From Antedon mediterranea (lineage: Eukaryota > Echinodermata > Crinoidea > Comatulida > Antedonidae), in contig NC_092672.1 of assembly GCF_964355755.1 (NCBI RefSeq), positions 3,162,001 to 3,226,000 of the forward strand: DNA of 64,000 nucleotides, given 5' to 3'. Both the position numbers and the translations under genes were made by a program. Position 1 is the first letter of the stretch. Each line of letters starts with the position of its first letter. Shown here piece after piece: positions 1 through 64,000 of this stretch. Below the pieces are notes generated by a model that was not told the DNA's origin, did not search any database, and saw only the letters and a list, made by a program, of their open reading frames with translations.

Positions 1-94
1 CGGCCCCCTGGCCATTGTTGCTCGCTTCGCTCGCACCCCCCCATTATAAATGCTGCATACGGGCCTGATTTACACACAACGCAGAGCGGACAGA
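1..94. other. Unassigned left-edge sequence
   Basis: GC-richer than what follows, with a cgcttcgctcgc motif that also appears in the hairpin at 8167. It is probably part of MYBBP1A intron 25 or a mobile-element end. I see no exon in it. Confidence 0.4.
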
Positions 95-712
95 TGGATA
101 GATACAAATTCTATGTGGGCAAGTTACGGCATTTTCCATTTACCGTAATATAACCGCTCATCTGTATAAATTGGATAGATACAAATTCTATGTGGGCAAG
201 TTACGGCGTTTTCCATTTACCGTAATATAACCGCTCGTCTGTATAAATTGGATAGATACAAATTCTATGTGGGCAAGTTACGGCGTTTTCCATTTACCGT
301 AATATAACCGCTCATCTGTATAAATTGGATAGATACAAATTCTATGTGGGCAAGTTACGGCGTTTTCCATTTACCGCAATATAACCGCTCGTCTGTATAA
401 ATTGGATAGATACAAATTCTATGTGGGCAAGTTACGGTGTTTTCCATTTACCGTAATATAACCGCTCGTCTGTATAAATTGGATAGATACAAATTCTATG
501 TGGGCAAGTTACGGCGTTTTCCATTTACCGCAATATAACCGCTCGTCTGTATAAATTGGATAGATACAAATTCTATGTGGGCAAGTTACGGTGTTTTCCA
601 TTTACCGTAATATAACCGCTCGTCTGTATAAATTGGATAGATACAAATTCTATGTGGGCAAGTTACGGTGTTTTCCATTTACCGTAATATAACCGCTCGT
701 CTGTATAAATTG
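95..712. repeat. 77-bp tandem repeat, eight copies
   Basis: Unit starts recur at 95, 172, 249, 326, 403, 480, 557 and 634 (TGGATAGATACAAATTC...). Copies differ by a few C/T and A/G changes such as gcattt/gcgttt/gtgttt. Inside MYBBP1A, downstream of the last visible exon. Confidence 0.95.
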
Positions 713-739
713 GCCTTTATTTAAAAGAATATACTTTAC

Positions 740-3700
740 CTCAGCATTTTTCTCTTGTGTGGCATCTTTACGTTGTCTCCGAGTTTTAAGGGGCGATGGG
801 TCAATAGATGATGTCAATATACGCACAAGAAACAGACAACCACTAGAAATCAGTGATACTATGAACACTGATGAAGCTGTAAAGAATAAGTATAACAGAT
901 ATATCATTCAAAGGGTTATACAGTATATCTTCATAGAGTCAACTCTACAGTATATCTTCATAGAGTCAACTAAACAGTAAATCTTCATAGAGTCAACTAT
1001 ACAGTATATCTCCATAGAGTCAACTATACAGTATATCTCCATAGAGTCAACTATACAGTATATCTTCAGAGTCAACTATACAGTATATCTTCATTGAGTC
1101 AACTCTACAGTATATCTTCATAGAGTCAACTATACAGTATATCTTCATAGAGTCAACTATACAGTATATCTTCATAGAGTCAACTATACAGTATATCTCC
1201 ATAGAGTCAACTATACAGTATATCATCATAGAGTCAACTATACAGTATATCATCAGAGTCAACTATACAGTATATCTTCATAGAGTCCTATACAGTATAT
1301 CTTCATAGAGTCAACTATACAGTATATCTTCATAGAGTCAACTATACAGTATATCTTCATTGAGTCAACCTGGGGCGGATCCAGAGGGGGGGTCCACGGG
1401 GTCCGGACCCCCCCTAAATTTTAAGGGTGCCCTTTTTTTAGAGGTTCAATATTTTATTCGTGTGACATATTTGTGTGTATATTAGTATGCACAGAGTAGG
1501 CTACACTAACCCCAAAAATAAAAACAGAAATTTATCACAATGAGCGCGATGTTAAGTTACGGCGGCCGATCAAAGAGCATCGTGAGAGGTGGTGACGCGT
1601 GATGATCTCTACTTAAACTTCTAAAAATAGATCGTTTCACATACTACAGAGGGCGCATGTAAACTTTTTACGATTCAACTCCGCGTACGTTACCATGCGC
1701 GCTATGTCATTGACGTGATTATTTGTCCATTGGTAAACACATTTTGATGTATTATTATTCTGAAAATAATTGAACTGTAAACATAATTCTTTTGAGTATT
1801 TGTTTATTTACATATCATTCCATCAGATCAACTATTTTTTATTTCCATTACATCCAACCAAACATGTAAAAAATGTATTTAAAATATCGTACTATCTAGC
1901 GCGTACGACCATACGCGGTAGATTGTTTACTCAAAAATCATCGAACGGTCATCCTACACTATTCAACTTTGTTCTTGTAGTTGAGCCTCTCATGACCTGG
2001 GATTTGTTTGACTTCCTACGCCAAGATAATATAGTTCTACAAGCCATGTGCTTTTTTCTTTGAGAAATATTTATTATAAGTGCAAAAAAAATGTTTTTTT
2101 CTCGATATCAAGCCTTTATTATTCAAATCTTTTAAAGAAAAATCACACATACCATAAAGAAGGTTCATTTATTTCATTTTTGAAACAATTATTTGTGAAA
2201 ATTACGTGAGGCTCAACTACAAAACCACCATTTTGTGATATGATGTCATCGTAAGCCAATCAAAGCTGAGCTTTCCCGCGATCGGCAGAGCTCATGGCCG
2301 GTTGAATGATTTTGGATTCTGGCTATTTGATTGGTGGACGCGAATCACCCACAGCGGAATGTTTTCTCTCGCGTACGTGTACCAAGAAGTCACGTGATCA
2401 CTCTGTACTGAACGGTACTACACAAATTTAGAGCAATGAATTTGTACGAACTCCGTTAAATAAACAACTCTATATATTTTATAAACATTTAATAACATAT
2501 TTTATTGATATTTCCAATGTTGATATATAAAAGAAATTACTATAAAACGTAATTATATGTAATTATTTTAGCGAAAAATGGCGCAATTTGTTTACAACGT
2601 TCGTGGCTAAAAACGATCATTTTCGGCAATGTTTTAGACCCTATATTTCGAAAACTACAAGTCAGATTTTCGTAATTCTTTCTTTATTGGAATATTGAAA
2701 CAAAATACCAACAGATAATGTTTAAATTGGTTGAAAAATAACAACTTTTAATTTTGCATCGTTATCCCTGCTAATAAAGTGTCATTTCCGGCGAACTAGA
2801 AAGGTGCCATTTATCATGGATTTTGCGTGCGAGAGTGCCATTTCCGGCCATCTAAGTGTGTCCTGTAACAAAATTCGCTTCGCCACAACCCCCACCATGG
2901 GGGGGCTGTGGCTCAAATACTCAATATCTGATGTGCCCTTTTTATCGGCGGACCCCCCCTCTCAAAAATGTCTGGATCCGCCCCAGTCAACTCTACAGTA
3001 TATCATCATAGAGTCAACTATACAGTATATCTTCATAGAGTCAACTATACAGTATATCTTCATTGAGTCAACTCTACAGTATATCTTCATAGAGTCAACT
3101 AAACAGTAAATCTTCATAGAGTCAACTAAACAGTATATCTTCATACAGTCAACTAAACAGTAAATCTTCATAGAGTCAACTATACAGTATATCTTCATAG
3201 AGTCAACTCTACAGTATATCTTCATAGAGTCAACTATACAGTAAATCTTCATAGAGTCAACTATACAGTAAATCTTCATAGAGTCAACTATACAGTAAAT
3301 CTTCATAGAGTCAACTATACAGTAAATCTTCATAGAGTCAACTATACAGTATATCTTCATACAGTCAACTATACAGTAAATCTTCATAGAGTCAACTATA
3401 CAGTATATCTTCATAGAGTCAACTATACAGTATATCTCCATAGAGTCAACTCTACAGTATATCTTCATAGAGTCAACTAAACAGTAAATCTTCATAGAGT
3501 CAACTATACAGTAAATCTTTATAGAGTCAACTATACAGTAAATCTTTATAGAGTCAACTATACAGTATATCTTCATAGAGTCAACTCTACAGTATATCTT
3601 CATAGAGTCAACTATACAGTAAATCTTCATAGAGTCACCTATACAGTAAATCTTCATAGAGTCAACTATATAGTAAATCTTCATAGAGTCAACTATACAG

Positions 3701-6700
3701 TAAATCTTCATAGAGTCAACTATACAGTATATCTTCATACAGTCAACTATACAGTAAATCTTCATAGAGTCAACTATACAGTATATCTTCATAGAGTCAA
3801 CTATACAGTATATCTCCATAGAGTCAACTATACAGTATATCTTCATAGAGTCAACTATACAGTATATCTTCATAGAGTCAACTATACAGTAAATCTTCAT
3901 AGAGTCAACTATACAGTAAATCTTCATAGAGTCAACTATACAGTATATCATCATAGAGTCAACTAAACAGTATATCTCCATAGAGTCAACTAAACAGTAA
4001 ATCTTCATGAGTCAACTATACAGTAAATCTTCATAGAGTCAACTAAAACATTTTGATTATGTAGTAGTATAGTATTCGTTTACCTTTCCTTAGGGCTTTC
4101 ATCATATCTTCTAAGCATTTATGCAACTCTTCTTTTTCATCACCTGATACTTTCGGATACTAAAAATAACAAATAAATATTCAAATATTTGATCATCTGT
4201 TTAGTAATTTAGTGTGAATAAGTCGCAGTGTTTATCAAAATAATATATTATATAGAAGAACCCCATGTCTATATAATAGAGGTTTACTGTAAACATAATA
4301 TATTATATAGAAGAACCCCATGTCTATATAATAGAGGTTTACTGTAAACAAAATTGGTGTTCTTACCTTTTTTGGTCGACAGAGTTTAGTCTTATATATG
4401 TTTGCAGCTTTATCTTTTAATAAATCCTGATCTTTATCACTAGAAGCTGTCTGTATCATGTAGACTAGCGGTAACAAAAGATCCTAAATCCAATTTAACG
4501 AAAAATGATAGGAGAATTACAAACATGCAAAATAATATTGGCATTTAAATATTTTGGCACAAATGGCGTTTCAGAGCTGTTTCAGACAAAAATCAAAAAG
4601 CTGACTGGCTAACATAAAAAAGATTACAGACTTGGGCCAAGTCTATATTGGTGTTTGCATTTCATTTGAATGGTTTTTACTGTCATAAAACTTACAGCAA
4701 CTAGGATGTTCTCCGGTTGCTGTTTGATGAAAATCGTTACAAGATCGAGAACACGCAACTTAAAATGTAGTACAAGCGTTACAGCTTCCATTTTGGATTT
4801 CTTCTTTTGCAGTTTTTCTTTGAATGCCGCTGCTAAGACTGAATCAAATCTCATCATCGTCTCGTCATCCATGTCATCATCTTCCTCGTCCTCCTGCTCA
4901 TCTTCCTAAGAACGAATAAATAGCGGAGTTACTCTTTATGTTAAGATAAAATGCTTGTTTACAAAAACATAATGTGTACTGTACATATCGAGATAGATAA
5001 TCTGCACATGGAGATTATATAACATATATAGCAACAGTATGTATTTACATAAAAAGATGGAAGGACTTTGTACACTGTATCGCATCTACCATGCACCTCT
5101 TATATCTCACTCCTTTCTTGCATCTATGCACAAGCCACATTTCTTTAATTTATCAAACATATTACGAAAAATTGTTTACAACTATAAAATATTTATTTAA
5201 ATAGTAAAAATATTCCTCTTGTAAACATCTAAATCTGACAAGTATATTGAGTCGTACCTCATCACTTGGTTGAACAGCGGCATCTCCTAAAGCATCTCGG
5301 ATTTGAGCTCTGAACTCATCATCGACCATCTCGATATCATCTTCATCCTCCTCATCATCTTCCTCATCATCGTCCTCATCATCATCCTCATCACTTTCAT
5401 CATCGTGTTTGGAACCGTCTTCTTCAATCTCATCTTCTTCGTTAATGTTACCATTACTCTGAAAAATAATAAGATTGTTTACCAGTACAATACTATCAAA
5501 AGATATAACTACAATCAAATTTTCACTTTGGTAACTAAAGCTCTGTCTACACTATCAGACTTTATGAAAAAAAAAATTTAATGTGCCCATATATGGACAC
5601 AATGACATCATATCACTTCCATATTTTGGCATATCACTACCATATTTGGGCACATCACAATTTTTTGTCAAACTGGTTTGATAGTGTAGACTGAGCTTAA
5701 GGACAAAAGCAAAGTAACTTACTGGTGAATTTTCCTTATCCTCATCGATATCTTCTTCTTCTATATTAAAAAAAAGGGAAATACAAAATAAGGAATGTAA
5801 GCAAAGAAGAAGTTAAACAATTTTTTAAAAGAACATATAATATACTAAAGGAAAGAGACTGTAGTGAGATGTCAATAGGTCATAGGTCATACAAATCATA
5901 ATAGGTCATAGGTCATAATTGAGATTATTTTTACCTGAATCATTAACCAATTCCACATTACTTTCTTCTTCTTTGTTCTTTGATGGATCTAAAACCTACA
6001 AAATTGGAAATAAAATGTGAATTTGGAGAGGACAAAACTGGTTATCAATACATTCATAAATAAAATATAAAATAACATGCCACAGTGGCAGACTTCAACA
6101 GCTTTAATTTATACTCCATTAATAGCAAGCTTTGCTGTTATGGTTAAACTAAAGTATCCAAACATAGGCAGCACATAACAAGCTCCCTCCACTAACACTT
6201 ACATCTACTAAAAGAGACAACGCCTTCTTTGTCATATGCGAACAGATCATCTTGAAGGTATTGTCGACAACTGCCCTCAATAGATGAGATGATTTAGAGA
6301 GAAGGCCAATCAGAATATCAACAACTACTTCTACCCACTCTGGTTCTGAAAAAATAAAATAACATTAAATTATAAACACATCTATTCTTTACAATAACTG
6401 TACATTTGTTTGTCTACGAGTATCTATTCACTTTTCTGTGGATATGTAAGCTTTATAAATATTATGATCTTAAAATAGAAATAATTAGTATATTATTTTT
6501 ACCATCAACTTGTTTAGCAACAGACCGGCGTTTGGTGAATGCCTTCTTGTAACAATTGCTTAATTCCTATAAAAACAAAACAAAAAAAGGTGAAATATAA
6601 AAATTAAATTCATGATTATATTTTATGTATAAATAATATTATATATTTTCAATAACCAGACACTGATTATTAATTAATTCTGACCTCAACAAGGTCAACT

Positions 6701-9700
6701 GCATTGCTTGGTTCCATAAATATCTGAAGTCCGACATGAAGAAAGAGGAGCTGGAAGGCCGATCCTGCTGTTATGTTCCTTTTACTTTCCATCTTGGATT
6801 CTACATCTGCCACTGAAGAAAGCATCTTCTCCCATGCTGATTTCATCTATGAACAGAAATCACTGCATGTTAAAAATTGTGCATTTATATATTTAATAGT
6901 TTGTTTAAAATGACTTTAGAAATTTTGTAGGATGAAATAAAAAGGTGTTTGTATTGACATCAAAGTCTTACTTCAGAAGTGAATTCAATGCGAAAGGTGA
7001 CATGTGGTGAGGTCACTAACTGTTGGGCGTATTGCACTATCAACTTGACCCAGAGGTCACCTCCAGATGTCATTCCCAATGTCCTTTGATTCTGACCTGG
7101 TTCATTTTCTTCAACCAACACTGAAACCAAAAAATAAATAAATAGTATGATATAAGAATTTCGGTCTTTATTTCACACTCTCTTGGCAATAACAAAATGA
7201 ATTGTGGTTAGATTACAATATATATAAAATAAACCAATATAAATAAAATACCTTGTGAGGCAGGCATGTTGCTAAGCGACGTCAAGCAACTTTGAAACAG
7301 GCTGGCCAGGAGCTCCTGTAATTCTTTCCCAATCTTATGAGCTAAAAGATGTTTGCATTGTGGGATACTTGTATCATTTGATTCAATATTAAAATATGCA
7401 TGAACAAACAGGAACTGAGTAACATCTAAAACCCATTGTTCCTGCTTAGGAATGCCTGGACTTCTTATTAACGACAGCATCTACCAAGTAAAAACAAATG
7501 AAAATACATCATTAGTAAAGATCCAATTTGTAACAACTTAAAAATATTTATACAAAATGTAAATAATATTCAATCTAACCTCATGACACACCCATCGTCG
7601 AGTAGAATCTAGATCTGGTACTTTCTCAAAACTATAGAAAAAAATTGAAAATATACAATATTACATTTTAATTGGAAACGCAATTTGTCTTACTAGATTA
7701 ATATATGCTTTAACATTGATAAATTGTTAAATTACCTGTCTTGGGTTGGACCATTGATGAATAGGTTCTTTAGAAACTTTACATACAACTTAACTCCTTT
7801 AAGATTCAACTAAAAACAAAGGGAAAATCAAAGAATTGTAAAAATACTGAAAAAAATGGATCACTACTGCAAACATAGATACATATATACTGTACATAGA
7901 AAAAACATTATTTTATATGACTGGGATACTCACATTGTTTATTAAATTATGTACGGATCTCGTCTTTGTAATTTGATCAAAGTGTATATTTCCTGACCTA
8001 AGAAGATCAAGTAATGACATAAAAGGTTATGATAAAATAAACAAAATAGTACATGTAAATTCTGACTGGGTTAGCATAAACATTAGTTAATTTTGGGCTC
8101 TTTGACTACTACAAGAATGAAATGAAAAACTTGTAGTCAAAAGCAAGACTATAATAATTATTAGTTACTAGATGGCACGCTCGCTTCGCTCGCGTACCAT
8201 CTAGGTCGTGCCCACAGATGGTTCTCGAATACACAGTATTTCCAGCGAGAAAAAAATGGAGATTTCAAATGTACGTACCGCAGGACTATAATACATTGTC
8301 GTTTACAGAAACGAATAAATATACACAATGATTTATGTAGTCAACCAAAATTAGCACCCTGGGAATTACTTCCGAGAGAGAAACAAAATGAGTCAAATTT
8401 TTTTATTTGGACTCATTTAAACAAACCCAATTTGTGTTTTGTATGTAACATTAAGGGTTGAGGGATGGGGGAAGAAGATAGGTACAAAGAGGAAACATTT
8501 TAAAATATATTCTTATCCACTCAGTAACGAAATATTGTTTTTAATGTTTTATAGGCCTATAAATAATATACCACTAAATACAGTAAAACATTTACGATTT
8601 AATACGGTACTTTGTTAAAACTCTCACTGTCATAGTCGATTGAAATAGTAAAGTACATGTAACGATACACCACTACGACGTTTATATATTTTTAAATTAT
8701 TAATACAAACGTTGAGAAGCAACTGTCAGTAATAACGTTTATTTATTTGTATATTATATGTTTATAATCTAACAGTAGGGCCTACCCACACTCACAGTAA
8801 TAAAGTTTATTTGTATATATTTTTATATTACATCTAACAGTACCAACACTCACAGTAAGAAATTTGCGATTCAAATTGGGATCAAAAGTGGTTAATACCT
8901 TAACAGTATTGTACAGCATTGCAATACTATTTATGTTTATTCTCCAAGGGGGCCCATAAATCTAAATCTATACCTCTATGGTTAAACCAAATAATTTGGA
9001 ATGTTTATTTGTATATTATATGTTTATAATCTAACAGTAGGGCCTACCCACACTCACAGTAATAAAGTTTATTTGTATATATTTTTATATTACATCTAAC
9101 AGTACCAACACTCACAGTAAGAAATTTGCGATTCAAATTGCGATCAAAAGTGGTTAATACCTTAACAGTATTGTACAGCATTGCAATACTATTTATGTTT
9201 ATTCTCCAAGGGGGCCCATAAATCTAAATCTATACCTGTATGGTTAAACCAAATAATTTGGAATGTTCCATTCATCACAAATCAATACATTTGTAAAAAC
9301 GTATATTAAATGTATCAAAATAGTATTTTTTAAAGAAAATCGGCCTGTCTTCAACATTATGATGCTGTACTCGAACTGTTCAACCGGTTTTCAGCTATTA
9401 AAAACAATTATCGTAGGAGGAGATAGGAAAATGCGAAGCCTCCTCGCATTTTTGTGGCGGGTATTTTTCAAGATGGACATCCATTAGACAGTGTATACCA
9501 CGATCGGAAAACACCCCTATTTGGGGCAAATCGTTGAACCTAAATTCGTTTTAATCGTCAATAACTAATTATCTAACTTAATTTAATTAGTAAACAGGGT
9601 TACATCAGGTGGTTAAAATCAGTACCGAAAGTACGAACCAACTTTATATACCATCGAGTAAAAATTCTAGAAGTAAGGCGCAATTTACCGAATTTTGCCC

Positions 9701-12700
9701 TTACGTAAATTTATATATAGATACTGGGTGACCTCTTCAGTCAACCACTGGTCTCCCAGAGGGCCCAGTTATGATCAGTGGCTGTGATGTACTAGTACAC
9801 CGGAGTAACCCCCTAATTATCTCAAAAGATGTACTAGGTTTTTTAAAGTGCTAAATGTGTACACCAGACCTATGGTTTATAGTCCTTATCCAAGAAGACC
9901 CATTCTACCACCAGAACCATGGAGCAAGACAAGATTCAAAGCTTTGCTGATGTTATGGTTACATAATTACGGTTCCACTACCATAGCCGCTCGGTCACTC
10001 ACTCACAGACAAACAGTACAGAATATGTCTGAATAAGTCCGAGTTAAACGGATTTGATTCTGTTTATACTAACTTGCTTATGAGACATTTTAAAATCTCA
10101 AGTTGCGTGGCACCATCTTGAATCTCCTTGACAACCAATGGTAATGTTGCACTCTATAAAAAATCACACAAAAAAAACATTTGAATTGTTAATTGTTCTA
10201 AATCTATGTTGTAAAAATTATAAAATAAGAGATTTATTTTTTTGTTTTTCTTTATATTTATAATAATGTAGACACTTGTAATTTTGTTCTTGAGCTATGG
10301 AGAATTTTGTACTCTCTTCTATCTACTCTATTCTTTTTTACGAAATAAAAGATGAAACAAATATTAGGTTTATTATAAAGTAATTATAAATCATGGGTTA
10401 GTTATCCTTCTTTCGGGCAAACACATTTCACTTACAAACTTTTTACTAGCCTCATGCAGAAAATGTTGTTTGTTTGCCAGGCTATTAATCAGTATCTTGA
10501 CTACCGCTGGGCTTAACACATTATCAACTTCTTCTGCACTGCATTCACGTAGGAGGCGCTCAACGAGTTGCAATGCCAGGTAGCGGCATTCTTGACGAGC
10601 ATGAAGCAGGCCACCTATAGGTACACAGTACAGAGTTTATTTATAATTATGTATGTTTTGCTATTGTTTTTAGTTTTCACACCATACCAGTCCCATTCTA
10701 TTTTTATTCCCAGTTTCCTGGACTTTCTGCATTCTGACTCCTGAGGACGATCAAAGCATATTGATCAAAACGTCGAGAAACTCAACATTTCTTTTCAGAA
10801 CTATCTACATAGTGTACCGCAAACTTTATATCAATATTTTGTTCATGTGAAATTGAATAGGGAGAATATTTTATGAGCTGAAATATTGACTGCTCTATTT
10901 CGCATTGGCCGCGGAGTAGAACAGTTATGCAGTGACTTGACGTATTCAAGAATAAAAGGAAGCTTACTATCAACAACTTGTTGACAAAACACAGTAACCT
11001 TTTCCTGATCTTGAAGAACAAGTTTCAACACCTCATCACAAACACTGTTGACATTAGGGTGAGATATGATAGTAGATTCCTGAACAACAACATTATCATT
11101 ATTTAATTAAAAAATGAAAAACAAGCAAAAAATAAATTTCAAAATGTTACACCACATTGACCTAATTAATTTCTCATAAAAGTTTTCAATTTTGGAATAC
11201 AACAGGAACAATACATTTAAAAATATTTATATGCTTATTATTTATTATGGGCGACCTCTTCAGTCAAGGACTGGTCTCTCAGAAAGCCCAGTTATGATCA
11301 GTGGCTGTGAGTGACAGTGGCTGTGTGTGTACTAGTATGCCGGGGTAACCCCCTACTCGTCTCGAAAGATGTACTAGGTTCTTTAAAGTGCGCATGAGCT
11401 AGATGTGTACACTGGATCTACAGTTTATAGTCCTTATCCAAGAAGACTCGCTTTACCACCAGAACTATGGAGTGAGTGAGCCTTGAACCCTTGCCAATGT
11501 TATGGCTAAGTAATTACAATTTCACTGCCTTAACCGCTCGGTCACTCAATCGTTGATATCGCTGTACTTACTGTGAAGATTTTCACAACATGATTTAGAT
11601 TGTCGGGGTGCAATATGTCTTTATGTCCCCAATGAGTCTTCAAAAACTTGCTTTTGACAACATCCTATAAATAACAAAAGAAATAGATACAATTTCAATA
11701 CCGATAGACAATAGCAATCTTTTTACAAGAACAATTAACCTACAGTACCATTAAGCTCTGTCTACACTATCAAACTTTATGTGATATGTCTATATATGGA
11801 CATGATGATGTCGTATCGCTACCATATTTAAGCATATCACTACTATATATGGGCACATCACACTAGTTTGATAGTGTAGACAGAGCTTTATGTATTGTTT
11901 ATGCCTTTTCTCATTTTTGCTGGGTACTTACAGGAAAACAACGATGGCAAGTTAGCAACGTCTGCAGGATGTGAGGAGAGCACCCTTCCCAGCCACAACT
12001 GAGATCAGACTTGATCGACGGCCAGATGTGTTCACTAAATGTTTCTTTGGAACTCTTCATGAACAAAGGAAAAATGTATGAAAAAAACTAGTTTAGTACA
12101 GTAAATGATAAAATATGAACTTTTTTTATCCTCGATAGCAAAATAGTAAGTAAGATGTCTACTTATTCAATTATCTCTTGTGTCATCTTGATTATTCGTT
12201 TTTTTTTAAATTACAGTATAATAGTGCTGATTTTTTAAACATTTAACATGTGATGTGTAGGCTGTTGTTTTAAGCTCTGTCTACACTATCAAATTTTATG
12301 TGACAAAAATGTGCCCATATATAGACATGATCATGGTCATATCACTACCATATTTGGGCACATCAAACTTATTTTGTCAAACTAGTTTGATAGTGTAGAC
12401 AGAGCCTTACCATATTTATCAGGTCCATTGATGCTTGAGTACAAAGATCTTGTAGATAACTTTTCTTTTCAGAAAATCCTTTCAATTTTGTTAGAACATT
12501 AACAGTATATTTTCCATCTTCCTGTTTATTGAAAAAAAAGACCATTTTAATAAATTGCCACAAAATAACTTAATAAAACAATACAATAAAACAGAATTAG
12601 GTATTTACTGCTTGCAATCTGCCTGATTGAACAACTGCAATATATGCAAACACTTGGCCAAACATATGCTCCCTCTCTTCCTAAAAAAAAATAAAAAAAA

Positions 12701-13925
12701 TCCCATAATTGCTTAAATTAGTATTGTTTTAAAACATTGATTAATAATAGTTATTGTGATTATTATTATTTTTGTTGACAAACATTACAAAATAAGAGTT
12801 GTTGTTATTACCTGTTTACTAGAGTTGGAATGCAGATGTTTCTTAATCAAAGAAAACACTTCTTTTAAGCTGATTATGGGTAACAATGTCAGAAGCTAAA
12901 TAAAACAGCAAAAAAAAACAATTCTAAATTAATTTAATTTATTTTTATTTCAGAATACCATGACATAATATATTCATAGAAAAAAAAGAAGCTTAATCTA
13001 AGAAATCAATGTACAGATAACAAAAAACTAGAAGAATTCAGGTTGTACAGAATAACATACAATATATATATATATATAAAGTAAATGCAACAAGGCATTC
13101 CATTGTATATGCATTCTTGACACATTAATAACATTAATAACATTAATAACGTGTCAACATTGTAAATTATTTAAAGATATTGCTCATTTACTGTATGTAT
13201 AGAAAAGTCTCGGAAAAATAAATGTCATGAAATACTGTAACAGTTGGAATAATAACTCAAAGTTTCTTTATTTATAATTATTTATACCTCTGAAAGTGCC
13301 GTGGCATAGCCCTGTCTTGCACCTTGACGTGAAGAAGCCAAACCTTTCACTAATCTCTGTAGGGAATATATAACATCATCACAAAGTGTCTCTTCCTGAA
13401 AAGTAAAAAAAAACATATATTTTTTTCACAATAAATAATAGTTTTTAAATAAATCGTTCGACATAGGCCTATATTTGTAAATAACAAATTGTGTTTAAAA
13501 TATATAATTAAATACAATTTCAGCTATTTTTCTATACAAATTTAGATTTCAATTATATTATTTTATATTTAGCCTTTATATAGTCTACTCATGTCTTATC
13601 GTTGACTAGACCAAGCTTTAGTTTAGATAGGGCCTAGACCTAATACTATACCCTTGTCTCAGTACTTGTTGGCCGCTATTCACTATCTAAACTAACTAAA
13701 ACGTGTGCTTAGCGAGGCCTAATACGACGGCAATCCACATCTACTCACGTTATCATGTAAGCTTTGTTTATTTTGAAGAATTTTTAGCAGTGTATTAGCC
13801 CCACTGACTCGTTTTTCATCGTTAGCAGCAGCCAAAGACCAAAAGGTATTCATTAGATGTTGCTTTTCTGAAGGTTCCATCGTTTCCTTTCTGGACGACG
13901 ACACATGTGTTATGGGCGCAGCCAT
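740..13925 (-). CDS. MYBBP1A: MYBBP1A / DNA polymerase phi family protein, 25 exons, C-terminus beyond left edge
   Basis: Nucleolar HEAT-repeat-like protein that in animals binds transcription factors and supports rRNA synthesis. Exons on the minus strand, 5' to 3': 13925-13749, 13395-13288, 12895-12812, 12680-12609, 12521-12411, 12054-11932, 11664-11572, 11079-10968, 10614-10436, 10153-10074, 7997-7934, 7809-7736, 7631-7580, 7480-7252, 7120-6972, 6846-6685, 6566-6503, 6345-6203, 5995-5935, 5760-5723, 5458-5258, 4905-4696, 4483-4367, 4159-4084, 876-740. All junctions are GT-AG and keep one frame over 2916 nt (972 aa). Family signatures are EPEWVEVVVDILIGLL, ICSHMTKKALSLLVD, a long Asp/Glu tract (exons 20-22), then RVLDLVTIFIKQQPENILVA and DLLKDKAANIYKTKLCR. 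Human MYBBP1A is about 1330 aa, so roughly a quarter (the basic tail) is missing at the left edge. The start is the first ATG (MAAPITHVSSS). Confidence 0.93.
915..1369. repeat. 27-bp minisatellite, left block
   Basis: Copies of a 27-bp unit (core ACAGTATATCTTCATAGAGT). On the minus strand it translates as MKIYCIVDS over and over. It lies in MYBBP1A intron 24 and was once continuous with 2992-4045. Confidence 0.93.
1370..2986. mobile_element. 1.6-kb TIR transposon, non-autonomous, inserted in the minisatellite
   Basis: Ends are exact inverted copies, CTGGGGCGGATCCAGA at 1370 and its reverse complement ending at 2986. A TCAAC duplication (1365-1369 and 2987-2991) flanks it. G-rich ggggggtcc tracts follow the TIRs inside. 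The interior is AT-rich with no long conserved ORF; the 97-aa frame at 1770-2063 has no family features. Superfamily not assigned. Confidence 0.85.
2992..4045. repeat. 27-bp minisatellite, right block
   Basis: About 39 units of the 27-bp repeat. Because the period is a multiple of three, one minus-strand frame stays open for 348 codons. Intronic in MYBBP1A. Confidence 0.95.
4241..4350. repeat. 55-bp direct duplication in MYBBP1A intron 23
   Basis: Two near-identical 55-bp copies (ccccatgtctatataatag at 4261 and 4316), just downstream of the exon ending at 4367. Confidence 0.9.
5539..5698. mobile_element. MITE family A, copy 1
   Basis: TIR AGCTCTGTCTACACTATCA at the left, matched inverted at the right with one change. 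The interior has the diagnostic cccatatatgg and ccatatttgggcacatcac. Lies in MYBBP1A intron 20. Confidence 0.85.
5877..5915 (+). promoter_or_regulatory. Two perfect DR1 nuclear-receptor half-site pairs
   Basis: AGGTCA-T-AGGTCA occurs at 5877-5889 and again at 5903-5915. This spacing is the classic site for RXR heterodimers, HNF4 and COUP-TF. Intronic in MYBBP1A (intron 19). It may be a chance tandem duplication. Confidence 0.4.
8167..8203. repeat. GC-rich hairpin, probable mobile-element terminus
   Basis: ctagatggcacgctcgc is followed at once by its near inverted copy ending accatctag. The same cgcttcgctcgc core occurs at the left edge of the window. In MYBBP1A intron 10. Confidence 0.5.
8742..9265. 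repeat. 262-bp tandem duplication in MYBBP1A intron 10
   Basis: Matching blocks are offset by 262 bases (ctaacagtagggcc at 8769 and 9031; gttaaaccaaataattt at 8981 and 9243). Very few differences, so the duplication is young. Confidence 0.9.
9724..10015. repeat. Unclassified ~300-bp interspersed repeat, copy 1
   Basis: It shares long blocks with 11249-11556: gcccagttatgatcagtgg, tgtactaggtt and ttatagtccttatccaag. No TIRs or tRNA-like boxes recognised. Close to MYBBP1A exon 10. Confidence 0.8.
10707..10860. mobile_element. Penelope-like element relic with degenerate hammerhead-like core
   Basis: Contains cctgaggacgatcaaagc, then a hairpin arm ttgatc, then aaaacgtcgag. This order resembles CUGANGA, stem II and GAAAC-GUC of the hammerhead ribozymes found in Penelope-like retroelements, but the GAAA is AAAA. 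The flank tttcttttcagaactat recurs at 26105-26160. In intron 8 of MYBBP1A. Confidence 0.45.
11249..11556. repeat. Unclassified ~300-bp interspersed repeat, copy 2
   Basis: Second copy of the 9724-10015 repeat, slightly longer, ending next to MYBBP1A exon 7. Confidence 0.8.
11753..11888. mobile_element. MITE family A, copy 2
   Basis: Clean copy with both TIRs (AGCTCTGTCTACACTATCAA and its inverted partner), about 136 bp. Intron 6 of MYBBP1A. Confidence 0.9.
12272..12407. mobile_element. MITE family A, copy 3, abutting a splice donor
   Basis: Both TIRs are present. The right TIR ends three bases short of MYBBP1A exon 5 (12411), so the minus-strand donor gtaaggctctg is built partly from the element. 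Confidence 0.88.
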
Positions 13926-14158
13926 GATGGTTCAATCTGTTTTCGTTTTTAGATAAACAATTCAAAGAATAGTTATGAGATTAAACAAATACATTTAAAA
14001 AACAAACAAACAAATTATTAAGCATAAAATAAAAATTACATAATACGATTTATTTAAAAACTAATATTTGTAAATTAATTATTTTAACGTCATTTAAATT
14101 AATTTTAAAATAATATTTTGTAACATCCTAAGCTACATACAGGGAGTCTCTTGTAAAA
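13926..14158. promoter_or_regulatory. Shared bidirectional promoter region MYBBP1A / EIF4H
   Basis: Only 233 bases separate the two start codons, which face away from each other. Both 5' UTRs and any core promoter must sit here, or overlap the first exons. The stretch is AT-rich with no clear TATA box placed for either gene. Head-to-head spacing this short is typical of housekeeping pairs. The promoter role is inferred from layout alone. Confidence 0.6.
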
Positions 14159-17100
14159 ATGTCGGATAGTTATCGTGATCAATATTCTCATGGAGGAGGA
14201 GGAGGATACTACGGAGATAGGTATGCTTTTATATAATGCAAATTTTGAAACTACAATATATTTATGCTGTATTTAAGATTGCAAATTCTTCGTAAACGTG
14301 TGCAATCGTGTAATTTATTGCCCTCAATCTACGGCATTCTTTAGCTGCCACCAGTGACCATCACACACGGTCGGTGCCTGGCCCAGAACCTGGTGCAGCA
14401 GCGGCGGAGGGCGCTACTCGAGGCTAGCGTAGCACAAAAAAATGTTCACGTTTTACATACTGCACGTTCAACTGGGGCTAGCCAGAGAACTGGGCCTTGT
14501 GTATGGTTTAAAGATAAGGTTAAGAGGGGACTGCTATTGAGTATTCTCTACCACTATTTGTATTGTCAATATTGGGAAATGGACTTGCAGATATAAATCA
14601 AAAAGGGCCTAACTTATAATAACATATAGCCTAAAAAAGACTAGGCTAGACCTATTTAGTTGTTTATATTAAATAGTATATTTGTATTTAAATTTATATT
14701 AAATTGTAATGGATCGAAAATTAAAAAAAAAAATTATTTATTATTTATTCAATCTAAGAGATTTCATTTTCCTGTTTTGTTTTTATGTTTAAATCCAATT
14801 TCATGTTGTTTTACTTAATTATAGAAGAGGAGGTGGCAGAGGCCGTGGACCACCAAAAGAATTACCCACTGAGCCACCCTTCACAGCATTTGTTGGAAAC
14901 CTACCATTACAAGCAGTTCAAGGAGATTTAGATCACATATTTGCAGAACTTAAGGTTGAGATAAAAATATTTAAAATGATTGTTTATCAATCGTCGCAAA
15001 ATTGCAGTTTTATTGCACATTATTAACAAGGTTTTAGTTTTATGATTTGTTTTTACTTCAAATGTACAAACAACACCATTTAAAACAAAATAAAATGTAT
15101 TGCAGGAACAGGAACATTACCAAATAACTAATAACTGTTTCCATTTTTTCAGATTGAAAATATTCGATTAGTAAGAGACAAAGAAACAGACAATTTTAAA
15201 GGTGAGATTATTTTCAGTTTGATGAATAAAATATTTAAGTATTTGTTGATAATCATTCATTTTATTGTGTAAATTTCAGAAATTAATTTAAATGATTTTG
15301 TTCTTTTATTCAGGATTTTGTTACGTTGAATTCAAGACACAAGATGACTTGAAAGAAGCCCTGTCATATGACGGAGCTGTAAGTAGATGTACTATATATA
15401 CATAGAGGTATTATACTAAGCCTAGAGGGTCAACTTACTAAGCGCTAGCAAAGTGATGTGAATCATCAAAATGGCCATATCTGTTCGAAAGTAACAGTAA
15501 ACTTTTACAAAATTAAGGTTCAATAAAATGTAAAATTTATTTTGCGTTATAATAATAATAATTTATGAATGTAAATGTCCACACTAATTTCAAATTTAAA
15601 TTAATTTTTTATTATGAATTTTGTTATAGACGTATGAAAATCGTGAATTAAGAGTTGATATTGCAGCTGATCGCAGCCGTGACAAGGGAAACAGAGGAGG
15701 TATGTATCGTGCTACTTTATCATAACAATCATTTCAGTTTAGCAGTGTACCTTATACTATATCTTTCAGATTAGACATCGGTTTCTTTTTTTATTTATTC
15801 TTTATTTCAAGCCTACAGTGTAAAACACCAATAACAGGTTGAAAATAAAATAACTAAACTATAAAATAAGCCAATACAAATATATACAAAAATTTAAATA
15901 AGATTATTTAAATAATTTCATTATACTAAACTAACCATACTAAACTTACCATAATTACAATTGTATACGATCACCGTACCTAGTGTCTCCTGATTAGATC
16001 TTCATCCTCATTAACCATTTGTCTTATTTTGTCAGGGTTCAGAGGTCGTGGACGTGGTGGCGGAGGAGGTGGACGAGGAGGATACGACAGAGGAGGATTT
16101 GATAGAGGGCCACCAAGAGATAATTGTAAGTAATTGAACAATTGCCAATTTTTAGGTGATCATTTAGAATAAAATGATCACCTATTGTTATTGTATGAAA
16201 TCTTTATTTTTATTTTTTTTCTTTCTGTACACTTTTTGTGTAACAAATATCTCAAAAAGTTGAACAACAATGATCACAAAAATTTCACAATGTCTTTCAA
16301 ATACTTTAACTTAGCCATAATAAGCTTTTCAGCGTGATCACTGAACCGTGACGCCACGTATACGCCATTTTGTGAAATCACATTATCAATCATATATCCA
16401 TAATTCATTATCACATATTTATGAAATTCACTACACGTAAACTTCAGGTCAAGGGTAAAAATATTAGCAAATAAAAACGCTCGCGCACATACGGTCATGC
16501 GCGTGAAATCACGCATTAAAAATTTAAAAAGCTCAAAATTACGTTTTAATCAATTTAGAGCATGAATTAGGCCATTTGCGTGTTTCAAAAAATTACTGCG
16601 CAAAAAAATTATTTTGCGCGCGCGATACTTACAAAGTGTAAAAATTGCAATTTTTTTATACAAATCGCATTCTACTTACCATCCTTAGTACATTCACCAA
16701 ATTTGAGTCAGTTCCGACTTAAAATAACGGTATACGAGCAGGTTAAAAATATCAAAATGCGCAAATTAATTGCATCAAAGTGATGAAAATGGTGAAAAAT
16801 AAGGCCTTTTTAAAATGAATATAACTCTTCAGAATGGCAGGTGACCCCCAATTTTTTTAAGTTATTCGGGAAGCCATTGGGTTGTAGATACATATTCATG
16901 TACACATTAGACGTACAAAATGGTATTACGTTATCAAATGGCCACTTGAATTTAAAAATTAGGATTTTTTTCCGTTTTGTGTAGGTTATCACATTCAATA
17001 GAGCGCATCTCTGCTATTTGAGCCCGATTTTCGCACAAATTTCAGTGTGTGCTTGCTTAATTATTTATCTTTCTCATAAGTTGTCAGTGTTTTCATTTTG

Positions 17101-19658
17101 ATTACGTCATCACGCGTAAAAACTTGAATAACGTAGGTCGTGTAATTTCACCTTCGCCGTAAATTTGAATATCTTACAGCTCTTCAGAATTGAAGGTTAC
17201 CTTGACGATTATAATTTATTATGAAAGCTGATGAAATGTAGATATGAATTCATATAAAAACCAAGCCTATCAGATGTTGTGACGTTAACATATGGCCAGA
17301 TGAAGTTAAAAAGTAGTTTTTTCATCTTTTTCGTCAAAGTTATACAAATTTCAAAGAGCGCGCACAGCGCTTCTACGTGCCAGATTCTCTTCCAATTCTT
17401 ATATTTATTTGCTCAATTTAGTATCTTTCGAAATTGTCATCTTCGAGTTTATTTTGATAATTCCATCATACCAAAAATTTAGAACACGATGTGGGTCCCG
17501 TAATTTCACCTATGCTACACTGTATATAGATATACAGTATATACTGTACATATTGTATATGAAACATAATAGGTACAACTCAGCACTATAAGTGTATATG
17601 CATCATGTCATAGGATGGCGTACATCAACTTTTTACGATCGTATGTTAACGTACGTGCACGTTTAAAAAATGTTAATTTCATTAAAATAATAAAAATGAT
17701 CACCTATAATTCGTCAAAGTGACGAATTAAATTCTAGTTATTATTGTTTTTGTAAAGGTAATAATGGTAAATTGTCACGGTTACCTCAATAATATAACAG
17801 CAAATCACAATGGTCTTTGGAAGACTAAAAACTGGTAATCGTTCACCATCAATATACTTCCAACATACCCTGTACATCGCATATAGAAAATGATCGTACT
17901 GTAGAGGATTACAATATCTGAGCTGCTGAGTTGTTTGTTTATGTGAGCATAATTTTGACCCAATTTCAAACCGTGATGACCTACTGCTAGACACCTAGGC
18001 TTATAGGAAATTAGCTTGACTGGCTTAGAGCCATTTTTACTATATGTCTGGCTAGTGAAATAACGAGACCTGGCATAGGCTAAGCAAGGAACACTAGCAG
18101 TCAGTAAATCATCTACTACATAAAGTATTTTATTATGGCAAACAGTATTGTATAAATATAAACGTATTTAGTACGTCAATCGTATCATCGTTCCTGTTAC
18201 TGTACCAGTGGCAGTCTTCATTCAATCGTGATATCGAGGCAGGGAAAATAATTTTCACTTGAATTTTATTGTAATTATTTAGTTTTAGTTTATTAAATAA
18301 AGAACTTAAATACCACCACCTACTTCAAGTGTGCTACTGAGTATGTCTCTGACTATGCCTTTTTTTTTTAATTGGTGCTTTATAAACACCTTTTATTACT
18401 ACCATCATGTAACAACTTATCAACTTTTACGGAATTAAAAAATGTAAAAATGTTACTGATGAATTGTAACGACATTTGGAATTAATAAAAAAGGGTTAAA
18501 TAATATGATATTATGTTATGACATGAGATAATATGAATGTGAATAAAAGTGGTGTTAGAAAGAGAAACAACAAATTATCAACTGTTTTTAGTAGGCGTAT
18601 CTAAAAATTCTTTCAAATAATACTTTGGACTTGAAATGAACATTTTTTTACGAATTTTTTTAAAGAACTCTTTTGTTATATTGCAGACAATAATTATAGA
18701 GGAGGTGGAAACCAAGGAGGTCGTGATAGATATGAGGACCGAGGTCGTCCAAGAGAAGATTATGGAGGCAGAGGTGGCTATCAGTCGTCACGACCCCCTC
18801 CTGTTCAGGATGAATTTAAAGAATTGTCCGCAGGTAGAATTTTAATACATGTTGTTATTTAGGCTTTGAGATTGAATCCAAGATCAGATGGTACTAGCAA
18901 ATCTTGAAACTTCCCAGAAAAAAAAAAAAATTCAATATTAGTTCACCATCTCACTCAATGTTCTGGTCACATGTAGATAGCACTATTTCACAATATCTTG
19001 GATTAGATAATACTTATTTTATAATGCCCCTTTCACATTGCTTGACACACACACACACACACAATGCAAAATGTTGTTGTTGACACCCTGATTACCATTG
19101 TTTACCAGCTAGGCCTACAAAACTAATCGTGGCTAGGCTAGGCCTAAAGGACATTTGATGCGAGCTAATTAAAGACAATTAATGCAGCAACTATACGTCA
19201 AGTTAGGCCTATAGCTAGTCTATTGTTATCGATGTTTACCAACTAGGCCTACAAAACTAAGCCTAGCTACTGTAGGCTAGGCCTAAAGACCGCCCACGAG
19301 AGTACATTCACCGCAAGCTCCTTAGGAGTGCATTGTTTCTCTTTTTATCATAATTTACCATAAAACATACATTGAAGACAAGGAATGACCTGGTTTAATG
19401 TTTTTAAAGTAATATATATGCATTATTTTTAACAATAGTGTCTTTAAACATTGTGATATTTTATTTTCAGAGGAGGCAGCAGCTAGGCCGCGATTAAAAT
19501 TAAAGCCAAGAACAGTACAAGATCCTGTTAATCAGTTAGCGGCAGATATGAAACGTAGTGCTATCTTTGGTACAGGGAAACCGCGCCAAGAGGGTAAAGG
19601 GTCCGAGGATAAAGGATCCGAGGATAAAGGGTCCGAGGCGAAATCAGAAACCAGCTAG
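14159..19658 (+). CDS. EIF4H: Eukaryotic translation initiation factor 4H
   Basis: RNA-binding cofactor that stimulates the eIF4A helicase during cap-dependent initiation in the cytoplasm. Exons: 14159-14220, 14825-14954, 15153-15201, 15314-15378, 15630-15699, 16036-16125, 18687-18833, 19471-19658; 801 nt, 266 aa, frame closed by TAG. A Gly-rich N-terminus leads into [17 protein letters not shown] (RNP2 of the single RRM, about residues 32-49), then [18 protein letters not shown] (RNP1, about 70-87) and SYDGA...[15 protein letters not shown] long RGG/Gly-Tyr-rich region (about 125-190) follows, then the family's C-terminal [11 protein letters not shown]...PVNQ and [12 protein letters not shown]. 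The tail holds three near-copies of a GSEDK unit. Intron 6 (2.5 kb) carries most of the repeats. Length fits the vertebrate protein (about 248 aa). Confidence 0.96.
16154..17705. mobile_element. Possible TIR element in EIF4H intron 6
   Basis: Starts with AGGTGATCATTT, itself in a small hairpin, and ends with ATGATCACCT 1.5 kb later. The interior is non-coding. Target duplication not clear, so limits are tentative. Confidence 0.35.
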
Positions 19659-21480
19659 TAAATGAATTAGATTAAAACAAATATCAAAATAAAACAAAAA
19701 CATTAAAATGTTTTTTTTTTTTCATTGCATAATATTGTTCATAATACAATTCTTATATTCCTATAAAAGGATTATTATAAACTATGGCATGGTATTTAGT
19801 TACTGGTGTGCATTGTCAGTTACTGACATTTTTCATGCATTTAGCCCTTTTTGCGTACATTTATTTTCAACGAGTGAGGAGGCCGATTTGTCTTGTAAAG
19901 TACCGGCCCTTTTTGGGTAGTAGTATATTAGCTGTCACTACCAGCAGAAGTTGGCTTCAACCTGTTGCTGGATTGTTTGCAAATGCTCATTTTATAATAA
20001 ATTAAAAATTAAACTTATGGCAGTTGATTGTCATAGTTATTTTTATTATATAAGTTTTATTGTAGATAAAAATAAAGTTTATCTATAAAAGTGAGTCCTT
20101 ACTAAATACTAAGTGTCTATCCCAGGAAAACTTTAAATATGTATTTCGGCATTTAATTGCTGTAAAAAAAAAGGGTTTACCATTATTGTGTGGTGCATAA
20201 AAGTGTGCCTATAATTCTCTTGTCTACTTTGACGTCACGTAAGGATGTACGTTTTACGAAATTAAATTGACCAATCACAGATGACAGTTATCCACCGTTT
20301 GTGATTGGTCAGATTACGTGCGTTGCGCGTGCATTCTCGATGCTTTGTAGTGGAGGAAACAAAACTTAATGGTGTCCTCTCTCTTCCCGAGAGGGAGTCT
20401 GATATCAGTTATAGGTCTAATACGTAGGTAAAATATCAAGCATAAAATAATGTAGAAAAAAAAGATAGTTTTTTGAATTTTTACTTTAAAGGCAAAGAAT
20501 GTTTATTTCATCATCACGATATCAATTTCAATGTATGAAATAGACGAATTGTACTAGTTATATTTATGTGCAGTACTTCACTGTTCATGTATTAAATGTA
20601 CATATCTTTGTTGAGTCCGTTCGAGAGGAGAAGAAAATGAGAATTAAAAAAAAGTTGTTGAAATAATGATGTCATGTTTTGTTATTAGAAGTTCACATCA
20701 CAAACTATTTGTTTATACATAGTAACATTTATTTGTCAGTCATAGATTAATATTTTTGCACATGACCCTAATCAACGTACGCGATAACCAGAGATGGTGA
20801 TTGTACGTCACGGATACAAATAAACAACATTACCAAGTTACATTTTAATTTAAAGGATAACTTTTTCAGGGATCGAAAGAAATGTATATGTACTATAGTG
20901 AAATTGATTGTGTTTTGGACGGTGACTGCCAAACGCGTGTGAAATACACGTGCATTGTGTTCAATAGAAATATTTTACTGGATATTTAGTAGGCCTTTTG
21001 TTTTATTTATTAAAAAGATAAAATGACATCATAGATTAGACGTTTAAATCAACAAAGCATGTTTTCACATGTACACCATAACTTTATAAAATAAATATAT
21101 ACCAACAGACTACAATACAATATTAAACACATGTTCACCATACCATTCTACTGTAGTTCTAGTGTTATTCCGACAATATTAGCCTTTATATAATTAATAA
21201 TAATACGTCGATCTTATCTAAGCGCTTCACATTATTAATCCGGTAATGTTTTGGATAAAACACCTCTGAAAACATACTCCTATAATGTTGCAGACGTAAT
21301 CAGCGCAGTTGTGTTTTGACCTATACCAGGTACCCATTTGTACACCTGGGCGGAGAGAGGCAAACGTAAGTAGAGTGTCTTGCCCATAGATACAAGCAAT
21401 ACGAGTTTTGGATTCGAACCACGACCAGAAATCCAACGTCCAACACACCCTTAAAGTTCGGTTATCATCGCAAGATGTTC
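19659..21480. other. Convergent intergenic region EIF4H / receptor
   Basis: EIF4H 3' UTR with AATAAA signals at about 19997 and 20071. A diverged family B-like stretch lies near 20222-20345 (ttgaccaatcac / gtgattggtca), and a SINE-like repeat at 21225-21450. No coding sequence supported. Confidence 0.6.
21225..21450 (-). mobile_element. SINE-like repeat fragment
   Basis: Read on the plus strand it contains aggtacccatttgtacacct, gggcggagagaggcaa and ggattcgaaccacgacc. The first block is the inverted counterpart of the SINE-like sequence at 49495-49560. Confidence 0.55.
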
Positions 21481-24400
21481 CTAAACAAGATCATTGTTTT
21501 TTGTTTCTTCCTTAGTTTGTTCTTTCGTATTCATACAACCCGTGGGACTTCCAATCTTATCCTGTAAAGAAAATACTGTACATCATCATAATTATACAGT
21601 ATATGCTAAATATAAAGTTTGCCAAAACACAATATGCCACAAATAGATGCTTGAATATGTATCAAACGTACAGCAACTGTATACATCCTATATAGACGAA
21701 CAATACTGAAGAATAACCAAAATCCCCCCCCCCCCACCCCCACCAGCCCCATATGATTACCTGAACGGGATTATTTCCTCGTCTTGTTAGTTGTAACGCC
21801 TTCGAGAGGAGTTGATGTATTTCAGCATTCACTGCTGTGTTACCAGTATCAATGTTAGATGTCACTAGAGCTTCCATTCTTTCTACGGCAGACAAGTTTC
21901 CTCCTTTTCGTTTGTTTTCAGTTCTACTTGCATTATGTGAAACACCTAAATATTAATTAAACAGACATTTTCATTAATACTGATTTTAATATGTTACTTG
22001 GCAATATTATACAGGACACGGAGTTTTCGCAATAGCATAAAATCAAAGGCAAACAATTGGAGAGACACGCCCTTTGGCGATAGATGTCTGCAACATCTCT
22101 TGTCTCTCCTCCTCCGTGCTCCATTTATGTATTTCACTGAAAGGATTAAATAAATTGGCAAAAGACGATGTGATTTACTGATGTGTACTGAATGTGTCAC
22201 TTTTGGGGAGACGGTGTTTAGGATAAAACCGAAGAAGGAGGTTATTTTCTAATAGGGAGCCTTTCAAACAGTGTTTGATTTATATAAATTACTGGTTATC
22301 AAGGCTGGTTTGATTGCATTGATGTAAAGCTTGGTTCTCACGCAACGTACTTAAGCGCACTCAAAGTAATTTGACCGAACTGTCGGTTGTGATGATTGGT
22401 CAAATCGTTGTCTATGTAATACGTTGTTGCGTTGCATCCAAATGACAACCAAGCTTTATGGTGTATTTTACTTACTGAAGCTTACTGCACTACTACCGGT
22501 TCCCGTCTTATGAACACGTTTTTTTGACGGATTCAGTTGTTTCTGAAGTTTATTCATTGATGCAATGGTATACAGATACGGATTGATGGCTGAATTGATT
22601 GGTAGGACGAACACTGCAGACCAAGCGTACACCTCTGCCGGAATATCAACTGTTCTTGTCAAAGACAACATCCCCATTATTATAATCGGCATCCAGCAAC
22701 AGAAATCCGTAGCAATGATAAAACCCATTCGCAAGGCCATAGCAATGTGTTGATTTTTGGCTGTATTTATATTGCCAGTCTGTTGGATGTTACTGCTTGA
22801 TATCTTCACCAGAATGAAGAGTCCTGCGTAACAGACAAATATTAATACAAAACAAAACATATTGAAACCTATGAAGATGGCAGCCGTGTACTCCCATCCT
22901 AACACTCTTTCTGACGTCAGTGGTAATGCCAAACACACGCTGGTAACACCGTAGAACTCATTGTTGAAGTAGGGCAGTGGTAGTATAGGAACAGCGCTCA
23001 TTACTATTGTCAAGAACCACCCCAGAGCTACCGCGTATTTGACCGAAGTCGATGTCAAATGAACGCTACGAAATGGAAACGCTATGTGAAGAAATCTGTC
23101 ACAGCTAAGAACAGTCAGCGTGAAAACAGACAATTCGCTTGACAGAAAAGCTAAGATTCCGGCAAAAGTACACGTAAGACTTTGCTTCCAATGCTTCGCA
23201 TGTGTGACGTAATCATCTCTGTAGAATACGTCAGCACTTGCTATGATTAGCATGTAGACACCCATGAGTGCGTCTGACACTGCTAGATTCATCACCAGTA
23301 AAGACTGTGTGTACGACGCACTATCACGTGATGGCCAGTTTCTACATCTCCATCCTATTACAAACATGTTACCAAATAGTGCGCTTATTCCAAAGGCCCA
23401 TAAGAAGATTCTGAGTATCTCGTTCTGCATCAGGTTGGCACAGGACGAAAAGACATCGGCGGCTGGTGTGCAGTCTACATCCATGCTAGGATTCAGTAAA
23501 CAGCAGAATGAGTGGTCATCGGATATTCTGAAATGTGAATCATAGTCACGTCACGTGTCAACTTTGTTTGGTCGTCTATCTAAAGCTCTGTCTACACCAT
23601 AAAACTAGTTTGACGAGAAGCTGTAATGTGCCCAAATATGGTAGTGATATGATGTCATCGTATCCATATATGGGATCACATGTTTTTGTCACATCAGGTT
23701 TGATAGTGTAGACAGTGTCTTAGTATTTCATGAATATCTGTCTAAGATTTGTTGGAAACAGAATAGGAAGATACAATAGGCCTAACTCTGTACATTATGC
23801 TTATACGCAGAATTGCAACCTTCCATTCAACTAATAGTAATACTCTCAAGAATATAGTCTCGATGTCTTCGATATCCAGTGTCTCGTATAACTCCAAATA
23901 ACATAGATACCAATTACACTTCAAATTATATTGGCTCACTTGAAGGAAAATGTACTTACAATGTTTTAAGTGACGTTAGGTCCATAAATATGTTTTTATC
24001 GACTTGTTCAATGTCGTTTGCAGATATATCTCTGTAATTCGTAAATAAACCATCGTGAAATGAAACATTGAAATATGGAAATGAAATAACAACGATTCAT
24101 GAGTTTCCTTTTGATAAAATAGGTGAAAATATTGATTTTTTAATTTTAATGTAATTGTTAATGTTAGAACGCACCGTTTTTATAAACGTGTGCCGCTGAT
24201 CCAAAAGCGTTGTTCGAATAAGTTTGAGTTGTGACATGGAAAGAATTGAGAACGTTTTTATAAACGTGTGCCGCTGATCCAAAAGCGTTGTTCGAATAAA
24301 GTTTGAGTTTGAGTTTGAGTTTGAGTTTGAGTTGTGACATGGAAAGAATTGAGACTTTATTACTTACAAGTATTCAAGTTCTGCTAATTCAGAAAACGCC

Positions 24401-27400
24401 ATTTCGTCTATATACTTTACTCCATTCCCATGTAGATCACTAATACAATAAAAACCACAAATAATTATTAATAAATTCTCCATTTGGTTTATAAATATTA
24501 TGTTTATTCATCTTATTATACTGATGAAATTATTTCAATAACAGTCGATCATTTTTTGTACACTTAGTTTCTTTACGAAACGACCCATATATTTTAATGA
24601 TTTGTTCTGTTTTTATCAGCCGATTTTCAATACTGTATACCGAAATCATAGGAATATTTGTGTATTTGTTTCGTATGTATCTAGTATAGTAACTTAACCC
24701 TTAACCTAACCTTCATGATACAGGCACCACATGTGATATAAATGAGATCCTGTATTACTAAATATTTCTATGATACTTCAGAAATAGATAGACTAATAAT
24801 ATGTGGAGATACAGCACTGGGAATCGGGTTTTTATATCAAAATCTATTTATACTTACAGATATTTTAGTTGCATTAAATCTTTGAAAACGTCGTCCGTTA
24901 TTGTCTTTATCTGATTGGTGTGAATATATCTGAATAATAATAATATTAATTTAACATAATCATACAGGTAATACGGACTTGCATAATGAGTCATAATATA
25001 TGAAAAAAAATACATTGTTGTTTACATACTTATTCTAGCCCATGGGTTTGTTTACGGTAACTGTTGTCGTAACTTACAATGTTTTAAGATGATACAACTT
25101 TGCAAACGGTTGATCCATTAATTCTTTCACATTGTTGCCAGATATATCCCTACAAAATAGGATACGATTGTTTGTATTAAATAATAGAAACCGAATTTAG
25201 TGCGTACAAATACCGTGTGGTGTAGTAGAAATGGTGCTGTTTGTGGAAGTGATCACAACGACAATTACTATCTAAGCATGCGTATAGATAATCTGCTGTT
25301 CGTCATTACGTCATAGCGAAAAACAGTAATCATTTTAATACTTACAAAACAACGATAAAAGTGAAATTATCCGGGTTCATGAAAATTGTTTCAGCTATTG
25401 AAGTGCCCTCTGAAGTATGCGATGACACGCTGCTCATGTTTCTAAAAACAATAATTGTTTTTAAATTAAATAATGATTTTATAATAAATAGGTCGGATTT
25501 AAAAAGTCAAATGCTTTGTAATAATCCTATATACGAGTATTATTTATCTACGTAATAAGCATCTGTTTTCAAGTATGATTTTCATCTGCGGGATTAAGCG
25601 TTAGTTTATGCGCATCCATAAACTAACGCTTCCATTATACAGTACAGTACGTTTTTTCGCGATGCTGAAAAATGTGCAACCAATCAGAGCTCAGAGCTTT
25701 TTATATTTAGTAAGGTAAATATCGATACACTATTCTTACAAGTATCTAATATCAGATGGTATAAGAGCAGCTTTGTCCGCGTCCCAGTCAATTCCAGAGC
25801 AATTAAAAGAAAGATCAGTGCAGGTACATCCTTCGGGGCATGTTACATCTATAGCAAAAGAAAACTCACATTTTAGATTGTTATATATTGACAATTTATT
25901 GCTGATTTCTGTCCATAGCATAGCGTCGTTTTCGATGCTAATGGCCTCACCTGCCGGCCGGTTTGGATAAAACACAAATAATATAGTGGAAATTGATAAT
26001 TGTTTTCAGTGTTTTACCAGTCTTAATCATACCGCCATTTTGTTTTCAGCTCATGTTCTTTGAATAAACAAGCATGGCCCGGGCTTACTAATAGTAAAAA
26101 ATCAACAGTTCTTTTCAGAACTAAATAATACGTGGTGTACGGCATATTTTATATCAACATTTGATTTCGCCATGCAAAGCTTCAAACAATACAAATTCAC
26201 TTACTACAAAATAGTTCATCGTCGCCGCGAATACAGTCTTTGATGTTATCACACACACGGTTTTGAGAAATACAATTTGACGCATCTTGGCATTTGAAAG
26301 ATCCGGGACAGTCATATTCGTCTGAAAAATGATAAAGATAGATATTTTAGGACGCAACGCAAGGCCGTAAGCCGCAACGCAAGCGAATTAACCAATCACG
26401 ACGCGATGATCATCGGATCTGTCGCTTGTGATTGGTCAACTTGCTTGCGCTGTGCCTACGTCACATCGCTGCGTCCAATTGGATCCACGCTTTACATTGG
26501 TTACGTAGTGGAATATTTTAATTCAATTAGGAATCTGACTTACCACAGTTAAGTTCGTCTTCTCCATTCTCACAGTCGATTGTCCCATCACATCGACTTT
26601 TGATTGTAATACAGTATGAGTTTGAACACTTATATGTATGCGAAGGACACTTAAATGCATCTGTAACAAAATCAAACCAATGGTGTTATTTGTTTGCCCA
26701 GATGACATTTTGGCTAGGCTATGTAATGTTACAGAGATATTGCCTTTTCTATAGGTGGTAGGCATACGTGTATTATAGAATTATACACCTCAGAGCAGGC
26801 AATAATGCACGTTTTTAAACAAAACGTAAAACACTGAAACGTTTCGGAATAGCGTGAGACTCCACTAAAGCTTGGTTCCCACTAGCGACGCAACGTAACG
26901 CAATATACGCAACGTACGAAAATTCCCTTCTAATAATTGTGTTTTCCTCCGTCTGCGATGTTTGCAGCACTGTTGCGTCGTCGGTTCTCACTTGTGATTA
27001 CGCAATACAGCACTTTGCGTCAATACGTCGTTACGCAACGACGTATTGACGCAAAGTGTTGTAGCAAACTTATAAATATGAAAGTATAACCTACCACAAT
27101 TACGTAATAATACGTAATAACCTACCACAATTACGTAATAATACGTAATAACCTACCACAATTACGTAATAATACGTAATAACCTACCGCAATTACGTAA
27201 TAATACGTAATAACCTACCACAATTACGTAAGAGGCTGCGATCTCGACATCCCAGGATATTTCCATACTCATCATAGTCTAACATACACACGTACTTGGG
27301 ATCAACGCAAATTTCGTTATCACATTTGATTTCATCTTCGTTGTCACATACAGCTCCAAGTGAATTGATATCTGCAGTTAAAATTACAACATATTTTCTA

Positions 27401-30400
27401 ATGCAGTATTTCTAAGGAACTTACGCTTTGTTCCCACTACTAAGTACTACGCAACTCAATGACGTAAACGCGACGCACGCAAGTTGACCAATGAGAGAGC
27501 GAATAATCCATCGTTTGTGATTGGTCAATTTACATGCGTTTTGCTTACGTCCTTGCGTTGCGTCCTAATGGGAATAATAAGCGTTCAGATTCATATCATA
27601 TCTACGACTATATTCACTATTTTTAAATTGAGGGTCTTAAAACATTGACTGTGTTGTACGCATGCGCAGGTGCTTGGTATGCTTCTTGCTTCGAAGTGGT
27701 TGTGCCGCGAAGACAAAAAGAGAACCATCCAATACGTATTATTACCAAATTATTTCCAGACAGATAAAACAATGAAATATGTGTTTTCCCTTCAATAACC
27801 ATAGGACATGCTTACTTAAATGAGCTGTTATTAAAGCTTGGTTCTCACCCTAGGATGCAACGCAAGAACGTAAGCCGCAACGCAAACCAATTGACCAGTT
27901 GGAATAAGCCTTTGATTGGTCAATTCGCTTGCGTTGCGGTTTAGTCTTTACGTTGCGTGCTAGAGGGAACCAAGCTTAAACATGAGCATACGTACGGCAA
28001 TTAACTTCGTCTAAACCTTTCGGACAGTCGGAAGTGCCATCGCATATGTATTTTGGATGTAAACATTTACCGTCACTGCATCGTAAAAAAGTATCGCTAC
28101 ATTGAACTTTAAAAGGGAAAAAATGAAATTAAGTATACAATATAGATCGTTTGCACATGACGTCACATATCCCATCAGCCTTTTCGAATCGCCGTCTTGG
28201 AACAATGTTAGTTTTCGTATGTGCGTGTTCAAAATATTACAATGTTGGACCGTGTGAACCGTGTGAACGGGGACTCCGGGTGGCGAAAATAATCTAAAAC
28301 AAATACAGGCAAAATAAAGGGGAAATTATTTGCGTATCTTACCACACTTTAACTCATCTGTTCCGTCAGCACAATCCGTAATTCCATTACATCTAGATGA
28401 TGGTTCCAAACAACGAGTATTGTCACACACAAAATCAGTATTAGCGCAGCTAGGAAATACTAAACAAAATATAGATAAACATATAGCGATGTACGATTAC
28501 AGCAACAACGTCTCCGTCAGGTAATTAAATTAAAATATAAACAATTAAAATTGTTTTCAGCTCATTTTTTATTTTTCATAATCTGTCCTTCTCAACTATA
28601 GTTTTATTGCAAAAAAAATGGCCGTGGCAATAACGCAAATGTCATGAAATGTGTAAATTAAGTTTGACAAAAATGGTGTCCAAATAATGGTGATATGCCC
28701 AGATATGGTAGAGATATGACATCAATATGTCCATATATGAGCACATAATATTTTTCGTTGTCACATTAAGTTTAATAGTGTAGACAGAGCTTTATATTAT
28801 TAAGTTTGTTGATTATCTTACTACAGTGAGTTTCGTCTGAATTATCTGGACAGTTGTTCCTATGATCGCAGTAGAATGAGTATGAGATACAATGGCCTGA
28901 TCCACATCTAAAACTCGTAGGCAGACAAACACGATCCTCTTCTGGTTCTAAAAGATTAAATGACATTTTAATTCATAATGTCTGCTTTCCATGTACAGTC
29001 AATTAGAATTAAAGTATCGAGTGATTTCTGAATCTATTTTGATTATTAAAAAAAAGCAGTATTTCGATGTCGATGTTGCTGTTGATGTTGTCTTGCTCTG
29101 GCATGATGTTAGTTAATTGTTGTTGCTTTTGTTGTTTATTATATACGTTATTGTAGGAGTGGAGAGAAGTGTAGGAGCTATAAGTAGGGAGTATTAGTAC
29201 ACAAGATCCGTCGGACGTTGGTTCTGATTGGTCAGAACTACATACATGACTTGCCATGACGTCATACCTTGGATTCATCGTGCTTGTAAGAAGGAGCTAT
29301 AAGACGCTGTTGATTGTTTAGTCAATCATATGCAACAGTTTTCACAATCGGTATGAGACTAAACATACCCAGAAGTTGGTTCTGATTGGTCAGAAGTACA
29401 CACGTCTTACATGATGTCATCCCTTCCGTGTCATTGCGGGTCTCATTTCCTATATACTTACCACAGCTCGGAACGGCACAATCGTTCATTTCGTAAAAGT
29501 TGCCAGAATAACACCAAGGTCGGCACCTTCCGTTAGGATTTCTACAAAAGTTGTGATCGCCAATGCCTTTATTGGTGTAGTCAACTGGATAAATAGCATC
29601 TCTGCCTTTGATAGTACTAGTCCACGAGAGACAATATCGGCCATTTTCCGTGGTGTCCTGAGTTCCACGGTAATCCGATCCATCAGACACTTTGAAACAT
29701 TCTGAAATCAGAGAAATATATTATTTATATTGCACAACTCACGTATTAAAAGAAATACAAGAAGTAAACGCAATCTAAACTCATTAACACACATGATTAT
29801 AGAGAAACGTTGCGAAAGTAGTAGTAGTAGTTGTAGTAGTGGTAGTGGTAGTGGTAGTGCCAATTGTTAGTGGTAATGTTAGTAGTAGTGGTAGTGGCAA
29901 GTGTTAGTGGTAATGGTAGTGGCAAGTGTTAGTGGTAATGGTAGTGGCAATTGTTATTGGTAGTGGCAAGTATTAGTGGTATTGGCAAGTGTTAGTGGTA
30001 ATGGTAGTGGTAGTGGCAATTGTTATTGGTAGTGGCAAGTATTAGTGGTATTGGCAAGTGTTAGTGGTAATGGTAGTGGTAGTGGCAGTGGCAAGTGTTC
30101 GTGGTAATGGTAGTGGTAGGGTATAGTGGTAGTGGTAGTGGTGATTATAGTAGTAGTGGTAGCAAGGCGTACAGTACCTTGAATGCAGTTTTCTCCGATC
30201 TCATCACTGTTATCCGGACAATCAAAGTTACCATCACATACCAATGACTTTAAAATACACGCACCAGACGTGCAGGTAAACTGGTTGATGGAACAGGTAT
30301 GATTCACTTCTATATGTGGTTCAACAAAACAAAATTGTTATGTTTCAGACTCAGAAATGTTTGCGTAAGCTTAAGAACGAAATTGTGTGTGTATATTATG

Positions 30401-33400
30401 ACTTGAGGCTTTGTAGACTTACTACAGTCTGGTTACATGTGACGTCTGAAAGTCGTGTAAGTTTGGGTACACACGGTCTAATTCGGGTTTATAACACGTA
30501 AACCCATTCATTATTAAGCTTGGTTCACAGCAAGGACGTAGACGCAACGCAAGCGAGTTGACCAATCACACGCGATTGTTCGAATAATCTGTTCCGTGTG
30601 ATTGGTCAAATCACGTTGCGTTACCTCCTTACGTTGCGTCATAGTGGGAACCAAGCTTTAGATCTGATAGTAAATTGCGTACCTTCGGTTTGAACGCTGT
30701 TGAGTGGTCCAAGCCATATAGGATTTACACGTGATTCTGAAATATTATACATAATATAAATACAATGTTAATCTTGTTTTTATCAACGTAGATTCGTTTC
30801 TTTGATTAAAAAAATGATTTAATTTTTAAAACTGTATTTACCAGAAAAGCAAGACACGGCCGCGTCCTCTGAGTGTTCGCAATCATTTTCCCGTTGACTG
30901 TCACACTGTAAAAGGTCTGTCTCATTGCCTGTGCATTGTACCTCATCTAGATGTATAGGGCCTTCGCCCGAACCGTATCTGTTGCTACTGTACGAACCGC
31001 TTGCACCGTCGAACCCAAGTTGACGGCAGACGACGAACGCGTCATCGATGTCCCAGTTATCGTCACACACTGTACCCCATTGACCGTCGATGTACAACTC
31101 TACACGTCCGGCCGATTCACTCCCGTCGGAAAGCCGAATAAATTCTGTTTAACAAAACACCATAGTAGTAGGCCTGGTCACATTACTGTTTATCATGAAC
31201 TATTATATTTATTATTATTGTTGAAAACAATTGGATATCGGTATATCATAAAACAAAATGACAACAATTCAATTGAATATAATAATTACGCTTTCGTCAC
31301 CAGTCATATTACGTTTTTTTACGTGTTTAATTTACCTGTATAGCAGAGCAAGCCAACATCATCTGCATGTCCACAGGGTGTGGTTGATGTAGAATGTGAC
31401 GTAGACGGACAGTCGAATAGATTAGTTTCATCGCCATTGCACAGAAAACTACGTGGAAGTATCGAACCAACGCCCTTGCCATACGCAACATACGTATATA
31501 CTGTGGTAGCTTCAGGGTAGCCTAGCATTCGGCATGCTACATGAGCGTCATTAATGTCCCAGTCTCTGTTACAAATGGTGCTCCATTCACCATCTGAATA
31601 AACTTCAACACGACCAGCGTTTTGTATTGGTGACCCCTGTAAACGTATTCCAACTGAGAAAAAAAAATACAATTTCAGTTTTCTAAAAAAGAACCAATTA
31701 CAGTATTCAATTCAAGCGTGGTTCCCACTAGCGACGCAACGTAAAGCAACATAGTGACGTATTGACGAAAAGTGCTGTATTGCGTAATCACAAGTGGGAA
31801 TCGACGACGCAGTAGTGCTGCAAACATCGCAGGTTTTATTTCACGCAGGCGGGGGCAAACGCAATCATTGGAAGGACATTTTCTTACGTTACCAAAGCGT
31901 GGTTCCCACTAGAACGCAACGCAACGTAACGCGGCAACGTATCAACGCAAGGTGCTGTATTGCGTAATCACAAGTGGGAACGCAACAGTGCTTCAAACAT
32001 CGCAGGTTTGATTTCACGCAGGCGGGGGCAAACACAATTATTGGAAGGGCATGTTCTTACGTTCCGTAGGTTGCGTTACGTTGCGTCACTTGTGGGAACC
32101 AAGCTTCAGATTGCGTTACGTTGCGTCGCTAGTGGGAACCAAGCATTACGCAACTTGGATTGATTGGTTGTTTTCGTGCACTTAGGTTAAGTTACGTTAT
32201 TACCAGGCCTAACTGTGTTCCTTATAACATATGAATACAATATTATGCAAATTACCATCGGAGCAGGTGACGTGTGCAGTAGTACTCGCACATGATACAG
32301 TATCATCTATTGGACATTGCAGCAGACTTGATTCACTTCCATTACACTGAATCACAACAGCGTCTGGTGACGGATTAGATAGAATATGAATCGACTGTAC
32401 TTGATTGACATCAAGAAAGTGGAGCTCTTTGCAAGTTATCTTTGTTGTTGCCAAATTCCAGTGATCATTACAAGCTGGTAACCATCGACCATCTCGAAAG
32501 ACTTCTATCATTCCTTGGTTACCTCCTCCCTGAATTCGTGTGACCTCTATGTGGATGATAGTTATATATAATTATAGATAGATATATTATACATATTTTT
32601 ACCAGAAAGAGAAAATCTATAGATATGTAGGCCTATTATTAATGTCCAGACATGGAAGCAACAACCACTTGAAGCAGAAGACTCAGTGAGAAAAATGATT
32701 AATACATTTATGTTTGGATCTCACTAGCAACGCAACGATAAATGCCCTTCCGATAATTGTGTTTGCCCCCGCCGGCATGAAATCAATCCTGTGATGTTTG
32801 CAACAATGTTGCATCGTCGGTTCTCACTTGCGCAATACAGCACTTTGCGTCAATACGTCGCTACGTTGCGTCGCTAGTGTGGACCACGCTTTAGAACCCC
32901 TAACAGACATCATCGAGACCCAGGAAAGAGTCAATGAGAGGTCCACTGAGTAGGAATTGGTCGGCGTAGTTTTTAAAATATATACTGCTCCTCGTTCATT
33001 TTACAGGAAATGTTCCTCCTCTTAATAGGGTGTCCAAAAAAGAGCGGTTAGTAATTGTCCTATTTTTTCTAATTATCCCTGTGCTATTTGTCTTAATACC
33101 AACTCAATCAGCATCGTACGAAGCGGTGCTGTCTGAGTTGAATCCCGAAAAGACGAGCAGTAGGGTTTAGGTCGTCGGGAGAAGATTAAACATGTATTAT
33201 CTTCTCACGACGAGAGGACTCGTCGTACGACGCTGTCTGGGTTGGCCTTTATATGAATGAATTATAATTTATCATCGTACCTTGTGAACATTCTACGTAG
33301 TCGTACTGTTCGTACGCTGTCGCCTGTGTTTGGTTGTTCGGGTCCTCTTCGGGTGGAGCACACCCGAACGGTCCACTCCCTTGAGTACAGTACGTGCAGC

Positions 33401-34566
33401 CTTGTCCGTATGATGTTCTTTCTTCACCCTTTCGTGATAAATATACGCCACTTGTTTGCTTTTGAAAACAAAACATATCAAGTGAGGCTTCCGTTTCGCA
33501 CAGATACGTCCATGTGTTGTTGATGTATGCTTGTGGAAACCCTGACAATCGGTTATATCCATGAGTCAATCTGTATCCCGCTATGATGGAGAAATCAAAT
33601 AATTTATAATGCTTAGTCAGATCTTATTTATATTTATTTTGGCCATATGTGGGAAAAATGTGTTTGTGGCAGAGACAGGAACTCAACCCATTGGATTAAT
33701 TCATCAGTCTACATTAAGTACCACCACCAACTAGCCTAAAGTGTCACAACTTTAAGGCCTCAATGTGTAATTGTTGAGGCCTGCTATAGTTACTTTCCAT
33801 TATCTTTCACGATTCCCTTATTACAAACTAAACGTAACTTAAATACAATTATGCCTAACTTTCTTGCTCTTCTGGGCATTAAACTTATTAATACATGTTC
33901 AGTAATAATATTTGTGGCCTATATCTTGATGGCTCAATGGATTGTGATGGCTCCGATCGATGTGGTGCGACTTACACTTTTCACCTCCCAGACCTATTTT
34001 GTTTTTCTCTACAACTATTTATAGGCCTAAATGTATCTATCTTTGTATAATCGAGCGTAGGCCTACATTTTTTGCAGGATATATAGGCATCCGCTAGACA
34101 ACTTCGTTGATTTGTTACGTAAAATACACACTGCTCAAATCTAGTCTCCGATCCAGAACAATTCACGTTGTAGATAGTCGATAAATTCCTGGCAATGCTG
34201 CTGACGTTACCAATACTCAAAATGTCTTCAAAGCCTAGCTGCTTGCATATCACCCTGCCAGCGTCCATGTTTAAGTCTCTGGCACACACTGTATGCCATT
34301 CTGAATCTGTGTACACTTCAAGTCGTCCATCAGATGCAAACTCACCATCGGTTAAGCTAACTCCATCTAGATATAAATCAAAACAAATCAAAACATAATG
34401 AACTGTTTTTGACAGAATATCTAACTTTCTAAAACCTACCGCTTTGGTTGACTATCTGAATTTAGTAGTTTAAACACCGCAAGTTATTTTACAAATCACA
34501 ATGCGATGTGTCATCCGAACTGTCGCTTGTGATTGGTCAAATCACTTGCGTTTTGCGCCTACGTCG

Positions 34567-34600
<34 letters not shown>

Positions 34601-37600
34601 GATTTTTATAGCGCACATACCACTCCAGAGTGCTCAAGGCGCATTTAAAAATATAAAAAAATAAATCATACAAATTCCTGACAAAATCCGTTGCGTCCAA
34701 ATAGGAACCAAGCTTTATCTTTAGCCAGAAACCAAAATATTACCAGAAAATCAAAGCTTATTCATAACACGGCAATCTAACAACATGCTGAGCTCCATTG
34801 GAGCAAAGGTTTTATGTGTGGCTGCGACACGATCAGTTCCAAACCCCTATACATAAACCGGAAAATAATGTACCTGTAACCGTAACTAGTATAATTTTTT
34901 CGCAGCCAATCCTAAGATCAAAGGACTGTTGCAAGTTCCTACTTTGTCAAGAAAAGCTCAGCATCTTGTTTTTTGTACTGGCCTTGTTCAAGCAGTAGCA
35001 ATTTTAAACTGTGTATGCCTATGTAGCTTACCTGTTGAACACTTCACTCCAGATTTGTAACTATCGGCGTCTAGTAACCATTTGAACAAACAGTCACTCA
35101 GGTCTGTCTCATCACCCGTACACTCCACAGCATACGTTAATGTCTCGTCTTCAGACGTAGTTCCGCTAGTACAGCATTCTGTGTAATTTGCAGATGGGTA
35201 TCCTAAGGTACGGCAGATGACGTCAGCTTCGTTTATATCAATCGCTGACATCATAGACCATTCGCCACGGTGAAAAAATTCCACCTTACCTTCGTGTAAC
35301 TCTTCTCCAATTAGTCGAATTCTCACTACAAAATGCCAGGACAGTGCATTAAATATTTATTGAAATATATTTTCGTTTGTTCGTGAAGGGATTAAGTTTA
35401 ATAGCCACCTAACTTAGATGTGCTTGTAATAGTTAGGAACCACACCCATGAGTCTTATATTTTTGTTAACTCTTAACCATCCCCGCTCCCCTCCCAACCT
35501 CTCCTCCCAACCGATTACTACTTACGTGGTAAACACACGACACCAACATCATTGTCATGACCACAAGATGTATCGGATGTTACATTACCAGGATCGCAGG
35601 GAAAACCATATCCAAGGAGACAGCTACTATAGTTTGTCCACACGTCACCTGTTCCCTCTCCGAAATCATAAACTAAATGTTTCTCTGCTCCTTCATACCC
35701 CAGTTTCCTACAAATGATATTAGCGTCTTCCTCGGTCCATCCTTCGGCACAGATGGTACCAGCATATTCACCCACACTTTGTATTCGGCCTTCTCTGGCT
35801 ACGGTACCATTGACCAGAGATACTGTGATAAAGGAAGATACATATGAACCGCTGTAGTTATGTTCTATAAGCGTGGTTCCCACTAGCGACGCAACACAAG
35901 GATGTAACGCAACGTGACCAATCATAAGCAATGGATTATTTGAACAGTCGCTTGTCATTGGTCAACTCACTTGCGTTGCGGCTACGTCCTTGCGTAGCGT
36001 CTCTACTGGGAACCAAGCGTATGGCTAGGTAAGGCTGTTTTACTGAAGAATTGTGAAATATGATTAATTGGGACGTTTATATATAAATGTCGTTATGAAG
36101 ACGCAATATTTTCATTCAAAAGTAAACAACTGGTCAATAGGCCTATATTTGTTTTACTTTTGAATTCAGTTTTGTTGTTTGTTCGTTTCTACTCATTACG
36201 TCATTCTCTCGATCTCACTCATCATTGTTATATTAAAATATTTCTTCACTTCTCTGTTACTTAAGCTTGGTTTCCACTAGCGACGCAACGTAACTCAAGG
36301 CAGCAACGTTTGACGCAACGTGATGTGTTGCGTGATCACAAGTGGGAACCAACGACGAAACAGTGCTGCAAACATCGCAGGTTTGATTCCACGCAGGTGG
36401 GAGTAAACACAATTATTGGAAGGACAATTTCTAACGTTGCGTAGGTTACGTTACGTTGCGTCGCTAGTGGGAACCAAGCTTTAATTTGTATTTAGTTTGT
36501 TCTGAGGCTCGACAATATACCGCAAGTTTCGTGTCTATATAATGACATGCAATCCATCATCTTAAGGTGGGGCTTTGATCAATTTAATTAGCAATATTAT
36601 CTTGTTAACTTGGAATGGATTCAGATTTTTGAGGAGAGATTATCGTACTAAAGATCAAAGACGCACCGCAGCGATATACGTTTCTTCGACAACATCTAAT
36701 ACCGATATCACCTAAATCCTTATTTCCATTAATGAATTTATAAATACAGAATTCTGTTGGTTTCGCATTTAAAAATCACAAAAAAATAGATGACAATAGA
36801 TCCGCGTAAATCCAACCGAAGGACGCAGTGACCACATTAATGTAATTGTTTGTGAACTAATCTATTATAAGAGAGAGAGAGACTTTTTTTGGCTATTGGG
36901 CCTACACGCATCAATCCTATGTATGACACCAACTGTACGGAAAAGTGTTGAACACTTTGGAAAATCGTCCCGAGTGTCTTTGCTAGTAAAATTACCAAGA
37001 CTTGCCCCAAGTCTGATCTTTTCGATGTTTAGTATACTTATGAAACGCCGTATGTGCCAAAATATTTATCTTTTTACTAATATTAAGTCAACTCTATTAC
37101 CCTTTATTATGAAAGAATAACATGTCATACAACAAATATTTGTATCGATTTATCAATTCAACAATTATTATATTACTCTGGTTATTGTATTACCGTCTGA
37201 TTTTACAGTAACTGGAACACACACAGAGTCAGTTTATATAATTAGTATTTTATTGCTTGACCCCTTTTTAGTAGGCTTTTTTAGTAATATAATATTCTTC
37301 TTTAATTAGTCTCATTGTAACAGACTGTACAGTAGGATATCGTATCTGATATATGCTGCTCATAATTTTGTCTTTCTTGCATTATTGTTTTATTAAAGAC
37401 CACCAGAATGAAAATCGTTTAATGTCGATATATTCTGGTTCACAGTGAAAATTGTTATTGACTGGCAGGAATGTATCATATCTCATGTGAAATTATGAGT
37501 TTACCGCTTCTTGAAACTTTCCGCCTAAAACAATTTATTGCGTCATCATTAGATAGATAGAGAAAATAAATGTTCCTTTTTTTCCAAACGAGAAAATTGC

Positions 37601-39157
37601 ATTTTGTAATCGTAGTACATGAATTGTGTATGTTTGAATTTGAAAAAAAAATGAATTGTTTCGAGTTCCGTAATTGAAATTCAAATGACAATAATTGTAA
37701 TCATTACATTCAATTTACACCGGTACAATACAATGAGAAAGCAAGACAAGTTAGATATAATTACATTAGTATCTGTCATCATTTAACGACATACGGTAAT
37801 TGATTGACAAACAAATAGAAGTTCTTCTACCTATAAACCATCATTGACAGCAGTGTTTTTGTTCATCAATATAATATTTGTTTTATCACCGGTTGTCTAT
37901 ATTGTAATTTGATTATTATACAAAATATTATGCAAATGTTAATTGCAATATATTATTTAATATTTTTACCCGACACCATTACAAGTCATTGATTCATACC
38001 GGTATTAAAAGTAATATTGTTTTACAATTTTGAATTTATTTATATGATCTCTTTGTGAAGAGTTATTATGAGAGCATAATTCTTGAATGATTAATATTTT
38101 TCTTTGTCTTAATAATAATAATAATAATAATATCCTGGATTTATAAAGCGCCCAATGTTGTGAAACCTCTAAGCACTGTATACAAAATGAGAAAAAAGCT
38201 AAAGCTCTGTCTACACTATCAAACTTTATGTGACAAAAATATATGATGAGCCCATATATGGCCATGATGTCACATCACTATCACTACCCTATTTGGGCAC
38301 ATCACACTTTTTTGTCAAACTAGCTAGTCTAAATTGAACCCTGGTCAGCACCAGTTGTGCCTCGGTCATCCCTCTTATAGAATACAAGCACACTCGTTTG
38401 AGTTTTGTTTTTAATATATAAATGCTCACCTGCAAGATTTGCAGTAATTCCTATTGAAAAGTAACAAGTACACTGCGGACAACTTAGCGAAATGGTGACA
38501 TCCACAAGAAATGACACCTGAAAGCAAATACGAGAATATTGCATTCATAGAATACATACACAGACTAATAATCATAATAATATTAATACCTATATATTTT
38601 CAAAAAATCGAATGATAGTGGAAAAGAAACACCAACTGTTCTGTTGTGTAAATTAAAACCTTTGAAACATCACTTTGAAGCATTAGCCTATATTAATGAA
38701 TGATAATAATATAATAGTTCGTTCAAAAGGTTGTCAATGCTCAGTCCATAAATAGTTTTAAAAACAATTGAAGAAATCTGGGTCTTCAAAACAATACAAA
38801 TACTCATTTTGTGTTTTTATAGTTTATTTTGTATTTACTGTTTGTATTGTTTGAGGGTCCCTATTTTAATGATCAGCTTATGCTGGATGGACCACCCTCA
38901 TAAAATATTGTTGAAATAAATAAAATAAATAAAATTAAAATAGTTTCACAATTTTGCCATCTAGGTACGCATTAGTCACACAGTGCACAACTCTCTACTT
39001 AATTTTCCTGTTCTCTGTGTTTTCAGGGCGAAAACGGCTTCAACCGAAAATTCCTGTAATCATGTGACTAACACATTATGAATAAGTAATACAACATTGA
39101 AATGTTACAAAACGTTACCTGTAAAAAGGATAAAAGCAATCTCTTCAGCATCAGCAT
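21481..39157 (-). CDS. Composite LGR-type GPCR: SRCR x7, LDLa, kringle, LDLa x6, LRR, 7TM
   Basis: Predicted plasma-membrane receptor of 1735 aa. Exons on the minus strand, 5' to 3': 39157-39119, 38517-38430, 35822-35526, 35325-35032, 34366-34067, 33580-33281, 32546-32256, 31653-31336, 31144-30842, 30736-30683, 30309-30178, 29701-29462, 28947-28822, 28459-28343, 28106-27996, 27371-27219, 26660-26544, 26321-26205, 25848-25740, 25441-25346, 25149-25078, 24929-24858, 24439-24368, 24031-23960, 23527-22476, 21945-21761, 21561-21481. The 5208 nt close on TAG. Domains: signal peptide (1-~25), SRCR-type modules (~43-743), linker (744-761), LDLa (762-805), kringle (806-885), six LDLa (886-1132), LRRNT (1133-1169), LRRs (to 1296), hinge and 7TM (1297-~1640), tail. 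The 7TM resembles GRL101/RXFP-like LGRs; the SRCR and kringle additions are not part of the LGR architectures I know. Ligand unknown. The join between exons 1 and 2 is the least certain. Confidence 0.85.
22327..22457. mobile_element. Foldback MITE family B, copy (diverged)
   Basis: aagcttggttctcacgcaac at one end and the inverted acaaccaagctt at the other. Lies in the receptor intron directly after the 7TM exon. Confidence 0.75.
22476..23527 (-). CDS. Receptor exon 25: hinge plus complete seven-transmembrane domain
   Basis: One 1052-nt exon encodes the whole 7TM bundle (residues ~1297-1647). It opens with the hinge Cys cluster HSFCCLL and CTP...FSSCANLM, typical of LGR receptors. TM1 contains [11 protein letters not shown]2 [15 protein letters not shown]3 ends SCDRFLHI (DRF in place of DRY), TM6 contains [10 protein letters not shown] (the CWxP toggle), and TM7 is [15 protein letters not shown] (NPxxY). 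The conserved disulfide pair is present: TC at the top of TM3 and VC in ECL2. A single-exon 7TM after 72-nt LRR exons is the usual gene form of LGRs. The exon ends in a strong donor (gtaagt). If that donor is not used, the frame stops two codons later. Confidence 0.9.
23584..23722. mobile_element. MITE family A, copy 4
   Basis: Left TIR AGCTCTGTCTACACCAT, right end gatagtgtagacagtgtct. Sits 57 bases upstream of the 7TM exon on the transcribed strand. Confidence 0.8.
23960..25848 (-). CDS. Receptor exons 19-24: LRRNT cap and leucine-rich repeats
   Basis: Exon 19 (25848-25740) encodes an LRR N-terminal cap with CPEGCTC...FNCSG. Exons 21-24 are each exactly 72 nt in phase 2-2, and each gives one 24-residue LRR ([44 protein letters not shown]). 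Exon 20 (25441-25346) is 96 nt and does not follow the LRR consensus well in its first half. The block is short, five exons, fewer repeats than in vertebrate RXFP1. In related receptors this block binds the hormone core; here that is only inferred. Confidence 0.85.
24165..24352. repeat. ~76-bp tandem duplication with TTTGAG expansion
   Basis: Two copies of tttttataaacgtgtgccgc...gacatggaaagaattgag. The second carries an expanded (gtttga)n tract. Receptor intron 23. Confidence 0.88.
26205..28947 (-). CDS. Receptor exons 13-18: six LDLa modules
   Basis: Six consecutive phase 1-1 exons each encode one LDL-receptor class A module of about 37-51 residues. The calcium-cage residues are visible in most: DNCPDNSDE-like ends in exon 13 ([12 protein letters not shown]), exon 14 ([11 protein letters not shown]), exon 15 ([11 protein letters not shown]), exon 17 ([11 protein letters not shown]) and exon 18 ([11 protein letters not shown]). 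Exon 16 (27371-27219) is degenerate. It has Cys residues but no SDE-like end, and its last bases lie in a 31-bp tandem repeat. With the module before the kringle the total is seven. In relaxin-family receptors the LDLa drives signalling; mollusc GRL101 carries many. Confidence 0.88.
26350..26495. mobile_element. Foldback MITE family B, copy
   Basis: Inverted arms of the gacgcaacgcaagg type around an accaatcacg/tgattggtca centre. Between receptor LDLa exons 17 and 18. Confidence 0.75.
26868..27066. mobile_element. Foldback MITE family B, long subtype, right end truncated
   Basis: Left arm aagcttggttcccactagcg, and an internal tgcgatgtttgcagcactg typical of the long subtype. The right arm breaks off in aagtgttgtagcaaac. 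Confidence 0.7.
27090..27230. repeat. 31-bp minisatellite that includes a splice donor, five copies
   Basis: cctaccNcaattacgtaa recurs at 27090, 27121, 27152, 27183 and 27214. On the minus strand each unit reads exon end (AATTGTG) plus donor (GTAGGT) of receptor exon 16. Confidence 0.93.
27424..27585. mobile_element. Foldback MITE family B, copy
   Basis: gctttgttcccactac and gcgtcctaatgggaat form the ends; the centre is ttgaccaatgaga / gattggtcaatt. Between LDLa exons 15 and 16. Confidence 0.75.
27834..27977. mobile_element. Foldback MITE family B, copy
   Basis: aagcttggttctcaccctag at the left, gctagagggaaccaagctt at the right. Ends 19 bases from LDLa exon 15. Confidence 0.85.
28655..28790. 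mobile_element. MITE family A, copy 5, left end decayed
   Basis: Right TIR is intact (aatagtgtagacagagct); the left end is recognisable only from aagtttgacaaaaat. Lies 32 bases from LDLa exon 13. Confidence 0.75.
29462..29701 (-). CDS. Receptor exon 12: kringle domain
   Basis: This 240-nt phase 1-1 exon encodes an 80-residue kringle (residues 806-885). Consensus landmarks are [34 protein letters not shown] and a C-terminal CAVPSC. Seven cysteines are visible; a normal kringle has six. The extra one is in [10 protein letters not shown], where most kringles have no Cys. Kringles occur in plasminogen-like proteases, ROR kinases and neurotrypsin; I know of none in an LGR. The flanking exons are in the same frame and phase, which supports one transcript. 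Confidence 0.85.
29811..30165. repeat. GGTAGT/GGCAAGTGTTAGT minisatellite
   Basis: Imperfect mixture of ggtagtgg and ggcaagtgttagtggtaatg units. Begins 13 bases past receptor exon 11, so it lies at the intron's 5' end. Confidence 0.9.
30178..30736 (-). CDS. Receptor exons 10-11: linker and first LDLa module
   Basis: Exon 10 (30736-30683) is a 54-nt phase 1-1 linker without cysteines (residues 744-761). Exon 11 (30309-30178) encodes a textbook LDLa with [22 protein letters not shown] and a closing ENC. It sits between the SRCR block and the kringle. The intron on its 3' side starts almost directly in a GGTAGT-type minisatellite (29811-30165). Confidence 0.85.
30516..30658. mobile_element. Foldback MITE family B, copy
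   Basis: aagcttggttcacagcaagg and catagtgggaaccaagctt ends, with ttgaccaatcac / gtgattggtcaaa centre. Between receptor exons 10 and 11. Confidence 0.88.
30842..35822 (-). CDS. Receptor exons 3-9: seven SRCR-type modules
   Basis: Seven exons of about 290-320 nt, all phase 1-1, each encode one scavenger-receptor cysteine-rich module. The last (31144-30842) is canonical: [38 protein letters not shown] and six Cys. Exons 35822-35526, 34366-34067, 32546-32256 and 31653-31336 also fit well. Exon 35325-35032 lacks the usual first Cys (it reads [11 protein letters not shown]) but keeps VICRTLGY and [12 protein letters not shown]. Exon 33580-33281 is strongly diverged, recognisable only by length, phase and Cys pattern. 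One exon per module is the group B style, while six Cys is the group A count. SRCR arrays in invertebrates are often linked to recognition or defence; the role here is inference. Confidence 0.85.
31713..32143. mobile_element. Nested foldback MITEs, family B long subtype
   Basis: An outer copy (31713-31892 and 32108-32143) is interrupted by an inner complete copy (31894-32107). Both start gcgtggttcccactag and end gtgggaaccaagc. Between SRCR exons 7 and 8. Confidence 0.75.
32710..32893. mobile_element. Foldback MITE family B, long subtype
   Basis: Contains tgtgatgtttgcaacaatg and cagcactttgcgtcaatacg. Ends in gctagtgtggaccacgctt. Confidence 0.75.
34483..34718. mobile_element. Foldback MITE family B interrupted by a SINE-like 3' tail
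   Basis: The family B arms (cttgtgattggtcaaatcac and gttgcgtccaaataggaacc) are split by (aat)n and the sequence atttttatagcgcacatacc, a SINE/LINE-type tail. Confidence 0.6.
35870..36018. mobile_element. Foldback MITE family B, copy
   Basis: aagcgtggttcccactagcg and tactgggaaccaagcg ends. Lies 48 bases upstream of the first SRCR exon. Confidence 0.85.
36263..36481. mobile_element. Foldback MITE family B, long subtype
   Basis: Complete copy with aagcttggtttccactagcg and gctagtgggaaccaagctt ends. Intron 2 of the receptor, which is otherwise repeat-poor AT-rich sequence without visible exons. Confidence 0.88.
38108..38400 (-). mobile_element. SINE-like element split by MITE family A
   Basis: (aat)n, then tcctggatttataaagcgcc and aacctctaagcactgta, then the MITE, then gaaccctggtcagcaccag. 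The same blocks occur inverted at 50600-50820. Confidence 0.55.
38202..38328. mobile_element. MITE family A, copy 6, right end truncated
   Basis: Left TIR AGCTCTGTCTACACTATCAA is perfect. The right side stops at ttgtcaaactagctag, inside the SINE-like element. Confidence 0.8.
38430..39157 (-). CDS. Receptor exons 1-2: start codon and signal peptide
   Basis: Exon 1 (39157-39119) starts with ATG and gives [13 protein letters not shown]. An in-frame TGA lies 13 codons upstream with no other ATG between, so this start is the natural one. Exon 2 (38517-38430) continues [16 protein letters not shown] and ends in phase 1, matching the first SRCR exon. Together they read as a hydrophobic signal peptide followed by a short Cys-containing segment. 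The join is supported by strong splice sites and frame, not by homology. Confidence 0.6.
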
Positions 39158-40159
39158 TTCTGATGCATTGATGTTCAGTTTTTTCTTTCCGTGTCAAATA
39201 TTAATTGATAAATAGCTTTGATTGATACCAACAAGTAAAATAAACGTCTTTCGGTTGCAACAAAAATATTTCTAATTTCATGTTTTGCGACAGATATCCG
39301 CTTTTTTAAAGCAGAAATAAGTTGTCGGTATTAAACCTTGCTGCTGTAAGATATGTGAATCGATGAAAATGCTGAATGTTTTATATTGATGAACCTATAT
39401 TGGGGGCGTCACCGTTATATAATTAGCAAGAACACAAGGATGTACCAAGACTGCGTTAAAGATGAGCTGAGATGAAATCATATCTATACCTCATGAATAT
39501 TAAACGGCAATCAGCGAAATTAGAACGCGTTTTAAGTTGCATGTCAACGGAGAAATGCGTTTACAAATACAATAGGAAAACGGTCCTTCTTCTTTCATCT
39601 TTTTTATTCAATCAATGATGGATTTTACAAAGGATTAAATGATATTATAACTGAAGTTCCCAAAGTGTTCGCTGTAAAATGTAAAGAGAATAGCATGCCG
39701 TAGTAAAACACTTGAAACACTAATCTATAACAACTAAAGAAACTAAGTTTTAATTTTAAAATATTTTCTCAATTGTACTAGAATTGAAAGCAATGATTCA
39801 TAATGTCTAATGTTTCCCCTAACTAATACTAGTTTATGTTGCAAGATCAATTGAATTCGTTACAAAAAAATTAACGGATGCTTTTAACCTTTAAATCTGC
39901 TTGGGCCTAACATAGGAACTAATTCAATTTCGAAGAAGATAACTTAACCCTGTTTTTATATTTTAAAGACGAAAAACAAGAATAAGAAATATCAGTAATA
40001 AAATTTAACTATATATAAATAAGATTAAACTATTTTAATATTAATATCATATTATTTATTATAATTTTTATTTTTTTGTAGAATGCATGCATATAAGAAC
40101 GTATCAGATTTTGTAAATCCACAGTGCGTGGTTTTGTTACATTTTTTGGAATAAAGTTA

Positions 40160-40193
<34 letters not shown>

Positions 40194-40349
40194 GATTATA
40201 CATTGTAAATGATCGGAAGTCATAATGCTTAGTAAAATGTGGGAGGATGGATGTATAGGCTAGTAGTAGGGTCTAAGTAGATAAGAAACTAAAGTTGCTA
40301 TTTATTGTCGTCAGATAGTACGAAAATCGTGTGCAAAAACGGCTAAAGC

Positions 40350-40402
40350 TAAAAAATGCGACATTAAGTTTGCGGTCGATTTCTCATCACTTTATCGCTT
40401 AA
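40350..40402 (-). pseudogene. Duplicated fragment of the GTPase terminal exon
   Basis: About 52 bases resemble the last coding bases and stop region of the GTPase (40559-40613), same orientation, with scattered differences. A family B MITE sits between the two copies. Confidence 0.75.
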
Positions 40403-40555
40403 GCTTGGTTCCCACTAGAACGCAACGCAAGGACGTAAGCCGCAACGCAATTGACCAATCACAAGAAACGGTTCGAATAATTCTTTGCTTGATTTGGTCA
40501 ATTCGCTTGCGTTGCGGCTTACGTCCTTGCGTTGCGTTCTAGTGGGAACCAAGAT
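40399..40555. mobile_element. Foldback MITE family B, near-perfect palindrome
   Basis: aagcttggttcccactagaa at the left, ttctagtgggaaccaaga at the right; the arms nearly match over the whole length. Begins six bases after the GTPase stop codon on the transcribed strand. Confidence 0.9.
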
Positions 40556-40560
40556 TAAAC

Positions 40561-43500
40561 CTACAAAATGCGACATTCAGTGTGCGGTCGATTTCGCATC
40601 ACTTTATCGCCTTGGCGCGTACAACATTGTATTATGTTCAACATTGTTTTGTGTGTTTGTGGATCAACTTCATGATCACGGACTGTATAGTTACGAACTG
40701 TGAAGATGAACTGGATTCCCAGATCTTCCAGATCACTGACAATCTCTTCCACTCGATGCTCCTTTGCTTCGTCTATGTGAGTAACGACTGCTATTGGAAG
40801 TTCACCTGAAAATATAGTAGTATAGAGTTAGCCTAGTCTCAAGCTCTGTTTACACTATCAAACTTTATGTCGCAAAAAAATGTGATTTGTCCATCTATGG
40901 ACATGATGATGTCTTATCACTACCAGATGTGTGCATATCACCATAATTGGGTACATCACACCAACTAGTTTGATAGTGTAGACAGGGCCTTAGTTTGCAA
41001 ACTCTGAGTTCGCCCAGAAAGGTTTAGCCAGCGGTAGATCAGTAGACAGTCTAACAAGATAACTAATGTCATGCTATCCTGGAGATACAGTGTATAAACT
41101 GTCCTCACAAACTTCTCCAAACAGTGAAAAACTCTGAACTTGTAAACGAAGTAAAAATTTCCAAGTCTAGAAAAATAGTTGAGGCTACTGTGAAGAAGGA
41201 CAAAATTTCACTTTGATTAAGTTCCTGAATAAGTTCAAGTCAATCGTTCGTGTAACTTTGGTGACATGCATACTCACTCGTAGCCATTTTTATTCGTTTT
41301 GCAAACTCCCCCATCTCTTTCACACGGAGTGTACGATCAGAAGCTCTGGGAGAAAAGAAAATGGTTAGAACCATTAGTATTAATAGTTCATGCCCCAAGG
41401 GACGACATTATTAGGTATATATCCTGGTATTGTACTTACCTGACAACAAGCAGAGCAATATGAATCTGGCAATCTTTAGTGTCTCCTCCTCGTAACGCCA
41501 TCTCTTTTGCGTCAACTAGCTTATCAACGACGTTCCTATTCCAGTTCACATTGTCAGAATTTTCACGTAAACCACCTAAAATGGACAAATGTAAATAATC
41601 AATACAGGAATAATGATGATGATGATAATGATGATAATGATGATAATGATGCTGATGATGATAATGATGATGATTTATACCATAAATGCGCAAAACCATT
41701 TCAATTTAAAGACTAAATGAAGTTGACTTGAACATGTAGGTATAGATGTTTAACATAATACCATCTTAATGGGTTTTTAATTGTTTAAAAAGTTACTTCG
41801 TACATAATTGTGTAGCTACGACAGCTACAGTAGCTTCGTCGAAATCCGGCATACCACGGTTGTCGAACACCGCAATCTGATCTGTCAAGAACACTTTGAG
41901 AAAGCCTCTGGTCTTACTGTCATCTGTCGTGTTACACACACCAGTTCGTTCGCCTGTAATATCCTCGTATGCTTTCTTCTGATCGTAGCCTAAGACATAT
42001 TTAAGTGAATTGATGAGACAGGATTTGCCGGATCCAACTGAGCCGAAGACGGCGATGTATAGTTCTTTAGGAAGGTCTTCAGCGAGTGGTCTGTCAGTGG
42101 GTTCTAGAGTCGTACTTGGCTTGTATCTTTTAAGCGTCTTCAAAGTTTGCCTAGCCTCTTTATCAAGATCAATGATGTTCAGTTGACGTAAAAACTGATA
42201 GCCAGGGGCATACATTATGACGTAATCAGTGCCAGGAATTTTTAAACCTTCTTCCAAATTATACTAAAAAGTAATAAATGAAAATATGTTTAGTTTATAC
42301 AAGTGGTGACGGACGGAATTTAAATTTTGCATTAATAATACAACGCTCAAATGAAAGAATAGTAACTACATTAACATTACCTTTAAAATGTCATTTCTCA
42401 GTGACAAAGTACAGTAGTGTCATTTCATAAGAATTTCCTAGACCTAAAATTCAATATACGTTCACGCTCAGACTGTAGTACTTTGTAAACATCCAGATTG
42501 TACGCTAGCGGCACACAAACTAATATTGATCTCTGCCAATTTATTTTTCTAATCTATTTATATTTGATCTGTTAACAATGATGTCATATCGATTAGTATT
42601 GATTAGTTTATTGTATAAATGATAGTTTGATGGTTTAATCGGATCATAGGATCAAAGAAAATATCGCCGTGGGAACAGACATTATGACGATAATTTAACC
42701 TACAAAATAATTGTCATTAATAGTACATCTATTGTATAATTATACATACTAATAGTAGTATAAATATATCGAAAAAAAAGTATCGCAAGTTTTCACACGG
42801 CACTCTTTCAATTATATTATGCACACGGCACTTTTGCTTGAAAGTTTTAGCAGAATGTGAAAGTTCAAGAGTCGCGTATAATGTAACTAAGAATAATATG
42901 GTATTAAGACTAAGTAAATTTACTGAAAGCCAACAATGATGACGATGGTAAATAGAGCTCTAAAGCAAGATTGGTAAATCGAAAGAAGATTGATATTTAG
43001 ATTAATTTTTAAAGCTCCGTCTTCACTACCAAATAAAAAAATGTGATGTGCCCAAATATGGCAGTGAAATGACATCATCATGTCCATATTATCGGCACAT
43101 CACATTTTTTTGTCACATAAAGTTTGATAGTGTAGACAGATAAGCATTGTATGTAGATTATAATTATTATTAATGATAATAAGGTTGACGATTTGATTGT
43201 TGATGGATTCAAGAGTGAGTTCAATAATTTTAAAACAATTAATGTTGACAAAAAGTAGGAGGAGGCCTAGAGGTTGATTTTACTGGCAATGATGACGGTA
43301 ATGAAAATGATACTGAAAACGACAATAAGTGACAATAAGTATGATGATGATGATGACACTGTTGATGAAGAAAAGAATGATGATGCTAATTAAAGATGAT
43401 GACGACAATGGTGAAGATGATACTAATGAAAACGGATGACAATAAGTATAAAGACGATCGACCGTTTTGATGAAAAGTATGATGATGGTGTTAATTAGTA

Positions 43501-43797
43501 GTGATGCTGAAGAGGAGGCAGAGGAGAAATATGATGATGATGATGATGATGACGATGATGGTGATGATGATGATTATGATGATTGAGAAGATGATGAATG
43601 ATACTGATTGATAATAATGATGGTGATGATAATGGTGACGGCATATCGCAATCAACCAGGATGATGGCGAAACCCGTTGATAATGATTATGATATTGAAG
43701 ATGATAATGATGATAACATTGATGAAAACCTACTTACAACCTCGGTTTTCTTGGTTCCCGGTAATCTTGGTTCAGCCGGTATTAATATCTCTGACAT
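40561..43797 (-). CDS. P-loop GTPase with C-terminal CaaX-like box (IFI44-like group suspected)
   Basis: Five exons, 43797-43738, 42263-41804, 41575-41440, 41345-41278 and 40805-40561, give 969 nt, 322 aa, closing on TAG. G motifs: G1 is AVFGSVGSGKSCLINSL (about residue 89), the G3 region is FDNRGMPDF (D-x-x-G), and G4 appears as AVVTHID, with His where Lys is usual. The N-terminus is MSEILIPAEPRLPG. The protein ends ECRIL, so the last four residues CRIL fit a geranylgeranylation box (X = Leu). There is no dynamin- or GBP-like helical tail. The motif order resembles interferon-induced IFI44-type GTPases, but I could not confirm a family. A membrane-anchored role in cell-autonomous defence is inference. 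Confidence 0.75.
40842..40989. mobile_element. MITE family A, copy 7
   Basis: AGCTCTGTTTACACTATCAA and gatagtgtagacagggcct ends. GTPase intron 4, 37 bases before the last exon. Confidence 0.85.
41611..41670. repeat. (GAT)n microsatellite
   Basis: Imperfect gatgat/aatgat run in GTPase intron 2. On the minus strand it reads as a spurious His/Tyr-rich frame. Confidence 0.9.
43012..43140. mobile_element. MITE family A, copy 8
   Basis: Left end agctccgtcttcactacc is diverged; right end tttgatagtgtagacaga is good. GTPase intron 1. Confidence 0.8.
43330..43640. repeat. GAT/GAC-rich low-complexity tract
   Basis: Long imperfect gatgatgatgac tract with long purine runs, in GTPase intron 1. Acidic frames here are artefacts. 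Confidence 0.85.
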
Positions 43798-44473
43798 CCT
43801 CGTGCGAATGAAGCGCACATTTTGATTTGTACGTCTGGTCCTGTGCTCACAAAGTCAAATACTGTGATCAGCAAAACGAAATTAAATCAATTTATTTCGC
43901 TTCATTGGTAATAATACAAATACAAAAATGTGGGTGGTGGTTAAATCAGGTACCATGCAAAACAGGGTGTTCAATTATCGATTTGTATTGATCCGCCTGT
44001 TGATCGTTTATTTAGGACGTCCACGTCAACATATTACAATAATCATTTGTGATTGTAATGATACTTTTTCCATAAATTTATTATCACTTATCAAACTTTA
44101 CGAAGGCCAAAACCACGGTAAATTTATGATAAATCGATCGTACAGTATTCGAAACGTGTATGAACAATTGATTAGGCCTACAGTACTGTAAAAAGAAATG
44201 ATAAAATATTTGACTGAAATAGGCTATTATTTAAAAGATTTTATCTACAAGAAATAGTCATATTGACTGTGTGTGATGTAATTATAAAACAGTATAGCGC
44301 CACCAATATAATCTAAAAAATAAACTTTCCGTTGGTGGCGGGCGCTGCTCCTTTCACAAAAAAAATCGTCTGCTGCTACTGGATTGAAAAGTACTTTCTG
44401 CCTCTTTTTTGGCCTAATAGTAGTAGCCTAGGAGGCTAGACCTATTCAATCTTATCTTACTGGTCGAAATAAT
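43798..44473. promoter_or_regulatory. Divergent intergenic region GTPase / SYNRG
   Basis: The two predicted start codons face away from each other, 676 bases apart, so both promoters probably lie here. I see no convincing TATA or initiator pair. A bidirectional arrangement depends on the predicted first exon of SYNRG (44474), which is the least certain exon of that gene. Confidence 0.4.
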
Positions 44474-47400
44474 ATGTCTTTTAATAACAGGTAGATTAAA
44501 TGTTTCTTACACAGCAACTTCATCTTTACGACCCTAACACTTTAGGCCTAGCCTAGCATGACCTAAAACTAAAAGGCTAGCCTAGAGGCCTAGGCCTAGG
44601 TAGGCTAGCCTATCCTCTAGCTAGTAGTAGGCTAGGCTGACCCAGTTTGACTGACTGTCTGAGCTGTGTGGGCGGTACACACAGCAGGTGGACTGAGCGA
44701 GGATTGATTTTATTCTGCCTACCCAGCAGAAGATTTGATCTAGGCCTAGGCCTAGCTAGGCTAGCCGGCGCTAGTTATAATAATAATATGCTAGGCTAGG
44801 CCCAGGGGCCTAGCCTAGTTAGGGCCTAGCCTAGGCCTAGGGCCTAGGCCTTTTTTTAACTAAAACTAAATATCTTACAAATTTAATTAACGCTAAAGAT
44901 GCATTGTCCCTTTGTCAATAAAAAAAAAATAAAAAGATTTCGAAAAAAAGTGGGTCATTTTGAAGTATCATAATAGTTATTAACTTTTACCAAAAAATAG
45001 TCAGAAAAAAATCATTTAACTTAAATACATACGTTTTTTGGTTCAAAAAATAACTTTGACTTCCATCCAGTCAAAGTTTTCGATCAAAACATATCTCATA
45101 ATGCAATGCGCACATTTGGCTGCTCTGTATGCATAATCATAAAACTTCCTCGCGATCTGTGTGAAAACACCTTCTCAACAGTGACAAGTTGTAAACAATC
45201 GTAATTAGCATCATGCATGTATACTCATGGTTTGAAATCTTTGTTTTCCAGACGAAATGTAATCAAATTAATTTAGCTATTAATTACGTAAAATTGTTGT
45301 TTTTGTCTTGAATTTTTTTTAAAGTGAATAACTTTAATATTACTTTGATATGGCCAATTAAAATTTAGTATATTTTGACCTTCATTTTTTGGTGTTTCAA
45401 GGGACAATACATCTTTAATTAAGGCCTAGCCTCTAGCCTAGCTAGTCTCTATCTAGGCCCTACTAGGCTAGGCTAGTACTAATTAAAATATACTGTAATG
45501 CACTTGTCAATTGTATGACTCACTATACGACCCCCGGGAGAGGTGCGTCATGGGTGTGTCATTTACAAATAATTACTGACGCAGGGGTGCGTCAAAAAAC
45601 CTAGATGGTACGTCACATCAATGAACAAGGTGTGTCAATGTCCGTCACTTTACCACCCACCATATCATAAACAACATGGTCACAGTGCGTCAAAATGGGT
45701 GCGTCATGGTCACCTAAAGGTAAGTCACCTTTTTGTAAAAGTATGACGCATATCGAACAAATGACGCACCTCTCCCGGGGGTCGTATAGTGGGTCATACA
45801 ATTGACAAGTGCATAAGCTATATAAATTATAATAATATCATAAATTGAGTGGAGGAGACTGGAACCAGGTATGCCTAACCTACAATACTTTTTTATAACA
45901 ATTTTTTTTCAAAATTTTGTTTTCTAGAAATCCTCAAGTGCCAAATCCTGGTAAGTTTAAATGACTAGACCTCGGCTTTAAATAAAAACAATAAATATAA
46001 AATATTTCTCGGTAAGTTATGATAATTAATTCCATTTAAAGTGCATACCTTTATAGTATTTCTCCCAATTCATAACAGAAGCACTAAAAGCTATTAAATT
46101 CTCATGTATGTTTGATGATAATTTTAGGTACAATGAATAGGTTACCAGGGCAACAGCAACTAACCCCCGGCCAGATGCAGCAGGGCATGATGGGAGTTAT
46201 GCCTAATCAACAATTTCCCATGATGCAACAAGGGATGATTCCGGGACAAATGTACCATCAGCAAATGTATGCGAGACAAATGAATCCTCAGGTAACATTA
46301 CATGAAAATGAGTTAATATAAATGTACCAGTAGCAACATGGTTATTTCAGTGTGTACAGTTAATGTCACCAAACAATGTTCTACACCAATGGCTAAACTC
46401 ATAGATAACAACACACAGTTAATATGTATTCATAATTATTTATTATAAACCCCAACTTTACAAATAACACAGGTTTCCCGGCATGAAACACTGACACAAT
46501 GATCGTAGTGAAAGCACATAATTGTCACATACAATCAATGTTACCATCTACAGTATAGGAACTTGACTACCCAAGTTCCTAAAAATAAACCAACTCTAGT
46601 ATTACTAGTTATGTTATTCCATAATCTGAATACCCAAGTCAATCAATTAAAAGCACCAACTTGATTACGCATAATATAGAACTTTCAAGGTATGCCAGGC
46701 CCTGGTCAACAACAAGCCTACAATATGCAGATGCAGGGATATATGATGCAAAGGGTACCTTTTCAAGGGTAAGTCACTATTTGTTTATTTCAACTTTATT
46801 AGAAAAAAACTTTCATAGCTTCAGTACATTTTGTCTTACCTTTGTCAGTTTTTCTTTGTACTGAAGGTTTGTAAAGTTAGAATTAATTAAGAATATTGAT
46901 ACTTTTTTTCTGATTAGGTCACCACATGAACAAGAAGAAATGAAGAAGAAAATGGAAAAAGACAAAAAAGACCGTCAGTTCCAAGAGCAACAGAGACGCC
47001 TTAAAAGTATGGAAAAACCTGGCGTCAGAAGTGGTGTTAATCCTCTTGATGATTTGATTGGACGACAGTTGGGCCAGGACTCCAGGAAGCACCCACCAGG
47101 AGGTAATACTTGCATTCTCTCTCAGAGACATTTTAGTAGTAGAAGCACCCAGTAGTTAAAGAGTTTCCACCTGAAAATTGTTTTATTTGTTAAATATGCC
47201 ATTTCATGTTACAAAATAATTATTCACTTTGACAAAAATACAAAGCAATACAATGATACAAAAATGATTACTTTATTTGTTTATATTTAGTAAATATGAT
47301 TCAAGAGATTCAAATTTCATTCTCATCCATTTCTTGAAATTCCATTGCTTGCATTAAAAATTGCAAAATAATATTTATTCACTTTGACCATGGAGGAAAT

Positions 47401-50400
47401 ATAAATATTTCTTCCATGCTTTGAACACGGCGAATACAATACAATGATATAACAATTATTTACTTTAATTGTTTACATTTAGTAAATATGCCTGGAAGTT
47501 ACATGCAAGGAGGTAATTACATGCAACAGTTACCCCAAGCAAATAGACCAGGGATGCAACAGATGGGAATGTACCAAACTCAGACAATACAATCTCAGCA
47601 TCTAGGTATTCAACAACAACAGCAGTATATGGCTACTCAAATGCAGAGCTTCCAAGGAATGGTAGCCCCCGGCCAACAGTCCCAAAGTATGATGGCATCT
47701 CAGATGATGTCTAATCAACCATCACAAGGCATGATGCCAAACCAGATTCCAGTGACCGCTAACCAACAACCGCAAGGCATGATGCCGACTCAGAATCCAG
47801 TGTCTGCTGGTCAACAGTCTCAAGGTATGATGTCATCTCAGATGATGTCTAACCAACCATCACAAGGCATGATGCCAAACCAGATTCCAGTATCAGCTAA
47901 CCAACAACCGCAAGGAATGATACAAGGCATGATTTTTTTTAAACAATTTTTATCTTTTTAATTCTTACTTTTGCTTGAAAATAAATACAACTTAAAATGC
48001 GTTTTTATCTTTAATTAATTTTTATACATGTTAACGTTAATGCATTTTCTTTCTTTTATAATCTATCGAATTAACTTTTTTTATAAATACAAATATGATG
48101 CGTTTTTGTCTTTAATTACATTGTTATACATGTCATCATTAATACATATCCTTTCTTTTATAATCTTATACACTAATTATACTTATATATTTTTTTTTAT
48201 ACATACATTATCAATTAACAAAAATTGTTTTCTCTTTTTACCAATTTTATCTTTTTAATTCTTGCTTTGCTTGAAAATAAATACAAATTAAAATGCATTT
48301 TTATCTTATATCTTATATTATAGTTAAGGGGATAATATTTTTCTTTGAAATAATGCAGCAAAATAAAAGGTATATAGTTTAAAGTACAAAACATATCGGT
48401 CATGACCAACAGATAGTATAAAATCATTCATTTTTTTCTCAAATACAGGCATGATGCCAAACCAGATTTCAGCGACTAGCAAACAACCGCAAGGTATGAT
48501 AAACCAGGCCGGTATGAATGTATTACAACCACAGAATACACTACAACCAGCACCTGATAATTCTGCTGTGAGTAATGACTTCGGAGACTTTCACCAAGGA
48601 CCAACCATGGCTTCTCAACCTGCCAACAATAAAGTAACTTCATTCTCAACAGAGATAACAACACATGTAACCACAAGCCAGCCACATGTAGTACAAAGTA
48701 GTGACAGTGATTTTGGTAGCTTCCATCAGGTACCGGTGAAATCAACAGATGAGGTTGCTGTTCAAAAGGAGAGTCCTGAAGAACCAGCACCAGTTTTGGA
48801 AGAAAGTTTTGGCGAATTTGAGAAAGGACCTCAGGTGCAAACAGTTACACAAGAAGATGTAGCAAATACAAAAGAACCAGGAGGTGAGGCATTGATATAT
48901 ATGTGGTGTTACGATAACAAAAACGGATACGTCACACATTTGTGAAACTTTTGAGTTCATAAAGCGTATTCGTGTTGACGAATATCACCAGTCATATTCG
49001 TAATTACAAAACTAGTATAGTTTTAATCGATTTTGCATTTGAATCAGGAATGATTCATGATTAAAATATAATTATACTTTTATTGAAAGTAATTTACTAA
49101 AGTAATTTACTAAAATGCCAGGTCAATTTTGATAAATAGCAGTTTTTAAAGTCCTCACTCGCTTTGATGTTACGCTAGGCCTAGGCAGCCAAGCAACACG
49201 TACCTGCACTTCGCTCAAATTTACAGCAGTCATATTTTGGATGGCGCCCTCAATATTTCATTGCCATGCAAAACAAATTTTTACTGGCTTACGAAAAACG
49301 AATACGTTTTCGTTATCGTATTCGTAAGATTGCGAAAACTCCCTATTAACATAATACAGCCCAACTGTGAATTTAAATATTGAAAGCATAGCTTAACTGT
49401 AGAGGATATTATTAAAACAGTTGTAGGCATCTGCATTAATAGTAATGATATCCAGGATCGGGAGTTGAAATCCAACGCTAGTCACATTACTTGTAAGTTT
49501 GCCTCTCTCCACCCAGGTGTACAAATAGGTACCTGGTCAAAGGTCAAAACATAATGCGCTAAGGCTGCATTATGGGTGTATGTATCTATTCATGTTTGAT
49601 CAAAAAATAACCCTGGGTAATAATGTGAAGCACTTAGAGGCTTTACGCATAAAGTGCTATATAAGAATGAAATAGCATATTATTATCATCAAGATATTTG
49701 TTATTTTTCTCTGTAGCTTTATCTTTAGAGGAGATGATGTCAAAATCAACAAACTTAAGCGCAGCAGCACCAAAGACCTCTCGCAAAATGTTCAACCAAA
49801 AGAAATCATTGAATGAGGTCAAAACATCAACATCGAAAACACAGAAAGTGTTTAATGATAGTACAAAGGCAAGAGTGTGGTCTGGATCAGACAGTCTTGC
49901 AGGGATGTTTGCTGGGAAGAGCAAAGGAACTATAGAAGGAAGTATAGCAACTGCAGAGGAGAACATTCAACAACAAGAAGTTTCTAGTAATGTTGATAAA
50001 GAATTTCCAAACTGGTAAGAAACTGTTCAGTCCCTAATGACTGATAATAATAATGACCTGATAATTTAAGCTTTGTTTATTATGACCTGGTTGTTTTCAG
50101 TTGATTTGTCTTGACCTGTTTCCCACTTGTCTTTGTCCCTTCATTCTGTATCCCAGGCAGACCTGACTCAAGATTCTGCATCTTTCTGGGATCCTGCCTG
50201 CTTCCTTCCCCCCCCCCCCCCCCCCCAGGCTCATTTTTATTTGTATATGTTTATTTTTATTTCATTATTGTTTCAATCTTTAAAGGAAGAAAAATAAATG
50301 TTGTTTTTTAATTTGAATATTTGGGCATTTTATAAAGGGGTTGTCAATATTGGTAGTACTGTTTAGTGCTTGTAACGATATAGGCAAGGATAGCAATCAC

Positions 50401-53400
50401 AATACAGTAATATCCGCAAAAGTAATAATACCGTTCAAAATATACACTACATGAACAAAGACAGATCTTTAATTTCCATAAGAAAAAAAATATTGACATA
50501 TCAAGAGGCTTCTTAGAACATACTTGTTTAATAATGCATTTTATTACCATTTTTTCTCCGCTTCCATGCCACCTAGATTGTTTCAGATCTAGTTTATATA
50601 GAGCCTAAGTCTGTGATGACCGAGACACATCTGGTGCTCACCGGGGTTCATTTAGACCCTGGTTAGCGACAAGGGTGTATCCCCTTACTTCGCTTTGGGT
50701 TTGTTTTTTGACTTGGTTGGACTCCCTTTAATCATATTAGTTTATGTTCAGCACTTAGAGGTTTCACAATATTAAGCACTATATAACTCCAGGATATTGT
50801 TGTTGTTATTATTATTATATCTGACATAATATGACATAACATATCCACGACCTAGCGACCAGTAACCACATATATCTTAAACACCAAGCTACACATCTGA
50901 AGCTAAGTTAAGGTAAAAAAGTCTTTGGCAGAGTACTGAATCACATTTTTTTCTTTTAAAGGTGCTACAATGAGGCCAGCTTACCACTTGTGTATCATCA
51001 GGTATTAGAAGCCACTTGGAACGGTACTGAAGTACAGACAGACAAGCTTCGGCCAATTCTGATGTGTTCCAACTTGGACAATATGACGTTAGGCCACATA
51101 TGGTCCCTTGTTAACAACACTAAGCCAGGCCAGTTAACAAAACAAGAGATATATACGGCGCTAGCACTGATTGCACTTGCTCAGGTTTATATACATTTTT
51201 TTTTTCATTTCCAATCCTGTGAATTTGAAGTAAGAGTGACGTAATATTTGAATAGAATTACCTATTACCTTCAAAATTCCAGGCTTAATGCTATGCGTTT
51301 TACATATACAGTATATTCAATATTTAGTTTTCATATTGGACAGTTACTAACTCGTGGAGCTGTAGCTCGGTGGTTACGTGCTTGCCTTCCAGTCCCAAGG
51401 TCTAGTTCAATCCTGACCTAGTGTCGCGTCTCTTTCAACTCCACTCCCTAAGTCTCAAATTTATAAGCACGATAAATAATAAAATAGTTTATCCATCCTG
51501 TAATTGGCGAGTTTGTGCCATCGCTGTTGGATGAAATTGAATTGAAAATTTTAAAAATGTAATTATTATTATTTTTATTACTATGCAGAATAGAGTAACA
51601 CCACTTACTATTGAGATGCTGAACAACTTCAGAGAAGCTCCTGTACCCCAGTTGGTTCCAAAACAAAATGCATCGGAGAACAGTAAGCAAAGACTGTCTG
51701 CGAACGTAGTAAAAGATACTAATGATGATTTCACTCCATTTCAAGAAGCTCCTAAACAAGTTCAAGGCAAGTTACTCAAAGATGTACATACATATATGTA
51801 CAGTCTACTCTCCCAATACCGGACACCTCTGGGCTGGCCCAATACAGTATGTCTGGTATTCAGAATGTGTTTTTAATAGTAAAAACAAATTGGACTTTTG
51901 GGCCTCAAGAAAAGTCTGGTTTTGGGAGAGTTTTCAGTTTACTGTATATACTAAGAATGATAAATTTTAATTTTAATTATTTAATAATAATAATAATTTA
52001 ATAATTTTAATAATTTTAATTCTATCTTTGATTGAATTAAAGTAGACTAAAAAAAGAAAGTAGAAAAATGAGGAAATCTGTGAGAATGAGAAAAAGTCCC
52101 CCCAACTGAGCTCCAACCCCTTCGTTTCAAATTAATTAATACATTTTCAGTATATCACCAGACAATTTAGAATTTGTTCTGTGCCTGTAGTGTTTATATT
52201 TATTCAATATTTACAGCATCCACGCATCCTAACCTCTCCCAACCAATGCAGTTTCCATCTTTTGAAAATCAAAATGTGATGATGCCAACATCATCATCAT
52301 CAAACATTGTTCCTCATCCTCCAGCAAGCACGACAAACGATGTGCTAAGTGATGACCTTGAGATGGTGTCATATTTTGATCAAGGTATGGTATTTTAAAA
52401 ATTGTTTTCTGAAATGATGTTTGTGTATGTCCGCTCCTGTTCTAAAGCTCTGTCTACACTATCAAAACCAGTGTGATGTGACCAAATATGGTAGTGATAT
52501 GTCCAAATATGGTAGGCTCGATATGACATCATGCCCATATATGGGCATATCACATAAAGGTTGATAGTGTAAACAGAGCTTAACTATTATGTATTCCTCT
52601 AGTTAAAGACCTCTTATGGGGCATACAGTGTAGTTAACAAATTGTATTCTCTGAGTAGACTCCAAAGGTGAGCTTATACTATCAATACTGATTAAAAATT
52701 AAATGTATTGATGATGTTGGTACAAAAATATGGTATTATAAACAGGCTTTAAATACAAAACATTCATTATTTTTTTACATAACACTTCTGTCAAGTATCG
52801 AATCATAAACTCATTACAAAATGTACAGCTCTAAATTTGGCTGTTATAGAAGGTCGATTTTCTGACCATTTTTACATCAACAAAATATGAGCATGCAATA
52901 GTACTGTATCTTCTACTATCATTAAATGGGACAAAATAATGCACACAAATGAACCAATCAAATGGGAAGTGTGTTTTAAGAAAGTTTTTATGTAAGAGTG
53001 TTGATGTTGCAATATAATCTAAAGTTCTGTCTACACTATCAAACTTTATGTGACAAAAAAAATGTGATTTGCCCATATATGGACATGATGATCAGACTTG
53101 AGCACATCACATTTTGTTGTCAAACTAGTTTGATAGTGTAGACTTAATATCTTCCATATTGTAAATAATGTATTTTTATATAATAACTGCAACAATTAAT
53201 CAGGGATGAAATCATACAACTTCCTTGAGTCTAAATCGTGTAACTCGAGTTGTCACAGCTCCCCAATAACTTCAAGTCATGACACAGCCCTTGACAAACT
53301 TTGGAAACCTGCTTGCGGAGAATCATCTAGCCCATCAACAGGTTTGTGTTGGATGATATGTAGCCCAAATTGATGTGAAGTTGTTTTTTTTTAACCCTAT

Positions 53401-56400
53401 AGCTCATACCACTTGATCTTTAGAATGTCACTTTAGTACTAACATTTTTGTAGAAGAATACCGTACTTGATTCATTTATTCACACCTTTATGAATCGATT
53501 TCTGTTCGTTTGTTCCTTACCACCACCATCTACAGTACAATGCCAACACCAAATTGCATGTAAAAATGTCGTCCATACAAAGCATATTGCATAGTAAAAA
53601 ATGTTTGTTATCCTAGAAGTTTGGTTTACATTGTTGTCATTTATTATTGAATGAATACAATATTTTCCATTAAATTTAAATTTTAAAAGTTCATTCATCT
53701 AATATGTATTGCTATCATTTTCATGTTTTTAATGTGTGAAATATGAGCAAAAGGTATCTAATAAATAGATTTTAAAATTAAATTTAAAACTGTATTTAAA
53801 ATCTTATCTTTGTTATTACTCCCACAAGTACCAAGCTCTCAAGCGTGGTTCTCACTAGCGACGCAACACAAGGACGTAACGCAACGCAAGTGAATTGACC
53901 AATCACAAGCGATGGCTTATTCGCTTGTGATTACTAACTGTCTATAACTTCGCTTGTAATTGGTTAAAACGCTTGCGTTGCGTTTACGTCCTTGCGTTAC
54001 GTTCTAGTGGGTTTTTTTAAAAGGAATGTTTGTATTCCAAGTTATAACCTCTCGTTTCCACTGCCTGAACACATGCACTTAAATTTATCTGCAACACATT
54101 TGAAACACACATAAACAATGCACAATCACCCGCAAAAGAGAAAGATTTGTTGAATTAAATTTTACACAATATTTGTTATATCCTTGTCTCTCACCAAATT
54201 TTTTCCTAGATCAAATATATAATTTTATCCTCAAAATTAATTTAAATTGTTTAATAATTAACTTTGAGTAAATTAAAATTAAATTGTTATTCTCAACAGA
54301 CGAAGATTTTACAGAATTCCAATCGGGCTCAGGTTCCTTGTCTCTTGAAGATCGGAAAAATGACTTTGATGATTTCAGTGAGATTTCTTCAAAAAAAGAA
54401 AGTAACATGGTTTCTTCAAGCTACGATAACAAACTTCCAACTGTGAAACCCACTGGAAAATCCCCTGGGAAATCCACTAGAAAATCTAATACCAAGCCAA
54501 ACTTCAACATAAATTTTGATGCATATAAAAAAAATGATAAGAAAGGAACAAAGAAAATGCCATCTTCTGCATCAGTGCCAAAGTTAACCAAACTGGGAGA
54601 AGTCTTGCCAATTTCGGGATCTCAAAACCAGAAGGAAAAGAAAGAGGATTTTGCTGAATTTCAAGCGTTCTCTTCTGCCAATAATGTTACCAATTCCATC
54701 CAATCATCAAAGAAGTCAGAGAGTGTCAATGACTTTGGTAATTTCCAGCAGAGTAGTGGTTTTGCAGATTTCCAAAGCGTGAAGCACTCAGCATCAGACA
54801 CTAATCTCATGGCTCTTGGCGACGTCGATAAATATTCAGCTTTGAGAACCATCATGGCAGATTCTTCAGATAAGAACAACTCTGAAGAACTCTTACAAAC
54901 TAACTTTGATAGTGTGTCTCAAGCAAGCTCATCTGGTGTTCCTGGAAGTAGTGGAGGACAACCACCTATGTTGAATTTATTTGGAGATGAATCTCAACCC
55001 GCTTCTGACAACCAAAATGACGATGATGGATTCGCAGACTTTCAACATTTTCCTACTACGAATTCATCTTCCGATGTTTTTGCGAACTTCCAAACAGCGC
55101 CGTCGAACATTGACAAATCTGATGTATTTCCAGCATTTCAGAATAACCCTGGAATTCCAACCAATGTTGATAATTTTGGAGAATTCAAATCTTCTACAGC
55201 ACCTAGTGAACTTAATAAAGTAGACAATGTCCAAAATACAGCTTCAATACCTGATGATGACTTTGCTAATTTCCAGTCTGCCCCAGCAGACATTAATTCT
55301 AAAAAGACCGAAAATAAATATGATGTATTTAAAAGCTTTCAAGCGGACACGCCCTCACTCTTCAAGAACTCTGAAGACACTATTCCATCTACTAATGACG
55401 ATCAGTCAAATATAAATTTTAATTCGTTCAAGTCTGTTAATCCAATATCATCAGAACAGTCTAGCAATGGTTTTAAAAACAAGATGAATACTGGCGTAGA
55501 AGACGACGAAGATGATTTTGGTGACTTTACGTTTAATGAACCACCTCCCTTGGACGATCATAACTTTGGCGGTACGTCTGTTGAAGACGATCACTTCGGC
55601 GGTTTTGAAAGCAGTGTCGCGGATTACTATGGCGTTGAATTTGATTCCATTGATGACTTGCCAAAATCAACCAACCAACAAACCAAAAATACAAACTATT
55701 TTGGAACTTATCATGCAGATAAAAGCAAGAAAAGTCTGGGGAAATTAGAGTCAATCGCAAATCTTGACCTGAAGTCTTTTGATCTTGATTTGAATCTGGG
55801 TGGAAAGACCAGTGAGGAGGCAAAGGTACAGGATGATTCATTTGGGGAATTTAGCAGTGTACCACCAGATAACAATCAAGGTATGTAATTGCTGTACCAG
55901 TTATAATCCTGCCCTGGGGTTGATAATAAAAGCTCCATTTTTGGTGGGTGGGTTTTGTGGTTTGAGGTTAAAGGTCAATCAAATACTTTTATATATTGAT
56001 ATTGGTACGGTAATTGAGCTTTTGTTTCAGGACGGTAGAAAAGGAAGATTGTAATTTAACAGACTGACGAGTGGAACATGTAGTCCATTGAAAAACATGG
56101 TCTGTTAAATTATCACCTAATTCGTCTACCGTCTCAAAACAATTGATTCTTGGGTTTACTGTGTCATTCTGACCATATGTTGAGTGCTTATCAAAATGTT
56201 GATACTGTACTTCAAACTGTGTATGCATTTCATTAGACTTCTGCAATGAAAGGCTAGAGTGTAACCATCATTTTCAGCATTTTTAACCTGAATTTTAAAT
56301 AACTGAAAATATTATTTTATGAGTAATGACTATTCTGGTACATATTTTGAATGATATTACACAGCTTTAACATCTACTGTAACGCATAGTCAAGATGCAG

Positions 56401-58276
56401 TTAGCCAGATGGTTGGAAGCACACCTGCCTTTGGTGGAGATCGCTATGCCATGCTTGCTGGTGATATACAGGTAAGTTAATCAGGAATCTAGATTGAATT
56501 CCTTGGTTCAAGTTAGGATTTTTTTCTCATAACCCAAGAACTTCACTCTTACAATACTTACAGTTTTTAATAGGACTTTGTTTATGTACTGTATAACATC
56601 TATTGTGGATATTTACCTTGTGAATAAATTCTGGACAGGGAAGTTGCTACTGTACAGCTGTATTGATTCTTGGCAATGTGCCAGACTAAGAAAATAAATG
56701 TACTCATGTATTTAATTGTTGTATATGATTATGCAGGATGATACTCGCCATGCAGTGTTATGGAAACGTTGTTTAACGAGTTGCCTGAAGGTAATCCAAC
56801 AAGCCAATGACACGCTGAATAACATCAGCAGCTCCTCTGTTTGTAATGAAGTCATCAAGTCAGTAGATGGCGCAGAATATCTCAAAGGTAATTCCTTTTG
56901 TTCATTCTCTTAAGTTTTTTCTTCCTTTATTTCTTGGACTAGATAAAATAGTAGGTGAGGTATCATCTACAGTATTTTGACTGTTGGGTTGGAATTTCAA
57001 ATTCAATGATTGTATTGTATTATATGATCAGTGGCTGTGATGTACTAGTACACTAGGTTAACCCTCTACTCATCTCGAAAGATGTACTAGGTTCTTTAAA
57101 GTGCATATGAACTAGATGTAGAAGCAAGCCATTTTTGTTTCTTACTCTCGCTCTCACCCGGACACAAGCTAGTATGAATAGTGAATAATTTAGTTTCATA
57201 TAACTGCAGTACAATTTGGTATATTTTATTATTCATTTGACAGGTGTCATTGAAATATATCGTGTAGCTTGTCGCGTATCCACTTCTGTAGAAGCAGCGG
57301 GTGTTGGAACAGAAGAGCTAAACCTAATGCGCAAGAATATAGAGTTGGTTTGGAATAATCTATCTGCTTTCTTGGCTAGTGCTAGCATTCTGGTTAGTAG
57401 AACATACTGTATTGTTTCATTTTATTATGTTGTCATTTTTTTACTGTGGCCACACTGTCAACCAAGCCAATAAAAGAACAATAAATTAGACACATATTCA
57501 ACCATTTCATCAGTGGTGTAACGCATAAGGCAATGAGTCCTGGTTTAACACTCCTAAGGGGCCCTTCATCGCTGCGTATTTGCATTAGAGTTACTCATTT
57601 ATGCTCTGTGACCCCTTAAGCTTGGTTCCCACTTGGAATGACATAATAACCTCAGAAGTTAAGGTCACGCTATAGAGGGCGTTCATAGAGAGAACCTCGT
57701 GGGTTGAAGAGGTGAGATACATCATGGCGATGTAAGGTGTATAATAACCCAATAAAGGAGTACGTTTAAAGAGCTAGATGTCAAGATTGTTTATTGACTA
57801 CTGTTATACTACCACTAATTACAATCAAAGGTTACAATAACACAACGTAAGTGATTTGACCAATCACAAGCAATGGATTATTCAAACAGGGGCTTGTTAT
57901 TGGTAAACTCGCTTACGTTGCTCTGGGGCCCTGGATTTATCTAGTGAGCTTTCTCATAGCCGTTGCGCCACTGCATACCATTATAGTCATTTCCTAATCT
58001 GTATCTGATAATATTGGTAATATTTCTTTCTTACAGCCTGAAGACAAATCATTCCTCTTCAAAACGGCATTATTACATCCTGAACCTAGTAACATTAACA
58101 TGGCGTGTGGTGTCTGTTTACTAAATGTTGACGCTAAAGTTAAATCACTGGATTGTTCTGAAGACAGTCATAAACTGATGTATGGCGGACGTCAGTATCA
58201 CACAACATGTGCCAATCTCTGGGTGAACTTAGTGGATTCCATTCTGCCAGCTCTACCATTTAACCAGCTCCTATAG
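44474..58276 (+). CDS. SYNRG: Gamma-synergin (AP-1 gamma-ear binding, EH-domain protein)
   Basis: Partner of the AP-1 clathrin adaptor at the trans-Golgi and endosomes. Exons: 44474-44490, 45928-45950, 46128-46291, 46680-46768, 46918-47102, 47483-47926, 48449-48883, 49717-50014, 50962-51184, 51589-51766, 52217-52384, 53204-53341, 54300-55880, 56365-56471, 56737-56887, 57244-57392, 58037-58276; 4590 nt, 1529 aa, ending TAG. The N-terminus is Gln/Met/Pro-rich with repeated QGMMPNQ units, then a charged coiled-coil-like segment (HEQEEMKKKMEKDKK). The EH domain is residues ~552-626 (WCYNEASLPLVYHQVL...LTKQEIYTALALIALAQ). About 19 FxxF motifs such as DFGDF, FADFQ and FGEF follow the family's gamma-ear ligands. 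The C-terminus has ACGVCLLN and GGRQYHTTCANLW. The 17-nt first exon is inferred from frame and donor only. Introns 6 and 10 use GC donors. Confidence 0.9.
44530..44860. repeat. AGGCCTAG / CTAGGCTAG palindromic-motif island
   Basis: Dense overlapping ggcctag, ctaggcc and gctagcc words. Similar smaller islands at 19110-19290 and 45424-45475. In SYNRG intron 1, near the presumed promoter. Confidence 0.8.
44894..45417. mobile_element. TIR element, ~0.5 kb, AT-rich interior
   Basis: Left end taaagatgcattgtccctt; right end agggacaatacatcttta. These are inverted copies with few mismatches, flanked by taattaa-like sequence. SYNRG intron 1. Confidence 0.65.
45499..45813. mobile_element. 315-bp MITE with ~50-bp TIRs and TAA target duplication
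   Basis: Starts TGCACTTGTCAATTGTATGA and ends with its inverse; the match extends through a cccccgggagaggtgcgtca block. TAA flanks both sides (45496-45498, 45814-45816), as expected for PIF/Harbinger-type insertion. The interior repeats GTGCGTCA-like words about ten times. Confidence 0.85.
47927..48448 (+). other. SYNRG intron 6: GC-AG intron flanked by 9-bp direct repeat
   Basis: Exon 6 ends ACAAG and the intron starts gcatgattt; it ends tacag before GCATGATGCC. AGGCATGAT is present at both borders (47925-47933 and 48447-48455). The interior is very AT-rich and holds internal copies (tttttaattcttacttttgc / tttttaattcttgctttgc, ~300 bp apart). Confidence 0.7.
49440..49690 (+). mobile_element. 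SINE-like repeat
   Basis: Contains ctctccacccaggtgtacaa, ataggtacctgg and the tail gaagcacttagaggc...aagtgctatataag, shared in part with 21225-21450 and 50600-50820. SYNRG intron 7. Confidence 0.55.
50600..50820 (+). mobile_element. SINE-like repeat
   Basis: gatgaccgagacacatctgg, ggtgctcaccggggttca, and a tail with cagcacttagaggtttcac and a TTG/TTA-rich end. Related to 38108-38400. SYNRG intron 8. Confidence 0.55.
51350..51503 (+). mobile_element. tRNA-derived SINE, copy 1
   Basis: The head tagctcggtggttacgtgc has A-box form and tagttcaatcc resembles a B box. The body is ctttcaactccactccctaa and the end agtttatccatcctgta. SYNRG intron 9, 85 bases before exon 10. Confidence 0.7.
52446..52582. 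mobile_element. MITE family A, copy 9
   Basis: AGCTCTGTCTACACTATCAA and ttgatagtgtaaacagagct ends. SYNRG intron 11. Confidence 0.87.
53021..53144. mobile_element. MITE family A, copy 10
   Basis: aaagttctgtctacactatc at left, tttgatagtgtagact at right, slightly shortened. Same SYNRG intron as copy 9. Confidence 0.83.
53841..54010. mobile_element. Foldback MITE family B, copy
   Basis: aagcgtggttctcactagcg at left, gcgttacgttctagtggg at right; the tip of the right end is lost. SYNRG intron 12. Confidence 0.82.
57028..57125. repeat. Fragment of the ~300-bp unclassified repeat, copy 3
   Basis: atgatcagtggctgtgatgt to agtgcatatgaactagatgt, the central part of the 9724-10015 repeat. SYNRG intron 15. 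Confidence 0.8.
57617..57925. mobile_element. Interrupted foldback MITE family B
   Basis: The left arm aagcttggttcccactt is separated by about 200 bases of other sequence from the centre and right arm (tttgaccaatcacaagcaat...actcgcttacgttg). SYNRG intron 16. Confidence 0.6.
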
Positions 58277-59319
58277 AGATCATTTCTTAGTGTTGAGGCT
58301 AAATCACTGCATCATGTAGAAACATCTGGGTGGACTAACTCAATACCAGTTTTAACAATTTAACAATACAAGAATTTTAATATTTGATACAGTATATATA
58401 AGATTAAATTGAAATACATATTTCTTGAAAATAATTATGTTAGAAATAAACAAAAACAAATGCACAATGATTTACCAATAACGTGTTATATACCAGTAAT
58501 TTGTATAAATACAGTATATATTGTGAACTGTATATATATATATAGGGAGATCATTTAATATATCAATTATTTGTTTGTATTTAATGTGCTTGTTTAATAA
58601 TGCATATTGAACGTGCTTGCTTATCAATACCACGATTCTGGGTTTTAAATCAAGTCCCATTTCACTTTGAAAATGTTTTCTGGTGGTTAGGGCTTCCGTT
58701 TAACAACACAGTGATTTAATGACGTCAAAAATTGTTTTCTGGAAATAAAATCAACTTTTGCCAAACTTAAATGCTGATGATGCTTTTGCGGTGCTGCTGA
58801 ATTTAGACTGTATAAAGTATGGCTGTATATAATATATAAAGTATTATTATTTATTCGTGCAATGTACTGTAGGCTTAATACAATGTTTAAATAAACCTAG
58901 GTGAAGCAACTGTTCTCCATGATTGACCTATTTTTCAATTTCAAATTAAAGAACACTTCTTATTATGTGGCGTAAAAAATATTTTTATTCAATATTATTT
59001 CGCCTTGTGGAGACACGTAGTGAGAGACGTTAATTATGTTTGTGACATTGTCTGTGCTGATTTCCAACAACAGAAAAGGAAAATAAATACAATGTTTAAG
59101 ACAACAAAATGTGTATTTTAAACAATTTTTTGATCAAGTACTTTTAAAATACTTACTCAAAAAATGATGCGCGCGCACGTGTGACGTAATTAGATAGGTC
59201 GAAACGACCAAATGCAAACAAGCAACAAAACAACTTGAAAGCTGACAATTCAATTCTAAAACTCAAAGAAGGAAGTGATCCAAACAGTCAGGCGTGCTGA
59301 AGTCTGCTGAATTTTGAGT
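58277..59319. other. SYNRG 3' UTR and spacer
   Basis: AT-rich, with an AATAAA at 58445-58450 as the likely polyadenylation signal. No coding sequence seen. Confidence 0.6.
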
Positions 59320-60374
59320 ATGGCTTATCGTCACAAAGATAGATATACATGCAAACATTGTCTACAAAACTTTTCAGCAAAAACGAATGTTTACCGGCAC
59401 ATAAGGAATGTTCACTCTGAAGTACACAATAAAGGTAAAGGTATATAGATATATTATAGTCAGGCCTATCTAGCTAGCTCTCCTCTGGAGTCGTGAACGA
59501 AGAACTGCCGAGCGGCGGGGAACACAGAGCTGCCGCGCGAGTGTGATATATTTGTATCTGTATTGTAGGCCTAGGATTTATTTTTCGGCTGCGAATATAT
59601 CACCTATATGACGATAATATTGTTTCATAATTCAGAGTTTCAAAATACAAATTATTTTTTTTTAAATGTGGTAATTAACTTATTTTTAACTTAAGTTAAA
59701 TAATATAATAATATTTTAATAAATAATAATAATATTATTAATATAGAAAGAAAATAGACATGGAGGGTTGTTGTACCTCCAGAAATTGGGTTGGGTCATG
59801 GAGCATGGAATTTGGAGATTTCAACTATTTAATTTGATTTGCTATAGAATTAATTAAAAAGATAAAAAGTTAAATTATTCGATTTTTCTTTGTAGAATCA
59901 AACAAGATCGAGTGTGTAAAATGCGAGTATCGTGGACGTCGTCTGGATCAACTACTGGAACACGTCAAAGAAGTACATCACGTGAAACTAGACATCGTTA
60001 AATTAGAATTTGATAACAATCTGGACTTTTTATTTTGGAAAGGAGAACAAGAGAAAATAACAATGTCGGTCTATGCACAGAAAACATCAGCAAAAACAAT
60101 TGGCGAAAATAAATATTTTTACTATTACTGCAATAAAAGTGGTTATATTGCTGTACATGAAGGACATAGAAAAAAGCCGAGAGTCAGTGCAAAGGCTAAA
60201 ACAAAAGCGTACTGTATTGCGTATATAAAGGCTATAGTTGAAGGTGATGGAAAGGTGAAGGTGGAATTCTGTCAAACACATTTTGGTCACGATGAAGTAT
60301 GCTCTAAGAAAATCAATGAAAAGAAAAAAGAACACTTAGATAAGTCATCAATAAAGAGTACAAAATCCAAATAA
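59320..60374 (+). CDS. Two C2H2 zinc fingers plus FAR1/WRKY-GCM1-like region, 197 aa
   Basis: Two exons, 59320-59434 and 59896-60374, give 594 nt (197 aa and TAA). Finger 1 has C-x2-C-x12-H-x4-H spacing (YTCKHC...RHIRNVH, residues ~9-32) and finger 2, in exon 2, has the same spacing (IECVKC...EHVKEVH). After them comes FLFWKGEQEKITMSVY, then YFYYYCNKSGY, RKKPRVSAKAKTKAYC and THFGHD. The order of aromatic-Cys, Cys and His-x-x-His resembles the zinc-binding N-terminal domain of Mutator-like transposases (FAR1/WRKY-GCM1 group). No transposase catalytic domain follows; the protein ends in a Lys/Ser-rich tail. It could be a domesticated DNA-binding part or an independent small regulator. A second donor 6 nt downstream (59440) would add two residues in frame. 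Confidence 0.75.
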
Positions 60375-62187
60375 GTTTAGATAAAAGATTTCCATAAATA
60401 TATCATTCATTAATACAAAAAGAAAAGGGAATAAAATGTTGTTAAATAAAAGAAATTATTTCACTATAGTCATTTATTAAATACAGTATTTAAAAAGTTT
60501 GCACTGTTTATTTGTAAAGAAAAAGGGATCGTGTCATTCCTTTTCTGCAATTACATGTATGAGACAATCGCATACAAGAATAAACAACAATGTTTCTGAT
60601 TTGGCAAAAATTGCATAAATAGGTACCAAATTTAGTTACAGCAGAAATTGCAGTAGAATTGTTGGCATGATCACTGTAAGGGAAATCTACTATAGAAAAA
60701 ATTTCATGATGCAGGAACAAATAAAATGTTTGGGTTTACATTTTGTACCCCTCCAACTTCATAATTATATCGCCAAAAAACAACCTAGCGACACCTGAAA
60801 TACGTCCGTTCGTAAATTCCCACTGTATTTGTACAATGTCACTTCTGGATCCTCATACTTATATTTTTCCTAATGACGTCATAACATCTACTATTACACG
60901 TCCCCTCTGGGCTACTGTATTTCATCACTGCGTGCATTGTGGGTAATTTTGAACGTGTGGGAACGGAAGAAATTTACGACATATTTTGGAGTTGTTTTCC
61001 ATTACTTTTTGACGTAGTTGTTTTACTAATATAGTAAAATTGCCGGTTGGAGGTTTGTCTGTTTAGTTTCATTGTGTAGGGTTATTTCTAAAATGTATGA
61101 ATGAAGAATCGTCAGAGAAATTCCACTCTAGGAGAGTGGTCGCCATCTTGCTGTCTGAAAAAGTGGGAGTGATCGCTACGGATTTTCCTCCTCTTGTCTC
61201 TCTCTGGCCCTTTTTAGGCTGCAGACATCCGAATGTCATGCAATATGTTACTAGAAATCTAGCATATTTAATCAGAATTTAAATAGTGCTCGATGATTGT
61301 GAAAACTGTAATTTATGTTTTTAGGTTATACTTCTTCAAACCCATTTACAAAGAAGGAAGAATTTGTTTTTGTTCATTTTAAGAATCATTATTGATTGTG
61401 TTAACCAGGCTGGAGGTGTAGGCCTAGCTAGAGGGCTAGGCTGGGCCTGGTTCCTAACTTTTATCTAGGCCAACTTGTAGAATTTGTTGTCAAAATACTT
61501 CATCAGAAGGAGGAAGTTATACAACACTCAAACATTTAATTTCATGTCTGAAAATCATTAAAAACAAAAACATGATACAGCAGACAAGGAGTTGAGATTA
61601 AATATTTGATGGAAAATGTTTTTAAAGATTTTTAACTTGATATAATAATTTCTATCTAGAAATTTGCAGAGTTTGGACTAATGTATTGAATAAAGCACAT
61701 TCAAAATACAAGAATATCAAAAATTATTTATCTAAAATAATAAACTGATAAAAAGTAAATAGGCCTAGCCTACTATAGATAAATGACCACCCCTATAAAT
61801 TATGGGGTGGATATTTAGCCCTAAATTAAAATTTAGAACTAAATTAAAATTTAGAAGTCAGTATACTTGAGCCTTGAATTGTGTTAACATTGCAAATTAT
61901 TATTCCTAGATCCTAAATATTAAAGAATAAAAAGAAAAGCCAGACAGGAAATCCTATATACTTAGATTACTGCTCCCTCCCATCCTTTCGCTAACAATCA
62001 CTAAATGTCATTTTATTTCTTTTACAGAATGAAAACTGGTTGAAACTAAATTTACTATTTCATGCACATTTAAAAGACTTATAAATTTCACTGCTAATCA
62101 GCAATAGTTATCAAGGAATTTTAAACATTGTATTATGGACTTTTGATGTATAAATATTTCGGCATCAAATAGAGACAATCAACCAAA
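60375..62187. other. Spacer between zinc-finger gene and PAFAH1B1
   Basis: AATAAA at 60445-60450 probably ends the zinc-finger transcript. The acceptor ttttacag at 62021-62028 begins the PAFAH1B1 5' UTR part of the first coding exon; an upstream untranslated exon probably lies near 60950-61060. Otherwise nothing recognised. Confidence 0.5.
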
Positions 62188-63757
62188 ATGGTTTTATCAC
62201 AAAGACAAAGAGAAGAATTGTAAGTATTGCATTACCGTATTACTCTCGTAAATTTGCATAATGTATGCAAATTAGGTAAGTAAAGCAAACTGTGAAGTTA
62301 TGACCTACAGCCAACATTTGTTTGCCAACTGTACTTTGAACATCCAAAACATTATAAACTTAAAATTTAAAAGGATGCATATTTTATGTTTTTATAGAAA
62401 TAAATCAATTGCAGACTATTTACGGTCTAATGGCTATGAACAGGCACTAAATGAATTTATTAAAGAAACTGATATGGTAAGTACAATCATTGTGTTTAAA
62501 TATTAATGTAAATCTAATTTCAAAATTTAATTGGAATCATTTTTCAATGTTCACACAGAAACAACAGGAAATTTAAGGACTCTATCAAACTAGTTTGTGT
62601 GATGTCCCCAAATTTGCTAGTGATATCCAAATACGGTAATGATATACGCAAATCTGGAAGTGATATAACATCATCATGTCCGTAATGTTGTCACATTAAG
62701 TTTGATAGTGTAGACAGAGCTTAACTGAAAAAAATGTCCAGGCCTGTAAAGTCGTAGGAAACTTGAAGTCACGAAATGTATTAGAATAAAGACATTTTGT
62801 ACAAAATGACATGTAAAAACGTTCAAAATTCATGGAATTTAAACTAACAGTAGAAAGCTTGTTGAAACTCCAGTATGGAATTAATGAATCTTATTAAATA
62901 AAATGGAGTGTAGCTTGGTAGTTAACAAGCGTGCCTTCCAATCCTAAGGTCCAGGTGCCAGGGTTGTACAGTAACTCAAAATACTTTCAACTCCACTCGC
63001 TAAGCCTCAAATGAGACAATAAATTAAAGAATAGTTTATCCATCCTGTAGACTAAAAATTGATCATTTTCGACAATGTTTTCAAAATGTTTGCTTTATTG
63101 CATCTTTATCCCTAGTAGTACTTCCCCATAGTCTCTCTGGAAATAAAGTTTGGGGAAAAAGCTTATTTTATGCTTATAAAATGCATATCAAAGCTGATAA
63201 ATTTAAGTGTGCCGAATCGTCTCAGGGCCGAATCATCCCGGGCCGAATAGTTCCGGGCCGAATCGTCCCAGGGCCGAATCGTCCCGGGCCGAATCGTCCC
63301 GGGCCGAATCGTCTCGGGGCCGAATCGTCCCGTTACCATTGGCGAGATACTTGCTGTTGGATGTGTATGAAATTGAAAAAAAATGTTTAAATGCGGTTCC
63401 CTTACTGTAAAATGACAGACTCTTATTAAATACAGTCATCGAATAATACTCAACATGACAATTGTTTTGTGTTTATAGCCTGGTGAGATAGAGAAGAAAT
63501 ATGTAGGTCTACTAGAAAAGAAGTGGACTTCGGTGATCCGTTTACAGAAAAAAGTCATGGACTTAGAATCTAAATTAAATGAAGCAGAAAGAGAATTCCA
63601 AAGTGGTCCTACACGTGATAAGCGCATTCCATCAGAATGGATACCAAGGCCTCCTGCAAAGTATTGTTTAAGCGGGCACCGAAGCCCCATCACAAAAGTT
63701 ATATTCCATCCAGTCTATAGTTTAATAGTATCCTCATCAGAGGATGCCTCAATTAAG
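62188..63757 (+). CDS. PAFAH1B1: LIS1 / PAFAH1B1, 5' part, continues beyond right edge
   Basis: Dynein regulator needed for nuclear migration and mitosis. Visible coding exons are 62188-62219, 62398-62476 and 63479-63757 (130 residues), all in one frame with GT-AG borders. [11 protein letters not shown] is the family start. LisH domain: [17 protein letters not shown] (about residues 11-28). Coiled coil: [20 protein letters not shown] and the following [11 protein letters not shown]. Then comes [11 protein letters not shown], and the first WD40 blade begins at [16 protein letters not shown] and runs to SSSEDASIK, where the last visible exon stops at a gtgagt donor. The remaining WD40 exons lie outside. 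The acceptor at 62027-62028 implies an upstream untranslated exon. Confidence 0.95.
62579..62722. mobile_element. MITE family A, copy 11
   Basis: Right end tttgatagtgtagacagagc intact, left end reduced to actctatcaaactag. PAFAH1B1 intron 2. Confidence 0.78.
62898..63048 (+). mobile_element. tRNA-derived SINE, copy 2
   Basis: Head gtgtagcttggtagttaaca, body tttcaactccactcgctaag, end atagtttatccatcctgta, matching copy 1 at 51350. PAFAH1B1 intron 2. Confidence 0.7.
63215..63333. repeat. 15-bp tandem repeat, GC-rich
   Basis: About eight units of the ggccgaatcgtcccg type in an AT-rich intron of PAFAH1B1, 146 bases before exon 3. Confidence 0.92.
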
Positions 63758-64000
63758 GTGAGTTGTTAAAGATTAAAGAGAGGATGGTTTAATCAATTTT
63801 CATTAAAATCGGTGTTCTCCCAATATAGAAATTAAGTCTGACAAATTAAGCAAATCTACTAAATACAAAGATGCTAAATAATATTGTATTATTGTTGTAC
63901 TTCCCTAGTATTCAATTGACAAAATATAGCCTTTTATTGCTCTTGGTCAGTGTTTTTAATGGCTAGGCCTAACCTACCACTAATAGATTAGATAAGTGTT

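Follow-up and report, generated by a model that had tools for sequence, protein, structure and literature searches.

LGRs of the rhodopsin class are known as receptors for hormones and growth factors. Among them, RXFP1 and RXFP2 combine LDLa, LRRs and a hinge with a rhodopsin-class 7TM domain; RXFPs have one LDLa module, and to our knowledge none carries an SRCR module or a kringle. The presence of one or more LDLa modules N-terminal to the LRRs is the feature of type-C LGRs (PMC11863921). GRL101, which is represented in Lymnaea, by LGR5 in arthropods and by ambulacrarian GRL101, joins multiple LDLa modules and few LRRs to an LGR-type 7TM domain (PMC8286064, PMC6267866); ambulacrarians are reported to have one GRL101 ortholog each (PMC8286064), and neither SRCR nor kringle is described for GRL101. 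Modules of these kinds are known on GPCRs of a different class: Adhesion GPCRs of amphioxus carry kringle, SRCR, LDLa and CUB (PMC2246102), and Adhesion GPCRs of sponges carry SRCR repeats, with no kringle and no LRR+LDLa core described in the part of the sponge account available to us (PMC4302439). Neurotrypsin-like proteases, finally, unite SRCR and kringle in one protein.

We analyzed a window of 64,000 nucleotides (C3:3162001-3226000) of a 354 Mb assembly with 18 contigs. A receptor gene on its minus strand (39157..21481) was rebuilt from the sequence and comprises 27 exons, 5208 nt and 1735 aa. The frame has no internal stop and a single stop at its end, and 26 of 26 introns are of the GT-AG type, so that rebuilding returned exactly the model that the sequence-only reading had put forward. 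The intron phase is 1 from the end of exon 2 to the start of exon 19 and 2 across the LRR block. The signal-peptide exons 1 and 2 are the least secure portion of the model. Together with exon 27 they lacked a homologue in the paralogue array described below when it was searched exon by exon, and exon 20 was not recovered there by homology search. A 31-bp tandem repeat of 4.7 copies (window 27086-27231) overlaps the exon 16 splice donor, and the donor sequence is therefore present several times.

Table 1. Exons of the receptor gene in window coordinates. A to F are genes of the paralogue array; id, identity.
Feature	Position	Strand	Evidence
Exon 1: start codon, beginning of putative signal peptide	39119..39157	-	GT donor; no paralogue homologue recovered
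Exon 2: remainder of putative signal peptide, N-terminus	38430..38517	-	no paralogue homologue recovered
Exon 3: SRCR 1	35526..35822	-	Pfam SRCR 4.5e-14; 48-55% id, six array genes
Exon 4: SRCR 2	35032..35325	-	Pfam SRCR 1.4e-14; array homologues
Exon 5: SRCR 3	34067..34366	-	Pfam SRCR 2.2e-18; array homologues
Exon 6: degenerate SRCR-like module, not Pfam SRCR	33281..33580	-	exon conserved in array
Exon 7: SRCR 5	32256..32546	-	Pfam SRCR 4.6e-14; array homologues
Exon 8: SRCR 6	31336..31653	-	Pfam SRCR; array homologues
Exon 9: SRCR 7, D-D...E residues	30842..31144	-	Pfam SRCR; 69-75% id in array genes
Exon 10: 18-aa linker, SRCR part to LDLa part	30683..30736	-	50-59% id in C-F
Exon 11: LDLa 1	30178..30309	-	Pfam; 74-83% id in array
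Exon 12: kringle	29462..29701	-	Pfam Kringle 9e-17; 60-66% id, six array genes; PDB plasminogen/HGF kringles
Exon 13: LDLa 2	28822..28947	-	Pfam; array homologues
Exon 14: LDLa 3	28343..28459	-	Pfam; array homologues
Exon 15: LDLa 4	27996..28106	-	Pfam; array homologues
Exon 16: LDLa-like 5, not Pfam LDLa	27219..27371	-	49-52% id in array genes
Exon 17: LDLa 6	26544..26660	-	Pfam; array homologues
Exon 18: LDLa 7	26205..26321	-	79-87% id in array
Exon 19: LRR N-terminal cap	25740..25848	-	LRRNT 0.0012, below cut-off; 56-61% id in array
Exon 20: irregular first LRR	25346..25441	-	frame and splice sites only
Exon 21: LRR	25078..25149	-	LRR_8; array homologues
Exon 22: LRR	24858..24929	-	LRR_8; array homologues in C-F only
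Exon 23: LRR	24368..24439	-	LRR_8; array homologues
Exon 24: LRR	23960..24031	-	LRR_8; array homologues
Exon 25: hinge and seven-transmembrane domain	22476..23527	-	7tm_1 6.4e-23; 65-73% id to array genes
Exon 26: cytoplasmic tail	21761..21945	-	29-31% id in array, weak, E about 2e-3 to 5e-3
Exon 27: end of tail, stop codon	21481..21561	-	frame and splice sites only

Other features were seen in the window. The motif AAGCTTGGTTCCCACT has 19 matches in both orientations between positions 22327 and 57633 (0.06 expected), and its sites are short inverted-repeat (MITE-like) elements within many introns. A P-loop GTPase-like exon with weak similarity to IIGP/dynamin lies upstream of the receptor gene (41796-42263, minus strand). 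Long gamma-synergin-like exons with many DFGDF/DFADF-type motifs occupy 47425-55885 on the plus strand, and the two that were tested gave no Pfam match. A 27-bp minisatellite of 39 copies is located at 2985-4045, where the minus strand is open over more than 340 codons.

The sequence-only reading had described seven SRCR modules, a kringle, seven LDLa modules, LRRs and a 7TM domain in this order. Pfam matched the receptor protein to SRCR (2.2e-100, six stretches), Ldl_recept_a (4.6e-42, six stretches), Kringle (8e-15, one match), LRR_8 (1.6e-18) and 7tm_1, the latter over the full Pfam model, confirming the presence of kringle, LRRs and 7TM domain. The order was found in frame as well, but the kringle is placed between the first and the second LDLa module, so that the protein reads SR1-SR7, linker, LDLa1, kringle, LDLa2-7, LRR, 7TM. 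As for the two counts of seven, six SRCR modules match Pfam SRCR and possess six cysteines each, in keeping with the SRCR superfamily, and six LDLa modules match Pfam; the fourth SRCR (exon 6) and the fifth LDLa (exon 16) have no Pfam match. In a profile comparison, exon 6 matched the other SRCRs over 43 residues with a probability of 71%, and its counterpart in paralogue A scored Pfam SRCR at E=0.014, which is below the cut-off. To assess exon 6, seven window modules were submitted to AlphaFold, which returned a pLDDT of 64 with insignificant Foldseek matches (best E 0.63, the top ones mostly SRCRs), a run that is not independent because SRCR rows were present in its alignment. Exon 6 was rejected as a clear SRCR; by the profile comparison and paralogue A it is probably a degenerate one. 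SR7 is the most conserved SRCR module and retains the D-D...E residues, which make up the cation-binding site of known SRCRs. Aligned with PDB kringles, exon 12 does not show the acidic pair that typifies lysine-binding kringles, which makes plasmin-type lysine binding unlikely. The 7TM domain retains the motifs DRF, CWMP and NPYLY.

Comparison with the PDB identified human RXFP1 (7tmw, E=2.5e-73) as the best match of the LRR and 7TM parts together; LGR4 and the glycoprotein-hormone receptors ranked lower. The 7TM domain alone matched RXFP1 at 2e-49, TSHR at 3e-28 and SSTR2, the best non-LGR, at 3e-11. The receptor thus has a rhodopsin-class 7TM domain nearest to LGRs and an LRR ectodomain immediately before it, and LDLa modules ahead of the LRRs agree with the definition of type C. 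Judged by its sequence, it is a type-C LGR of the rhodopsin class. Adhesion GPCR identity was ruled out, as neither 7tm_2 nor GPS/GAIN was found in the receptor protein (Pfam, E<=1). Pfam found no trypsin domain either; unlike neurotrypsin-like proteases the receptor has no protease domain, and the linker and LDLa1 separate its kringle from the SRCRs. It shares LDLa, LRRs, hinge and 7TM class with RXFP1 and RXFP2, which have more LRRs, and, compared by architecture alone, multiple LDLa modules, few LRRs and the 7TM type with GRL101. In contrast to the one GRL101 reported per ambulacrarian, this genome has some 70 7TM matches with an identity of at least about 34%. No LGR with SRCR or kringle was found in a search of the accessible literature. 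The statement that no described receptor has this order therefore stands for LGRs within that literature, but GPCRs with SRCR or kringle are already known from the Adhesion class (PMC2246102, PMC4302439). The idea of a scavenger-type ectodomain merged with a hormone-type GPCR is upheld by a type-C LGR core that is joined to SRCR/kringle in one frame.

The receptor does not stand alone: seven genes of the same order, itself included, are present in the genome. The closest relatives of its 7TM exon (67-74% identity) form a cluster on the same chromosome (C3:6.98-7.17 Mb), 3.8 Mb from the window, where kringle matches adjoin six 7TM relatives. Read exon by exon, these are six complete genes (A-F, C3:6.96-7.17 Mb) that keep the order SR1-SR7, LDLa1, kringle, LDLa2-7, LRRNT, LRRs, 7TM, and homologues of exons 3-19 and 21-25 follow one another as in the window gene. 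Splice phases were compared for A, C, E and F and match the window gene in all four, and the borders of the linker exon are phase 1 in C, E and F. Exceptions are LDLa6 and LDLa7, which C, E and F encode in a single exon, and SR4, which is degraded in F; in D a frame change splits the 7TM exon. When 29 7TM sequences, none of them from GRL101, were placed on a tree, window and array genes formed one clade (100/100). Across these genes modules most strongly resemble their counterparts at the same position, indicating that the string from SRCR to 7TM is older than the duplications. A partial copy ('C2', C3:7050547-7055388) lies some 2 kb downstream from one of the complete genes and extends from LDLa3 to 7TM only; it may represent a relic or else an alternative 3' cassette. 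All six array genes have an extra coding exon between linker/SR7 and LDLa1 (e.g. C3:7166385-7166726), which occurs in six copies genome-wide, none of them in the window gene, and resembles a diverged C-type-lectin-like module (weak Pfam match, 0.053). The window-gene intron at this position contains a short inverted-repeat element.

dN was lower than dS in nearly all exon classes, linker and SRCR included, with the exception of the LRR class in the A-B pair (omega 1.77, few changes). Between window gene and array, dS is saturated in several classes and the proteins are still 49-74% identical. Among C, E and F, omega was 0.46-0.66 for SRCR, a figure derived from few substitutions, versus 0.06-0.16 for 7TM. 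One pair gave an omega of 0.58 for LDLa. Faster evolution of SRCR than of 7TM exons fits recognition of a variable ligand but does not prove it. A type-C LGR core (LDLa-LRR-7TM) would have gained the N-terminal SRCR string and the kringle, most simply through phase-1 exon shuffling, and this gain would have preceded the formation of at least seven copies by duplication.

What might such a receptor sense? The sequence-only reading suggested large ligands or microbes with signalling through G proteins, which we likewise treat as conjecture. We speculate, at somewhat less than even odds, that the distal SRCR string binds a variable, multivalent ligand. Candidates would be a microbial surface, mucus or a host opsonin, captured by SRCRs that include SR7 with its putative cation site. 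The LDLa/LRR/hinge part would then pass binding on to the 7TM domain as in RXFP1, and the 7TM domain would signal through a G protein, by analogy with starfish RXFP/LGR3 through Gs/cAMP. It appears doubtful that the same gene encodes a peptide-hormone receptor with an insulin/relaxin-like agonist on LRR/LDLa and with SRCR/kringle merely as an anchor to matrix or a co-receptor: the type-C LGR core is nearest to RXFP1, the echinoderm RXFP/LGR3 receptor is activated by relaxin-type peptides and signals via cAMP (PMC11863921), and GRL101 has been proposed as an IGF receptor (PMC8286064), but the window receptor has just 4-5 LRRs, and tandem expansion with faster SRCR evolution would be unusual in a hormone receptor. 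Adhesion GPCRs with SRCR/kringle in amphioxus (PMC2246102) and with SRCR in sponge (PMC4302439), as well as the duplicated array, are compatible with a role of the same gene in cell-cell or self-recognition (gamete or tissue adhesion) in which the SRCR string would be a homotypic or heterotypic adhesion domain; we regard this role as unlikely.

That the locus is one gene, a predicted type-C LGR with an SRCR/kringle ectodomain, has in our estimate a probability of about 0.92. The same module order in six paralogues speaks for a true gene family and not for a chance pairing of neighbours, and the window-gene introns flanking the linker exon (105 and 373 nt) leave little space for a 3' UTR, a promoter and a signal-peptide exon. 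Hydrophobic ATG-started frames in the gaps were considered as an independent signal peptide ahead of LDLa1 and rejected; the strongest (E, F) runs into a stop and is located in another frame of the conserved lectin-like coding exon. Based on paralogue order, conserved linker, short introns and dN<dS, we treat the locus as one gene, as had been claimed. Two adjacent, always co-duplicated genes (one for an SRCR protein, the other for an LDLa-kringle-LRR-7TM receptor) that the sequence-only reading merged are highly improbable, for although the partial array copy holds just the LDLa3-to-7TM part, the junction introns are short, the linker, a non-domain exon, is conserved in four paralogues (C-F), and a further coding exon lies inside the SRCR-LDLa gap of six array genes.

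The genome contains at least 150 SRCR exons, an abundance from which it is probably that of an echinoderm or a related animal; mitochondrial COX1 gave no match in the assembly. A distant 7TM relative (7TM at C1:20224587) was observed downstream of mosaic exons on the same strand (C1:20199958-20226000), namely kringle, CUB, C-type lectin, two SRCR, CUB, lectin-like, about seven LDLa and LRR, and these exons and the 7TM are possibly another mosaic LGR. At C7:4.05-4.48 Mb, four units of alternating SRCR clusters and 7TM relatives lie on a single strand, and two of these units have near-equal spacing; no LDLa or LRR was found in the 9.6 kb upstream of one C7 7TM. A kringle within a run of SRCR exons, a neurotrypsin-like arrangement, is located at C9:877312-885097 (minus strand). 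It is conceivable, though we consider it less likely than not, that an LGR lineage became mosaic G-protein-coupled pattern-recognition receptors here, comprising the SRCR-linker-LDLa-kringle clade, extended in the array by the lectin-like exon, as well as one or more distant relatives such as that at C1:20224587. Pattern recognition and G-protein signalling would be directly linked in a duplicated LGR clade that is under constraint and bears a CD163/DMBT1-like scavenger ectodomain. The seven genes represent a concrete set for testing the assembly of GPCR ectodomains through phase-1 exon shuffling.
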